DNA of 64,000 nucleotides, taken from positions 15,800,487-15,864,486 of the forward strand of contig NC_080057.1 of assembly GCF_026212465.1 (NCBI RefSeq). Reading direction: 5' to 3'. Shown piece by piece: positions 1 through 64,000 of the stretch (positions are counted from its first letter, which is position 1; the number at the start of each line of letters is the position of its first letter). The stretch comes from Amaranthus tricolor. Lineage: Eukaryota > Streptophyta > Magnoliopsida > Caryophyllales > Amaranthaceae. A model generated the notes under the pieces. That model ran no database searches. It saw nothing but the letters and a program-made list of their open reading frames with translations, and had not been told where the DNA came from. A program made the position numbers and the translations under genes.

Positions 1-445
1 CTCTGTCAACAAGTCAAATACACGAGGACGTTTTCCTAACTCATCCCCGACTCCCTCCATCATCTCATCAACACGACCCATATCCTCATCGACATTCTCT
101 TCATCTGTCTCATACCCATCAACACGATCTACTACATCCTCATTGACATCGGCCACACTATTGACATCCTCAACACCACTTTTTTCCTTGTAAACTCCCT
201 CCTCACCATGCCAAACCCAAACATGATATTGAGGCCTAAACCCACGTCGAAGTATGTGCTCCCTAAGGATATGAACACTATCTACCTTTGATACATTGCC
301 ACAATTGATACATGGGCAATAAAAACCAACTCCCCCCGTCCTAACTTGATGTTCAACCGCAATACTACAAAATTCTAATACGCCATCAATAATTCTTACG
401 GTTCAATACTTCCATACATCCAAGAACGATCTTTTGTCATCCTAA
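1..445 (-). pseudogene. CACTA transposase-associated domain fragment
   Basis: Minus-strand reading begins with an ATG near 443 (MTKDRSWMYGSIEP) and continues in a shifted frame as DGVLEFCSIAVEHQ, then CPCINCGNVSKVDSVHIL and a YHVWVWHGEE stretch. This DRSWMY...CPC..C.N...HL...GF...Y..W..HGE pattern is the zinc-finger-like Transpos_assoc domain found at the N terminus of plant CACTA transposases. A stop (TAA) after IEP and a one-base shift break the frame. An acidic linker rich in VDE repeats follows. The catalytic transposase lies outside the window. Confidence 0.75.
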
Positions 446-1406
446 GTGTGATTAATAAAAAAATAAATACATAAATCAAAATGTTTATATACTTAACCCC
501 AATAATAATGTGTATATTCTAATCAATAATAATATGCATATATTAATAAAAACATTCATTCAACTAAACCTAATTAACTCTAAAAATAATACATCACAAA
601 ATTAACCCTAATTAACAAACTTATAATAAAAATAGGTAGAATATAAATTTTCAAAATAACTATCAACTACTTTCAAAATAACAATTAAATAAATTTGATA
701 TCAATAATGCCCATTTACTACAAACAACACAAACATCATGAACTTGCAAGTAAACATCCATTAAAAAATAAACTAAATTTGATATCTTTAACACTAAATT
801 ACAAGTAAAAAAATAAAAATAATGAAGTTGCAAAATATACCTTAATGTAGTGGGTTTTGAAGCAATATAGGAAACCTACAATGAAAAACAAAAACAAAAT
901 TAGTAAACATCCATTAAAAAAACCTAAGCCCTAATATCGGATTTGAAGCTTGAAAAACTTGTAGGAAGCAATTATACCTTAAACTCGTGGGTTGGGAAGC
1001 AAGAACCACAAGCTTAATGTAGTGGGTTTAAGGGGGTTTTGGTCGAATGATTAAACAGTAGTAATTACTCCTAAATGCAAGCAAGAACCACAAGCAAGAA
1101 ACACAAACAAGAACCACAAGCTAAGAATAATAGCAGCAAGAGGAGCGAAAATGAAGAGCAATTTCGTGGGTTTAAGGGGTTCTGGTCAAAGATGAAGATG
1201 AAGAAGGTGAGGAAGAAAATAGTAGCAGCAAGAAGAAAATGAAGAGCAATTTAGTGGGTTTAAGGGTTTGGAATAAAACAGTAGCAGCAAGAAGAAGGTG
1301 AGGAAGAACGTAGCAGCGGTTTTTTGAAGAAGAAGAATAGAACAGTATAGGTTTGTGAAAGGAACGTTATAAGACGGGTAATTTTAGAAATTAATATATT
1401 AGCTAT

Positions 1407-1628
1407 ATGCTGCGGGCAACAGAGAAACCGCAGCAAATAATCAAGTTCAAAAAAATATGAGGGAGTATTTGCTGCGGGCAAAGTAGAAACCGCAGCATAT
1501 AATAGTAGTTTAATTTTTTTTGGCTTATTTGCTGCGGGCATATAGAAAACCGCAGCATTTAAGATAATTTTTTTTTGCCTTCTTCTAGTTTCTATTTAAT
1601 ACTGCGTATTTAAAAACCGCAGCAAATG
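1407..1628. repeat. CACTA subterminal inverted-motif array
   Basis: Four spaced copies of a GCTGCGG ... CCGCAGC module occur at about 1408-1437, 1470-1497, 1531-1557 and 1600-1625. Each can fold on itself. Subterminal arrays of this type are the usual transposase-binding regions of CACTA elements. Confidence 0.7.
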
Positions 1629-1879
1629 CTTAACAGCAGATACGTTTTTTTCCACTAGTGAAAGAACATTATTAGCTGCTAAGTTTTTAGACTTAGCTTA
1701 TGTCTTCTCATGTTGGAGCAGACGGTTTTAAATATCATCCGGCCATGTGCCTCATCAGGTTGTTCTAAAAGGAACAACACAAACAGCATTCCCTTTGGGA
1801 GGATGCATACAAGTAAACAATAAAAATCATTGAAAACAAACAGCAACTTTTATTGATGTGCCTTTATTTACAAAAATTT

Positions 1880-2690
1880 TACAAGTCTCAGAAGTACTAC
1901 TTTTTCAAGTTATCTACGTTCCAAGTTCTGGCTAGTTGCTTGCCGTCTGCAGTTTCCAGGCGGTAGGTGCCGCGTCTTACTTCTTCATAGATCCGGTAGG
2001 GGCCTTACCAATTAAGAGTCAGCTTTCCCTGCTCATTGGCCCTATCGGTTGCCTCCATTTTCCGTAACACAAAGTCCCCTACTTTCAAGGTTCGTTTGTG
2101 TACTCTTTTGTTGTAGGCTCTTGTCATTCTCAGACGGTAAATCTCATGACCTAAGGCAACATTGCCCCTGCGTTCCGGGAGTGAGTCCAATGCTTACCAC
2201 ATGGCCTCCCAGATAGCCTCTTCGTCATACAGCATGACTCGAAGAGTCGGCTCATAGTACTCAATGGGTAAGACAGCTTCAGCACCATAAACCATGAGAA
2301 ATAGGGTTTCACCAGTTGCCCCTTTTTCAGTTGTTCTGATGGCCCATAGGACATGCGGCAACTCAACCGCCCATAAACCGCCAACTCTTTCAACTTTCTT
2401 TTTAATGCCATTTGAGAGATCCCTTGGTCTCCCACCCAATTCTTGAGAGCAAACGTCTCAAACTGAGGCCATTATCAAAGACCATAGACATAGGTACCCC
2501 AAACTGGGTGATAACATTTTTCTAGATGAAGAAGATAACATCTTTTGTCTTGATGCCTTTGATCGCCTCTGCTTCTACCCATTTGGTGACGTAGTCAACA
2601 ACAACTAGGATATACCTCCGTCCGCCTGTAGCAGGCATATACGGACCGATAATGTCCATGCCCCATTTGGCGAATGGTACTGGGGCTGTG
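1880..2690 (-). pseudogene. gypsy integrase core and C-terminus, degraded
   Basis: Minus-strand pieces carry the late integrase landmarks: ELPHVLWAIRTTEKGATGET, VYGAEAVLPIEY and a C-terminal RVHKRTLKVGDFVLRK. They are split between frames, and about 30 residues expected before KRKLKELA are missing, suggesting an internal deletion near 2440. From about 1880 down to 1664 the sequence resembles the untranslated 3' part of the element without an identifiable LTR. Confidence 0.7.
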
Positions 2691-3984
2691 AATGGCCGTC
2701 AGATCAGTGGCCGGACGGTGTATGGGTTTGCCAAATCTTTGACACTTATCACATTTCTTCACCATTTCCATGGCGTCTGCTTCAAGGGTAGGCCAAAAGT
2801 AACCTTGCCGCCTGGCCCTCTTTGCTAGAGTCCTGCCGCCTACGTGAGAGGCACTAAAAACCAAATGCAGGTCCTCTAAAACATCTTCCCCACTTTTTGG
2901 GGTAACGCACTTCAATAAAGGATGCAAATAACCCTTCTTGAAAAGTTCTGCATTATGGATTTCAAAATTAGCCGCACGTTTTTTCATTGCAACTATCTCT
3001 GGGTAAGTAACCGGCAAAGTACCATCTTTCAAGTAGGCCCGGATGCCATCCATCCAGGTTGAGCTTCGGTCCAGTACTCCAATGGGATCTTCTTCAATAC
3101 TTCTTTTTTTCATAACTTTCCTAAAGACTGACCTAGGTGTATCATAGGAGGCGGATGATGCGAGCTTAGAGAGAGCATCCGCCTGATTGTTCTTTGACTT
3201 GGGCACTTGACTTAGATGAAATTCATCAAGTGTCCCAGCCTCTTCCTTGACCAGCTGCAAGTATTTGATCATGGCCCGATGGGTGGCCTCATAGTCACCA
3301 TGGTATTGGCTTACAATCAATTGCAAATCAGGACAGGCGTCAATCTTTCTTGCCCTAACTGCCTTACATATGCAGATGCCGGCTAGTAGGGCTTCATATT
3401 CCGCCTCATTATTTGAGGCTCGGAACTTGAACCGTAGTGCATATTTGTACTTGTTCCCTTCAGGGGACTGACATATGACGCCTGCACCACAGTTGTCCAT
3501 AGTAGAGCTCCCGTCCACATATACTTTCCAAACCTGATCAAGGTTCTCCGGCTCAGTCGGCCTTGTCATTTTGACAATGAAGTCGGCAAACGCCTGTCCT
3601 TTCACTGCCTTCCTTGGTTCAAAAGAGATTTCAAGGCTTTGAATTTCAATAGCCCATTTGATCATTCGGCCGGATGATTCTACGGTTGCCATTGGCCGCT
3701 TGATAGGTTGGTCTGTGTACACCACCACCGGATGTGCCATGAAGTAAGGTTTTAACTTCTTGACTACCATGAAAAGAGCAAGGCCAAACTTTTCAACCAT
3801 GGGGTACCGTAGTTTAGCATTTCGCAGAATGGCTGATGAAATAGACTGAGAGCTGGGTGCCGTCTCTTTCAGCAAGGAGAACAGCACTAAGAGCAAGATC
3901 TGAGACGGCTAAGTACATGTAGAGCACCTCCTTTGGCAGAGGGCTAACAAGTCTTGGCAATGAATGCAAGTGTTCTTTCAATTT
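2690..3984 (-). pseudogene. gypsy pol fragment: RNase H, second RNase H, integrase N-terminus
   Basis: The first RNase H/connection region contains VVVYTDQPIKRPM and GRMIKWAIE. The second, archaeal-type RNase H follows: KVYVDGSSTMDNCGAGV and FRASNNEAEYEALLAGI, with the D-E-D set present in part. Then comes the linker ending in NNQADALSKLAS and an integrase zinc-binding region (HVGGRTLAKRARRQGYFWP, CDKCQRF). The frame breaks where the family sequence normally reads FAQWGMDI, so the integrase core is shifted out of frame. Confidence 0.8.
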
Positions 3985-5640
3985 CTAAAAGACCGTCTCA
4001 GCATCCGCCCCCCATTCAGACATAGTCTTCTTTTTTATTGCTTGGAAGAAATAGAGGCACTTGTCACCTAACCGGCTAAGGAATCTCCCCAATGCCGCTA
4101 GACAACTTGTTAATTTTTGAACTTCTTTGACAGTGCAGGGTGACTTCATGTCTATAACCGCCTGTATTTTTTCTGGGTTGGCCACTATCCCCCTTTGATC
4201 AATCATAAATTCGAGAAACTTCCTAGACCCAACACCAAAGACACACTTCTTGGGATTGAGCATGACCTTGTGCTGCCTGAGTGTGGCGTATGTTACTCGG
4301 AGGTCAGTAAGGTGATCTGTTTGTAGCTTGGATTTGACTAAAATATCATTAATGTACGCCTCTACATTCCTCCCAATTTGATTGATGAAGATTTTATTAA
4401 TCATTCGTTGGAAAGTAGTAGGCATATTTTTCAAACCAAACGGCATCACGGTGGAGCAGAATAACCCTTGATCAGTGACAAATGTCGTCTTCTCTTGATC
4501 TTTATTCCACAAGGGTATCTGATGAAAACCTGAATAGGCGTCCATGAAGTTCATCAAGGCATGGCCGGCTGTAGAGTTGACCAAACAGTCGATCTTTGGA
4601 AGAGGATAACGATCCTTTGGACATGCCTTGTTCAAATCTGTGTAATCAACACACATGCCCCAAGTATCATTCGGCTTCTTGATAAGCATAACTTCGGCGG
4701 CTGCCGCCTGACTTCTCTCCTCGCCATGGTTTCTTTTCTTTTGCCTAACCAGCTTCTTTTTGGGATCCATAACAAGTTTTTGAACAGCAAGATCGGGGCT
4801 AATGCCTGGCATCTCTTCCACTTCAAAGGCAAAGATGTCTTTGAATTCCTTTAACAAATTGTGCAAGTCTGCACCCAAGTTCACAAAAGCAGTCGTCCTA
4901 ACCTTAACAGTTCGTTCTGGACGTGTGTCGTCCAGAGCAATATCATTGTGTTCACCAGCCGCCTGGGGACCGAGTTTATCTGACCGTTCCCCGGTCAGTG
5001 ATTGTTGTTGCTTTTCTTTTTTGATGGCCACCAACTGGTCGGCCTTTTTTTTCTTGCCGGCTGCTGTTGGAACAGGCACAACATCATTGACTTCGTTAAC
5101 GTCTATTGGTTCGTCACCTTGGCCGGATGCGGCCACCGTGGGCTTGACATCTGAGAGGTAGCACTCTCTAGCCGTCTTCTGATCTCCGCTTAGGGAGCCA
5201 ACAGACCCATCATCCTTCTCAAATTTAAGGAGCATAAAGGATGGAATGATAACAGCCTTGGATTCATTCAGAGTAGGACGACCCAATATCAAATTATACG
5301 CAGTCAGCTCTTCAACGACCAAGAACCGGACTACCATGTGGCATCCTTCTCCATTCTCCCCTAGCCGGATGGGTAGGTCAATCCGGCCTACTGGATGCAC
5401 AATTCCACCCCCAAAACCAACTAAGGGGTGAGATACCTTGTGCATGCTACCAGGCTTGTACTTCAACTTTGCCAAGCACTTATGACTGATGAGATCAAAC
5501 GAACTACTAGTGTCAATGAGGATCCGGCCTATCTTTTGGTTGGCCATTTTGCATTCAATGACAATGGGGTCATCATGTGGTCGCCTAACCTTGCCCCTAT
5601 CTTTTTTAGTGATGATGACATGCCGCCAGTTGACCTATAG
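3985..5640 (-). pseudogene. gypsy pol fragment: protease and reverse transcriptase
   Basis: An open frame of about 550 codons without a start of its own. The aspartic-protease-like part is at the N terminus (GRILIDTSSSFDLI; the usual D-T/S-G is D-T-S here), followed by LILGRPTLNE. The reverse transcriptase follows with CVDYTDLNKACPKDRYPLP, FMDAYSGFHQIPL and MPFGLKNMPTTFQRM. The catalytic box reads YINDI rather than the family Y-x-D-D, so one of the two metal-binding aspartates is Asn and polymerase activity should be lost. The frame ends at 3985 where a shift separates it from the RNase H part. Confidence 0.85.
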
Positions 5641-6805
5641 CCAGTTCTTGGGATCCCGACCCTTGCGAGAGTGGTGGAGCTCCGCTTCTGTGTCGCATGG
5701 AGGCGGGATGCCCTGTACCATCCCAAATTGGCGTAGTACGCGCTCAGGGAGATGCACTTCGACCATGTCGAAGCAGATCAGAGGTACAGATGCTCTCCAC
5801 GCCCCTGACAATATGCCCGAGTGCTGAGGCAATGCAGCGTATGCCTCAGCGGGGTAAGGGTCCCATAGAAACTAAACGTGAAAATTCGATTAATAAATTA
5901 CTCAATTTGATACTTATAAAACAAGTTGTGGTGAAGTTGTTACCTGGTCAGCACGTAATAGATCGAGCTGATCGCGGTAGAACCCCACGCCCGATCCAGT
6001 GTGGGTCCTTGATCGTCTTTCAAAGGACCACCGCGATCCATATGGCACATGCGGGGGAGGAAGCAGTGGTGGCGCAAATGCACCACGACCCACACTCCTC
6101 ATCGGTTGACCAATGAGAACATGCTCCCATGCCCAAAGCTAAGAATTACCATTATAAGTAAGTAAAAGAGGTACAACAATATTATTACCTGTAGAATAAG
6201 CATTATAACTTATTATTACCTGTAGAATAATCAGGGGACCAGCGATCTCCTTCACGTTCTTCTGTGAAGCTTCACAAAGTCTCCTGTACAGATACGCTAG
6301 GGCTGCCGAACCCCAGCTGTACCCGGAGATGACCTCCCATGGCGCATCAAGCAACGTCAAGTACAATAGTTGTACTCGGTTGCCAGTCTTGTCGGAGAAC
6401 AGGACAGCACCAATCAGATAAAGGAGATACGCCCTAGCGTATCTCTCAACGGTGGCGTCATCAGCACCTTCAGGGAGTTGCGAGAAGTTTTGTGCAAGCC
6501 ATGTTACACGCAGGCTACTCCCTTTGGTTACCTCAGCCGGAGGTCGCACTCCTAATACTCTATGGACTTTATCTTGCCAGCTTTCAAACTGGCGTGCATC
6601 GATGCACACGGCATGTCCCTCGATGGGAAGCCGTGTAAGAACAGCTACGTCAAGTAACGTGACGGTAGCCTCACCTATAGGTAGGTGGAAGGTATGAGTC
6701 TCCTGGCGCCACCGCTCGACTAAAGCCGTGAGCAGCGCCCGATCGACTCTCCCGTACGCGATCAGGTGGAAGTCATACGGCAAGAACATGAGAACAAGGT
6801 AAGTG
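5636..6805 (-). pseudogene. Plant mobile domain (MAIN-like) gene fragment, three exons
   Basis: Exon 1 (6220-6805) encodes LLTALVERWRQETHTFHLP, GEATVTLLDVAVLTRLPIEG and further PMD core sequence, ending at a CAG/GTAATA donor. Exon 2 (5944-6138) encodes LWAWEHVLIGQP and RWSFERRSRTHTGSGVGFYR. Exon 3 (5871 down to 5636) encodes WRASVPLICFDMVEVHLPER and VLRQFGMVQGIPPPCDT and is cut at 5636-5640 by the truncated gypsy element. The PMD family includes Arabidopsis MAIN/MAIL proteins and is often carried by Mutator-like elements. No ATG of its own is needed if it was fused to the transposase immediately upstream. Confidence 0.8.
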
Positions 6806-7350
6806 AAATATGGACGGTTTGTTACAAGTGCATTTCATCTCGCTCATATCCACACTTTGTATTTTACCACCCTTGGCCGATCCTCTATTACCACGCCCAG
6901 TCTTAACTTGGAAAAGGCCTCGTCTGTAGTCAAATGCGATGATCTCATGGTAGTTTGCCTTCTCGGTGTTACGGGTGATAATTCTAGTGGCGTGTGAAGT
7001 GTACTTGTTTCCCCCAATTAACCACGCGTTTGCATTCTCGCGTCTTTTTACAAAATAATCATTAACACGATAGAAGGTAAACTCCACAAGAGTGGTTATC
7101 GGCAAGAAACGCACACCCTTCATCACGTTATTGAATACTTCGGCCAAGTTCGTATTAGTAACACCGTACCTATACCCTCCATCGTGACATATTGACCATT
7201 TAGACATATCACCAACTTCATCAATCCAAAAAAGTGCTTCACGATTAACAACACCAATGGCCTTCAATCCCTCGACGACTTTATTGGGTTGTCTTTGCTC
7301 TGCAGTCCTACCAAACATTTTCTTCAACTTGAACCGCCAGTGACATCCAC
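6803..7350 (-). pseudogene. Mutator-like (MULE) transposase C-terminus with SWIM zinc finger
   Basis: The reading frame carries the conserved MULE segment YGVTNTNLAEVFNNVMKGVR then LPITTLVEFTFYRVNDYFV and ends with the SWIM motif CTCNKPSIFHLPCSH (C-x-C-x10-C-x-H). The catalytic DDE core expected upstream is missing; homology fades beyond about 7350. It ends within about 20 bp of the PMD coding start, which lies in another frame, so this looks like a broken MULE-PMD fusion. Confidence 0.8.
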
Positions 7351-8186
7351 TTCATTGCCACCAGAAGCCACTTGAACCGCTAACCACCACTGAAACCACC
7401 AACTACGACTCACCTTCGCCCTCTAGTCAACCATCCCAAAACTCACCACAACCAACACCATCTTCTCTAACAATGAAACCCCACCAATTAAAACAACCAC
7501 AATGCATGCACCAAATCAAACCATCTAACCGAAAGCCTGTACCACCACCTAAAACCCTACCAATTCCACCTAATCAAAATCAGGCTCAGCAAATCAAAAT
7601 TTTCATCGTCGTTCATCTGTGTCATCAGATTTGAGTTTGCAAGTGGGCGGTGGTGCATCTGGGTTTGTGGGAGTCGATTTTTCGAGTTAGGTGGTGGTGA
7701 TTTCGAGTTAGGCGCTCAGGATGGTGGCGATTTCAAAGTTTGTGGGAGTGGGTTTTCGTGGGTATGGCAGCGGTTTAAAGAGTTTATTGGTGGTGCTGGT
7801 TTTGCTGCTTGCTAGTGGTGGTTTTGCAACTTGTCGGTGGTGGTTTCGCGGCTGGTGGTGGTGGTAATTGGCGATTGTCTGTTAATGTTGCACAAAGTAC
7901 TGTTCATCGGTGGTTGGAAGTTTTGTTGGGAATGATATGGGTAGATGATAGGTTTAATTAAGGTTAATGATATTTTAAGGAGTTTTAATGAATGTCTTAA
8001 TGGTTTTAGTAATGACATTTTCGTAAATAAGTGGACCTTTATTTTTACCAAAAATAGAATGAACAAAAATTGTTGAAAGTTTTTTGTTACATCCAAATTT
8101 AGCAAATGTTGAAAGTTTTATGTTACAGAGGGAGTATGAGATTTTTTTTTCTATATATGCAACAATCGAAATTTTTTTAGGAATAA
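7351..8186. other. Intergenic, no gene; partial MITE-like end
   Basis: 7351-7620 is rich in ACCACC-type triplets on the plus strand and 7620-7870 in GGTGGT, giving a crude foldback character. At 8109-8138 the sequence ends in GTTACAGAGGGAGTA, which resembles one end of a Stowaway-like MITE; a matching opposite end was not found. Confidence 0.35.
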
Positions 8187-9021
8187 TGTACAAGAATAAT
8201 CCCAAGTATTGGACATCTTCCAATATTAATCCCAACTATGGGATATTATAGTATAATCTAAACTTTAGGGCAATCCTTCTCCTATTACTCCCATTACCTT
8301 CTCTTTCCTAGTGTAACCGGTAAACTTCAAAACTTAATGAATTGCTTTGACATGTGAGTTGTGTGTGATCTAATGTTAGGGTTATGTAAGACAAAGGAGA
8401 GGAAAAGGGGGGAAGAAAGATGGAGCAGAAGAACAGAGCATACCACATTTTTGTATATCTGCCACACTTTCTTTTTATTCTTCTCAAAATCAAAAGCATA
8501 TCACATTTGCATTCCAAGAGCAAAAAGACAATAACATTGATTTAGGGAGGAAGGTATGGTGATGGGAGAACAATAATTTAGGGAGCTATTGTGGTCCGTT
8601 GCAGGGTAGAAAGTTGGGTGGTTTAAAAATGACAGACTTGGATTCGAGGAGGAGATGTCGTGTTGCCAAGGCTCGATGGAGAAGCCGGAGGACAATCAGG
8701 ACTTTAGAAGGAGTGTGATGATGATATTGATCGATGAGTGATGATGATGGAAGATATGAGGATGATGATGATGATAAAATTGGCGATGATAAGAAAGTGG
8801 GAGAATCACGAAGTTAGCAAAGAATAACAGCATTAATTTTTCTTTTTTCTTTATTTCTTTTTTTTTAATGGCTTAAGCATCCCTTTAATATGGAAATCAG
8901 GTAGTTGTTCAAGTTGGAGCAATATTGGAACGGTTACCCCAAAGTTTTGATTATATTGTGATATCCAAAAGTTGGAATTAATATTGAAAGATGTCCAATA
9001 GTTGAGATTATTCCTCTACAT
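8187..9021. mobile_element. Foldback/MITE with long terminal inverted repeats
   Basis: The ends are inverted copies over about 75 bp: the left starts ATGTACAAGAATAATCCCAA and the reverse complement of the right starts ATGTAGAGGAATAATCTCAA, both continuing with TTGGACATCTT and CAATATTAAT. No transposase was found inside. Long terminal repeats suggest a Mutator-like MITE, but target duplications were not clear. Confidence 0.65.
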
Positions 9022-9642
9022 TTTTTCATTTTTTTTACAATGTTTTTTAAAAATAGAAACCACTCATAAATTTCAAACCTATAGTTGGAACCTCTAGTAT
9101 TAATATTTTGTAAAAAGAAGAATAAAATCCCAAATATAAGAAAACTTATTAAAAAATGTTGTCTTGTTTGACAAATAGAGTTAAGAATTTAGTGTTGGAG
9201 TTTTAATTTTTTGTTTAGTGGGTTTGACTATTGGTTTCAAAAGCTTTATATAAATTTGTGTGTGGTAAACTCATAGCTAATGGCTAATGTTATAATTATT
9301 TGTTCATGTGAATTTACATTTATAGGCATTTGTCTCGTATTTTTCCCAAGGTTTATGCTCAGTTGTACATAATGGACAAAATTGTCAATTGACATTTATT
9401 ACTTCAAAATTCCTGTGAAAAAGCTGCTCAACTAATCAAGATTTTTGGAAAAAGAGAGTTTTGGGGCAAAATCTCTAATTGAAAACTCCATTTACCAAAT
9501 ACCACCTTTAATGGTTTTGAATTAGCAACCCTCTGAGAGAGTGTTTGGTATGAAAATTTGTAATTTATGATACATAAACAAACAAGTGTTTCTAGGATGT
9601 TTTACCAAATAAAGTCTATTTCACAAACTAATTTTTAAAACA

Positions 9643-10875
9643 GACGCGTGGCCATACTATTTACCAAACTAAGGTTATGGGATAAAACGCTGATTCGGAC
9701 AGCATTTAACCCCTAATTTTTTTTTTTACAAAAAAAAAGACCAAAGTGTAAAACGCTGCCTCAGTCAGCATTTTACATGTTTGACTTTGTTTTTTAATTT
9801 CCTAATTTCTGATTTTAAGAAATAAAAAAAAAATCAAGTACACTAAAACGCTGACTATTTGTTTTTTTTTTTTTCTGTAATTTCTGGTTTAAAAACAAAA
9901 AAGAAGAAAAAAATATTAAACGCATAAAATGCTGACTGAGGAGAAGAATATGTATTTTGTTAAAGAAAAAAAAAATTAATGTATTGTTGAGCACCAATTG
10001 TTTCCATTATATCATGAATTGATTTTGTTAAACACAAAACAATGGCAGCAATCAAAGCATATGTATTTTTTGTATATTGCAATGATGTGAATATGGACTT
10101 AAATACAAAGAGGAGAAGAAGATAGGAAAGCAACAATCGTATCCCAACCCAACCGCAATACTCGGATACGATATGATAATTATCACATAATGATATGTGG
10201 TTTTTTCTATACATGAAAAATTCGGAGATTTTGGGAATGAACAAGCAATCATCTGGCATGAGACTAACGTCCCTTATGCAGTCAACTGAGAGTACCAGGA
10301 CCCTGTCCTTAAATTATCAGCCTTCTCAGGTTGATTTATTTCTTTTTAAATACTATTAGTTATCCCTTTTATTCTTTTGTCTGGAAATTGCTTTTGTTGA
10401 ATGCTCCTTTTATGTACATAAAATTGCTGCCTGGGACAGCGGTTTATGTGTTTAATAATTTTCTTTTTTAAATCAGAAATTACAAAAAATAAAAAAAAAA
10501 TCAAATACACTATAAACGTTGCCTCAAACAGTGTTTATGGTGTATAATTTTTTTTAATATTCTTTTTATAAAAAAATCAGAAATACCAAAAAAAAATCAA
10601 ATACACTATAAACGTTGCCTCAGACAGTGTTTATAGTGTTTTTTTTAAATTAGAAATTACAAAAAATTTTAAAAAATCAAATACACTATAAACGCTGCCT
10701 TGGAAAACGTGTATAGTGTATAATTTAAATTTTTTTTAAATCAGAAATTACGAAATTTTAAAAAAAGTCAACAGACAGCGTTTTACACGTTGAATTTTTT
10801 TTTTTTTAAAAATCAGGGATAAAATCCAAATTATTTAAAAATAGTTTGTTAATTAAGCTTAGTTTGGTAAATTTT
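9643..10875. mobile_element. Non-autonomous Mutator-type element with subterminal repeat arrays
   Basis: The left end (GACGCGTGGCCATACTATTT then ACCAAACTAAGG) and the right end (CTTAGTTTGGTAAAT) are inverted copies. Inside both ends lie spaced repeats of an AAACGCTG...CAGC...TTT module (about 9690, 9750, 9850, 9925 on the left; 10430, 10515, 10610, 10690, 10775 on the right). The same end sequence closes the Mutator-like element at about 61672, so this is probably a deletion or gene-capturing derivative of that family. Confidence 0.65.
10204..10330 (+). pseudogene. Exon-like captured fragment inside the Mutator-type element
   Basis: Between the AT-rich subterminal arrays is a more GC-balanced stretch, open on the plus strand, reading GMNKQSSGMRLTSLMQSTES and ending SLNYQPSQ before CAG/GTTGATT, a plausible 5' splice site. 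I do not recognise the parent gene. A captured host exon would make this a Pack-MULE. Confidence 0.35.
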
Positions 10876-11395
10876 CCGTGTTTCTACTTGTAATAGTTTG
10901 GCATGAGCTACAAGTAACACATACCCTTTTCAAAGGGTAACTAAATCCCTCAAATTGTTATCCTTATCTAACTAGTGGAAAAATAATGTGTTTCTCTTCT
11001 CAATCATAAACTCCTCAAATTGTTTATATTCTATCAAGATATCAAATATATATAAAAAATAACGTGTATCATTACCCTTTTTTCCTACTTGGATTCAATC
11101 ATTTAATTTCAAATCTAGAATTTCAATTACTGACATTAAAATCCAAATTATATGTTTGGTAGATACTAAGAATTCCAAATTATACATTTCAATTCATTAT
11201 ATTGTTTGGAGAGAATGACATTTCAATTTTTGGCAATTGATTTTTGATTAATTGAACTTTTGCCTCCAAGCATTTATCTCTTTTCATATAATGAAAAAAA
11301 AAAGAATTTAAAATTTTAATTAAAAATATTCTATCTTTATGGATGCATCCCGAATATAACTTCCATTGTTTTCCACATAAAATTCTGTTTCGATA
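10876..11395. other. AT-rich spacer without recognised gene
   Basis: No supported ORF. The stretch 11075-11180 (repeated CAATCATTT/TTTCAAAT/CCAAATTAT words) resembles 30050-30180, suggesting an old shared repeat flanking both insertions. Confidence 0.4.
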
Positions 11396-11829
11396 TGAAA
11401 ACAATAGGACCTTCGGCAGGCCCTTTTCGATGGGAGAAGACTAATCTCGATCCAAGTGAAGACTAGGTCGAGGATTTTCTGCACAAAAAACACACGTAAA
11501 CAAGACTCGGGGCTTGTGCCGAGGAAGGCCCCTCCGATGCTAAAGTCAGTTCAGTGTATTGAGAGAGAAAGCTATGCATGAGAATTAATTACTTGAGGCT
11601 TGTATTGAATGAATGATAAATGAGGCAATTGAAGGCTTTTATACCTTGCTCAATATAGGTGAACTGGGCCACAAAGTCAAATGGGCTTGCCATGCTGACG
11701 GGGCTTGATGGGCTTGCCATGCTGACGGGGCTTGACTGACTTGGCATACTTTGGAGAATTGAACCTTGCTTTTGGGCTTTTGTAATTAAAACATTTGGAC
11801 TGGCCTAATTGAATAATTGAATTGGACCA
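11396..11829 (-). repeat. 3' LTR of the Tat element
   Basis: Starts TG and ends CA. It matches 23447-23864 along its length with scattered differences, but carries an extra internal duplication of about 29 bp (GGGCTTGCCATGCTGACGGG occurs twice at 11688-11730). Confidence 0.85.
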
Positions 11830-11852
11830 AACAACTTGCTCCCCAAACCCGA
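11830..11852 (-). other. Polypurine tract of the Tat element
   Basis: Directly inside the 3' LTR the minus strand reads GTTTGGGGAGCAAG, a purine-rich run of the kind that primes plus-strand synthesis. Its position supports minus-strand orientation of the element. Confidence 0.65.
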
Positions 11853-12347
11853 TTCGAAAGCATGACGGGTTGAGTTTTGACTTGCAAAATGGAGGGAAGT
11901 AAATGGTTTAATTAAAATTTGAATTTAGGTAGTTATTAAGGTATTAACTGCCATTTTGGGAGAATAATTAAGGAAGGTGGAAGGTTTAGTGGGTAGTTAA
12001 TCAAGGGAGGTGTTTAATGGTTTGAATTTAAGTGGAGGTAGTTGGGTTTTTGGCGGTTCTGACTCCAGGAATTCCTGATTTCGGAAAGCTATTTAAACCG
12101 TCCATTCCACTCTCTCTCCTCACTTCTTGCTAACAGTTCCTCCCGTTTTTCGCTAACACTTGCAAACCAAATTTCCTTCTTTCCCTTATTCTTTGCATTT
12201 CTGAACCTGAAGCCGAAGTTCGTTGCTCCGAATCTGTAGATCGGCGAATTCCGTTTCTGATAATGGTAACTTTCTCCGAAACTTGTTCGGATTTCATTGT
12301 TTTCAATGCTTTCCCCTTTTTCTCGATTTCTCGATACTTCGCATAAA

Positions 12348-14570
12348 ATGGCTCAAGACCGAGGAAAGAGACCAATGGTCACTGAATAGGAAGAGGAAAT
12401 TCCTCAATTCGGCTCTCAGCGAAATCGGCCACTTGGGCAGATGCTGCCTTTAAGCAACCGAATCCCTTGCCCTATGAGGGAAACTAGGGCTTCTTCAGGA
12501 GAGGCCCCCATTGCTGCTATACCACTAGCTTCAGCGCCTTTCCGAGGCTCGAAAGAGGCTAGCACCTCTGGCAGTAGTTCAACAACTAGGCCTCGGCAGC
12601 TGCCATCTGGGGCCACATAGTGGTATAACCCACCCGAGAACTCTGGGCTGATGAATGCTGCTCCGTATGACTGGTGGCTCAAAGGAAGTGCCCTCCATTA
12701 CTTTTCCGAGCAACTTGAAGCATTTTATGGCATAATGGAGGAGGATGGGTATTGGTGCCAAATGCCCACCGCTGAGTATAGGATTTACAAGCCCCCCTGG
12801 TTACATCGGAGTGTACACTAGGCAGCTGCAATTTGGGCTCCAGTTTCCTCTACACTCCTTCGTTGTAGAAGTGCTAAATGGGTACAACATCTCGTTGTGC
12901 CAATTAACCTCAGCCAGCATCCGAAGAGTAATGACATTCCTTTGGGTGTCCCTGTTCTACGAATTTGAGCCAAGCATCCACGTGTTCCGAAAATTACACA
13001 AGCCGATGCCGAACCAGCAATCTAATGAACATCACGGTGCTGGGTGGTGGCGAATTGAAACCCAAAGAGGGTATCTGACCACCTGGCTGAATGACACATT
13101 AGATAAGGACTGGCAAGGCCAGTGGATCTGGATTCGGCCCCTGCTGAGGAGGATCACCCGAACTATTATGGGGGGCCGAGGTATCTGAGTATGCCAGATC
13201 CTCGGATGAATGCAATTGGACCGGATGAGTTCTCTTCCGAAGAAAAGGAGCTGTTGACTCTTTTTGGCAAAAAGAGGAATCCGGAGGGCACTGGCCGAAT
13301 GGCCCAAGTGCCAGAGACTTGGTTGTCCCTGCTACCATTACATCTTTAAAGAGAAGATCCTCGCTGCTGTCGGCCTCAATCGAAAGTACCAGAATGGTAA
13401 GGAGTTCGGCTGGGGCCGAAGGCTTTAACCCTTTACTTTGGTTTTTCAGTGCTGAACGAAGGGAACTGCGGCTTTGACTATAACAAGCTCGGCATCAACG
13501 CTGCTAGGTGCGTGACGAGGAACGCCCTTGCCATAACTGATCCTTCGGCACGGGCCCCTTCTCTGCGCTCGTCAACGCTCGAGATAGTCAAACCTGCCGA
13601 ATATTCAAGGCAGAAATCTTGGTTTTTTAAGAGGGGCCCATTTTATTTATTGGGCCCCGAGGAACAAGCAGCCGCTGCTGCTGCCATTGTAAGGGCTGGA
13701 AACTTTGCTGGAGTTTCCGAGCAAAGTGCTCAGTGCAGAAGACGAGCAGCTGCTGAAGACTTCGGTGAATCTTAATCTTTCTCCTCTTTTCTTTTTCTCC
13801 TTACCTTGCTCCTTTTACTTAGCTTTTTCTTTGAATATTTTCAAAATTTTTCTAAGTATTAAGCTTCGTTTGGAGTTCTTTTTTTTTTTTTATGCTGATA
13901 TTGCTCTTTGCTCCCCTGTCTCTTCTGCTGCAGTCTGACGAAGAAGAAGAGGACAGAGGAGAGTCAGCTAACAAACCATCCTTTTCAGACGAGTCTTCCG
14001 CCGAGGAAATTGCTGGATAGAGAAGAAGAAGAGCTGTCATAAATCCGAGGCAGTTTCCAACTGTCGAGCCCCCTGCAAAGAGATCTCGGCTGAACGAGGG
14101 CCAAGCCGAGGCTAAAGAGAAGACTCCTCCTCCTCCCGAAATTCGGGGTGAGGAAGTTCAGCAGAGGACTCCCTCCATCCCAAGGTCCTCTCTATCTCAT
14201 CGACATGTTGCTGAGCCTTTTGCTGATGAGGTTCGAAAGGAGGCTGATGCACTGATCGTGCAGTCCGAGGATGATGACGTTCCGATACTTGGTGGGAGGA
14301 TTGAAGACTTTAAGGAGGCCGAAGATAGAGTAGAAGAGCCGAAGAATTTTGAAGTACCTTCGACTTCAGCTGAAACTTCTTTCCGGACCTTCCAGTCTTC
14401 GGATATGTGGTTTAAGTCTCCCCTTTTAACGAATGTTCCGGATGCTATTAGGAACACCATGCTCTCTCACCAAACCTCGGCTATGGAGTTTTTCGGTGAT
14501 CTGTCTGGCCTTTCAGAACTGGAAAAGGCGAAGGTCTGGTCCCTTCGCGCCGCTGCTTAGGTGTCTGAGC
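12348..14570 (+). pseudogene. Antisense additional ORF of the Tat element (putative gypsy-type transposon domain)
   Basis: Opposite to pol, in the 3' region of the element. From the ATG at 12348 (MAQDRGKRPMVTE, then TAG) the frame continues with stops; at 12745-13188 it carries PPGYIGVYTRQLQFGLQFPL, HSFVVEVLNGYNISLCQLTS and a FEPSIHVFRKLHKP block, matching the plant domain known as putative gypsy type transposon (PF04195). Later pieces run at 13449-13775 and 14050-14560, separated by intron-like T-rich DNA (13776-13933, ending TGCTGCAG). Antisense ORFs between integrase and the 3' LTR are known from Grande-type Tat elements. At least two stops and one shift make it non-functional. Confidence 0.65.
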
Positions 14571-14919
14571 CCTTTGTTAGGGTACCGGACCCTTTTTTCG
14601 AGAATCAGAAGCTGCTAATGCAGGTAGCTTGCTCAACCTGATTCAGCTGATGCTGAAGCATAAGGATTTGGGCAGTTGTCTTCAGAGTCATGCGGATCAA
14701 CTTGCGCTTAACTACTAATTCTACCGCATCTGCTTTTGCCTTTCTTTTGCTTCAGCTTGCCATGAATTGTAAACTTATTTTTGTTTACTTTTAAGTATTT
14801 GTACTAGGTTGGGCAGCTGTGTTTTCCACTTGTGGGCGGCTACCGATTTAGGATATTTCTTTGTACTTTGACTTGAAATCCTCAGTTTCTCAGTTTAAAT
14901 ATGATGCTTTGATTTTGCT

Positions 14920-15436
14920 CTTCATTTTTCATTTCCTTGCATTCCTTACTTAGATTTTCTTTGAATTTTCTTCATAATTTTTCTAAGTGTTGATCTTCGG
15001 CTTGGAAATTTTTCTTGGCTGAGAACTTCTTGTACCAAAAATCGGAAGTTGTAATTTTCAGGCTTCTGAAGTACTTGCTTCGATTTTTTTTAGCTTAGCC
15101 GAGCATACTTGATTTGCCGTGAGTGCACTGCTTTTTTTTCATTTCCTTGCCTTGCTCTTTTTACTTAGCTTTTTCTTTGAACTTATTCAAAAATTTTCTA
15201 AGTACTAAGCTTCGGGTTAGAACTGTCTAGCTGAGTATCGGAAGTTGTAATTTTCAGGCTTCTGAAGTACTTGCTTCGATTTTTTTCAGCTTAGCCGAGC
15301 ATACTTGATTTGCCGCGAGTGCACTGCTTTGCTTTCATTTCCTTGCCTTGCTCTTTTTACTTAGCTTTTTCTTTGAACTTATTCAAAAATTTTCTAAGTA
15401 CTTAGCTTCGGGTTACAACTGTCTAGCTGAGTGCCG
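14920..15436. repeat. Tandem repeats, period about 198 bp
   Basis: Three successive units, starting about 14927, 15138 and 15336, share TTTCATTTCCTTGC, CTTAGCTTTTTCTTTGAA, TTTTCTAAGT and CTTCTGAAGTACTTGCTTCG. The same words occur at 13795-13870 inside the intron-like part of the antisense ORF, so the array seems to have expanded from that intron. Confidence 0.7.
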
Positions 15437-15438
15437 CT

Positions 15439-15463
15439 TGCCCCCCCCCCCCCCCCCCCCCCC
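15439..15463. repeat. Poly-C tract
   Basis: An uninterrupted run of about 25 C between the 198 bp repeats and the hairpin repeats of the Tat element. Runs this long are prone to length errors in assembly. Confidence 0.9.
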
Positions 15464-15727
15464 AAAGAAATCTGAAGATGTGATCTCCAGGTTTTTGAGG
15501 TGTTTGCTTTGATTTTTTTTGCTCAGCTGAGGCTTTTGCCTTGGAAAATTTTGTAATAATTCAGATTCTGAAGTTTCCGCTCATTTTTCTTCTCTTCTAC
15601 TTTATTTTTGAAGGATCTCATTTCGTTGTTCTGAAGTCTTGGACTTCGAGAACAATATTCTCCTGATCCATATAATACATCCGAGGGAACGACTATCTGA
15701 AAGACAATGGCAAGGAACTGATTCATC

Positions 15728-16018
15728 CGAAGTACAATGTTTCATTAGGCAATACTTCGGGGCTGTAAACCGCTGTTCCCGAAACTGATTCATCCAAAGT
15801 ACAAGGCCTCATTAGGCAATACTTCGGAGGTGCAATCATTGTTCCTATTTTTTAGGCAATGTTTCAAATTTGTCTATGGCCTCTTTGCCCGGAGGAACTG
15901 ATTTTTCCGAAGTACAATGCCTCTTTAGGCAATACTTCAGAGTGAAATCATTTATCCTCGTCCCGGCAGGTCTTTAGGGCTTGCCCAAGTACAATGCTTC
16001 ATTAGGCAATACTTCGGA
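15728..16018. repeat. Four dispersed hairpin-forming repeats
   Basis: A module of the form CCGAAGTACAATG...ATTAGGCAATACTTCGG recurs at about 15728-15762, 15795-15828, 15913-15941 and 15982-16017. The outer CCGAAGTA and TACTTCGG can pair, giving a stem of about 8 bp; the loops are similar. They lie just downstream of the element's integrase end. Confidence 0.65.
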
Positions 16019-16121
16019 CAGTACCGCAAGAAAACCTTGAAATTTCTAAAAAATCATTGAAGACAAAAAAATAGAAACTTGCTGAATTTGAATAAATGAT
16101 GGCTCAAAGGCCTTTCATTAA

Positions 16122-17340
16122 TCAGAAAGATGTACTTACATAGATTGTTCTTCCCCAAAGGGATTTACACATGATATTTCTTAAGTACATCGACATTCTA
16201 GTGGTTTTTCGGCTCAGTTCCATCCAACTGGCGAAGTTGGTATGTTCCTGGCTGAAGCTCATCATATATTTCATAGGGTCCCTCCCAAGTGGCTGAGAGT
16301 TTCCCATGAATGCGGCCTTAGCTTTTTGCACAGCAGCAACATTCCGAAGAACAAGATCCCCAATTTTGAGAAGTCTTGCGTGGACTCTTCGGTTGTAAAA
16401 TTTGTTGATTCTTTGCTTATATCCAGCCATTCTATCTCGAGCCGAATCTCTGACCTTGTCTAAAAATTCAAGCGACTCTTTCATGAGTTGTTCATTTTCT
16501 TCGGCTAAGAAGAGAATTACTCGCAGACTTTTCGAACCAATTTCCACTAGAAGAACAGCTTCAGATCCATACACCAATTCAAAAGGTGAATGTCTCGTTG
16601 CCTCTTTTTCTGTCGTCCGAAGTGACCAGAGGATTCCTGGAAGTTCCTCTTTCCACAAGGACTTTTGGTCTTCAACTCTCTTATTGAGAGCGTTAAGGAT
16701 CTAATTATTCGCAGCTTCGGCTTGACCGTTACTCTGCGGATAGCATACTGGAAAATATGCCAATTTGATGCCGAACTAATCAGTGTACCGCCTTAGTGGC
16801 AAATTATCAAATTGCCTCCCATGATCGAAGACAAAGACCTTCGGAATTCCGAAGCAAGTGATAATGTTCTGCTAGATAAATTTCCTGACACTGCTCTGTG
16901 ATGTTCGAGGCTGCTTCGACCTTGATCCATTTGCTGAAATAGTTTATGCCGACTATCATCCATCTTTTTTGATATGGAGCATCAGGAAATGGCCCCAAGA
17001 TATCCATCCCCCATTGAGCAAATGGAAGCGGGTTCAAAATTGGCTGAAGATCTCGGGATAGCTGATGGATGACTGGTGCGAATTTTTGACATTTCTCGCA
17101 TTTTCTAACCAGCTCCTTAGCATTCAGGATCATAGTGGGCTAATAATACCCAACCCTTAATGCCTTATGGGCTAAGGCTCTTCCCCCAATGTGATTTCCA
17201 CAGATGCCGAGGTGGATCTCCCAAAGGATGTAGTCAGCATCTGTTGGACCCACGCATTTCAGTAGTGGGGTTGAGAAGGATTTTTTCAGTGGCTCTCCTT
17301 TGAAGATGATGAACCGTGAACTGATTCTCTTCAGCTTGAA
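16122..17340 (-). pseudogene. Tat element integrase remnant
   Basis: Zinc-binding part: HLGICGNHIGGRALAHKALR and CEKCQKFAPVIH. Core start: PLPFAQWGMDILGPFPDAP and NYFSKWIKVEA. After a shift near 16860 the late part resumes as LPGILWSLRTTEKEATRHSP, FELVYGSEAVL and RRVHARLLKIGDLVLRNV. At least two stops and two frameshifts. Confidence 0.85.
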
Positions 17341-18196
17341 GGCCTAGTTTCTGTCTTCGGAAACCTCTCCCCGAAGTTTGTAAGTTAGGATGGGCTCCAT
17401 CCAGCTTGGCTCATGTGTGATGCAGCATATCTCGGGTGCTTCGTCCACACTTCTTTCTCGGCGCACTTCCACATATACATATCGGTTCAGCTCAGTTAGA
17501 GTTGAACTTGCAAGTTTGGAGAGTGCGTCGGCTTGTGCATTCTGACCCCTTGGGATCAGCTCGATTTCAAAAGTTCCCAGCTTCGCAATGACTATTTTGA
17601 TCTCTGCAAGGTAAGCTGTCATTGAGGGCTCTTTGTCCTCATATTCATCTCGGATCTGATTTCCGACGAGCTAAAAGTTTGTCTTTAAACAGACATGTTC
17701 GAATTCCAAAGATATGCACAATTCTAAGCCAGCGATTGCTGCTTCTTATTCGGCTTCATTATTTGAAGCTTTAAATGAGAATTTCAGTGCATATTCAAAG
17801 GACTTGCCTTCGAGCGAGGTTATGACTACCCCTGCCCCCGAACCATTTACGGTGGAGGATCCATTCGTGAAAACAGTCCAGACTTTCTTTTCCTCGTCAA
17901 GTGTCTCTTGATAAGAACTCTCAGCCAGGAAGTCCACTAAGGCTTGAGCCTTGATGGTCGCTCTCGGCTGGTAGCTGATGCTAAATTTAGTGAGCTCGAA
18001 GGCCCACTTTCCTAGCCTACCATATTTTTCAACTTTGCTGAGGACTTTTTCCAGCGGCTGATCAGTTAAGACCACTATTTAATGGCAATCGAAATAGGGC
18101 CTCAGCTTCCGAGCGGCTACCACTACTGCATATGCAACTCTTTCAAGTAGTAGCGAGTCTCGGCATTCGTCAAAGTGTGGCTGACGAAGAAGATCG
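17341..18196 (-). pseudogene. Tat element RNase H and archaeal-type RNase H remnant
   Basis: First RNase H tail: VVLTDQPLEKVLSKVEKYGR and LGKWAFELTKFSISYQPRA. Second RNase H: WTVFTNGSSTVNGSGAGV, with Asn at the position where the family has the first catalytic Asp (x-V-D-G-S), then SFKASNNEAE, an in-frame stop, and IPRGQNAQADALSKLAS. The duplicated RNase H places the element in the Tat lineage. Confidence 0.8.
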
Positions 18197-19066
18197 ACTA
18201 CTGAATTTTTTCTTCTTCCCTTAGCAAAATTGCGCTTATAGTGGCTGGGCCAACTGCCACATATAAGTATAGAGTTTCTCCTTCAGCTGGGCGTGCCAGT
18301 GTTAGGAGTTGAGCCAGATGCTCACGGTGTTGCTTAAAGGCTTCTTTTTGCTCGTCTTCCCAGATCAGCTCTTTAGATTTTGGGAGTTTCAGCGCTTTGA
18401 AGAAGGGTAACCCTTTGTTCGAGGCTCTAGAGATGATCCTGGACAGGGCAACCATTCTCCCAGTGAGACGCTGAACGTCCCTCTTTGTTTTCGGCTCGGG
18501 AAGATCAAGAGTTGCTTGCACTTTGGCGGGGCTGGCATCAATACCCCTTTTGCTGACCATAAAGCCGAGGAACTTGCCTGACTTCACACTGACTTCACAC
18601 TTCTTCAGATTCAGCTTCATTTGATGCTTTCTAAGGGTGGCAAAGGTTTCGGCCAGGTCCGTGACATGGTCTTGGTCCTCTTTGCTTTTGACGATAGAAT
18701 CGTTAACATAGACTTCCATGTTAGGGCGAAGACCTGATCAACCAGCCTTTGATATGTTGCCACCGTATGTTTCAATCCGAAGGGCATCATTTTATAATTA
18801 TACACCCCGGCGCTTGTAACGAAGGCTGTTTTTGCTCTGTCGTCGGGATGCATGAAGATCTGATGATACCCCGAGAATGCGTCCATGAAGCTAAGCAGGA
18901 CATGCCCACTTATCGAGTCGTCTAGCTGATCGATCCTCGGCAAGGGATAAAAGTCCTTCGGACAGGCCCTATTTAGGTCCGTGAAGTCAACACACATTCT
19001 CCAGGTGCCATTTGCCTTCTGAACCATCACCACGTTGGCCAACCATTCTGGATACTAGCAAGGTTC
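18197..19066 (-). pseudogene. Tat element reverse transcriptase remnant
   Basis: Fingers/palm sequence MCVDFTDLNRACPKDFYPLP, FMDAFSGYHQIFMHPDDRAK and MPFGLKHTVATYQRLVDQVF is followed by a frameshift near 18720. The catalytic box reads YVNDSIVKSK instead of Y-V-D-D, so the first aspartate is Asn. The thumb follows with LNLKKCEVSVKSGKFLGFMV and GRMVALSRIISRASNKGLPF. Confidence 0.85.
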
Positions 19067-19794
19067 AATGAAACCCGCATCTAGAAGTTTTTTTTACCTC
19101 AACTGCGATGTCTTGGTTCTTATTTGCGGAGTAATTTCGCTTCTTTTTCTTAACTGGTCGACATGTAGAGTCGACATTAAGCTTGTGAGAGATGAGGTTC
19201 GGGTCAATCCCGAATATGTCTGCTGCCGAGAAAGCGAACACATCTTTGTTGTCCCGAAGGATTTGGATATGTTCAATGCGGACGCTCGGATCAAGCCCGA
19301 GTCCGATGCTGACACATTTTTCAGTATTCCCTTCGGCCGACTCAATTGACTCAGTCTGTTGGTCCAGTTCCATCGATTTGGCACTAGACTCTTCGTGATC
19401 TAGCCTATTATCAATATCACCAAGCTTCCCAGACTTCTGCTGGTGTTCAGAGTCTTTCGGCTCAGATAAGGAACCAGCTTTTTCTTGCCCCAAAGATTTT
19501 TCTTTTGTTGGGGTGCCTTGGGCCGAAGCACTTAAGCCTTTAGGCTTTTTCGTGCATAGATCCTTCTCTCTTTCTTCCTCATCATCCCGGTCGTCTTGGT
19601 GACTTTTGGATGGTTTGAGGTGATTGCATCTTCGAGCCTCCTTTTGGCTGCCCTGAATTCTTTCAGAGCGCCCCTCATACGAGACATATATCATCATTTG
19701 ATGGTACGTCGAGACGACTCCTTGAATTTTGTGAATGATGGGTCTCCCCATAATCACGTTGTACACAGATGGAACGTCCACGACCAAGAACTCG
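19067..19794 (-). pseudogene. Tat element protease C-terminal part and linker to RT
   Basis: Begins directly at the nested CACTA insertion with FLVVDVPSVYNVIMGRP, the end of the retroviral-type protease, and continues through a charged linker (many E, K, S, Q). It is one open frame of about 240 codons ending just before RT. Its N-terminal half is at 21170-21432, in frame once the insert and one copy of the target duplication are disregarded. Confidence 0.75.
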
Positions 19795-21169
19795 CACTAC
19801 TAGAAAACAATCGATTTCCGACGGAAACGTTCCGGTGAACACAAAAATCCGTCGGAAATTTCCCATGAATTCAAATATTCCGTCGGAATTTTGCGATGGA
19901 ATTAAAAATTCGTCGGATAATAAGTAATTTCCGACGGATTTTAATTCCATCGCCAAGTTCTAACGGATTTTTTCCGTCGGAATTCTAAATTTTCGACGGA
20001 CTTTAATTCTGTCAAAATTTGCATCAAATTTCCATCGAAACTATTAAAAAATAAATAAATAAAATCTAAACCCTACATTTGACTCTAGCCGCCACTCCCT
20101 TATTTCCCCTTCTCTCTTCTTCTCTTCCTTTTCTCTCTCCTTTCCTCTCCTTTTCTCTCAGACTTCTCACCCCTCTCCTCTCTATTTCTCTTTTAGTCTT
20201 CTCCACCCTTTCTCTCTCCTTTTCTCAGTCTCTTTCTCTCCTTTTCTCAGTCTCTTTTTCTCCTTTCCTCTTCTCTTCTCGCCCTTTCACTCCCCTCTTT
20301 GATCTCTTCTCCCCTTTCACTTTCGTCTTTGATCTCCTAGCCACCAGGCCGCATCACCATCAACGAACACCCACATCACCATCTTAGCCAAATTCGAGTT
20401 TTTCATTTCAAAAACCCTCAACTAAAGGTTTTTCATGTCAAATTCGACCATGAAAACTCTAGATCTAGAGTTTTCATGGTCGAATTTGACCTTTAAAACC
20501 CAAATTCGACGTTTTTCCTGCAGAATGTAAGGTATGTCCTCTTTTTCTTTCTTTTAATTTGGTTTGGATTCTTTTTTTCTTATTTATATGGTGGTGTGTG
20601 ATTGAATTGCGGTGGTGGTGGGTAGTTTTGGGTCGATCTAGGGTTAGGGTTTGGTGGTAGTGGGTCGTTGGTCTTTGTGGGTTTAGGGTTTCGTTAGTAG
20701 GTTGTGGGTTAGGGATTTCAGTTAGTGGGTTGTGGGTTGTAGTGGTGGATCTGGGTCGTTGTGGGTTGTAATGGTTTCGGCGGTGGTGGGTTAAAGTGGT
20801 TGTGGGTTGTAGTGGATCTGGGTTGTTGTGGGTATTGCGGTTGTGGGCTGATGGTGTTCTGAGGTGGTGATACGCCGTGCTCGTGGTGACGCGGCGTGTT
20901 TTTTTAAATTTCTATAAATCAGTTTCTGACAGATTTTCCGTCGAAAATTTCCGGCAGATTTGTGTTCGTCAGAAAATTCCGACGGACTTTTTTGGTGCTG
21001 GAATTCCTCTTCCGACGAAACAATTCCGATGGAAATTTCGTCGAAAAGGTCGTTTTTCCTACAAAAAGGGTTTGCGACAACAGGTTTTGTTGGAAACGGG
21101 TTTTCCGACGGAATTCAGGGTGTTTCCGACGGAATTTTTTCGTCGAAAATGGCCTGTTTTCTAGTAGTG
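19795..21169. mobile_element. Non-autonomous CACTA element, 1375 bp, with TCG target duplication
   Basis: Ends are CACTACTAGAAAAC at 19795 and its inverse GTTTTCTAGTAGTG ending at 21169, flanked by TCG on both sides (19792-19794 and 21170-21172). Both subterminal regions are dense in TCCGACGGA/TCCGTCGGA motifs. The middle is a CT-rich block (20085-20340), a short palindrome TCTAGATCTAGA near 20460 and GGGTT/GGTGGT-rich DNA (20590-20870). No transposase; short ORFs inside are low-complexity. Confidence 0.92.
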
Positions 21170-21540
21170 TCGGCCATGATGTTTCGGGCTGCTCGGCCTT
21201 TGTCGATGGTGACAGGAAGAGAAATCTTCCCATCAGGATATGATAGCGAACCATTAAATACAGATACCGGGAAGGGTACTGGAGTCGGGTGCTTGGCCTC
21301 CAACTTCAGCTGGTTGAATGCTCCCCGAAAAAGGATATTCGCACCACTACCACTGTCGACGAGAGTTCGCCAGACGTTGTGGTTAGCAATGTTCGTGACA
21401 ATTATCAGCGGGTCATCATGAGGGTACACCACCCCCCGTCAATCTTCGGCTATAAACACGATGTTCGGCACCGGAGACTGGGGTGCTGGGATGTCTGCAT
21501 GGTTCACTTGATGGGTCAAGCCCCTCAAGTGGCATTTTAA
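21170..21540 (-). pseudogene. Tat element protease N-terminal part
   Basis: Open minus-strand frame with DDPLIIVTNIANHNVWRTLV and the active site DSGSGANILF (D-S-G), then PVSVFNGSLSYPDGKISLPV. It stops being protease at the CACTA insertion (21169). Confidence 0.8.
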
Positions 21541-23400
21541 CGCATTTCAAGAATAGGTTTCCCGGGAAATGACGAGGATATCAGGATTTTCTTGGCCTTG
21601 CGACTTGTCCTTTTTCCGGGGGAAATCCAGATCTTGCCGAGGATCTTTCTCGGCTCTTTTCTCTTCGCGGCGATCCGCGAGATATTTTTTCAAGTAGCCC
21701 TTTCGGACAAGATCCTCGATCTGATCTTTCAGCTGGAGGCAGTCCTCGGTACGATGTCTAGGAGATTCATGGAATTCGCATCATCGGTCCTTGCCTTTCT
21801 GTTGGTGCCACGATGGGAGTGGCCTAGGCTTCTTGTACCTCCCCTCGTCCTTAGTAATGCTGTAAATTTTAGCATGTGGAAGGGCGAGTGGAGTGTACAA
21901 TTCATATCTCCACGTATAGAGGGTCTTTTCTTTCTTTGGCTCAAGAGTCGAGGACGGTTCTGAGGCTTTTGCCTTCCCTTTCCTCTGGCCCTGGCCTTCG
22001 GACAGTTGTCCTTTTACCTCCCAGCCCCAGATTGGGACTCGGATTTTGTCTTGTTCCATTCTTCGGCCCAGATATATTTATCCGAGGCATCTAGAGTTTC
22101 CTCCAAGGTCTGCGGTGGATGCATGACCATGAAGTCAAGGAACTTGCCAGCTTGCAGGCCATTCTGCAATGCGAAAACAGCTAGCCCTTAGTCCAGACTT
22201 GTGATTCTGGACGACTCGTTGCAGAAACGAGTCAGATCATCTCAGAGACTCGTCCTCCCCTTGCTGCAGACCCATCAGTTCTGCAGTAGTTTTCTCTCGG
22301 CGGTTTTCCGTAGAAAACTTGCTCTTGAACTTGTTGGAAAGTTCTTTCCAACCGGTAAAAGAGCCTTCCTTCACCCCCTTGGTTATCCAAGCTTGAGCAA
22401 CCCCCTTGAGAGTGGTTGGGAAGTACTTGCACCAGCTGGCCTCGGACTTGGGATTAAGGTACATGTGCCCCTTGTAAGAGGCAATGTGGTCCTTTGGGTC
22501 CGAAGTACCATCGTAAGTAATGTGTGCCGGGATTTTCGCCGTCGGCACATGCTCTTCCAATATCTAGCTTCGGAAGGGTGAACTACTACAAACCATAATG
22601 GCCTTCTCTTTGTGTCTAGCCGAAGGGACCTCGCTTCTCCCTCTCATAGAGGTGGAAGTGGTTTTTGTCCTCGGCTGAGACGGTTCGGGATAGGGCTCGG
22701 TTCCCTTTGGGTAGGTCAGGCGACTATGCACACTCGCCTCCCTTGAGCCTAGACGTTCGTGAACGTTTAGGCGTGTAGGTTTTTGCCACGCAGAGGTGGT
22801 GTTGCTACTTTTGTAGCTCCTAGAGTCTCGGATTTTGGAATCTTCAAAGAAATGGGGGTTCTTTTTCCTTTCCCGCTCGATCCTCCAGGTGTCCTCCTCC
22901 CATTTGTCACCAAGTTCCTTGAAGGATAGAGCTTGTCCACCCTCCTCTTGGCCAGTCATCCTTCTCAGGTTTCTTAGCTGAAGAGGTGAGTGATCTTGGG
23001 GTGTTGATGGAAAGTTGCCTCCTTGGGCCTTCATGAGTTCCATGAAGACCGCGACGGCTCTCGCCACTTCCTCCGTAGAGGGCCCCGTTTAAGGAGTTGA
23101 TCTCGGTTGAGACAGAGAATGTAAGCTTGGAGGGGGATTTTTTGCGTTTGATTGACTCGACCGAGACGAACTTATCGGCTGGCGAGTATAATGAGATGGT
23201 GACCTCTCCAGTAACCTCTCTGGTGATACACTTTCAGGGGGACAGAGAGCTTTTGAAGAGGACGAAGAAGGTTCCGGTGATGTAGAATTGGTGGATTCCT
23301 TCCCACCGTAGTTGGACCTTTCCTCAAAGAGGAAGGATCATTTTTGTTAGTACTCTTGGTACCTTTACCACTCTTAGTCATATTTTTGCTAAGATTGGTC
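21541..23400 (-). pseudogene. Tat element gag remnant
   Basis: Starts near 23378 with MTKSGKGTKSTNKNDPSS. A charged N-terminal section runs to 22564, then the retrotransposon gag core at 22237-22560: YDGTSDPKDHIASYKGHMYL, WCKYFPTTLKGVAQAWI and FKSKFSTENRREKTTAELMG. The remainder (21590-22236) is basic and broken by stops. No CCHC knuckle was seen. Confidence 0.75.
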
Positions 23401-23425
23401 GATTTTAGCTTGTTTTTTATTGTCT

Positions 23426-23443
23426 TCCCCACAGACGGCGCCA
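23426..23443 (-). other. Primer binding site of the Tat element
   Basis: Minus strand reads TGGCGCCGTCTGTGGGGA, three bases inside the 5' LTR. Plant gypsy elements commonly begin their tRNA primer site with TGGCGCC. The priming tRNA is not assigned. Confidence 0.75.
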
Positions 23444-23446
23444 AAT

Positions 23447-23864
23447 TGTTTCGGTATGAAAACAATAGGACCTTCGGCAGGCCCTTTTCGATGGGAGAAG
23501 ACTGATCTCGGTCTAAGTGAAGACTAGGTTGAGGATTTCCTGCAAAGCAAGCACACGTAAACTAGCCTCGAGGATTGTGCCGAGGAAGGCCCCTCTGATG
23601 CTAAAGTCAGTTTAGTGTATTGAGAGAGAAAGCTATGCAAGAGAATTAATTGTTTGAGGCTTGTATTGAATGAATGATAAATATGGCAATTGAAGGCTTT
23701 TATACCTTGCTCAAAATAGGTGAACTAGGCCACAAAGTCAGATGGGCTTGCCATGTTGACTGGGCTTGACTGACTTGGCATGCTTTGGAGAGTTGAACCT
23801 TACTTTTGGGCTTTTGTAATTAAAACAATTGGATTGGCCCAATTAAATAATTGAATTGGACTCA
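23447..23864 (-). repeat. 5' LTR of the Tat element
   Basis: 418 bp, TG...CA, matching 11396-11829 except for an indel and scattered substitutions. Being the right-hand copy of a minus-strand element it is the promoter-bearing LTR. Confidence 0.85.
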
Positions 23865-24239
23865 AAAATTTTTTATTAACTTTCACTTACACAAGTTAAA
23901 TTTCACCAAAGCAACTTTTTGAAAATGGCAAATCTAAGATTGATTGTGGTTATATCTGAAATTTGTGACGAAAGTACTTAACCACCAACGCTGAGATTGA
24001 AAGGTTGAATGGAAAAAACTTGTAGCGATGGAGGCGACCATAGTAAAGGAGGAGTCGATATGGCGGCAGCAATCAATAGTGAGGCGCCGCAACGATCGAT
24101 GGTGAGGTAGCAGCTGCAATAGTTGTTGAGGCGTCGATGACGATGGATCAGAGGTGGTGCTACCATAGTAGTGGTGACGATAGTTAAAGAATTAGAACAG
24201 CATCGTTTACGAGCAAGGGCAAAGTATGTTAGAAAGATT
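23865..24239. other. Spacer without recognised gene
   Basis: AT-rich, with a GGCG-containing middle (24020-24180) that has no conserved ORF. Nothing recognised. Confidence 0.4.
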
Positions 24240-25750
24240 TGAAATGACGTATATTCCCTGCCCACGGTCATATTTGTGCTTATTTTAGCTCTGCGGAGCT
24301 ATTTTTATTACTAATATGCATTTCTTACTCTTTTTGTAGAGTTGGTATTATTTTGCAGGAATCTACAGATTTATAATAATTCCCGAACTTATTGAGCCAT
24401 TACAAAGATATTGGAGTTTGATCGTATTTTATGACCGTATACTTAAAGCCCATGAACGAGTCAAACAAATTTAGTTCGGTGATCAAGGGCTCGATATGTG
24501 AAAAGGTCCAAGATTTTACAAGTTTTTATTACGAACCAATCAAGGAAAGAAATTGGGCCAAAAGCTTGAAGGGGTCTGAGCTTGCAAGTCCAAGATATAT
24601 TAAGAAGAAGGAAATTACAAACCAAGTAAAAAGGCCAAATATTATATCTGTTGGGCGTGGAATTAACGGGCCCGATCGGATGGCCCAATTCCCGATCAAT
24701 TACCATGCGTGATACTGCTGCCTCATTTGTTGGAGTTTTTATTATTATTGGACTTTGTTATAAAACTATAAAAATCCCATTAGTATAGACGTAGTACGAG
24801 GCTTTAGGGGTAGGGGTTAGAAAGTGAGTTGGAAGAAAACTTATTTTACTTTCTTATAAAAGGGCAGCAGTAGTATTAAGGGGGGACTCTTTACGTAGGT
24901 AGTGGGGATTAGTTGTTAGCTTAGTTTTTTATCATATATTATTTAGATTAGTTATTAAGATTTTGTCAGATGCTTTGTTTTTGTTTTGTTTTAGTTCATA
25001 CGTAACTTTTAGTTTTTCGTCATAATTATTCTCTTTATTTAATTATTATTTTTATTATGCTTTATTTAATTGTTTTCCTTAATTTCTTGTTCTTTCTTTT
25101 AATCATGCTTAGTTTAATCGCTTTGATTATTTTAGATTAAATTATGTTCGAGTAGTTTTATTCTAGGGTTGTGGGGATTCATGAATAATACGAAGGGGTA
25201 ATTTATTATTGTTGATTATTGATGATTGATTAATTTCCTATTGATTGATTTAATACTATTCAATTAGATTAGGCCTGGTTTAATTGCATGAGTTTTGCAT
25301 TATTGATTCGAGATTCGAGAGATGAGAATTGATGTTTAGGCTTAGTTTCAATAGGCGTGTTAATCTATAAATGGTTAAGTCAAGATTCGAGAGATGCGAT
25401 TTAATACCGGTAGATTAATATTTGATTATAATAAGTAGCGAAAGCCCTTTATAATCTGGTTAATTTATGCATTGATAATTGATTGTTATGTTTTACCCTG
25501 GAGTATTATTTATTGGTGAACCTATACCCTAGACCTTTTATTATTGACTATTCCTTTATTTAATTTTCTTAGTTTGATTATTAGTGTAATTCACACAATA
25601 CAAATTGGTTACTCGATAATTTAGATTACAATAATTGATTAGGAGTAAAAGAACATTGTTTCCCTGTGGATTCGACTCTACTTCCCTATTTACTTTAGCT
25701 AGAGGACTTAGGAATTACTTTTGAATAGGTGATACGACTTTAGCCTGTCA
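24240..25750 (+). repeat. 5' LTR of the Athila-type element
   Basis: Matches 28523-30046 with few differences from about 24253 on. It ends TTTAGCCTGTCA. A TATA-like TTATAAAAGGGCAGC lies at about 24855. A 93-codon ORF inside is duplicated in the other LTR and is not considered a gene. Confidence 0.85.
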
Positions 25751-25755
25751 AAATT

Positions 25756-25773
25756 TGGCGCCGTTGCCGGGGA
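25756..25773 (+). other. Primer binding site, tRNA-Asp type
   Basis: TGGCGCCGTTGCCGGGGA, five bases after the LTR end. It is complementary to the 3' end of plant tRNA-Asp, the primer used by Athila-type elements. Confidence 0.9.
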
Positions 25774-25828
25774 AACGGTTTTATTTGGAATGATTATTAG
25801 AGTCTAGATTTTTTTTTATTATTATGAG

Positions 25829-26290
25829 TTGAAAATATCCATGCTTACGCCACTACAAGAATTATATTCGTTTTATGCAGAACCTGACTACTGTTGTTGT
25901 CAATATCGTCTTTGTCATGAAAATCCTGAATGCTCTTATAGTGAGTTTTTCGTGCGTGCTCCGGATGATTTTAGAGTCTTTTCATTTACATATGATCATA
26001 TTCAGAAATGATTGGTGGAAAATGAGAGCTATTGGAAGGCTCTTGATGAAAAAGTCTATGGACACTATAATAATACGAATGTTATTGAGGATGAGGAACC
26101 ATCGGTTATAGAATTTGTGGTTGAAAATTCATTGGTTGACGAATCGGTGATTGATAAAACATTAGTTGTAGAAACGGTGGTTGAAAATTCCTTTGTTAAT
26201 GATGAGTTTATTCATGAGGGTAGAATATTCAAGTCATTATTTGATGATAAAGACAAAGACTACCTCCATGTTCGTTCTATTAGTGCTTAA
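25829..26290 (+). pseudogene. Short leader ORFs of the Athila-type element
   Basis: 60 codons from 25829 (MKISMLTPLQELYSFYAEPD...) followed by a stop and, in another frame, an acidic stretch to 26290 with repeated VVENS words (IEFVVENSLVDE, VETVVENSFVND). No domain recognised. Possibly the relic of an N-terminal gag leader. Confidence 0.35.
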
Positions 26291-26299
26291 TGAAATGTT

Positions 26300-28510
26300 T
26301 GCAGGAGCGTTTGATAAGTTACTCAAGGCGTTGAATTCTTCCAATTGAGGAGGGATGGAGTACGGTCGAACGGGACCTTGATAAACTAGCGCTTTGCGGG
26401 AGGCAACCCGTATTTTATTGTTTTTTATTTTTTTTCTTTTTTTTGTGTTTCGTTTGTTTTATTTTAGAGTGGTAAGGAGAGCATATCTTATGCTTGTGGG
26501 AGTTTCTATTTGTGTAGGTTTTGATCTAGAAAGGTGTCGATTTAAAAGGAGAAGAATGATCGGGCGCGCGTATGGATCAACAAAACTGCTCAAGTTCGAC
26601 AAGTTGTAACTTTTACGTTTCTTATCGGATTTTTTCGTGTGACCTATCGTTGGAAAGCTCTTAAAGTCTGCTTTCCAACCCAATTGGAATCACTGCATTA
26701 TCATTTATACATCAAAAGTTATGATCAGAATAGTGCACATGACTTAATTTTTATCTTTTTCCCACTAACACTTTGTTTCATTCTTGCCCAAATTTGTTCC
26801 AAAGAGATGCATTGCAATCCACGAGGCATTGGTGACATTGATGTGGTGATGATGATGAGTAGTAGTCACCTTGACAACTAACTTCCCTTTTAAGACAATG
26901 AGGACATTGTCTGATTTTAGCTTGGCGGAGATTTTTGGATTGAGGTATCTTTCTTTTCTCTCTTTTTGTTTTTGATGTGTTTAGTTTAGATTTATTGCTT
27001 TCTAGGGTAGATTTCATTGCTTTAAAAATAAAAAAATAAAAAAGAAAAATAAATCCAAAAATACGTTCCAATGAATAATAAATCATGCTTCCCTGTGCCC
27101 CATACATGAAATATTGTTTTGATTCTTGGTATATGATGACGAGTACTGTGGATAGGTTAGCCATGATTTAATGTTTAATTGCTTGGATGCCCTAACATGA
27201 GTCAATTTTGTCCAACTGCTTGTGAATATAGTGCTTGACTAGTTGATTTGGTTAGGTATGTGTGTTAGTTCCTGGTATGTCAATAAAGTTGAGTATGGTT
27301 TATAACTTTGAGTAATATTTGTATGACTCATTATTATGCACATTGAGGAGGACGAAGACATTTGTTCTCTTAGGTAGCCTTCAGATGATTTTAGATACAT
27401 TTGTTCCCTTCTTGCTACCCATGTTGTTGCTTGTGCCCTTTCATTGTTTATTAGCCACCTTACAAGCCTATTTTGCCCCATTGGTTACTAGTCCCAAGCT
27501 TGTCTTGGGGGAGCTAATAGTGAGTGAGGTGAGGGAGTTGTAGTGTGCACTTAATTTGCACAAATTTGGGTGGATTTGAGAAGTTATTTGTTTGTTCTTA
27601 TTTTTGTGGATTGGAAAAAAAAAAAGATTGACAAATTGTTCAAAGTTGAAAAAAAATTCCAATGTGAGATAAAAAGGAAAAAAAAAGAGCAAAAGAAAAA
27701 AAAAATTGTTTCAATGTTCAAATGTTCTTAGTGAAGGTGGATCAAAAGAAAAGAAAAAGAGAAGAAAAAAAAAATCAAATTGAAAAAAAATAGAGTTCAA
27801 AGTTTGTTTGTTCACGCAAGTTTTATAGTGTTATATTTGTATATATGAGTAAATTGTAATTGTTGGGTATTTTTAATATAATTGGTTGTTTGGTGAATTT
27901 TTGGTAGTGTTGGGTTGTGTTGGAGATGATTGGTCATTATTTATTTTTGACCTTGGTTATATTTATTATTGGTTATATTTATTAGGATTTTGGCTTGCTT
28001 AAGCATGGCTTTACTCTCACGTTTTCCCAAATACTTCCTACCCTTTACCTAAGCCTTACATTAGAAGCTTTGAAGACCTTCCGACCTTTGTGCATAGAGT
28101 TGTGTGAATGTGAAATTAGTTGTTTATCAATGCAAAGAATGATTTGATATATTTCGAGTCGACTGCTAGGTTGAGTGCTTGTTTTCTTAAACACACGAGT
28201 GCTGTGAGTTTGGGAGGGCAATGTTCACATTTAAAGGGGTTGGATGGAAAGCGATCGAGTACATCTTTTACTCGCCACATAAAAGAGCAAAGAGTGTGTG
28301 AGCACTAGTCTTGAACTCCATATACACTTGTGGTTCGCTCTACTTGACAATTGTTAGGGAAGATGAGTACTTGGATGGATTTGATTGGTTGACTTTGATG
28401 CATATTTGTTGGATTTTCCTTGAATCGATTATGCTTGATTTAAATTATTTTTGGGGTGAAGTTTTGGTTTATTTATTCATTGCTTTGCTTAAGCACAAGC
28501 AAAGGTATGG
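26300..28510 (+). other. Non-coding internal region of the Athila-type element
   Basis: Contains the untranslated block typical of these elements and long A-rich stretches (27610-27800). From about 26885 to 28510 it is collinear with 32255-34620 of the second Athila copy, apart from an insertion there. ORFs are short and not conserved between the copies. Confidence 0.6.
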
Positions 28511-28522
28511 CTTGGGGGAGTT
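28511..28522 (+). other. Polypurine tract of the Athila-type element
   Basis: CTTGGGGGAGTT immediately precedes the TGATAAGTC start of the 3' LTR. The second copy has GCTTGGGAGAGTT at the equivalent place (34622-34634). Confidence 0.75.
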
Positions 28523-30046
28523 TGATAAGTCTATTTTATATATATTTTTATTCCCCGCCCACGGTCATATTTGTGCTTATTTTAGCTCTGCGGAGCTATT
28601 TTTATTACTAATATACTTTTTCTAGTCTTTTTGTAGAGTTAGTATTATTTTGCAGGAATCTACAGATTTATAATAATTCCCGAGCTTATTGAGCCACTAC
28701 AAATATATTGGAGTATGATCGTATTTTATGACTGTATACTTAAAGCCCAGACCGAGTCAAAGAAATTTAGTTCGGTGATCAAGGGCTCGATATGTGAGAA
28801 GGTCCAAGATTTTACAAGTTTTTATTACGAACCAATCAAGGAAAGAAATTGGGCCAAAAGCTTGAAGGGGTCTGAGCTTGCAAGTCCAAGATATATTAAG
28901 AAGAAGGAAATTACAGACCAAGTAAAAAGGCCAAATATTATATCTGTTGGGCGTGGAATTAACGGGCCCGATCGGATGGCCCAATTCCCGATCAATTACC
29001 ATGCGTGATACTGCTGCCTCATTTGTTGGAGTTTTTATTATTATTGGACTTTGTTATAAAACTATAGAAATCCCACTAGTGTAGACGTAGTACGGGGCTT
29101 TAGGGGTAGGGGTTAGAAGTTGAGTTGGAATAAAACTTCTTTTACTTTCTTATAAAAGGGCAGCAGTAGTATTAAGGGGGGACTCTTTACTTAGGTAGTG
29201 GGGATTAGTTGTTAGCTTAGTTTTTATCATATATTATTTAGATTAGTTATTAAGATTTTGTCAGATGCTTTGTTTTTGTCTTGTTTTAGTTCATACGTAA
29301 CTTTTAGTTTTTCGTCATTATTATTCTCTTTATTTAATTATTATTTTTATTATGCTTTATTTAATTGTTTTCCTTAATTTCTTGTTCTTTCTTTTAATCA
29401 TGCTTAGTTTAATCGCTTTGATTATTTTAGATTTAATTATGTTCGAGTAGTTTTATTCTAGGGTTTTGGGGATCCATGAATAATACGAAGGGGTAATTTA
29501 ATATTGTTGATTATTGATGATTGATTAATTTCCTATTGATTGATTTAATACTATGCAATTAGATTAGGCCTGGTTTAATTGCATGAGTTTTGCAATATTG
29601 ATTCGAGATTCGAGAGATGAGAATTGATGTTTAGGCTTAGTTTCAATAGGTGTGTTAATCTATAAATGGTTAAGTCAAGATCTGAGAGATGCGATTTAAT
29701 ACCGGTAGATTAATTATGTGATTATAATACGTAGCGAAAGCCATTTATAATCTGGTTAATTTATGCATTGATAATTAATTGTTATGTTTTACCCTGGAGT
29801 ATTATTTATTGGTGAACCTATACCCTAGACCTTTTATTATTGATTATTCCTTCATTTAATTTTCTTAGTTTAATTATTAGTGTAATTCACACAATACAAA
29901 TTGGTTACTCGATAATTTAGATTACAATAATTGATTAGGAGTAAAAGAACATTGTGTCCCTGTGAATTCAACCCTATTTCCCTATCTACTTTAGCCAGAG
30001 GACTTAGGAATTACTTTTGATTAGGTGATACGACTTTAGCCTGTCA
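28523..30046 (+). repeat. 3' LTR of the Athila-type element
   Basis: 1524 bp, TGATAAGTC...GCCTGTCA. Near-identical to the left LTR, pointing to fairly recent insertion. Confidence 0.85.
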
Positions 30047-30582
30047 CTAGGATTTGGATCACATCCAAATTCAAATCCGTTTAATTTCCAAACATGTAGT
30101 TTTTGTCAATTCCATCATTTCAAATGAAATGATTGTATCCAAAGATAGCATAATTTATACCAAACATCCCCTTAAAGTGGTCCAAACCTCTTACAACACC
30201 CCTTGATAATCTTTGTTGAGATTCCACAAAATAGTGTACATTTACACTTTTCACGTTTGCCAAATGTACATTTTGTGTTTTCAATACCTATAATCACACA
30301 TGCAAAAGAACTTATAATTACACAAACATAAAAACTATAATGATTGAATATTAATAACGTACTTAATAAGACAAATTATATATGACCTCACATGACTATA
30401 TTTTTTTTCTTACATATTGAGAAATTAAAAAAATTCTCTTAACTTGTGAGTTGTGAACACTGACAAAAATTCTATTGTCCTTGTTTTGTCAAACGAAGGG
30501 AGTAAACAAAAACGATATTAATGACAATAAGTGGTAAAAGAAATTAAATTGAAACTTTAAATGCCGCTAATGATAACGGCCA
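30047..30582. other. AT-rich spacer
   Basis: No gene seen. The first 130 bp resemble 11075-11180. Confidence 0.4.
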
Positions 30583-30720
30583 AGAGATACATTTATTTAG
30601 CTAACAAGATCTTCTCAAATGTCATCAAGCAACTAGATACACTAGCATAGTAGAGATACATCTATTTAGCTAACAAGATCTTCTCGAATGTCATCAAGCA
30701 ACTAGATACACTAGTATAGT
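30583..30720. repeat. Tandem duplication, 69 bp period
   Basis: AGAGATACATTTATTTAGCT begins one copy at 30583 and AGAGATACATCTATTTAGCT the next at 30652; they differ at only a few positions. Confidence 0.9.
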
Positions 30721-31104
30721 AGAGCAAGTCTCAAAAAACTCTATAAGCTCAGGATTATTGGGTTTCAGATGAAAGACACCATCATCATTCTTCTTCTTTT
30801 GTTTCATCTCATGAACGTAGGCCTGTAACTTGTCTACCATAGGCCAAGGTCCCACCACCTCATTGACAAGATCGAACTCTCGAGGTACAAGATACCAATT
30901 GTCAGGTCGCATTGAAGTCTTGCCTTTGTAAAACTTGTAATATCTGTCCATCCAAACAAACATATGACTCCAAATTAGATCATACGACAAAATATGAAAC
31001 CTAATACTCCGTGAGAAAATTGGAGTAATTGTTTTGCGATGAGTAGCTAGCTCCGTGAGAAACAATTGGAGAAGCACAAATTTCATGCCTGCCCCTAGAA
31101 ACAC
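30694..31104 (-). CDS. Coding-like fragment of unknown function
   Basis: A minus-strand island with balanced composition. The most protein-like part is 30720-30945: YYKFYKGKTSMRPDNWYLVP, REFDLVNEVVGPWPMVDKLQ, then EMKQKKKNDDGVFHLKPNNP and ELIEFFETC. An acceptor-like GGACAG precedes ATATTACAAG, so this may be an exon rather than a complete ORF from the ATG at 31104. I do not recognise the family. Its stop lies inside the 69 bp duplication. Confidence 0.35.
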   Translation of the reverse strand: MFLGAGMKFVLLQLFLTELATHRKTITPIFSRSIRFHILSYDLIWSHMFVWMDRYYKFYKGKTSMRPDNWYLVPREFDLVNEVVGPWPMVDKLQAYVHEMKQKKKNDDGVFHLKPNNPELIEFFETCSTILVYLVA

Positions 31105-31331
31105 TCTTGGGCTTTCTATGGATAATAATAGTTTCTACTTTTCAGATGACTCATATTTGGCAAAGTTTGTTTTGAAGTTGTAATGGAAACTTGGCCAAAC
31201 AAAGCCCCTTCATGTAAATAAGTAAATATCATCAGTTCTAATGAGCAATACAGACAACAATAACCAGTTCAATGAAATAAATTCAATAAAACAGAAGTTG
31301 AATAGCCAGCAATAACTAGTTTCATAAAATA

Positions 31332-31905
31332 AGGGGGCTGTTTAGTTAAGGGTATTCAGCAAAGGGAAAGAGAAACAACACTGTTCTTTCCATTAGGAAG
31401 TGTTTGGTTGTACATTTTGTTCATTCCCTTTCAGCTTTTTCCTTTATTGAGTTCCCCAAAACACCTCTATCCTCATTCCCTCCTACATTTGGATTCCCCC
31501 ATATTCTTCTTCTTCTTCATCATCCACCTTGACCTCCTTTGACCAATGTTCCACCACTACCACAACCAGCACCTTGTCCCCAACCTCCACTAGAAACACC
31601 ACCACCCTTGTAATCCTACCTCCACCATCACCATTAACAACCTTCTACCACCACCAACACTAACAAAAGCACCCCAAAAAAATCACCATAAAGAAAAGAC
31701 CAAAACAAATCTCACCATTGCATCCAACCACTAAACCAATGATTCCATACCTCACGGCTACCATAACTCCAAAATTCAACAACCCCTAACAAATATAACC
31801 CAATTAAGCTAAATCTTCTTCTACAACCATAAACACCTTTAAAGCGAGAGAAGATACAAATCCATGTGAAATCTGCTTTTTATGGTCTAATTCAAGCATA
31901 ATAAG
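31332..31905. mobile_element. Fragment of a foldback-type repeat (GGGGCTGTTTRGTT end)
   Basis: Starts AAGGGGGCTGTTTAGTTAAG and continues into CCACCACC-rich DNA and a GCTTTTTATGGT word, then stops where the second Athila copy begins. A relative truncated at its other end lies at 52075-52985 and ends in the inverse of the same motif. Confidence 0.45.
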
Positions 31906-31910
31906 CCTAA

Positions 31911-32237
31911 ATGGATGGCTCTCTTGATAAGAGATTAGGGTACGTTGAGAGGAACCAAGGTAGGGCCCTCTTTCCCATGTATGATGACTATGCTCGTCGG
32001 GGTGCTATTCCCGACGATGTTGTTTACCCTGACTGGTACCAGCCACCACCTCAGGGATATGTAGATCCCACCTCCCATGGCATTTACAGTGACTATTCCG
32101 CATCTGCTGGCTATGGCCGAAACTCTCCTTTTGGTGGGATGGGGGGGAATGTTAACCCTCATTATTTTGGTGGTAGTTCTTCTGGTGGTGCAGGTGGTAG
32201 TGGAGGTGGTGCGATGGATGAGGATGATGATGATTAG
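31911..32237 (+). pseudogene. Gly/Asp-rich ORF at the 5' edge of the second Athila copy
   Basis: 108 codons: YVERNQGRALFPMYDDYARR near the start, a proline/tyrosine middle (PDWYQPPPQGYVDP), then a Gly-rich tail ending MDEDDDD. Placed just upstream of the conserved non-coding block, so probably the C-terminal remnant of an Athila ORF. No domain recognised. Confidence 0.35.
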
Positions 32238-33356
32238 GCATGCTGGGCTAATTCCCAAGTCAATGAGGACATTGTCTAATTTTGGCTTAGGGAGATTTTT
32301 GGATATTGGTATTTCTCTCTTCTCTTTCTTTTTGTTTTTGATGTGTATAGTTTAGTTTTTTTGCTTTCTAGGTTAGATTTTATTGCTTTGAAAAAAATTT
32401 TAAAAAATACAAAATTATTATCCAATGAATGATAAATCATGCTTCCCTGTGCCCCATACATGAAAATTTTTCGAAATTGTTTTGATTCTTGGTATATGAT
32501 GATGAGTATTGTGGATAGGTTAGCCATGATTTGATGTTTGATTGCTTGGATGTCTTAACATGAGTCAATTTTGCCCAACTACTTGTGAATATAGTGCTTG
32601 ACTAGTTGATTTGGTTAGGAATGTGTGTTAGTTCCTGGTATGTCAATGAAATTGAGTATTGGTTGCAACTTCGAGTAATGGTTGTATGACTCATTATTAT
32701 GCACATCGAGGAAGACGAAGGCATTTGTTCTCTTAGGTAGCCTTCAGATGATTTTAGATACATTTGTTCCCTTCTTGCTACCCATGTTGTTGCTTATGCC
32801 CTTTCATTGTTTATTTAGCCACATTAGTGAGTGAGGTGAGGGAGTTGGAGTGTACACTTAATTTGCACAATGTGGGTGGATTTGAGAAGTTATTTATTTG
32901 TTCTTATTTTTGTGGATTGAAAAAAATTGAGAAATTGTTGTTCAAAGTTGAAAAAATTCCAATGTGAGATAAAAAGAAAAAAAAAAGAGCAAAAGAAAAA
33001 AATGGTTTCAATGTTCAAATATTCTAAGTGAAGGTTGATCAAAAGAAAAAAAAAGAAGAAAAAAATCAAATTCAGAAAAAAAAAAAAAAAAAAAAAAGAG
33101 TTCAAAGTTTATTTATTCACCCAAGTTCTATAGTGTTATATTTTGTATATATGAGTGAAGTTGTAAGTATTGAAAATGTGTGAAATATTGGTTTGGTTGT
33201 TTGGTGAATTTTTGGTAGAGTTGAGTTGTGTTGGAGATGATTTGGTCATTATTTAATTTTGACCTTGGTTTTATTTATCAGGATTTTGGCTCCCTTAAGC
33301 ATGGCTTTACTCTCATGTTTTCCCAAATTTATCCTACCTTTTTACCCTAAGCCTTA

Positions 33357-34215
33357 TGAAAGGCGTGTCGCGCACCTAGCAAAAATAACCTAACTATTCC
33401 TTCTACTTATGTAGTCGGGCAAGCAAGGGTCGAATCCCAAGAGACTAACTGGTTCAAAGTGGTTGTATTGACTTTAATTAGAGCTAAGCAAGTAAACAAA
33501 ATAAGAGGAGATTGATGTAAACTAAATAACTAAAGCAATTGAAACTAATAGGAAATATCAACGATTAAAAGCAATTCTAGGCTTAAGAATTCCCACTAAC
33601 ATGAATTAATTCGGCAAGCAATTCCCTTTTCCCTTGATCAATTAACCAACAATTCATAGGATGGGAGCACCCTAAAAAAATACTAGTGATTTCTTTCGAT
33701 CAATCAAAAGCTTCCTTAACAAAGCAATCCTACCTATTTTCATGGATTCAAGCGATTTAAGGACTTTAAGCATAGCATTCCTTAAATCCTAACAAATTTC
33801 ACCATCAACTTTCGTGATGATTTCCTTTATCTCAATTTAGAGTTCTAAATTCAATCAAGAATCAACTTTCGTTGTAAACCTAATCACATTCATCCAATAT
33901 TATTTCTAATCAAAGAATGATAATAAAACCAACTCTAAATTGAATGAATTGTAAATTAATCAAGGTTGCGAATTGGGAATTCAATTGCAAATTAATCCAT
34001 ATAAGGGTTCATCTAATCCCTAGAATTTGGGGAAACTACTCACACATAATTGTTGAATAAACAAAACAAATATTGAAAGAAAGCATGATTAATAACAATA
34101 AAAAGAAAATAAAGATGAGAAGATATTACTTGAATTGATGAAATTGTCAAATCAATGTTGCAAAAATCAAAGTAGAGAATTGTGTGCCAAAAGAAAACTA
34201 AGGAGAACTAAGCCT
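33357..34215 (-). mobile_element. Reverse-oriented LTR-like insertion
   Basis: Interrupts the collinearity between the two Athila copies; about 60 bp present in the first copy (28052-28112) are missing here. On the minus strand it reads like a divergent Athila-style LTR (GTGTGAGTAGTTTCCCC then ATTCTAGGGATTAG; TTGGGATTCGACCCTTGC near its end) and ends in CA at 33357. The outer right limit is uncertain. Confidence 0.5.
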
Positions 34216-34634
34216 TTTTAATGTGAAATTAGTTGTTTATTAATGCAAAGAATGATTTGACATATTTCGAGTCGACTACTAGGTTGAGTGCATGTCTTTT
34301 TAAACACACGAGTTCGTGAGTTGGGAGGGCATTGTTTTCATATAAAGGGGTGGATGGAGAGCGAACGAGTACATCTTTTACTCGCCACATCAATGAGAGT
34401 TGAGTGTGTGAGCACTAGTCTTGAATTCTAAATGCTCTTGTGGTTTGCTCTATTTGACAATTGTTAGGAAGGAGAGTTGGACGAATTTGATTGGTTGGTT
34501 TTGATGCATCCTTGTTGGATTTGCCTTGAATTAGTATGCTTGGTTTAGATTATTTTTGGGGTGAAGTATGTTTTGTCTGTTCATTGATGAGCTCTTTGCT
34601 TTGGGACAAGCAAAGGTTTGGCTTGGGAGAGTTT

Positions 34635-35836
34635 GATATGTTCATTTTATTAGAGATTTACTCCCGTCCCTTGGTCATATTTAGGAGTATTATTGGCTCT
34701 TCGGAGTCACTTTTATCACTAATATGTGTTCTCTAGTGTTTCCGTAGTTTTGGTACTGTTTTATACGAAATTGTAGATTTGGAGCATTTTCCCGGACTTA
34801 TATTAAGCAACTACGAGCATTGGAGAAATATGACCGTATTACATAGTCCAAGACCGGTTAGAGTCATCAAGTCGGTGATTAAGGGCTTGGCATAGAATAG
34901 ACCGAGGCAATGGACCAAGTAATCAAGACCCAAGGTGGAAAACCCGGAATTGGGCCAAGAGAAATAGCCCAAACTTGAAAAGGTTCAGCATGCCCGGGAG
35001 CAAGCCCTCGCCCTAAGGCGCGCCCGGCCGGGAAAGCCATATAGAAGAAAAAGAAGACTTCGCCCTGACGCGCGCCTGACCGGGCACGTGTTTCTGAAGC
35101 GTTTTAATGATATAATTTGTTTTATCTTTTTAGCCTAAGTATAAATACGTTTTATTTTAGGAAGTTAAGAATGTTTTTTTACTCTCTTTACAAATTTCGG
35201 ATTTTAGTTTAAGCTCTTATTAATCCTCTTACTTTTCTCTCTCTACACTCTTGAGTTTTATACGATTCATTATTTCCATTATTTTTGGTAACAATTTCTT
35301 CCCTTTCATTTTTAGTAATTAATTTCTTGGATTAATTATGTCGTATTTAATTGCTTTGCTTAGTTTAGATTTTAATATGTGTGAGTAGTTTATTTTCTAG
35401 GGTCGTGGGGATCCATAAATAATATAAAGGGGTAATTTACTATTGTTGATTGTTAATGCTTTGGTTAATTTCCTATGGATTGAATTAATGCTATGCAATT
35501 AGATTAGGCCTAATTTAATTGTATGAGTTATGCATTATTGATTCTAAATTCAAGAGATGAAAATTGATGTTTAGGCTTAGTTTCGATAGGCAGGTTAATT
35601 TATAAATGGTTAAGTCTAGATTCGAGAGACGCGATTTAATACCAATAGATTAATTTTGTGATTGTAATACGTAGCGAAAGCCCTTTATGATCTGATTAAT
35701 TGATGCATTGATAATTGATTGTTGTGTTTTACCCTGGAATATTATTTATTGGTGAACCTGTAGCCTAAGTCTTTTATTATTGATTTCCTCCCTCATTCAA
35801 TTTGCCTTAGTTTAATTATTAGTCTAATTCTTATTA
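34635..35836 (+). repeat. Athila LTR (left outer LTR of the array)
   Basis: About 1.2 kb, truncated at its 3' end relative to the LTR at 28523-30046. From 35114 onward it forms the beginning of array unit 1. Contains the GC-rich GGCGCGCCCGGCCGGG segment at about 35020 and a TATA box at 35140. Confidence 0.75.
35140..35147 (+). promoter_or_regulatory. LTR TATA box, unit 1
   Basis: TATAAATA within AAGTATAAATACG, 26 bp after the unit boundary and pointing into the palindrome. Sequence fits a plant core promoter; activity is inferred. Confidence 0.5.
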
Positions 35837-36034
35837 AAAACAGTGTTATATATATGCTGAAATACATGATGTTGAAATTTAAGTAATCTCAAGTATAACC
35901 TTCCTAAACAAGTATTAATGATTACTTGATAATTCTTATTTGGTCAAGCAACTTAACCTGCTCATTTCCTTAAGCTACTAATTAGAGTAATAACCAAAAA
36001 TAGTGTACCAGCTTATTAAAAAAACGCAACTAAC

Positions 36035-36950
36035 CTACTCATCAAAACCATTTGGGCACAGTCGTTTGAATTCCAACTGAAAAGAAAAATAAAAAAAAAA
36101 TTAAAAGCAGGAAATCTATGAAATAATTACCAGAAAGTATACAAACATCGCTGAATTGTAAACACTGTGCAGCAGAATTGGTGCACAGAGATTCCTTGAA
36201 TAAAGGTAGACAGCTCCCGTAAACAAACCAAAAGATCAAGATCATTTAATCATGAAAAAAAATGCAAAAGAAATAAATTGAAGTAATAATAATCAAAACT
36301 GAGATTAAGAAATATACCAAAGAAAAAATGAGGAGGAAAAACACTCAAGTCAAATCTTTGAGCTCCAACATGTAACAATCCAAAAGCCACTGATGAAAGA
36401 AGCAGAGCTGTGGGTGTAGCTACCCTATAGATAAGGAAACAACAATTTTGTTCAATATATTGGAACAATAAAATAAATTTGAGTTAATAAAAAACCAATA
36501 TATAAACTCGTAAACTTAACAATAAAAATAATCATTAACAGTAACTATATCGACATATTTGACACTTAATTGGTTTGTTTTGTTCAATATATTAAAATTC
36601 ATTTTCAAACACAAAAAGGATGAGATAAGATCAAATATATAATAATAAAAATTAACATTGGTATAAATAGGCAAAAAGTAAATATTAACACTCTCGTAAA
36701 TTAGCCAAATAAAAAAGTAAGTTGAAATACAATAGAATAAAAAAACCCTAATTTGGTAAACTTGAAATACAATAGAATAGAGAAATTTTAATGATACTAA
36801 CCATTTTGTCAGGGAAGTGAGCAAAAAACCCCTATAAACTATTTCCTCAACAACAGCAGCTACATTAACTTGGACAAATGTGAAAACAGCAACTAGGTTG
36901 GTGCAAAATGGCATCATCTTCAGTTTGACCTGGTCATCCTCAGCATATTC
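36035..36950 (-). pseudogene. CPBP protease exons a-d, minus arm of unit 1
   Basis: Exon a 36802-36950, b 36318-36424, c 36131-36228, d 36035-36076. Exon a holds the CPBP glutamate motif (VVEEIVYRGFLLTSL), exon b the FGLLH motif (SSVAFGLLHVGAQRF), exon c the HSVYN motif. CPBP proteins are intramembrane proteases of the Rce1/CAAX type, plastidial or ER in plants. In this arm the acceptor before exon c is TG instead of AG and the last codon of exon d is TAG instead of CAG, so it could not be spliced normally. Upstream exons are absent. Confidence 0.85.
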
Positions 36951-36969
36951 CTGAAATATATGTAAATGA

Positions 36970-37213
36970 ATATATTTTAAATTAGGAAAATGGTTAAAAA
37001 TAACCCGATTCTTATTTGTCGCCACCTTTTACATTTTATCGCCACCCTCCTTCGAATGAAATTACGAATTTGCCCTTGTAATTTAAAAATTTACAAATTT
37101 GCCATTGAAGTTAATAACTTTTCATTTTAATTTTTTTTTTATTATTTTTATTTATATTATTATTATTTTTATTATTATTGTTATTATAATAATTATTATT
37201 TTTTTTATTATTA

Positions 37214-37257
<44 letters not shown>

Positions 37258-37485
37258 ATAATTATTATTATTTAAATAAAAGTAACTTAAAAAATAAATT
37301 AATTAAACAAAAGAAATTTTATAAGTCGAAATTCAAAAAAAAAAAAAAATTCCAGTCGCACACAACGTGCGACTCGACCTAACTACAGTCGCACGTTTTG
37401 TGCGATTGGTTTTTTTTTTTTTTGAATTTCGACTTAAAAAATTTCTTTTGTTTAATTAATTTATTTTTTAAGTTACTTTTATTTA

Positions 37486-37534
<49 letters not shown>

Positions 37535-37780
37535 TAAATAATTATAATTATAATAACAATAATAATAATAATAATAATAACAATAATAATATAAATAAAA
37601 ATAATAAAAAAAAATGATAATGAAAAGTTATTAACTCCAATGTCAAATTTGTAAATTTTTAAATTCCAGGGGCAAATTCGTAATTTCATTCGAAGGAGGG
37701 TGGCGATAAAATAAAAAAGTGGCGAAAAATAAGAATCGGGTTATTTTTAACCATTTTCCTAAATTTAAAATATATTCATT
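36970..37780. mobile_element. Foldback element at the palindrome centre
   Basis: Mirror sequences starting TTAGGAAAATGGTTAAAAAT (right copy inverted) and continuing with TCGCCACCCTCCTTCGAATG and GAAATTACGAATTTGCCC lie on both sides of the microsatellites. This looks like a MITE/foldback element in the intron upstream of exon a, from which the larger palindrome could have started. It is repeated in units 2-4. Confidence 0.5.
37353..37408. repeat. Central palindrome of unit 1 (also 41494-41549, 45627-45682, 49768-49823)
   Basis: TCGCACACAACGTGCGACT pairs with AGTCGCACGTTTTGTGCGA across a loop of about 12 bases (CGACCTAACTAC). It joins the two arms almost without spacer, so the pairing runs from this hairpin out through A/T homopolymers, (TTA)n repeats and the CPBP exons. 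Confidence 0.9.
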
Positions 37781-37794
37781 TACATATATTTCAG

Positions 37795-38754
37795 GAATAT
37801 GCTGAGGATGACCAGGTCCAACTGAAGATGATGCCATTTTGCACCAACCTAGTTGCTGTTTTCACATTTGTCCAAGTTAATGTAGCTGCTGTTGTTGAGG
37901 AAATAGTTTACAGGGGTTTGTTGCTCACTTCCCTGACAAAATGGTTAGTATTATTAAAATTTTCTATTCTATTGTATTTCAAGTTTACCAAATTAGGGTT
38001 TTTTTTTTTTATTCTATTGTATTTCAACTTATTTTTTTATTTGGCTTACTTACGAGAGTGTCAATACTTACTTTTTGTCTATTTATACCAATGTTAATTT
38101 TTATTATTATTTATTTGATCTTATCTCATCTTTTTGTGTTTAAAAATAAATTTTAATATATTGAACAAAACAAACCAATTAAGTGTCAAATATGTCAATA
38201 TAGTTACTGTTAATGATTATTTTTATTGTTAAGTTTACGAGTTTATATATTGGTTTTTTATTAACTCAAATTTATTTTTGTTGTTCCAATATATTGAACA
38301 AAATTGTTGTTTCCTTATCTATAGGGTAGCTACACCCACAGCTCTGCTTCTTTCATCAGTGGCTTTTGGATTGTTACATGTTGGAGCTCAAAGATTTGAC
38401 TTGAATGTTTTTCCCCCTCATTTTTTCTTTGGTATATTTCTTAATCTCAAGTTTGATTATTATTACTTCAATTTGTTTCTTTTGCATTTTTTTTCATGAT
38501 TAAATGATCTTGATCTTTAGGTTTGTTTACGGGAGCTGTCTACCTTTATTCAAGGAATCTCTGTGCACCAATTCTGCTGCACAGTGTTTACAATTCAGCG
38601 ATGTTTGTATACTTTCTGGTAATTATTTCATAGATTTCCTACTTCAGTTTATTTCTAGTATTTTTTTAATAGTAATTTAATGTTTTTTTTATTTATTTTA
38701 TTTTTTTTTCAGTTGGAATTCAAACGACTGTGCCCAAATGGTTTTGATGAGCAG
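37795..38754 (+). pseudogene. CPBP protease exons a-d, plus arm of unit 1
   Basis: Exon a 37795-37943, b 38325-38431, c 38521-38618, d 38713-38754: 396 bp, all with AG acceptors and GT donors and one uninterrupted frame. Translated parts include EYAEDDQVQLKMMPFCTNLV, VEEIVYRGLLLTSLTKW, GLLHVGAQRFDLNVFPP, GAVYLYSRNLCAPILLHSVY and LEFKRLCPNGFDEQ. All three CPBP signature motifs (EExxxR, FxxxH, HxxxN) are present. No start codon, transit peptide or upstream membrane helices, so it is a fragment of the catalytic half. Confidence 0.88.
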
Positions 38755-39275
38755 GTTAGTTGCGTTTTTTTCTTAATAAACTGGTACACTATTTTCGGTT
38801 ATTACTTGAATTAGTAGTTTAAGAAAATGAGCAAGTTAAGTTGCTTGACCAAATAAGAATTATCAAGTAATCATTAATACTTGTTTAGGAAGGTTATACT
38901 TGAGATTACTTAAATTTCAACATCATGTATTTCAGCATATATGTAACACTGTTTTTAATAAGAATTAGACTAATAATTAAACTAAGGCAAATTGAATAAG
39001 GGAGGAAATCAATAATAAAAGACCTAGGCTACAGGTTCACCAATAAATAATATTCCAGGGTAAAACACAACAATCAATGCATCAATTAATCAGATCATAA
39101 AGGGCTTTCGCTACGTATTACAATCACAGAATTAATCTATTGGTATTAAATCGCATCTCTCGAATCTAGACTTAACCATTTATAAATTAACCTGCCTATC
39201 GAAACTAAGCCTAAACATCAATTCTCATCTATTGAATTTAGAATCAATAAATTTGCTTTATCTTTTTAGCCTAAG

Positions 39276-39283
39276 TATAAATA
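39276..39283 (+). promoter_or_regulatory. LTR TATA box, unit 2
   Basis: Same TATAAATA context as unit 1, in the hybrid LTR fragment. Confidence 0.5.
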
Positions 39284-40169
39284 CGTTTTATTTTAGGAAG
39301 TTAAGAATGTTTTTTTACTCTCTTTACAAATTTCGGATTTTAGTTTAAGCTCTTATTAATCCTCTTACTTTCTCTCTGTACGCTCTTGAGTTTTATGCAA
39401 TTCATTATTTCCATTAATTTTGGTAACAATTTCTTCCCTTTCATTTTTAGTAATTAATTTCTTGGATTAATTATGTCGTATTTAATTGCTTTGCTTAGTT
39501 TAGATTTTAATATGTGTGAGTAGTTTATTTTCTAGGGTCGTGGGGATCCATAAATAATATAAAGGGGTAATTTACTATTGTTGATTGTTAATGCTTTGGT
39601 TAATTTCCTATGGATTGAATTAATGCTATGCAATTAGATTAGGCCTAATTTAATTGTATGAGTTATGCATTATTGATTCTAAATTCAAGAGATGAAAATT
39701 GATGTTTAGGCTTAGTTTCGATAGGCAGGTTAATTTATAAATGGTTAAGTCTAGATTCGAGAGACGCGATTTAATACCAATAGATTAATTTTGTGATTGT
39801 AATACGTAGCGAAAGCCCTTTATGATCTGATTAATTGATGCATTGATAATTGATTGTTGTGTTTTACCCTGGAATATTATTTATTGGTGAACCTGTAGCC
39901 TAAGTCTTTTATTATTGATTTCCTCCCTCATTCAATTTGCCTTAGTTTAATTATTAGTCTAATTCTTATTAAAAACAGTGTTATATATATGCTGAAATAC
40001 ATGATGTTGAAATTTAAGTAATCTCAAGTATAACCTTCCTAAACAAGTATTAATGATTACTTGATAATTCTTATTTGGTCAAGCAACTTAACCTGCTCAT
40101 TTCCTTAAGCTACTAATTAGAGTAATAACCAAAAATAGTGTACCAGCTTATTAAAAAAACGCAACTAAC

Positions 40170-41085
40170 CTACTCATCAAAACCATTTGGGCACAGTCGT
40201 TTGAATTCCAACTGAAAAGAAAAATAAAAAAAAAATTAAAAGCAGGAAATCTATGAAATAATTACCAGAAAGTATACAAACATCGCTGAATTGTAAACAC
40301 TGTGCAGCAGAATTGGTGCACAGAGATTCCTTGAATAAAGGTAGACAGCTCCCGTAAACAAACCAAAAGATCAAGATCATTTAATCATGAAAAAAAATGC
40401 AAAAGAAATAAATTGAAGTAATAATAATCAAAACTGAGATTAAGAAATATACCAAAGAAAAAATGAGGAGGAAAAACACTCAAGTCAAATCTTTGAGCTC
40501 CAACATGTAACAATCCAAAAGCCACTGATGAAAGAAGCAGAGCTGTGGGTGTAGCTACCCTATAGATAAGGAAACAACAATTTTGTTCAATATATTGGAA
40601 CAATAAAATAAATTTGAGTTAATAAAAAACCAATATATAAACTCGTAAACTTAACAATAAAAATAATCATTAACAGTAACTATATCGACATATTTGACAC
40701 TTAATTGGTTTGTTTTGTTCAATATATTAAAATTCATTTTCAAACACAAAAAGGATGAGATAAGATCAAATAAATAATAATAAAAATTAACATTGGTATA
40801 AATAGGCAAAAAGTAAATATTAACACTCTCGTAAATTAGCCAAATAAAAAAGTAAGTTGAAATACAATAGAATAAAAAAACCCTAATTTGGTAAACTTGA
40901 AATACAATAGAATAGAGAAATTTTAATGATACTAACCATTTTGTCAGGGAAGTGAGCAAAAAACCCCTATAAACTATTTCCTCAACAACAGCAGCTACAT
41001 TAACTTGGACAAATGTGAAAACAGCAACTAGGTTGGTGCAAAATGGCATCATCTTCAGTTTGACCTGGTCATCCTCAGCATATTC
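40170..41085 (-). pseudogene. CPBP exons a-d, minus arm of unit 2
   Basis: Exon a 40937-41085, b 40453-40559, c 40266-40363, d 40170-40211. Same lost acceptor before exon c and same TAG at the end of exon d as in unit 1. Confidence 0.85.
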
Positions 41086-41344
41086 CTGAAATATATGTAA
41101 ATGAATATATTTTAAATTAGGAAAATGGTTAAAAATAACCCGATTCTTATTTGTCGCCACCTTTTACATTTTATCGCCACCCTCCTTCGAATGAAATTAC
41201 GAATTTGCCCTTGTAATTTAAAAATTTACAAATTTGCCATTGAAGTTAATAACTTTTCATTTTAATTTTTTTTTTATTATTTTTATTTATATTATTATTA
41301 TTTTTATTATTATTGTTATTATAATAATTATTATTTTTTTTATT

Positions 41345-41398
<54 letters not shown>

Positions 41399-41626
41399 AT
41401 AATTATTATTATTTAAATAAAAGTAACTTAAAAAATAAATTAATTAAACAAAAGAAATTTTATAAGTCGAAATTCAAAAAAAAAAAAAAATTCCAGTCGC
41501 ACACAACGTGCGACTCGACCTAACTACAGTCGCACGTTTTGTGCGATTGGTTTTTTTTTTTTTTGAATTTCGAGTTAAAAAATTTCTTTTGTTTAATTAA
41601 TTTATTTTTTAAGTTACTTTTATTTA

Positions 41627-41675
<49 letters not shown>

Positions 41676-41934
41676 TAAATAATTATAATTATAATAACAA
41701 TAATAATAATAATAATAATAACAATAATAATATAAATAAAAATAATAAAAAAAATGATAATGAAAAGTTATTAACTCCAATGTCAAATTTGTAAATTTTT
41801 AAATTCCAGGGGCAAATTCGTAATTTCATTCGAAGGAGGGTGGCGATAAAATAAAAAAGTGGCGAAAAATAAGAATCGGGTTATTTTTAACCATTTTCCT
41901 AAATTTAAAATATATTCATTTACATATATTTCAG

Positions 41935-42893
41935 GAATATGCTGAGGATGACCAGGTCCAACTGAAGATGATGCCATTTTGCACCAACCTAGTTGCTGTT
42001 TTCACATTTGTCCAAGTTAATGTAGCTGCTGTTGTTGAAGAAATAGTTTACAGGGATTTGTTGCTCACTTCCCTGACAAAATGGTTAGTATTATTAAAAT
42101 TTTCTATTCTATTGTATTTCAAGTTTACCAAATTAGGGTTTTTTTTTTATTCTATTGTATTTCAACTTATTTTTTTATTTGGCTTACTTACGAGAGTGTC
42201 AATACTTACTTTTTGTCTATTTATACCAATGTTAATTTTTATTATTATTTATTTGATCTTATCTCATCCTTTTTGTGTTTAAAAATAAATTTTAATATAT
42301 TGAACAAAACAAACCAATTAAGTGTCAAATATGTCAATATAGTTACTGTTAATGATTATTTTTATTGTTAAGTTTACGAGCTTATATATTGGTTTTTTAT
42401 TAACTCAAATTTATTTTTATTGTTCCAATATATTGAACAAAATTGTTGTTTCCTTATCTATAGGGTAGCTACACCCACAGCTCTGCTTCTTTCATCAGTG
42501 GCTTTTGGATTGTTACATGTTGGAGCTCAAAGATTTGACTTGAATGTTTTTCCCCCTCATTTTTTCTTTGGTATATTTCTTAATCTCAAGTTTGATTATT
42601 ATTACTTCAATTTGTTTCTTTTGCATTTTTTTTCATGATTAAATGATCTTGATCTTTAGGTTTGTTTACGGGAGCTGTCTACCTTTATTCAAGGAATCTC
42701 TGTGCACCAATTCTGCTGCACAGTGTTTACAATTCAGCGATGTTTGTATACTTTCTGGTAATTATTTCATAGATTTCCTACTTCAGTTTATTTCTAGTAT
42801 TTTTTTAATAGTAATTTAATGTTTTTTTTATTTATTTTATTTTTTTTTCAGTTGGAATTCAAACGACTGTGCCCAAATGGTTTTGATGAGCAG
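41935..42893 (+). pseudogene. CPBP exons a-d, plus arm of unit 2
   Basis: Exon a 41935-42083, b 42464-42570, c 42660-42757, d 42852-42893. Splice sites intact. Exon a reads EEIVYRDLLL: the Gly after the conserved Arg is Asp, the type B marker. Confidence 0.85.
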
Positions 42894-43414
42894 GTTAGTT
42901 GCGTTTTTTTCTTAATAAACTGGTACACTATTTTCGGTTATTACTTGAATTAGTAGTTTAAGAAAATGAGCAAGTTAAGTTGCTTGACCAAATAAGAATT
43001 ATCAAGTAATCATTAATACTTGTTTAGGAAGGTTATACTTGAGATTACTTAAATTTCAACATCATGTATTTCAGCATATATGTAACACTGTTTTTAATAA
43101 GAATTAGACTAATAATTAAACTAAGGCAAATTGAATAAGGGAGGAAATCAATAATAAAAGACCTAGGCTACAGGTTCACCAATAAATAATATTCCAGGGT
43201 AAAACACAACAATCAATGCATCAATTAATCAGATCATAAAGGGCTTTCGCTACGTATTACAATCACAGAATTAATCTATTGGTATTAAATCGCATCTCTC
43301 GAATCTAGACTTAACCATTTATAAATTAACCTGCCTATCGAAACTAAGCCTAAACATCAATTCTCATCTATTGAATTTAGAATCAATAAATTTGCTTTAT
43401 CTTTTTAGCCTAAG

Positions 43415-43422
43415 TATAAATA
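43415..43422 (+). promoter_or_regulatory. LTR TATA box, unit 3
   Basis: Same TATAAATA context, in the hybrid LTR fragment. Confidence 0.5.
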
Positions 43423-44308
43423 CGTTTTATTTTAGGAAGTTAAGAATGTTTTTTTACTCTCTTTACAAATTTCGGATTTTAGTTTAAGCTCTTATTAATC
43501 CTCTTACTTTCTCTCTGTACGCTCTTGAGTTTTATGCAATTCATTATTTCCATTAATTTTGGTAACAATTTCTTCCCTTTCATTTTTAGTAATTAATTTC
43601 TTGGATTAATTATGTCGTATTTAATTGCTTTGCTTAGTTTAGATTTTAATATGTGTGAGTAGTTTATTTTCTAGGGTCGTGGGGATCCATAAATAATATA
43701 AAGGGGTAATTTACTATTGTTGATTGTTATTGCTTTGGTTAATTTCCTATGGATTGAATTAATGCTATGCAATTAGATTAGGCCTAATTTAATTGTATGA
43801 GTTATGCATTATTGATTCTAAATTCAAGAGATGAAAATTGATGTTTAGGCTTAGTTTCGATAGGCAGGTTAATTTATAAATGGTTAAGTCTAGATTCGAG
43901 AGATGCGATTTAATACCAATAGATTAATTTTGTGATTGTAATACGTAGCGAAAGCCCTTTATGATCTGATTAATTAATGCATTGATAATTGATTGTTGTG
44001 TTTTACCCTGGAATATTATTTATTGGTGAACCTGTAGCCTAAGTCTTTTATTATTGATTTCCTCCCTCATTCAATTTGCCTTAGTTTAATTATTAGTCTA
44101 ATTCTTATTAAAAACAGTGTTATATATATGCTGAAATACATGATGTTGAAATTTAAGTAATCTCAAGTATAACCTTCCTAAACAAGTATTAATGATTACT
44201 TGATAATTCTTATTTGGTCAAGCAACTTAACCTGCTCATTTCCTTAAGCTACTAATTAGAGTAATAACCAAAAATAGTGTACCAGCTTATTAAAAAAACG
44301 CAACTAAC

Positions 44309-45224
44309 CTACTCATCAAAACCATTTGGGCACAGTCGTTTGAATTCCAACTGAAAAGAAAAATAAAAAAAAAATTAAAAGCAGGAAATCTATGAAATAA
44401 TTACCAGAAAGTATACAAACATCGCTGAATTGTAAACACTGTGCAGCAGAATTGGTGCACAGAGATTCCTTGAATAAAGGTAGACAGCTCCCGTAAACAA
44501 ACCAAAAGATCAAGATCATTTAATCATGAAAAAAAATGCAAAAGAAATAAATTGAAGTAATAATAATCAAAACTGAGATTAAGAAATATACCAAAGAAAA
44601 AATGAGGAGGAAAAACACTCAAGTCAAATCTTTGAGCTCCAACATGTAACAATCCAAAAGCCACTGATGAAAGAAGCAGAGCTGTGGGTGTAGCTACCCT
44701 ATAGATAAGGAAACAACAATTTTGTTCAATATATTGGAACAATAAAATAAATTTGAGTTAATAAAAAACCAATATATAAACTCGTAAACTTAACAATAAA
44801 AATAATCATTAACAGTAACTATATCGACATATTTGACACTTAATTGGTTTGTTTTGTTCAATATATTAAAATTCATTTTCAAACACAAAAAGGATGAGAT
44901 AAGATCAAATATATAATAATAAAAATTAACATTGGTATAAATAGGCAAAAAGTAAATATTAACACTCTCGTAAATTAGCCAAATAAAAAAGTAAGTTGAA
45001 ATACAATAGAATAAAAAAACCCTAATTTGGTAAACTTGAAATACAATAGAATAGAGAAATTTTAATGATACTAACCATTTTGTCAGGGAAGTGAGCAAAA
45101 AACCCCTATAAACTATTTCCTCAACAACAGCAGCTACATTAACTTGGACAAATGTGAAAACAGCAACTAGGTTGGTGCAAAATGGCATCATCTTCAGTTT
45201 GACCTGGTCATCCTCAGCATATTC
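44309..45224 (-). pseudogene. CPBP exons a-d, minus arm of unit 3
   Basis: Exon a 45076-45224, b 44592-44698, c 44405-44502, d 44309-44350. As unit 1. Confidence 0.85.
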
Positions 45225-45487
45225 CTGAAATATATGTAAATGAATATATTTTAAATTAGGAAAATGGTTAAAAATAACCCGATTCTTATTTGTCGCCACC
45301 TTTTACATTTTATCGCCACCCTCCTTCGAATGAAATTACGAATTTGCCCTTGTAATTTAAAAATTTACAAATTTGCCATTGAAGTTAATAACTTTTCATT
45401 TTAATTTTTTTTTTATTATTTTTATTTATATTATTATTATTTTTATTATTATTGTTATTATAATAATTATTATTTTTTTTATTATTA

Positions 45488-45531
<44 letters not shown>

Positions 45532-45759
45532 ATAATTATTATTATTTAAATAAAAGTAACTTAAAAAATAAATTAATTAAACAAAAGAAATTTTATAAGT
45601 CGAAATTCAAAAAAAAAAAAAAATTCCAGTCGCACACAACGTGCGACTCGACCTAACTACAGTCGCACGTTTTGTGCGATTGGTTTTTTTTTTTTTTGAA
45701 TTTCGACTTAAAAAATTTCTTTTGTTTAATTAATTTATTTTTTAAGTTACTTTTATTTA

Positions 45760-45808
<49 letters not shown>

Positions 45809-46068
45809 TAAATAATTATAATTATAATAACAATAATAATAATAATAATAATAACAATAATAATATAAATAAAAATAATAAAAAAAAATGATAATGAAAA
45901 GTTATTAACTCCAATGTCAAATTTGTAAATTTTTAAATTCCAGGGGCAAATTCGTAATTTCATTCGAAGGAGGGTGGCGATAAAATAAAAAAGTGGCGAA
46001 AAATAAGAATCGGGTTATTTTTAACCATTTTCCTAAATTTAAAATATATTCATTTACATATATTTCAG

Positions 46069-47028
46069 GAATATGCTGAGGATGACCAGGTCCAACTGAA
46101 GATGATGCCATTTTGCACCAACCTAGTTGCTGTTTTCACATTTGTCCAAGTTAATGTAGCTGCTGTTGTTGAGGAAATAGTTTACAGGGGTTTGTTGCTC
46201 ACTTCCCTGACAAAATGGTTAGTATTATTAAAATTTTCTATTCTATTGTATTTCAAGTTTACCAAATTAGGGTTTTTTTTTTTTATTCTATTGTATTTCA
46301 ACTTATTTTTTTATTTGGCTTACTTACGAGAGTGTCAATACTTACTTTTTGTCTATTTATACCAATGTTAATTTTTATTATTATTTATTTGATCTTATCT
46401 CATCTTTTTGTGTTTAAAAATAAATTTTAATATATTGAACAAAACAAACCAATTAAGTGTCAAATATGTCAATATAGTTACTGTTAATGATTATTTTTAT
46501 TGTTAAGTTTACGAGTTTATATATTGGTTTTTTATTAACTCAAATTTATTTTTGTTGTTCCAATATATTGAACAAAATTGTTGTTTCCTTATCTATAGGG
46601 TAGCTACACCCACAGCTCTGCTTCTTTCATCAGTGGCTTTTGGATTGTTACATGTTGGAGCTCAAAGATTTGACTTGAATGTTTTTCCCCCTCATTTTTT
46701 CTTTGGTATATTTCTTAATCTCAAGTTTGATTATTATTACTTCAATTTGTTTCTTTTGCATTTTTTTTCATGATTAAATGATCTTGATCTTTAGGTTTGT
46801 TTACGGGAGCTGTCTACCTTTATTCAAGGAATCTCTGTGCACCAATTCTGCTGCACAGTGTTTACAATTCAGCGATGTTTGTATACTTTCTGGTAATTAT
46901 TTCATAGATTTCCTACTTCAGTTTATTTCTAGTATTTTTTTAATAGTAATTTAATGTTTTTTTTATTTATTTTATTTTTTTTTCAGTTGGAATTCAAACG
47001 ACTGTGCCCAAATGGTTTTGATGAGCAG
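46069..47028 (+). pseudogene. CPBP exons a-d, plus arm of unit 3
   Basis: Exon a 46069-46217, b 46599-46705, c 46795-46892, d 46987-47028. As unit 1, with Gly after the conserved Arg. Confidence 0.85.
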
Positions 47029-47549
47029 GTTAGTTGCGTTTTTTTCTTAATAAACTGGTACACTATTTTCGGTTATTACTTGAATTAGTAGTTTAAGAAA
47101 ATGAGCAAGTTAAGTTGCTTGACCAAATAAGAATTATCAAGTAATCATTAATACTTGTTTAGGAAGGTTATACTTGAGATTACTTAAATTTCAACATCAT
47201 GTATTTCAGCATATATGTAACACTGTTTTTAATAAGAATTAGACTAATAATTAAACTAAGGCAAATTGAATAAGGGAGGAAATCAATAATAAAAGACCTA
47301 GGCTACAGGTTCACCAATAAATAATATTCCAGGGTAAAACACAACAATCAATGCATCAATTAATCAGATCATAAAGGGCTTTCGCTACGTATTACAATCA
47401 CAGAATTAATCTATTGGTATTAAATCGCATCTCTCGAATCTAGACTTAACCATTTATAAATTAACCTGCCTATCGAAACTAAGCCTAAACATCAATTCTC
47501 ATCTATTGAATTTAGAATCAATAAATTTGCTTTATCTTTTTAGCCTAAG

Positions 47550-47557
47550 TATAAATA
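47550..47557 (+). promoter_or_regulatory. LTR TATA box, unit 4
   Basis: Same TATAAATA context, in the hybrid LTR fragment. Confidence 0.5.
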
Positions 47558-48443
47558 CGTTTTATTTTAGGAAGTTAAGAATGTTTTTTTACTCTCTTTA
47601 CAAATTTCGGATTTTAGTTTAAGCTCTTATTAATCCTCTTACTTTCTCTCTGTACGCTCTTGAGTTTTATGCAATTCATTATTTCCATTAATTTTGGTAA
47701 CAATTTCTTCCCTTTCATTTTTAGTAATTAATTTCTTGGATTAATTATGTCGTATTTAATTGCTTTGCTTAGTTTAGATTTTAATATGTGTGAGTAGTTT
47801 ATTTTCTAGGGTCGTGGGGATCCATAAATAATATAAAGGGGTAATTTACTATTGTTGATTGTTAATGCTTTGGTTAATTTCCTATGGATTGAATTAATGC
47901 TATGCAATTAGATTAGGCCTAATTTAATTGTATGAGTTATGCATTATTGATTCTAAATTCAAGAGATGAAAATTGATGTTTAGGCTTAGTTTCGATAGGC
48001 AGGTTAATTTATAAATGGTTAAGTCTAGATTCGAGAGACGCGATTTAATACCAATAGATTAATTTTGTGATTGTAATACGTAGCGAAAGCCCTTTATGAT
48101 CTGATTAATTGATGCATTGATAATTGATTGTTGTGTTTTACCCTGGAATATTATTTATTGGTGAACCTGTAGCCTAAGTCTTTTATTATTGATTTCCTCC
48201 CTCATTCAATTTGCCTTAGTTTAATTATTAGTCTAATTCTTATTAAAAACAGTGTTATATATATGCTGAAATACATGATGTTGAAATTTAAGTAATCTCA
48301 AGTATAACCTTCCTAAACAAGTATTAATGATTACTTGATAATTCTTATTTGGTCAAGCAACTTAACCTGCTCATTTCCTTAAGCTACTAATTAGAGTAAT
48401 AACCAAAAATAGTGTACCAGCTTATTAAAAAAACGCAACTAAC

Positions 48444-49359
48444 CTACTCATCAAAACCATTTGGGCACAGTCGTTTGAATTCCAACTGAAAAGAAAAATA
48501 AAAAAAAAATTAAAAGCAGGAAATCTATGAAATAATTACCAGAAAGTATACAAACATCGCTGAATTGTAAACACTGTGCAGCAGAATTGGTGCACAGAGA
48601 TTCCTTGAATAAAGGTAGACAGCTCCCGTAAACAAACCAAAAGATCAAGATCATTTAATCATGAAAAAAAATGCAAAAGAAATAAATTGAAGTAATAATA
48701 ATCAAAACTGAGATTAAGAAATATACCAAAGAAAAAATGAGGAGGAAAAACACTCAAGTCAAATCTTTGAGCTCCAACATGTAACAATCCAAAAGCCACT
48801 GATGAAAGAAGCAGAGCTGTGGGTGTAGCTACCCTATAGATAAGGAAACAACAATTTTGTTCAATATATTGGAACAATAAAATAAATTTGAGTTAATAAA
48901 AAACCAATATATAAACTCGTAAACTTAACAATAAAAATAATCATTAACAGTAACTATATCGACATATTTGACACTTAATTGGTTTGTTTTGTTCAATATA
49001 TTAAAATTCATTTTCAAACACAAAAAGGATGAGATAAGATCAAATAAATAATAATAAAAATTAACATTGGTATAAATAGGCAAAAAGTAAATATTAACAC
49101 TCTCGTAAATTAGCCAAATAAAAAAGTAAGTTGAAATACAATAGAATAAAAAAACCCTAATTTGGTAAACTTGAAATACAATAGAATAGAGAAATTTTAA
49201 TGATACTAACCATTTTGTCAGGGAAGTGAGCAAAAAACCCCTATAAACTATTTCCTCAACAACAGCAGCTACATTAACTTGGACAAATGTGAAAACAGCA
49301 ACTAGGTTGGTGCAAAATGGCATCATCTTCAGTTTGACCTGGTCATCCTCAGCATATTC
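48444..49359 (-). pseudogene. CPBP exons a-d, minus arm of unit 4
   Basis: Exon a 49211-49359, b 48727-48833, c 48540-48637, d 48444-48485. As unit 2. Confidence 0.85.
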
Positions 49360-49618
49360 CTGAAATATATGTAAATGAATATATTTTAAATTAGGAAAAT
49401 GGTTAAAAATAACCCGATTCTTATTTGTCGCCACCTTTTACATTTTATCGCCACCCTCCTTCGAATGAAATTACGAATTTGCCCTTGTAATTTAAAAATT
49501 TACAAATTTGCCATTGAAGTTAATAACTTTTCATTTTAATTTTTTTTTTATTATTTTTATTTATATTATTATTATTTTTATTATTATTGTTATTATAATA
49601 ATTATTATTTTTTTTATT

Positions 49619-49672
<54 letters not shown>

Positions 49673-49900
49673 ATAATTATTATTATTTAAATAAAAGTAA
49701 CTTAAAAAATAAATTAATTAAACAAAAGAAATTTTATAAGTCGAAATTCAAAAAAAAAAAAAAATTCCAGTCGCACACAACGTGCGACTCGACCTAACTA
49801 CAGTCGCACGTTTTGTGCGATTGGTTTTTTTTTTTTTTGAATTTCGAGTTAAAAAATTTCTTTTGTTTAATTAATTTATTTTTTAAGTTACTTTTATTTA

Positions 49901-49949
<49 letters not shown>

Positions 49950-50208
49950 TAAATAATTATAATTATAATAACAATAATAATAATAATAATAATAACAATA
50001 ATAATATAAATAAAAATAATAAAAAAAATGATAATGAAAAGTTATTAACTCCAATGTCAAATTTGTAAATTTTTAAATTCCAGGGGCAAATTCGTAATTT
50101 CATTCGAAGGAGGGTGGCGATAAAATAAAAAAGTGGCGAAAAATAAGAATCGGGTTATTTTTAACCATTTTCCTAAATTTAAAATATATTCATTTACATA
50201 TATTTCAG

Positions 50209-51167
50209 GAATATGCTGAGGATGACCAGGTCCAACTGAAGATGATGCCATTTTGCACCAACCTAGTTGCTGTTTTCACATTTGTCCAAGTTAATGTAGC
50301 TGCTGTTGTTGAAGAAATAGTTTACAGGGATTTGTTGCTCACTTCCCTGACAAAATGGTTAGTATTATTAAAATTTTCTATTCTATTGTATTTCAAGTTT
50401 ACCAAATTAGGGTTTTTTTTTTATTCTATTGTATTTCAACTTATTTTTTTATTTGGCTTACTTACGAGAGTGTCAATACTTACTTTTTGTCTATTTATAC
50501 CAATGTTAATTTTTATTATTATTTATTTGATCTTATCTCATCCTTTTTGTGTTTAAAAATAAATTTTAATATATTGAACAAAACAAACCAATTAAGTGTC
50601 AAATATGTCAATATAGTTACTGTTAATGATTATTTTTATTGTTAAGTTTACGAGCTTATATATTGGTTTTTTATTAACTCAAATTTATTTTTATTGTTCC
50701 AATATATTGAACAAAATTGTTGTTTCCTTATCTATAGGGTAGCTACACCCACAGCTCTGCTTCTTTCATCAGTGGCTTTTGGATTGTTACATGTTGGAGC
50801 TCAAAGATTTGACTTGAATGTTTTTCCCCCTCATTTTTTCTTTGGTATATTTCTTAATCTCAAGTTTGATTATTATTACTTCAATTTGTTTCTTTTGCAT
50901 TTTTTTTCATGATTAAATGATCTTGATCTTTAGGTTTGTTTACGGGAGCTGTCTACCTTTATTCAAGGAATCTCTGTGCACCAATTCTGCTGCACAGTGT
51001 TTACAATTCAGCGATGTTTGTATACTTTCTGGTAATTATTTCATAGATTTCCTACTTCAGTTTATTTCTAGTATTTTTTTAATAGTAATTTAATGTTTTT
51101 TTTATTTATTTTATTTTTTTTTCAGTTGGAATTCAAACGACTGTGCCCAAATGGTTTTGATGAGCAG
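50209..51167 (+). pseudogene. CPBP exons a-d, plus arm of unit 4
   Basis: Exon a 50209-50357, b 50738-50844, c 50934-51031, d 51126-51167. As unit 2, with the Gly-to-Asp change. Confidence 0.85.
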
Positions 51168-51662
51168 GTTAGTTGCGTTTTTTTCTTAATAAACTGGTAC
51201 ACTATTTTCGGTTATTACTTGAATTAGTAGTTTAAGAAAATGAGCAAGTTAAGTTGCTTGACCAAATAAGAATTATCAAGTAATCATTAATACTTGTTTA
51301 GGAAGGTTATACTTGAGATTACTTAAATTTCAACATCATGTATTTCAGCATATATGTAACACTGTTTTTAATAAGAATTAGACTAATAATTAAACTAAGG
51401 CAAATTGAATAAGGGAGGAAATCAATAATAAAAGACCTAGGCTACAGGTTCACCAATAAATAATATTCCAGGGTAAAACACAACAATCAATGCATCAATT
51501 AATCAGATCATAAAGGGCTTTCGCTACGTATTACAATCACAGAATTAATCTATTGGTATTAAATCGCATCTCTCGAATCTAGACTTAACCATTTATAAAT
51601 TAACCTGCCTATCGAAACTAAGCCTAAACATCAATTCTCATCTATTGAATTTAGAATCAATA

Positions 51663-52074
51663 AATTTGCTTTATCTTTTTAGCCTAAGTATAAATACGTT
51701 TTATTTTAGGAAGTTAAGAATGTTTTTTTACTCTCTTTACAAATTTCGGATTTTAGTTTAAGCTCTTATTAATCCTCTTACTTTCTCTCTGTACGCTCTT
51801 GAGTTTTATGCAATTCATTATTTCCATTAATTTTGGTAACAATTTCTTCCCTTTCATTTTCACTTTCAGTAATTAATTTCTTGGATTAATTATGTCGTAT
51901 TTAATTGCTTTGCTTAGTTTAGATTTTAATATGTGTGAGTAGTTTATTTTCTAGGGTCGTGGGGATCCATAAATAATATGAAGGGGTAATTTACTGTTGT
52001 TGATTGTTAATGCTTTGGTTAATTTCCTATTGATTGAATTAATGCTATGCAATTAGATTAGGCCTAATTTAATT
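51663..52074 (+). repeat. Partial fifth unit: right outer LTR fragment
   Basis: Only the LTR part is present. It has its own markers in the second half (extra CACTTTC at about 51861, AATATGAAGG, TACTGTTG, CCTATTGATTG) and breaks off at 52074 into an unrelated repeat. Confidence 0.9.
51689..51696 (+). promoter_or_regulatory. LTR TATA box, partial unit 5
   Basis: Same TATAAATA context; no palindrome follows it. Confidence 0.45.
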
Positions 52075-52985
52075 GCTATTCTAATTCCCTCCCACCCCCC
52101 AAATCCCTCTACACCTTCAACCCCATCCACCAACTTTTCAGTTCCCACCACCACTTACAACTCTCACTGCCACTATATACACCACCATTTTTACAGCTAC
52201 CACTACCACCATCATCACCAACGCTGCCGCCGCGGCTGCCACCACTACAAATCTAAGAAAATACACCCCACAAATCCCATAACATACTTAAACACTCACA
52301 TGTAATGCCTTGTAGCTATCCACAACCTTAACACTATCACCGCCGTCACCGCAACCATACCACCTAACCCAAAAGCACCATACTTCTCAAAAACCACCAT
52401 ACCAACATAAAATTGAAGGATAACACAAGTCTCTGAAACATGAATAAAGGCTTTTTATGGTACAATTTGACCATGAAAGCTTTAGATCTAAAACTTTTAT
52501 TGTCAAATTGAATCATTAAGAACCATATGATGATGAAAAAATCTTGCAAAAGTTGGGTAGGATGTGCTTTCGACGGTCGACGCATTTTTCCTAGTGAGTG
52601 GGTCGTGGTGGATGGGTCTCTTTGATGGTCTATTTCTACCACTAAGAATTGGTGAAGCATATGCGAAGCATTGAGTTGCCAAATTATGGTTGTGAATCGG
52701 GAAAATGGTTAAAATGGTGGTGTAGAGAGAAGATATATGAATTATGGAAGAAGTTGAAGTTAATATAATGGGGTTAAGGTTGATGTAAAAGTTGCAGGCT
52801 TGCGTGAAGAAGAAAGCAAATGAGTGAATCTACTAGATTTGCAACAAACATAGTTGAAGGGTCTAGAAACCCTTTGTTTTGATTAATCAAACAAATTGAG
52901 GGATTGGAGGGTTTTTGTTTTCTTTCCTTTCCATTCTCTTTCTTCATTCCATTCCTTTCTTTATCTCAAACCAAACAGCCCCTTA
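52075..52985. mobile_element. Fragment of a foldback-type repeat, right part
   Basis: Same family as 31332-31905: CCACCACC-rich DNA, GCTTTTTATGGT, and an end reading AACCAAACAGCCCCTT. Its left end is cut by the array. Both fragments contain the GCTTTTTATGGT region, so they are two copies rather than halves of one. Confidence 0.45.
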
Positions 52986-53178
52986 TACTGCAACTATGAG
53001 AAGAACACACGACCATAACACAACTTGGTCAAAGTCCATATCAATAATGTTTTGGCACTAAAGATACTTCGCCAAACTTTTTAGTTTTTCAATGAGACAA
53101 ACGCACGATAATTCATTCCTTATAATGTTCGGATTGTTAGGTTTACTTGGCTCACATATATCTAAATTAACTCACATA
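52986..53178. other. Spacer without recognised gene
   Basis: AT-rich; nothing recognised. Confidence 0.4.
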
Positions 53179-53364
53179 CTTCCTCTATTATTATTAGATG
53201 ATACTCAATCCATTTAAGGAAGTTTAGTATTAGACGATATACTACTTTTTTGGGCAATTTTTTCACTCTATCTCTCTCTTATCACATGGGTCCTATAATT
53301 TTTTTCTCTCTCATCCACCAAAGTTCCTGAAAATAAAAATGTATCATCCAATAAACGGAGGAAA
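53179..53364. mobile_element. Stowaway-like MITE, 186 bp
   Basis: Ends CTTCCTCTATTATTATTAGA (left) and GGATGATACAT...AAACGGAGGAAA (right) are imperfect inverted repeats; TA flanks both sides (53177-53178, 53365-53366), as for Tc1/mariner-type MITEs. Confidence 0.7.
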
Positions 53365-53366
53365 TA

Positions 53367-54286
53367 TATGAAATAACATGATTGACATCAAAGAGATAAT
53401 ACATTTTTTGTGATACTTTTGCAAATTAAATAGACACAAACAAAATCAACACACCAAAGATCAAGCAAATCAAGGACTTAGCCGAATTAAAGAATTATCA
53501 AGAAGTGCTTGTGATCAAATATATAACCGTGTTTACATACACCTTATTAAATTATTCCAAAAGATTTTAAATCATGTGCCTAATTCGTATTACATGAGTA
53601 GAATATAAGCGAGATTCAAACAATATTTCCTTTTCCTTTTGAATAAAAATATTTCAAAACTAAAATTTGCAATTTTAATTACATATATTAATTTTAGGTT
53701 AAAAAGATGTATAAATGCATTTAAATATTCATTATTATTTATATATCTCTATTTATTCTCATTATACATAAAAACTAAAAAATGAAAATCCATGTATTAA
53801 AAGATAAAGTACTATTCAAAGATAAAGTATTAATTTTTTAGTATAAATTCCATGTATAACTGAAAAATGACAACTTTTAAGTATAATTTTAAAGTATTAA
53901 TTTTTAAGTATAAAATCCATGTATAAATGAAAAATGACAACTTTAAGTATAATTTTTAAGTTTAGATTAGAATTTGTATTAAAAGATAAAGTACTATTCA
54001 AAAGTAAAATAGTGTCTTTATTAAAGGGAAAAAAGCTATTTAGACAAAAAAAAGTGCAACTTATGTTACACAAGACAAAGTAAGCTTCATATTTCATATT
54101 AACTTTCACATAATAAGGCCACAATTCAAAAAACTAGTTGTCAACAATTAATTCCTAGCTAATTTAGAATTCCAGAAACAATCTTTTAGGGTTGTACTTA
54201 TTAATCATTTAATTTATTAATCAATAGTAAGTTTATAACTAACATTTAAAAAAAAAAAAAAAGAAAAAATTGATATATGGAATAAA
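53367..54286. other. AT-rich spacer with short local repeats
   Basis: No exon seen here that would join the CPBP-like exons at 54293-55086 to exon a of the array. 53800-54000 contains duplicated words (AAAGATAAAGTACTATTCAAA twice, TTTTTAAGTATAAA several times). Confidence 0.45.
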
Positions 54287-54292
54287 ACCTAC

Positions 54293-55086
54293 CAAGCCTC
54301 TAGGCCACAAAGGCCGAGAACAGTCGTATCAAGCGACCACGGGACACTCCACCTAGTCAGAACTCTCTTCTTCAAGCTATCCTGAAAATTTCAAAACAAA
54401 AAAAATCACTAAACAAGAGAAAAATAAATAAATAATTTCAAGGGCTACAATTTACAATTTGAAATTTCTAAAAAGGTAAAATAAAACAAAATTTTAGTCC
54501 AAGCGATATTATTGAATCTCAATCATGCCTAATAAGCTAGTAGGAGTTTATTAGTCTAATAAGGTTGTAAAATATTATCTTATCTTTTTAGATAATAATT
54601 AGCTAGGTTTTAGTTGTTATCTCTTTTGGGTTGTTATAATATATTTAGCTACGTTTTGTACTCGAACATTATTCATTCAATGGCTTGTGTGTAGCCAAAA
54701 ACACTCCACCATTCTCAATTAAGTTGGGTGGAAATCAATCCTGTATACTTAATATTAATTGATTAGGGTTTATGGGTGGAGAGTGGTCCTATAAACAAAT
54801 CTAGTACATGGGCATATTTGCATAAAGCCACGCATCACTTTCACTAAAAATGAAATTTAATTTAAGTATATTCATACCAATTTAATTAGCATTCTCAATT
54901 CAATTTCAGCAACAAAGGAAGGCAATGTAAATTGATCAGGCAAGAAAACAAAACAACACTATCTTATAAAGTTATAAGTTATAACTAGAGGATATCACTA
55001 TAAATGGTTGAATCATACCCCTTGCCATTTGGGCGAACGACGCAGCTGATGCAGTCCACCAAGCACACGACCAAAGATCTTCATGG
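54293..55086 (-). pseudogene. Two CPBP-like 5' exons
   Basis: First exon 55019-55086 (acceptor-like TGTAG before, donor GTATGA after) reads MKIFGRVLGGLHQLRRSPKW. Second exon 54293-54381 (acceptor TTTTCAG, donor GTAGGT) reads DSLKKRVLTRWSVPWSLDTT then VLGLCGLEAW. The two join in phase and leave a phase-2 end. The VPW...T segment resembles the region before the first transmembrane helix of plant CPBP proteins. Exons between this and exon a of the array are not found, so the gene seems cut by whatever created the array. The assignment to CPBP is an inference; an additional upstream exon is likely. Confidence 0.5.
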
Positions 55087-55278
55087 TCTACACATTTTGA
55101 TTGTATTGAATTATTACAACTTTGAAAAGAAATTGCACAAAAAATTGATAACAAAATGAAAGATATAGCAAATATACTTCAGAAAATTCAAACAAGTTGT
55201 CCCTATCCAGGTTTAAACTCTAACACGCATTTCAACAAACACTAATTTTTACATCATAAAATCACAATCAAATACAAG

Positions 55279-55707
55279 TTGCAACCATATATTAAACAAA
55301 TTTCAACCTTGAAACTAAATTTGCATAATTTGAACAAAAGTTCTGAAACAAATGTTTCAAGTAATAAAGCTCTCTCAAACACAGTGCAAGAACAAAACAA
55401 TGTTGCTGACTTAACACTTGCACCAAAGATTCATGAAAGGCTAAAGTCACTCCCTAATACCTTCCAAGACTTGAGAATAGACCCAAGAACATTATTCGAG
55501 CATAGCAAGGATAAGGCAACATCAAGGAATGGGCCCAAGGACCTATCAAGGAAAACAGACAGCAAAACAGAGCCTCCTGGACATCCTTACAAACAGCAGA
55601 CCTTGGTGCACCCCATGAGCACAGATGAGAGCCAACCAGGCCATGAGAAGATTGGGACGCAATCTTTATACGCGGGCCAAGCCATCAAGGGCCTAGGATC
55701 ATGCTGA
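55279..55707 (+). CDS. Unrecognised ORF next to a probable LTR
   Basis: 142 codons, polar, rich in K, S, N and Q (LHNLNKSSETNVSSNKALSN, PKIHERLKSLPNTFQDL). It ends 27 bp before the LTR-like sequence at 55734 and may be the terminal piece of a retroelement ORF. No domain recognised. Confidence 0.3.
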   Translation: MQPYIKQISTLKLNLHNLNKSSETNVSSNKALSNTVQEQNNVADLTLAPKIHERLKSLPNTFQDLRIDPRTLFEHSKDKATSRNGPKDLSRKTDSKTEPPGHPYKQQTLVHPMSTDESQPGHEKIGTQSLYAGQAIKGLGSC

Positions 55708-55733
55708 CAACACACCAAGTGCCCTAGGGACTC

Positions 55734-56225
55734 TGTTGAAGGAAGCCTGGTCACCAGTTTTCTTATCAGATTCTGTTCGAGTATTTTTGTTCCTGTTTTC
55801 TGTTTTTAAGTGTGCACATGTATTAGCACGTGAGCTTTTTAAGGCGTATGATTTTATAGCCGTTATGTTAGTTAGCACCTCTATATATAGGAGGTCTCAT
55901 AAGTGTAAAAACACATTAGATTTTGATCATTAGTACCAAAGGTAATTCAGAAGGTGTTTTCTGTTTTTCCAAAGTTTGTTACAAACTTCTTCAAAGTTGT
56001 GGAACAACTTTGATTCCTTAAAGCCTAAGAGTTGTGGAGCAACTTGGCATCTTTAAGGGGATTTCAATCAAAGCCTCGAAGGTTTTGTTTGTGTTCGTTT
56101 AGTGTGATCTTCCAAGCATTCAACCATCATCAGGAAATCAAGAAGCCATTTCTTGATTCTGTTTGTGAGCATTTAAGGCTTTTCTGTTGGTTTTTGTTGT
56201 TCTGAGTACAGTACCCATTCAATCA
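55734..56225 (+). repeat. Probable LTR of a short LTR retroelement
   Basis: Begins TGTTGAAGGAAGCC, contains CTCTATATATAGGAGG at about 55880 as TATA box, repeated CAAAGTTGTGGAACAACTT words, and ends CCCATTCAATCA. 492 bp. No second copy is in the window and the flanks show no clear 5 bp duplication. Confidence 0.5.
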
Positions 56226-57590
56226 CTTGCCCCACATTAATCCTTAGATTACCAAGGCCCTATTCTGCCTTAGTTTTGTATCAAGTTCAAACATATGAAA
56301 CACCTAAAGCATAACAAAAAATGCCAAAACAGAAACCCTAAGTTTAATCAGAGGTTGAATTTGATAATTGATAGCAGAAGAAATAGCATATCTGTTCCAA
56401 ATATTTGAACAATTTGTACTTAAATTCACACAAACCTCAGATGAAAGAAAATCGCATACAATTGAAAAACAAACTTGAAAAGAAAAAAAAATCAAACAGA
56501 TCATACGAAATTGGGGGAAAATGAAGATACTCAATCGATTTCAAAAACCCTAAGATATTGTTGAAATGAGAACAAACCGCTACAGTTACCTGGTTGACAA
56601 AACACCTAAATCATAATAAAAAAAGTACCAAAACAGAAACCCTATGATAGGATGCAGTTGATACCTTTGCTACCTTTGCTTGTGAAATATTAGAATAAGG
56701 AAGAAAGGAGTGAATGAAGAAGTTATTGTGTTGATTGGATCAATTCATGATGCATTCTTTATATACTAGTTTTTTTATGTCAAAAACTGCCTTAAGGTTG
56801 AAAAAAACAAGTTATATGAATTTTTATTAAAAGTTCATCTTAACTGAATACTTGATCAAGATATATTCTATATTCCCTCGTCAATCTCATTATTTTATAT
56901 TTATTTTCTAAATTGAAACTATAATTCAATCCCTCTCTTCATTTATTAGCAAATTTCTACCCTCTCTCAAAAAAGCATCCAATTTGCAACATGTTGCAGA
57001 GTACAGATCGCAGGACTTGAACACATTCCCCTAATTCATACTTTTAAGTCTTTGCTAAGCATGTTCAGGAACATTACAGAACTAACAATAGATGAACATT
57101 ACAGAACATTACAGAACATTACAGGACTTGAACTAACATTGCAGAGTACAGAGATATTTGGAAATTTGTATAATCAACCCTGAGTTCACTAATGAACTAA
57201 CAATACACAAAGATTATAAGTGGAACTAACAGAAAAATTTAAAAACAGAATGAATTTTTTTATTTCTGGGTGTATTATCAGCACTATTGCTGAATTTACA
57301 AAAAAATACGAAGGTATTTCTCAAAATGTATGAACAAACAATTTTTAATAGATGAAAATTGCTTGTTATTGTAAGAAATACCATCGGTGCATTTATCAGT
57401 AAAAACTAAAGCACCAACAAGCCAACAATACAATAAACAAGAACCCATTGAAAAATCCCAAATGTATGAAACAAATACTCAAATTAGAAGTATGAACTAA
57501 TAAGTAATAACTAATACAGTCAACAAGTATTGCAGAAAACTAATGAAATTGGTAACAAGTCAACAAGTAAACAAATGAAATTGGTACTTC
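56226..57590. other. AT-rich region, no supported gene
   Basis: Contains a diverged duplication: 56290-56345 and 56590-56645 share ACACCTAAA(G/T)CATAA and CCAAAACAGAAACCCTA. A minus-strand TATATAAAG lies at 56757-56765 and could be a promoter for the minus-strand gene ending in the CPBP-like exons. GAACATTACA is tandemly repeated at 57090-57125. Confidence 0.35.
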
Positions 57591-57597
57591 AAATTAC

Positions 57598-57715
57598 CTT
57601 CTTGAAGAGTGGGAGATGATGAAGAAGAAAAGAATTTTCCAAGAGGTGATGGCGAACACCCTTTTCGTGGGAACGGAGGGCGGCGGCGGCTACTACTTGA
57701 AGCTCGACGTCCCAT
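57598..57715 (-). CDS. Possible first exon with plastid-transit-like sequence
   Basis: Minus-strand ATG at 57715 followed by MGRRASSSSRRRPPFPRKGC and PLGKFFSSSSSPTLQE, then AAG/GTAATT, a good donor. Ser/Arg-rich, acid-free N termini of this kind are typical of chloroplast transit peptides. It could belong to the CPBP-like exons downstream (54293-55086), but nothing proves the link, and the flanking GA repeats make chance ORFs likely. Confidence 0.3.
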
Positions 57716-57890
57716 AGATTTAGGGCTGAGGTCGCCTGAGGCTGAGGATGAAGAAGAAGCGGCTGAGGTCGCCTGAGGCTGAGGATGAAGAAGAAGCGGC
57801 TGAGGATGAAGAAGAAGGAAGAAGCGGCGGAGGATGAAGAAAAAGGAAGAAGCGGCGGAGGTCTGAGGATGAAGAAGAAATGATTTAGGG
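57716..57890. repeat. GA-rich minisatellite
   Basis: Repeated GCTGAGGATGAAGAAGAAG and GAGGTCGCCTGAG words in tandem. Confidence 0.75.
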
Positions 57891-58149
57891 CTGAGGAACG
57901 AGGGTGAAATGAAGCGGTTTTTCTCTTTTAATTTATAAATTTTAAGGGTTGAAACCCGACGGGTCCAACCCAACCCGACCCCGACCCGTTTTTGACCCAC
58001 TTTTTGCGGGTTTAAAAAAGCGGGTTAAACGGGTCACTTTTTAAAAGAAATTGTTCAAAACCCGCTTTTTGCGGATTGGGATTTTTGGGTTTAGCGGGTC
58101 GGGTTCATAATTGACAGTTCTAAGGTTTATACTATAACTGGTTCAAACC

Positions 58150-59640
58150 CAACGAATGTTGAACTGAACATTAAAATGAGGTTTGAGAGTGTCAGTGGGA
58201 TTCAAATCTTACCTGTTTTGAATGATGACCATTTGGAGGTTTTGAGGGGTGTCATTGCAATGAGGTCTCTTCCCACTAATTTGTATGTGGAAACGGTGCC
58301 TATATGTACTCAACAGACTATTCGATTGACAGAGTAACAACCTACATATCCTCCCTCATACAATACAAGCTCACAAATGCCCTCATACAACATTCCATCA
58401 TTTGAATATGGAATGGGATTTTTCAGTAGAATGTTACACGACGATCAATTTGACATGCAGTCCATTTAGTTCACATTTTACTGCACCTGTACATGAAGGG
58501 TCGTCGGTGTCAATGTTGCAGAAACCTGGTCCATCTACCTCAAACAATGACATTTCATCACTGATGCAGTTGCACAGTTACTCTCCTTCGCAAGAACATG
58601 TTCAAGCAACACCATCTCAAACTTTGGTGACTGCTGAAATTGTTGTAAACAACAAATTGTCTATTCTTGATATGTATGAGGATACGAACGACGAGGATGA
58701 GGGCGGAGATGAGGAAAATGTTATAAACAACGAGTTGTCTGTTGATGATGCTGTGGCTAGAACTCCATTGCCTTGATTCACTCAAATAAACAAGAATTAT
58801 GAGGGTGGACATGTATTGGGCTGATTCGGGAAGCCATACTTCGTTTGTTGTCGGGGGAGAATTTGAGAAGGGCATGATTTTCGACAGTAAGAAAGTGCTC
58901 CAAGAAATGGTGAAACTGTATCCATACAACGGAATCAGTTTTACACCACGGTGACATCGAATGAGAATGTCCTTCATCTTAAATGCAAGAGGAAGTGTGG
59001 TTGGTCACTACGTGGTACAAAAACAAATCTAAACACACATGCCTTTAAGATCGTATCTTACAAGGGCCTACATCGTGAGAACTGCGTGAATGAAGTTCCG
59101 CCCAGCAATCACTAACACTTGGACTCCTCCATAATCTGTGACTATGTGAAGTCGTTTGTGCAGAAAGATCCATGTTTGAGAGCTGAATTTATACAAGATC
59201 TCATCTCCAACAAATTTCAATTTGATGTTCCTATCGAAGAGCGTGGTATGCCAAACAGAAAGCTATTGCGGAAATTTTTGGGGATTGGGAAAGTTCGTAC
59301 AACAGACTTCCTTTTTTCATGCAAGCCCTCCAAGAGTCAAACCCCGGCACCGTAGTTTTATGGAAATACAAAGCTATTGCTGAAGGCTTTTACTACAGCA
59401 ATGGAGGTGTTTGAACGAGTGTTTTGGGCCTTCAAGCCTTGCATCAATGGGTTTAAACATTGCATGCTTGTTCTCTCTATCGATGGGACACACTTGTATG
59501 GGAAATATAAAGGCACACTTTTGGTTGCTACAAGTGTTGATGCTAATTTTCAGGTATTTCCTCTAGCATTTGCAATAGTTGAAGGGGAAAACACCTCCAG
59601 TTGGTTTCTAAGCTAATTTTCAGGTATCGCTATCTTTGCA
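58150..59640 (+). pseudogene. MULE transposase remnant
   Basis: N-terminal part, 58160-58340: MRFESVSGIQILPVLNDDHL and AMRSLPTNLYVETVPICTQQ. An acidic linker is at 58640-58776. The MuDR DNA-binding part (58800-59100) survives in shifted frames (TTVTSNENVLHLKCKRKCGW). The DDE region is at 59377-59616: FWAFKPCINGFKHCMLVLSI, DGTHLYGKYKGTLLVATSVD and FPLAFAIVEGENTSSW, with the first catalytic Asp in SIDGTH. It breaks off right after this block; the rest of the DDE domain and the SWIM finger are missing. Confidence 0.8.
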
Positions 59641-59773
59641 GAGCATCCCAGCGAGAGAGATGGGAGATCGGCGGTCCCTTAATTGTGCTTCAGGTAGCCA
59701 TTTAATTTCATACCATTTTTTAACTATTACGTACTTAACGGTGACTAAACTTAACTTGTGTTTTTCATTACAG

Positions 59774-60571
59774 TTATGGGCTTGGGAGCACATCCACGTT
59801 GGTAGGCCAGCTAGGGCTGCTAGCCGTCGATGGCAGGATGGCCAGGAGGAGGAAGACGATCAGGAGCATGCATATGAGGCTCCGCCACTCCCTCCACCAG
59901 ACGTGGCATACAATTGTAGGTATGTATAACTTATTGTTAAGTTTTCCACAAACCGCTTTATTTTGCTAATAATTTCTCATGAACGCTGTTATTATATGTA
60001 ATTAGGTGGCTAGTGCGGAGACTTACTCGTGTGCATGCAGCGAGGGGTCTACCGTATTACAGAGATGCATTCGATAGACTGAGCGAGTCTCAGGTGATCA
60101 ATTACACTATAAAAACTAATTTATTCATTGTTTCAATAAGTTAATTATGATGTTACTGACGGCGTGTTAATGCAGATGACGTGGGATCCGTACGTCGCTG
60201 AATTAGTCGATGCCATGCCCCTTTATCTTTGTGATCATCAGATGGAGTGGCGTGCCATGACAGTCCTCATCTGTTTCGAGGTAGTGGAGGCTCACCTCCC
60301 CGATAGAGTCTTGCGACAGTTCGGCCTTTGTCTGGCCGTCCTCGCCACGTGTGACACGAGTGTCCACTTGCGCAGGACAAACCGACGAGGAAAGGGGGAC
60401 GTGAGCTGGGCAGTTCAGCATGCCCCTTTCATTGACATGTGGGATCAGCAGTTGCAGCACGTCGTGGATGGTGCGCCTTTCCAAGACCGAATGGAGTATC
60501 ACGATCCATACATGGTATGGTATAGGAGCATTACCCGACGCTTCATCAACCCTAACTACACCCCACCCTAA
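59774..60571 (+). pseudogene. Plant mobile domain exons downstream of the MULE transposase
   Basis: Exons 59774-59919 (LWAWEHIHVGRPARAASRRW), 60006-60093 (RWLVRRLTRVHAARGLPYYR) and 60176-60571 (MTWDPYVAELVDAMPLYLCD; VLICFEVVEAHLPDRVLRQF), each bounded by AG and GT. The last ends in a stop at 60571. This is the C-terminal half of a PMD (MAIN-like) protein, homologous to 5636-6138. The N-terminal PMD exon present there is absent here. Confidence 0.75.
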
Positions 60572-61252
60572 ACTCATTATTAGCCAGCTTTTGGAGACAT
60601 CAGTGGATATGTGAGTTTTAGATGGATTTTTTTTTATCAATTTATAATTTCTGATATTATTAAATCGACTGATTATTGACTTATGCAGGCGTTTGACATG
60701 TTGGCTATACATGATGCATTGGGAGTCTTGAGCATATCACATCCCACCATACCGCAGATAGATGAAATTCAGGCAATGACTGTGAGTAGCTTATAGAGAC
60801 ATGGTCATGGTCAACTTATCCAGGGGCGGGACCAATCACAGCAGCGTTCACACCGTGAGGTAGACGAGAGTAGTAAGGGATAGACTCACACGTCTCCTAC
60901 AGCGTCCTCGCAGTTTTTTGACTTTTAGGAGGATTTCGCCGTACCCATGTCTGCGCCATACTCATCACAGGAGGGACCATCATCCAGCCAACAGACTTCT
61001 CCCTAGACTTCTGCCCCAGATCCTTTTACAACGGTAACTCAGTACTATCGTCGTCGGAGACCACGAGTTGATAGAGAGCAATTACATCGAATAAGTGAAT
61101 CAAGATCAGAATTTCTTTTGTTAATTTGTTGTAATCGGATTCTCTAGTACGTTGTATCCAAACAAATATTATCAATATTACTGACTTTTTTAATTGATTT
61201 TCTGTCCATAATCAACTTCACCATACACATTCATTATTTTCATTGAACTGAT
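60572..61252 (+). other. 3' part of the PMD gene copy, degraded
   Basis: A further acceptor-like TTATGCAG at about 60688 is followed by AFDMLAIHDALGVLSISHPT, with stops soon after (60796 onward). It reads like the C-terminal tail of a MAIN-like protein (Gln/Ser-rich, SQQTSP near 60990). Not intact. Confidence 0.4.
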
Positions 61253-61400
61253 TGTTGTTGTTGTTGTTGGTGTTGTTGCTGTTATTAATGTTGTTGTTGT
61301 TGTGGTGATTGTTGTTATTGTTGTGGTTGTTGCTGTTGTTGTTGTTGTGGTTGTTACTTTTGTTGTTGTTGATGATGTTGTTGCTGTTGTTGCTACGTTT
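61253..61400 (+). repeat. TTG/TTGTGG microsatellite
   Basis: Imperfect (TTG)n over about 145 bp. The 62-codon Leu-rich ORF over it is low complexity. Confidence 0.9.
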
Positions 61401-61721
61401 GTGGCTGGTGTGGTGCTTGCAGTTTGCAGCCTGGATGTTGCAGGAAAAACACCAACCAGACTGGCGCTTTATGACTGAGAGTAAACGCCAACCCTAGCGT
61501 TTTTACCTTGGCCAAATTTTTTTTATAATTTCAGTCAAGGTAAAAACGCCACCCGGGATGGCGCTTTTGCCTTGACTGACATTTTAAAAAAAATTGGCTA
61601 GGGTGAAAACGGCAACCTAGATGACGTTTTACCCTGGAAGCTTAGTTTGGTAAATAATTTTGCCACGCGTCTACTATGGAGTATTGTTTCTCAATAAAGC
61701 TTCCTTTGGTAATTTTAAATT

Positions 61722-61863
61722 AGGAAAAATTGCTGGGAATATTCTCACCTTTTGAGCGTTTTTTTTAATAATCCCAAAGGTGGGATTATTTAAAAAAATC
61801 CCAAAGGTGGGATTATTTAAAAAAAACGCCCCAAAGATGGAATTATTCCCATCAATTTTTCCT
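61722..61863. mobile_element. Small MITE with internal direct repeat
   Basis: Ends AGGAAAAATTGCTGGGAATA and, inverted, AGGAAAAATTGATGGGAATA. Inside, CCCAAAGGTGGGATTATTT is present twice in tandem. Confidence 0.65.
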
Positions 61864-62264
61864 TTTAAACTATCAAACTGGATTAAATTTTTGCGACTTT
61901 TGAATCGGACTCGAACTCAAAAATCAAAATCCAACTTTTTTTACTGGAGTTAAAATCAATTTATTGGAGTCCAAAGTCCAAATTTAAGTGCAAATAATTA
62001 AACAGTACATTATAAAATTTTATGTATGTGTAAGAAACTTTTATTCATCGTCAAAAAAACTTTTATTCAAACAATATGGTTATTCGGGTTTTGTTTCAAG
62101 CGCAATTAATTGATTATGATGTAAAGGATATTAAAGGCAAAATAAATTTAAAGAAGGGCTACATGTTTGAGAAACTTTGTCACACTAGAAATGTTAATAA
62201 ATGGATGAGTCTTTTTTGTTTTATAATTATTTAGGTGTTAACAAAATTTAAACAATGAAACTTT

Positions 62265-62265
<1 letters not shown>

Positions 62266-62297
<32 letters not shown>

Positions 62298-62322
62298 TAT
62301 TATTATTATTATTATTATTATA
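62266..62322. repeat. (AAT)n(ATT)n microsatellite
   Basis: A run of AAT switches to ATT at about 62298, making a self-complementary block. Confidence 0.9.
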
Positions 62323-62370
62323 TGGAAAATATTGTATGTAAAATCTATTTAAGTGTAATTTGCATTAAAA

Positions 62371-63204
62371 TTAGGAAAATTGTTCCGTGTATTCAGAGGT
62401 TTTAAAAATGCATCGTGTGTCCCTAAAAACTTTCAAATGCACAATGTATCCCCGAGGTTTGTAAAAAATGCACCAAATACCCCTAGACTCGTAACAAATG
62501 TTGATTTTCTTAGATTGAGACATAAACATCTAATTATATTAAATTCTTACAATGCATGTAATGCTACTGCAATGCTAAAACATTTAATTTTCAAGTGAAC
62601 TTAATTAATAAATCAAATTCTAGCACCCAAAAGTTTATAATTTAGAATGATCGAAGGAGTGATGTAATTTATGTTTTTAGGCTGTATTACTGCATAAATA
62701 TAAAGTACTACTCCCTCAGTCCCATAATAAGCATCGCACTTGCTTGGGCACGTAGTTTTAGGAGAAATGAGAAATGAGGTATAAGACGTATTACTTTATA
62801 ATATTTATTAATGAGAGAGGATAAAGTGGTTAACTTTTTAGTATGGAAAAATAAAAAGTGGGTTAGTTGGAAGAGAGAGAAATAATAATTTAATTTGAGC
62901 AAGGACAATAGAAGAGTGAGAAACAATATTTTAATTGAGACTTCATACTATAAAAGGAAGTGTGACATTTATTGTGGGACGGAAGGAAATAGCAAGTGTG
63001 ACATTTATTATGGGACGGAGGGAGTAAAAGGGAGTCAGTGTGTGTGCATAATTTTAATTTGATAAGTCAATGATATGTGCATTTGTTAGATGAGAAGAAC
63101 ATTTGGTGCATTTTTTTACAAATCTAAAGGTACACAGTGCATTTAAAATTTTTTAAAGGTATATGGTGCATTTTCAACTCAGGCGTACACGGAAAAATTT
63201 CTTA
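62371..63204. mobile_element. MITE with about 110 bp terminal inverted repeats, carrying a nested MITE
   Basis: The left end TTAGGAAAATTGTTCCGTGT continues with AAAATGCA, CAAATGCAC and AAAAAATGCACCAAAT words, mirrored in the right end (…GGTGCATTTTTTTACAAA … GTACACGGAAAAATTTC). No coding sequence. The family is not assigned. Confidence 0.7.
62711..63024. mobile_element. Stowaway-like MITE, 314 bp
   Basis: Ends CTCCCTCAGTCCCATAATAA and TTATTATGGGACGGAGGGAG are inverted repeats flanked by TA at 62709-62710 and 63025-63026. Near the right end the motif GTGTGACATTTATTRTGGGA is duplicated (62960 and 62996). Confidence 0.85.
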
Positions 63205-63470
63205 AATTTTAAGATGTCTATTTGAAGTATGAAATATATTGATTTTTCTATTTAATTTTTGTATTAATAAACCTAAGGTTTATTTGGGTCAAAAGGTGAG
63301 TATAGAGCACAAATAAAAATTCAAGATGGGATTGGATTGGATTCGGACTTAAGAAAATTCGTTGGATTGGATCAGACCAGATTCAAGAAAATATTAGACC
63401 GAACTTAGACTCAAAGTTCCAAGTCCAATAATTTTCAGACTGTATTTGAATTTGACAAAGTCCAATCTAC
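63205..63470. other. Spacer without recognised gene
   Basis: AT-rich; repeated GATTGGATT and CCAA words, no ORF. Confidence 0.4.
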
Positions 63471-63592
63471 ACCCCTAGGCCTCACACCTATCTCAAGATA
63501 CAAGCAGGGGGCAAGGACCGAACCCGTGACCTCTAAGGCGGGGGGGGGGGGGGGGGGGGGGGGGGGGAGTGTTACTCAGTGAGCTACTCCCC
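63470..63592 (-). mobile_element. tRNA-derived SINE interrupted by a poly-G run
   Basis: Minus strand starts GGGGAGTAGCTCACTGAGTA (A-box-like) and, after a long homopolymer, reads AGGTCACGGGTTCGGTCCTT (B-box, GGTTCGNNCC type), then a tRNA-unrelated tail. Such Pol III promoter pairs mark plant SINEs. The run of about 27 G (plus strand 63541-63567) sits between A and B boxes. Confidence 0.65.
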
Positions 63593-63599
63593 TATCCTT

Positions 63600-64000
63600 T
63601 AAAGACAATAATACTTGTACGAAGTATAGTAGAGTTTGGATAATGGGCTATTATTTAGTCCGGTCATGCCCCGACTAACATGATAAGAAAGGCATCGTTT
63701 CTTGGGATTGAACTAAACTTATTTACACTTAATTGACTAATAAACTTTAATTAATAATCAAATAAAAATAATTGATTATTTATAACTAATAGTCTTAATT
63801 TTTAATTACTATGTTGTTAATTGTAAATTATCAATTATCAATTACTATTTATTATTTAAATTTGATCTGAACTAAAATAAATTACCATGAATTTAAATCC
63901 AAAAAACATGTACGAAGATTAGTGAAAGACGTTGTAATTTTTAAATGGCAAAACTAGGGGCATCTAACAATCTAACATGATGAGAAAGACAATATTAAGG
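63600..64000. other. AT-rich spacer at window end
   Basis: No gene recognised. TAATTATCAATTA-type words are frequent. Confidence 0.4.

Follow-up and report, generated by a model that had tools for sequence, protein, structure and literature searches.

An array of inverted CPBP exons in Amaranthus tricolor raises the question of whether it is a natural hairpin-RNA locus directed against an intact gene elsewhere, as an earlier note on this DNA had proposed, or the remains of the gene itself. From the whole stretch of 64,000 nucleotides that was analysed (the window), we consider it probable that this is the native locus of an apparently single-copy CPBP-family gene that was broken in place, underwent inverted duplication in situ and was then amplified in tandem, and that any RNA made from it would form hairpins acting either in cis or against an intact allele or LTRs.

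Structure and reliability of the array

The window contains four tandem units of about 4.14 kb, each of them a palindrome (Table 1). This agrees with the earlier note, which had placed them at about 35114-52074 (35110-52079 in our analysis), and its description of arms of about 1.85 kb, of a loop of about 12 bases and of four CPBP exons in both orientations per unit was likewise borne out. The loop of unit 1, read by eye, measures 12 bases, and all eight exon sets were found, with exons a, b, c and d of 149, 107, 98 and 42 bp, respectively. The arms are about 94% identical, indels included, and 905 of the 1857 21-mers of the right arm occur exactly in the left one. Since their identity is 94-100%, these kilobase repeats are not the product of chance. 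Two types of unit can be told apart: unit 4 is the same as unit 2 throughout, unit 3 is distinguished from unit 1 by three private substitutions and by the differences that belong to the spacer type of unit 1, and odd and even units are separated by ten events (six substitutions and four indels). The units pair as 1/3 and 2/4, and one spacer type is common to units 2-5 (counting the partial fifth spacer) and absent from unit 1.

Table 1. Features of the array and its surroundings (window positions)
Feature	Positions	Strand	Remarks
Last exon of LOC130827194 model	30834..30943	-	joined to minus-arm exons a-b; tail maps only here within the window
Retrotransposon fragment	34220..35850	+	extends into unit 1 and its arm from beyond the array; last part of the internal region to ~34660, followed by truncated LTR
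Array unit 1	35110..39246	.	4137 bp
Unit 1 left arm	~35535..37376	-	CPBP exons oriented as in the native gene; TTTG as acceptor of exon c; stop ends exon d
Unit 1 right arm	~37389..39250	+	exons a 37795-37943, b 38325-38431, c 38521-38618, d 38713-38754
Array unit 2	39247..43385	.	4139 bp
Array unit 3	43386..47520	.	4135 bp; unit 1 type
Array unit 4	47521..51659	.	4139 bp; same as unit 2
Partial fifth LTR-like spacer (right flank copy)	51660..52079	+	420 bp
Stretch between array and exon 2	52080..54294	-	no match to missing exons
CPBP gene exon 2 (residues 23-51)	54295..54381	-	tblastn 93%; after acceptor ..TTTTCAG, before GT
CPBP gene exon 1 (ATG, residues 1-22 of quinoa orthologue)	55019..55084	-	tblastn 91% over 22 aa; genome match C11:15855502-15855570

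The window has no runs of N. For the published A. tricolor assembly, the HiFi library was of 15 kb and ultra-long nanopore reads served for scaffolding only (PMC9847342). The array spans 17 kb and its 8.27-kb dimers are 99.75% identical, so that, with such a library, the exact number of units is less certain. An assembly artefact, arising from fold-back or chimeric reads or from a wrong copy number, would fit these figures; however, the difference of about 6% between the arms, with indels, is not producible by read fold-back, and unit-specific variants are present. We therefore hold an artefact to be very improbable, a false palindrome being unlikely and a wrong unit number possible.

A probable native gene broken in place

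The joined plus-arm exons (132 aa) matched PF02517 with an E value of 5.3e-20 and 72 bits, against a gathering cut-off of 22.4, which assigns them to the CPBP / Rce1-like proteases. Only the joined exons did so: none of seven open frames from the region, including two that contain array exons, matched a Pfam family. NCBIfam returned matches below cut-off only, Rfam had none at gathering score (i.e., no known structured RNA), and no solved structure matched the quinoa orthologue (P0006). Two short A. tricolor protein models, LOC130827196 and LOC130827194, one per strand, are encoded here letter for letter, and the protein of the latter (P0002) is reproduced exactly by splicing exons a-b of any of the four minus arms to the exon at 30834-30943. 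The existence of these two public models suggests that some product may be made from the array.

Some 2-3 kb to the right of the array, in the strand and order of the minus-arm exons, lie the gene's exons 1 and 2, recognised by comparison with the quinoa orthologue. Because they adjoin the array on that strand, we regard the locus as the wreck of the native gene, and not as an array of stray gene fragments. The gene would have run on the minus strand from exon 1 (55084) through exon 2 (54381) to the central exons a-d. It is defined by a single orthologue, that of quinoa, part of whose protein resembles an unspliced intron, and the exons for quinoa residues ~55-170 and 306-382 were not found in the window, the fetched flanks or the genome protein search. 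In the flanks (30 kb to the left and 40 kb to the right) and in the window beyond exons 1-2, the search for them yielded only matches of E > 0.2. They might be hidden by a gap in the assembly or have diverged too far to be recognised. An intact CPBP gene able to make the whole protein was not found at the locus.

Two other kinds of origin were considered and rejected. For a gene piece captured by a transposon, exons 1-2 should not lie alongside, and dispersed copies were not found; similarly, a foldback element, MITE or Pack-type transposon does not account for the fact that all eight copies found are in the array beside exons 1-2 and none is dispersed.

The exon copies themselves are altered. 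All four minus copies have the acceptor TTTG at exon c and a stop at the end of exon d, and the plus copies of units 2 and 4 carry a G to D replacement after EEIVYR. A functional CPBP gene cluster was discarded, as no copy has the gene's remaining exons beside it and the copies bear splice, stop or replacement changes. Between arms there are six exon differences, four of them protein-changing (one being the stop) and two silent, as expected in the absence of constraint, albeit in a tiny sample. The exons differ less between arms (6/396) than do most non-coding stretches of the arms (about 3-5%, although the LTR-like part is at 2.0%), and this might be a sign of past constraint. Leaving the stop apart, the minus arm agrees with quinoa at the three amino-acid replacements between arms (K, F and S), and for this reason we take it to be the older orientation.

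Retrotransposon sequence and the proposed growth of the array

Retrotransposon sequence is present in the flanks of the array. The fragment at 34220..35850 gave one continuous match to each of three genome copies (L012, L013 and L015), and its stretch 34220-34741 aligns to 28107-28630, a segment that crosses the LTR start at 28549. An LTR piece of about 300 bp is included in both arms of all four units. Outside the array, there are at least 12 LTR places, of which two belong to the window's own element and two are matches of 72-73 bases; ten of the 12 have in common with the array piece between 7 and 66 of its 430 exact 21-mers, and the other two have none.

An inverted duplication of LTR fragment, exons and introns would have created a single palindrome with LTR-like direct repeats on either side; it would have doubled when these repeats crossed over unequally, and the dimer would have doubled again recently. 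Unequal crossing over is suggested by the spacer type of units 2-5, by the 1/3 and 2/4 pairing and by the retrotransposon sequence past the left array edge. The distance K was 0.028 between arms (exon and LTR side), 0.0016 between units 1 and 2 without the spacer, and zero between units 2 and 4. At an assumed rate of 7e-9 substitutions per site per year, the arms would be, as a rough estimate, some 2 million years old and the first doubling of the unit about 0.1 million.

Hairpin potential and candidate targets

The segment 36042-38780 is predicted to fold with 1280 pairs, of which 1269 span the centre, and the locus has the long inverted repeat of gene sequence that characterises CHS and PAI systems. 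The claim that a transcript through a unit would give near-perfect dsRNA is upheld by this fold as regards the hairpin, but "near-perfect" is too strong for arms that diverge and contain indels. Similarly, the proposal of a natural hairpin-RNA locus stands for the structure, which would fold if transcribed, but not for the target. A genome search with exons a-d found eight DNA matches, all in the array, and one with exons 1-2 found only these exons. The quinoa protein gave 29 matches, 26 at the locus and three at distant paralogues (C15 twice, 39% identity; C1, 33%), whose 3.3-kb loci (L001-L003) had no 21-mer of the unit 1 plus-arm exons at up to four mismatches. Hence, DNA and protein searches of one assembly did not disclose an intact CPBP copy elsewhere, although only the best candidates were scored and a diverged copy could be missed.

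These results make silencing of an intact CPBP paralogue in trans quite improbable, notwithstanding the long inverted exon repeats, the strong predicted hairpin and known precedents (PMC3804491, PMC3203196). Like the amaranth array, PAI1-PAI4 of Arabidopsis strain Ws is an endogenous gene rearranged into an inverted repeat whose flanking direct repeats permit recombination (PMC3203196); PAI, however, is one inverted repeat and not four tandem palindromes, and it has homologous targets at unlinked places (PAI2, PAI3) as well as small RNAs that have been detected, whereas for the amaranth array, known from its sequence, an intact target was not found. The soybean I locus (GmIRCHS) also consists of inverted repeats of gene or pseudogene pieces, and non-allelic recombination alters its copy number (PMC6710647, PMC13051633); it acts on CHS7/CHS8 mRNAs (PMC3804491), whereas the amaranth copies were found only in the array. 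The inverted-duplication model of plant MIRNA birth (PMC3237417) likewise involves a gene duplication with foldback potential, but a short conserved foldback and a surviving intact parent gene were not found here.

A promoter lying upstream of exon 1, or transcription along either strand of the two annotated models, could bring transcripts into the array; these would form a hairpin as long as about 1.8 kb and could feed Dicer. The small RNAs might act in cis, by methylation of the wrecked gene, or else on an intact allele carried by other A. tricolor plants or on LTRs sharing the 300-bp piece; we prefer these targets to a paralogue because no intact CPBP copy was found elsewhere. A literature search for Amaranthus small RNA sequencing had no such title among the matches listed.

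Two further readings concern the same structure. In maize, Mu killer is proposed to form a hairpin of about 4 kb by read-through from a flanking gene and resembles the array in its partial inverted duplication, hairpin scale, transposon terminal sequence and flanking gene (PMC3440606). By analogy, the LTR piece could yield hairpin RNA restraining a related LTR retrotransposon family, with the CPBP part as passive cargo. Transposon sequence in inverted arms and matching genomic elements, with exact 21-mers in most of them, are indeed present, but LTR sequence makes up only a minor part of each arm, two of the 12 LTR places have no common 21-mer, two of the 12 are matches of 72-73 bases, and silencing is putative; we think this unlikely. 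Somewhat less unlikely, yet still doubtful, is an inert rearrangement of the same origin, left behind by recombination in DNA rich in transposons and giving rise to no RNA. The broken gene, the retrotransposon sequence in the flanks and copies changing without clear constraint are consistent with it, but the two protein models, one per strand, may hint at transcription.

Returning to the favoured reading of a native gene rearranged in place, it is conceivable, if improbable, that the broken allele keeps its promoter-proximal exons and, through hairpin RNA from the four palindromes, silences an intact CPBP allele of other cultivars or sister species in crosses, thereby raising a dominant null or paramutation-like barrier of its own making. 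If the locus yields no RNA, it would be an ordinary gene death by rearrangement, though a well-preserved one. It appears to show how a plant gene is converted, where it stands, into an array of hairpins, and the stages (one palindrome, doubled and redoubled) can still be read. Nature thus provides a case in which to ask what an inverted repeat in several copies does when it lacks a trans target: whether it silences itself, restrains a family of LTRs or, in crosses, acts on intact alleles.

Palindromic units and their CPBP exons

The earlier note had described four tandem palindromes of about 4.14 kb with four CPBP exons in both orientations. This is borne out here by an array of four tandem units of 4135-4139 bp apiece, although the true unit number could deviate from four. 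Every unit is palindromic, its two arms of about 1.85 kb separated by a loop of 12 bases. Exons a-d, the four central CPBP exons, are present with their introns in every arm (eight copies in total), and we name the two arms of each unit plus and minus by the strand of these exons. Arm-to-arm identity is about 94%, indels included, 905 of the 1857 right-arm 21-mers recur unchanged in the left arm, and in the predicted fold of 36042-38780 the pairs crossing the centre amount to 1269 of 1280.

Put together, the exons of the plus arm encode 132 aa that match PF02517, the Rce1-like/CPBP proteases. Splice borders are AG/GT throughout the eight copies, the sole exception being the exon c acceptor, which reads TTTG in all four minus copies; in these copies a stop closes exon d. 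The exons of the two arms are separated by four protein-changing differences (including one stop, in the minus arm) and two silent ones. Since P0006, the quinoa orthologue, shares the minus-arm residue at all three of the amino-acid replacements, the plus arm is the derived orientation. Two proteins named for A. tricolor were reproduced letter for letter. Exons a, b and c of the plus arm in unit 1 or 3, read through into the intron that follows, yield LOC130827196. For LOC130827194, exons a and b of the minus arm are spliced to a site at 30943 on the minus strand; exon c, which has its defective acceptor in this arm, is omitted. Three other relative proteins (P0003, P0004 and P0005), from ENA/lgn contigs of 2-13 kb, are relatives of exon a running into its intron; by eye they are nearest to the minus arm, and they may come from another Amaranthus genome.

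The probable native CPBP locus, its LTR neighbours and a proposed history of the array

Exons 1 and 2, right of the array, have splice-like borders and agree with the minus-arm exons in strand and order. P0006 (382 aa), which is 78% identical across exons a-d, gave 29 matches in the genome searched (520 Mb in 45 contigs, the window sitting on C11): 24 in the array, one each for exons 1 and 2, and three in distant paralogues (two on contig C15 and one on C1). DNA searches of the genome returned a single match for exons 1-2, namely itself, and eight for exons a-d, all inside the array. P0006 residues ~55-170 and ~306-382 had no match in the genome searches, nor in the flanking DNA, which was covered for 30 kb to the left of the window and 40 kb to its right; by eye, a portion of this missing quinoa stretch resembles unspliced intron. 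No intact gene copy was found in this one assembly by a search that scored its best candidates only. The array looks like it occupies the native gene's own locus. The two C15 paralogue places (205567 and 539973) lie in opposite orientation, 334 kb apart, and are identical across 85 aligned aa.

Coordinates of the array and other features of the window
Feature	Position	Strand	Remarks
Open frames	2595-5634; 16122-19796	minus	Resemble Gypsy-type polyprotein pieces (by eye)
Open frames	6139-7351	minus	Resemble plant mobile domain and MULE-type transposase end (by eye)
LTR retrotransposon, same family as array-edge sequence	24252-30046		LTRs 24252-25750 and 28549-30046
Palindrome array	35110-52079		
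CPBP exon 2	54381-54295	minus	P0006 residues 23-51, 93% identical
CPBP exon 1	55084-55019	minus	P0006 residues 1-22, 91% identical; ATG present
Tandem repeat, ~740 bp	63573-64000		Extends right of window; 9 more matches in L021, 94.6-97.0%

Retrotransposon sequence starts at 34220, outside the array, and continues into unit 1 and its palindrome arm. The related element in the window has LTRs of 1.5 kb (96.4% identical, K 0.035), the first followed by what we take to resemble a primer-binding site; its relatives lie on C11, at around 3.19 and 4.33 Mb, and on C10 and C5. The distance K was 0.028 between arms, 0.0016 between units 1 and 2 with the spacer left out, and zero between units 2 and 4, which are identical; unit 1 pairs with unit 3. 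The spacers of units 2-5, the last being a partial LTR-like spacer closing the array, have common variants not found in unit 1. The simplest history would be a single inverted duplication, followed by unequal crossing over with LTR-like direct repeats as partners, and then by doubling of the dimer.

Possible array RNA and its targets

Transcription across any unit should give a hairpin. PMC9263138 describes perfect hairpin transgenes as methylated and self-silencing, and mismatches as relieving this; the amaranth arms, 94% alike, would fall between the perfect and the mismatched. PAI (PMC3203196), soybean I (PMC6710647; PMC3804491) and Mu killer (PMC3440606) are precedents whose target is known, whereas for the amaranth array the target assumed in the earlier note, an intact CPBP paralogue, was not seen: paralogue loci L001-L003, elsewhere in the genome, had no unit-1 exon 21-mer in common with it at up to 4 mismatches. 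The LTRs are a possible target of array RNA, since the arms have exact 21-mers in common with 10 of 12 LTR places that lie beyond the array, a dozen in which two belong to the window's own element.
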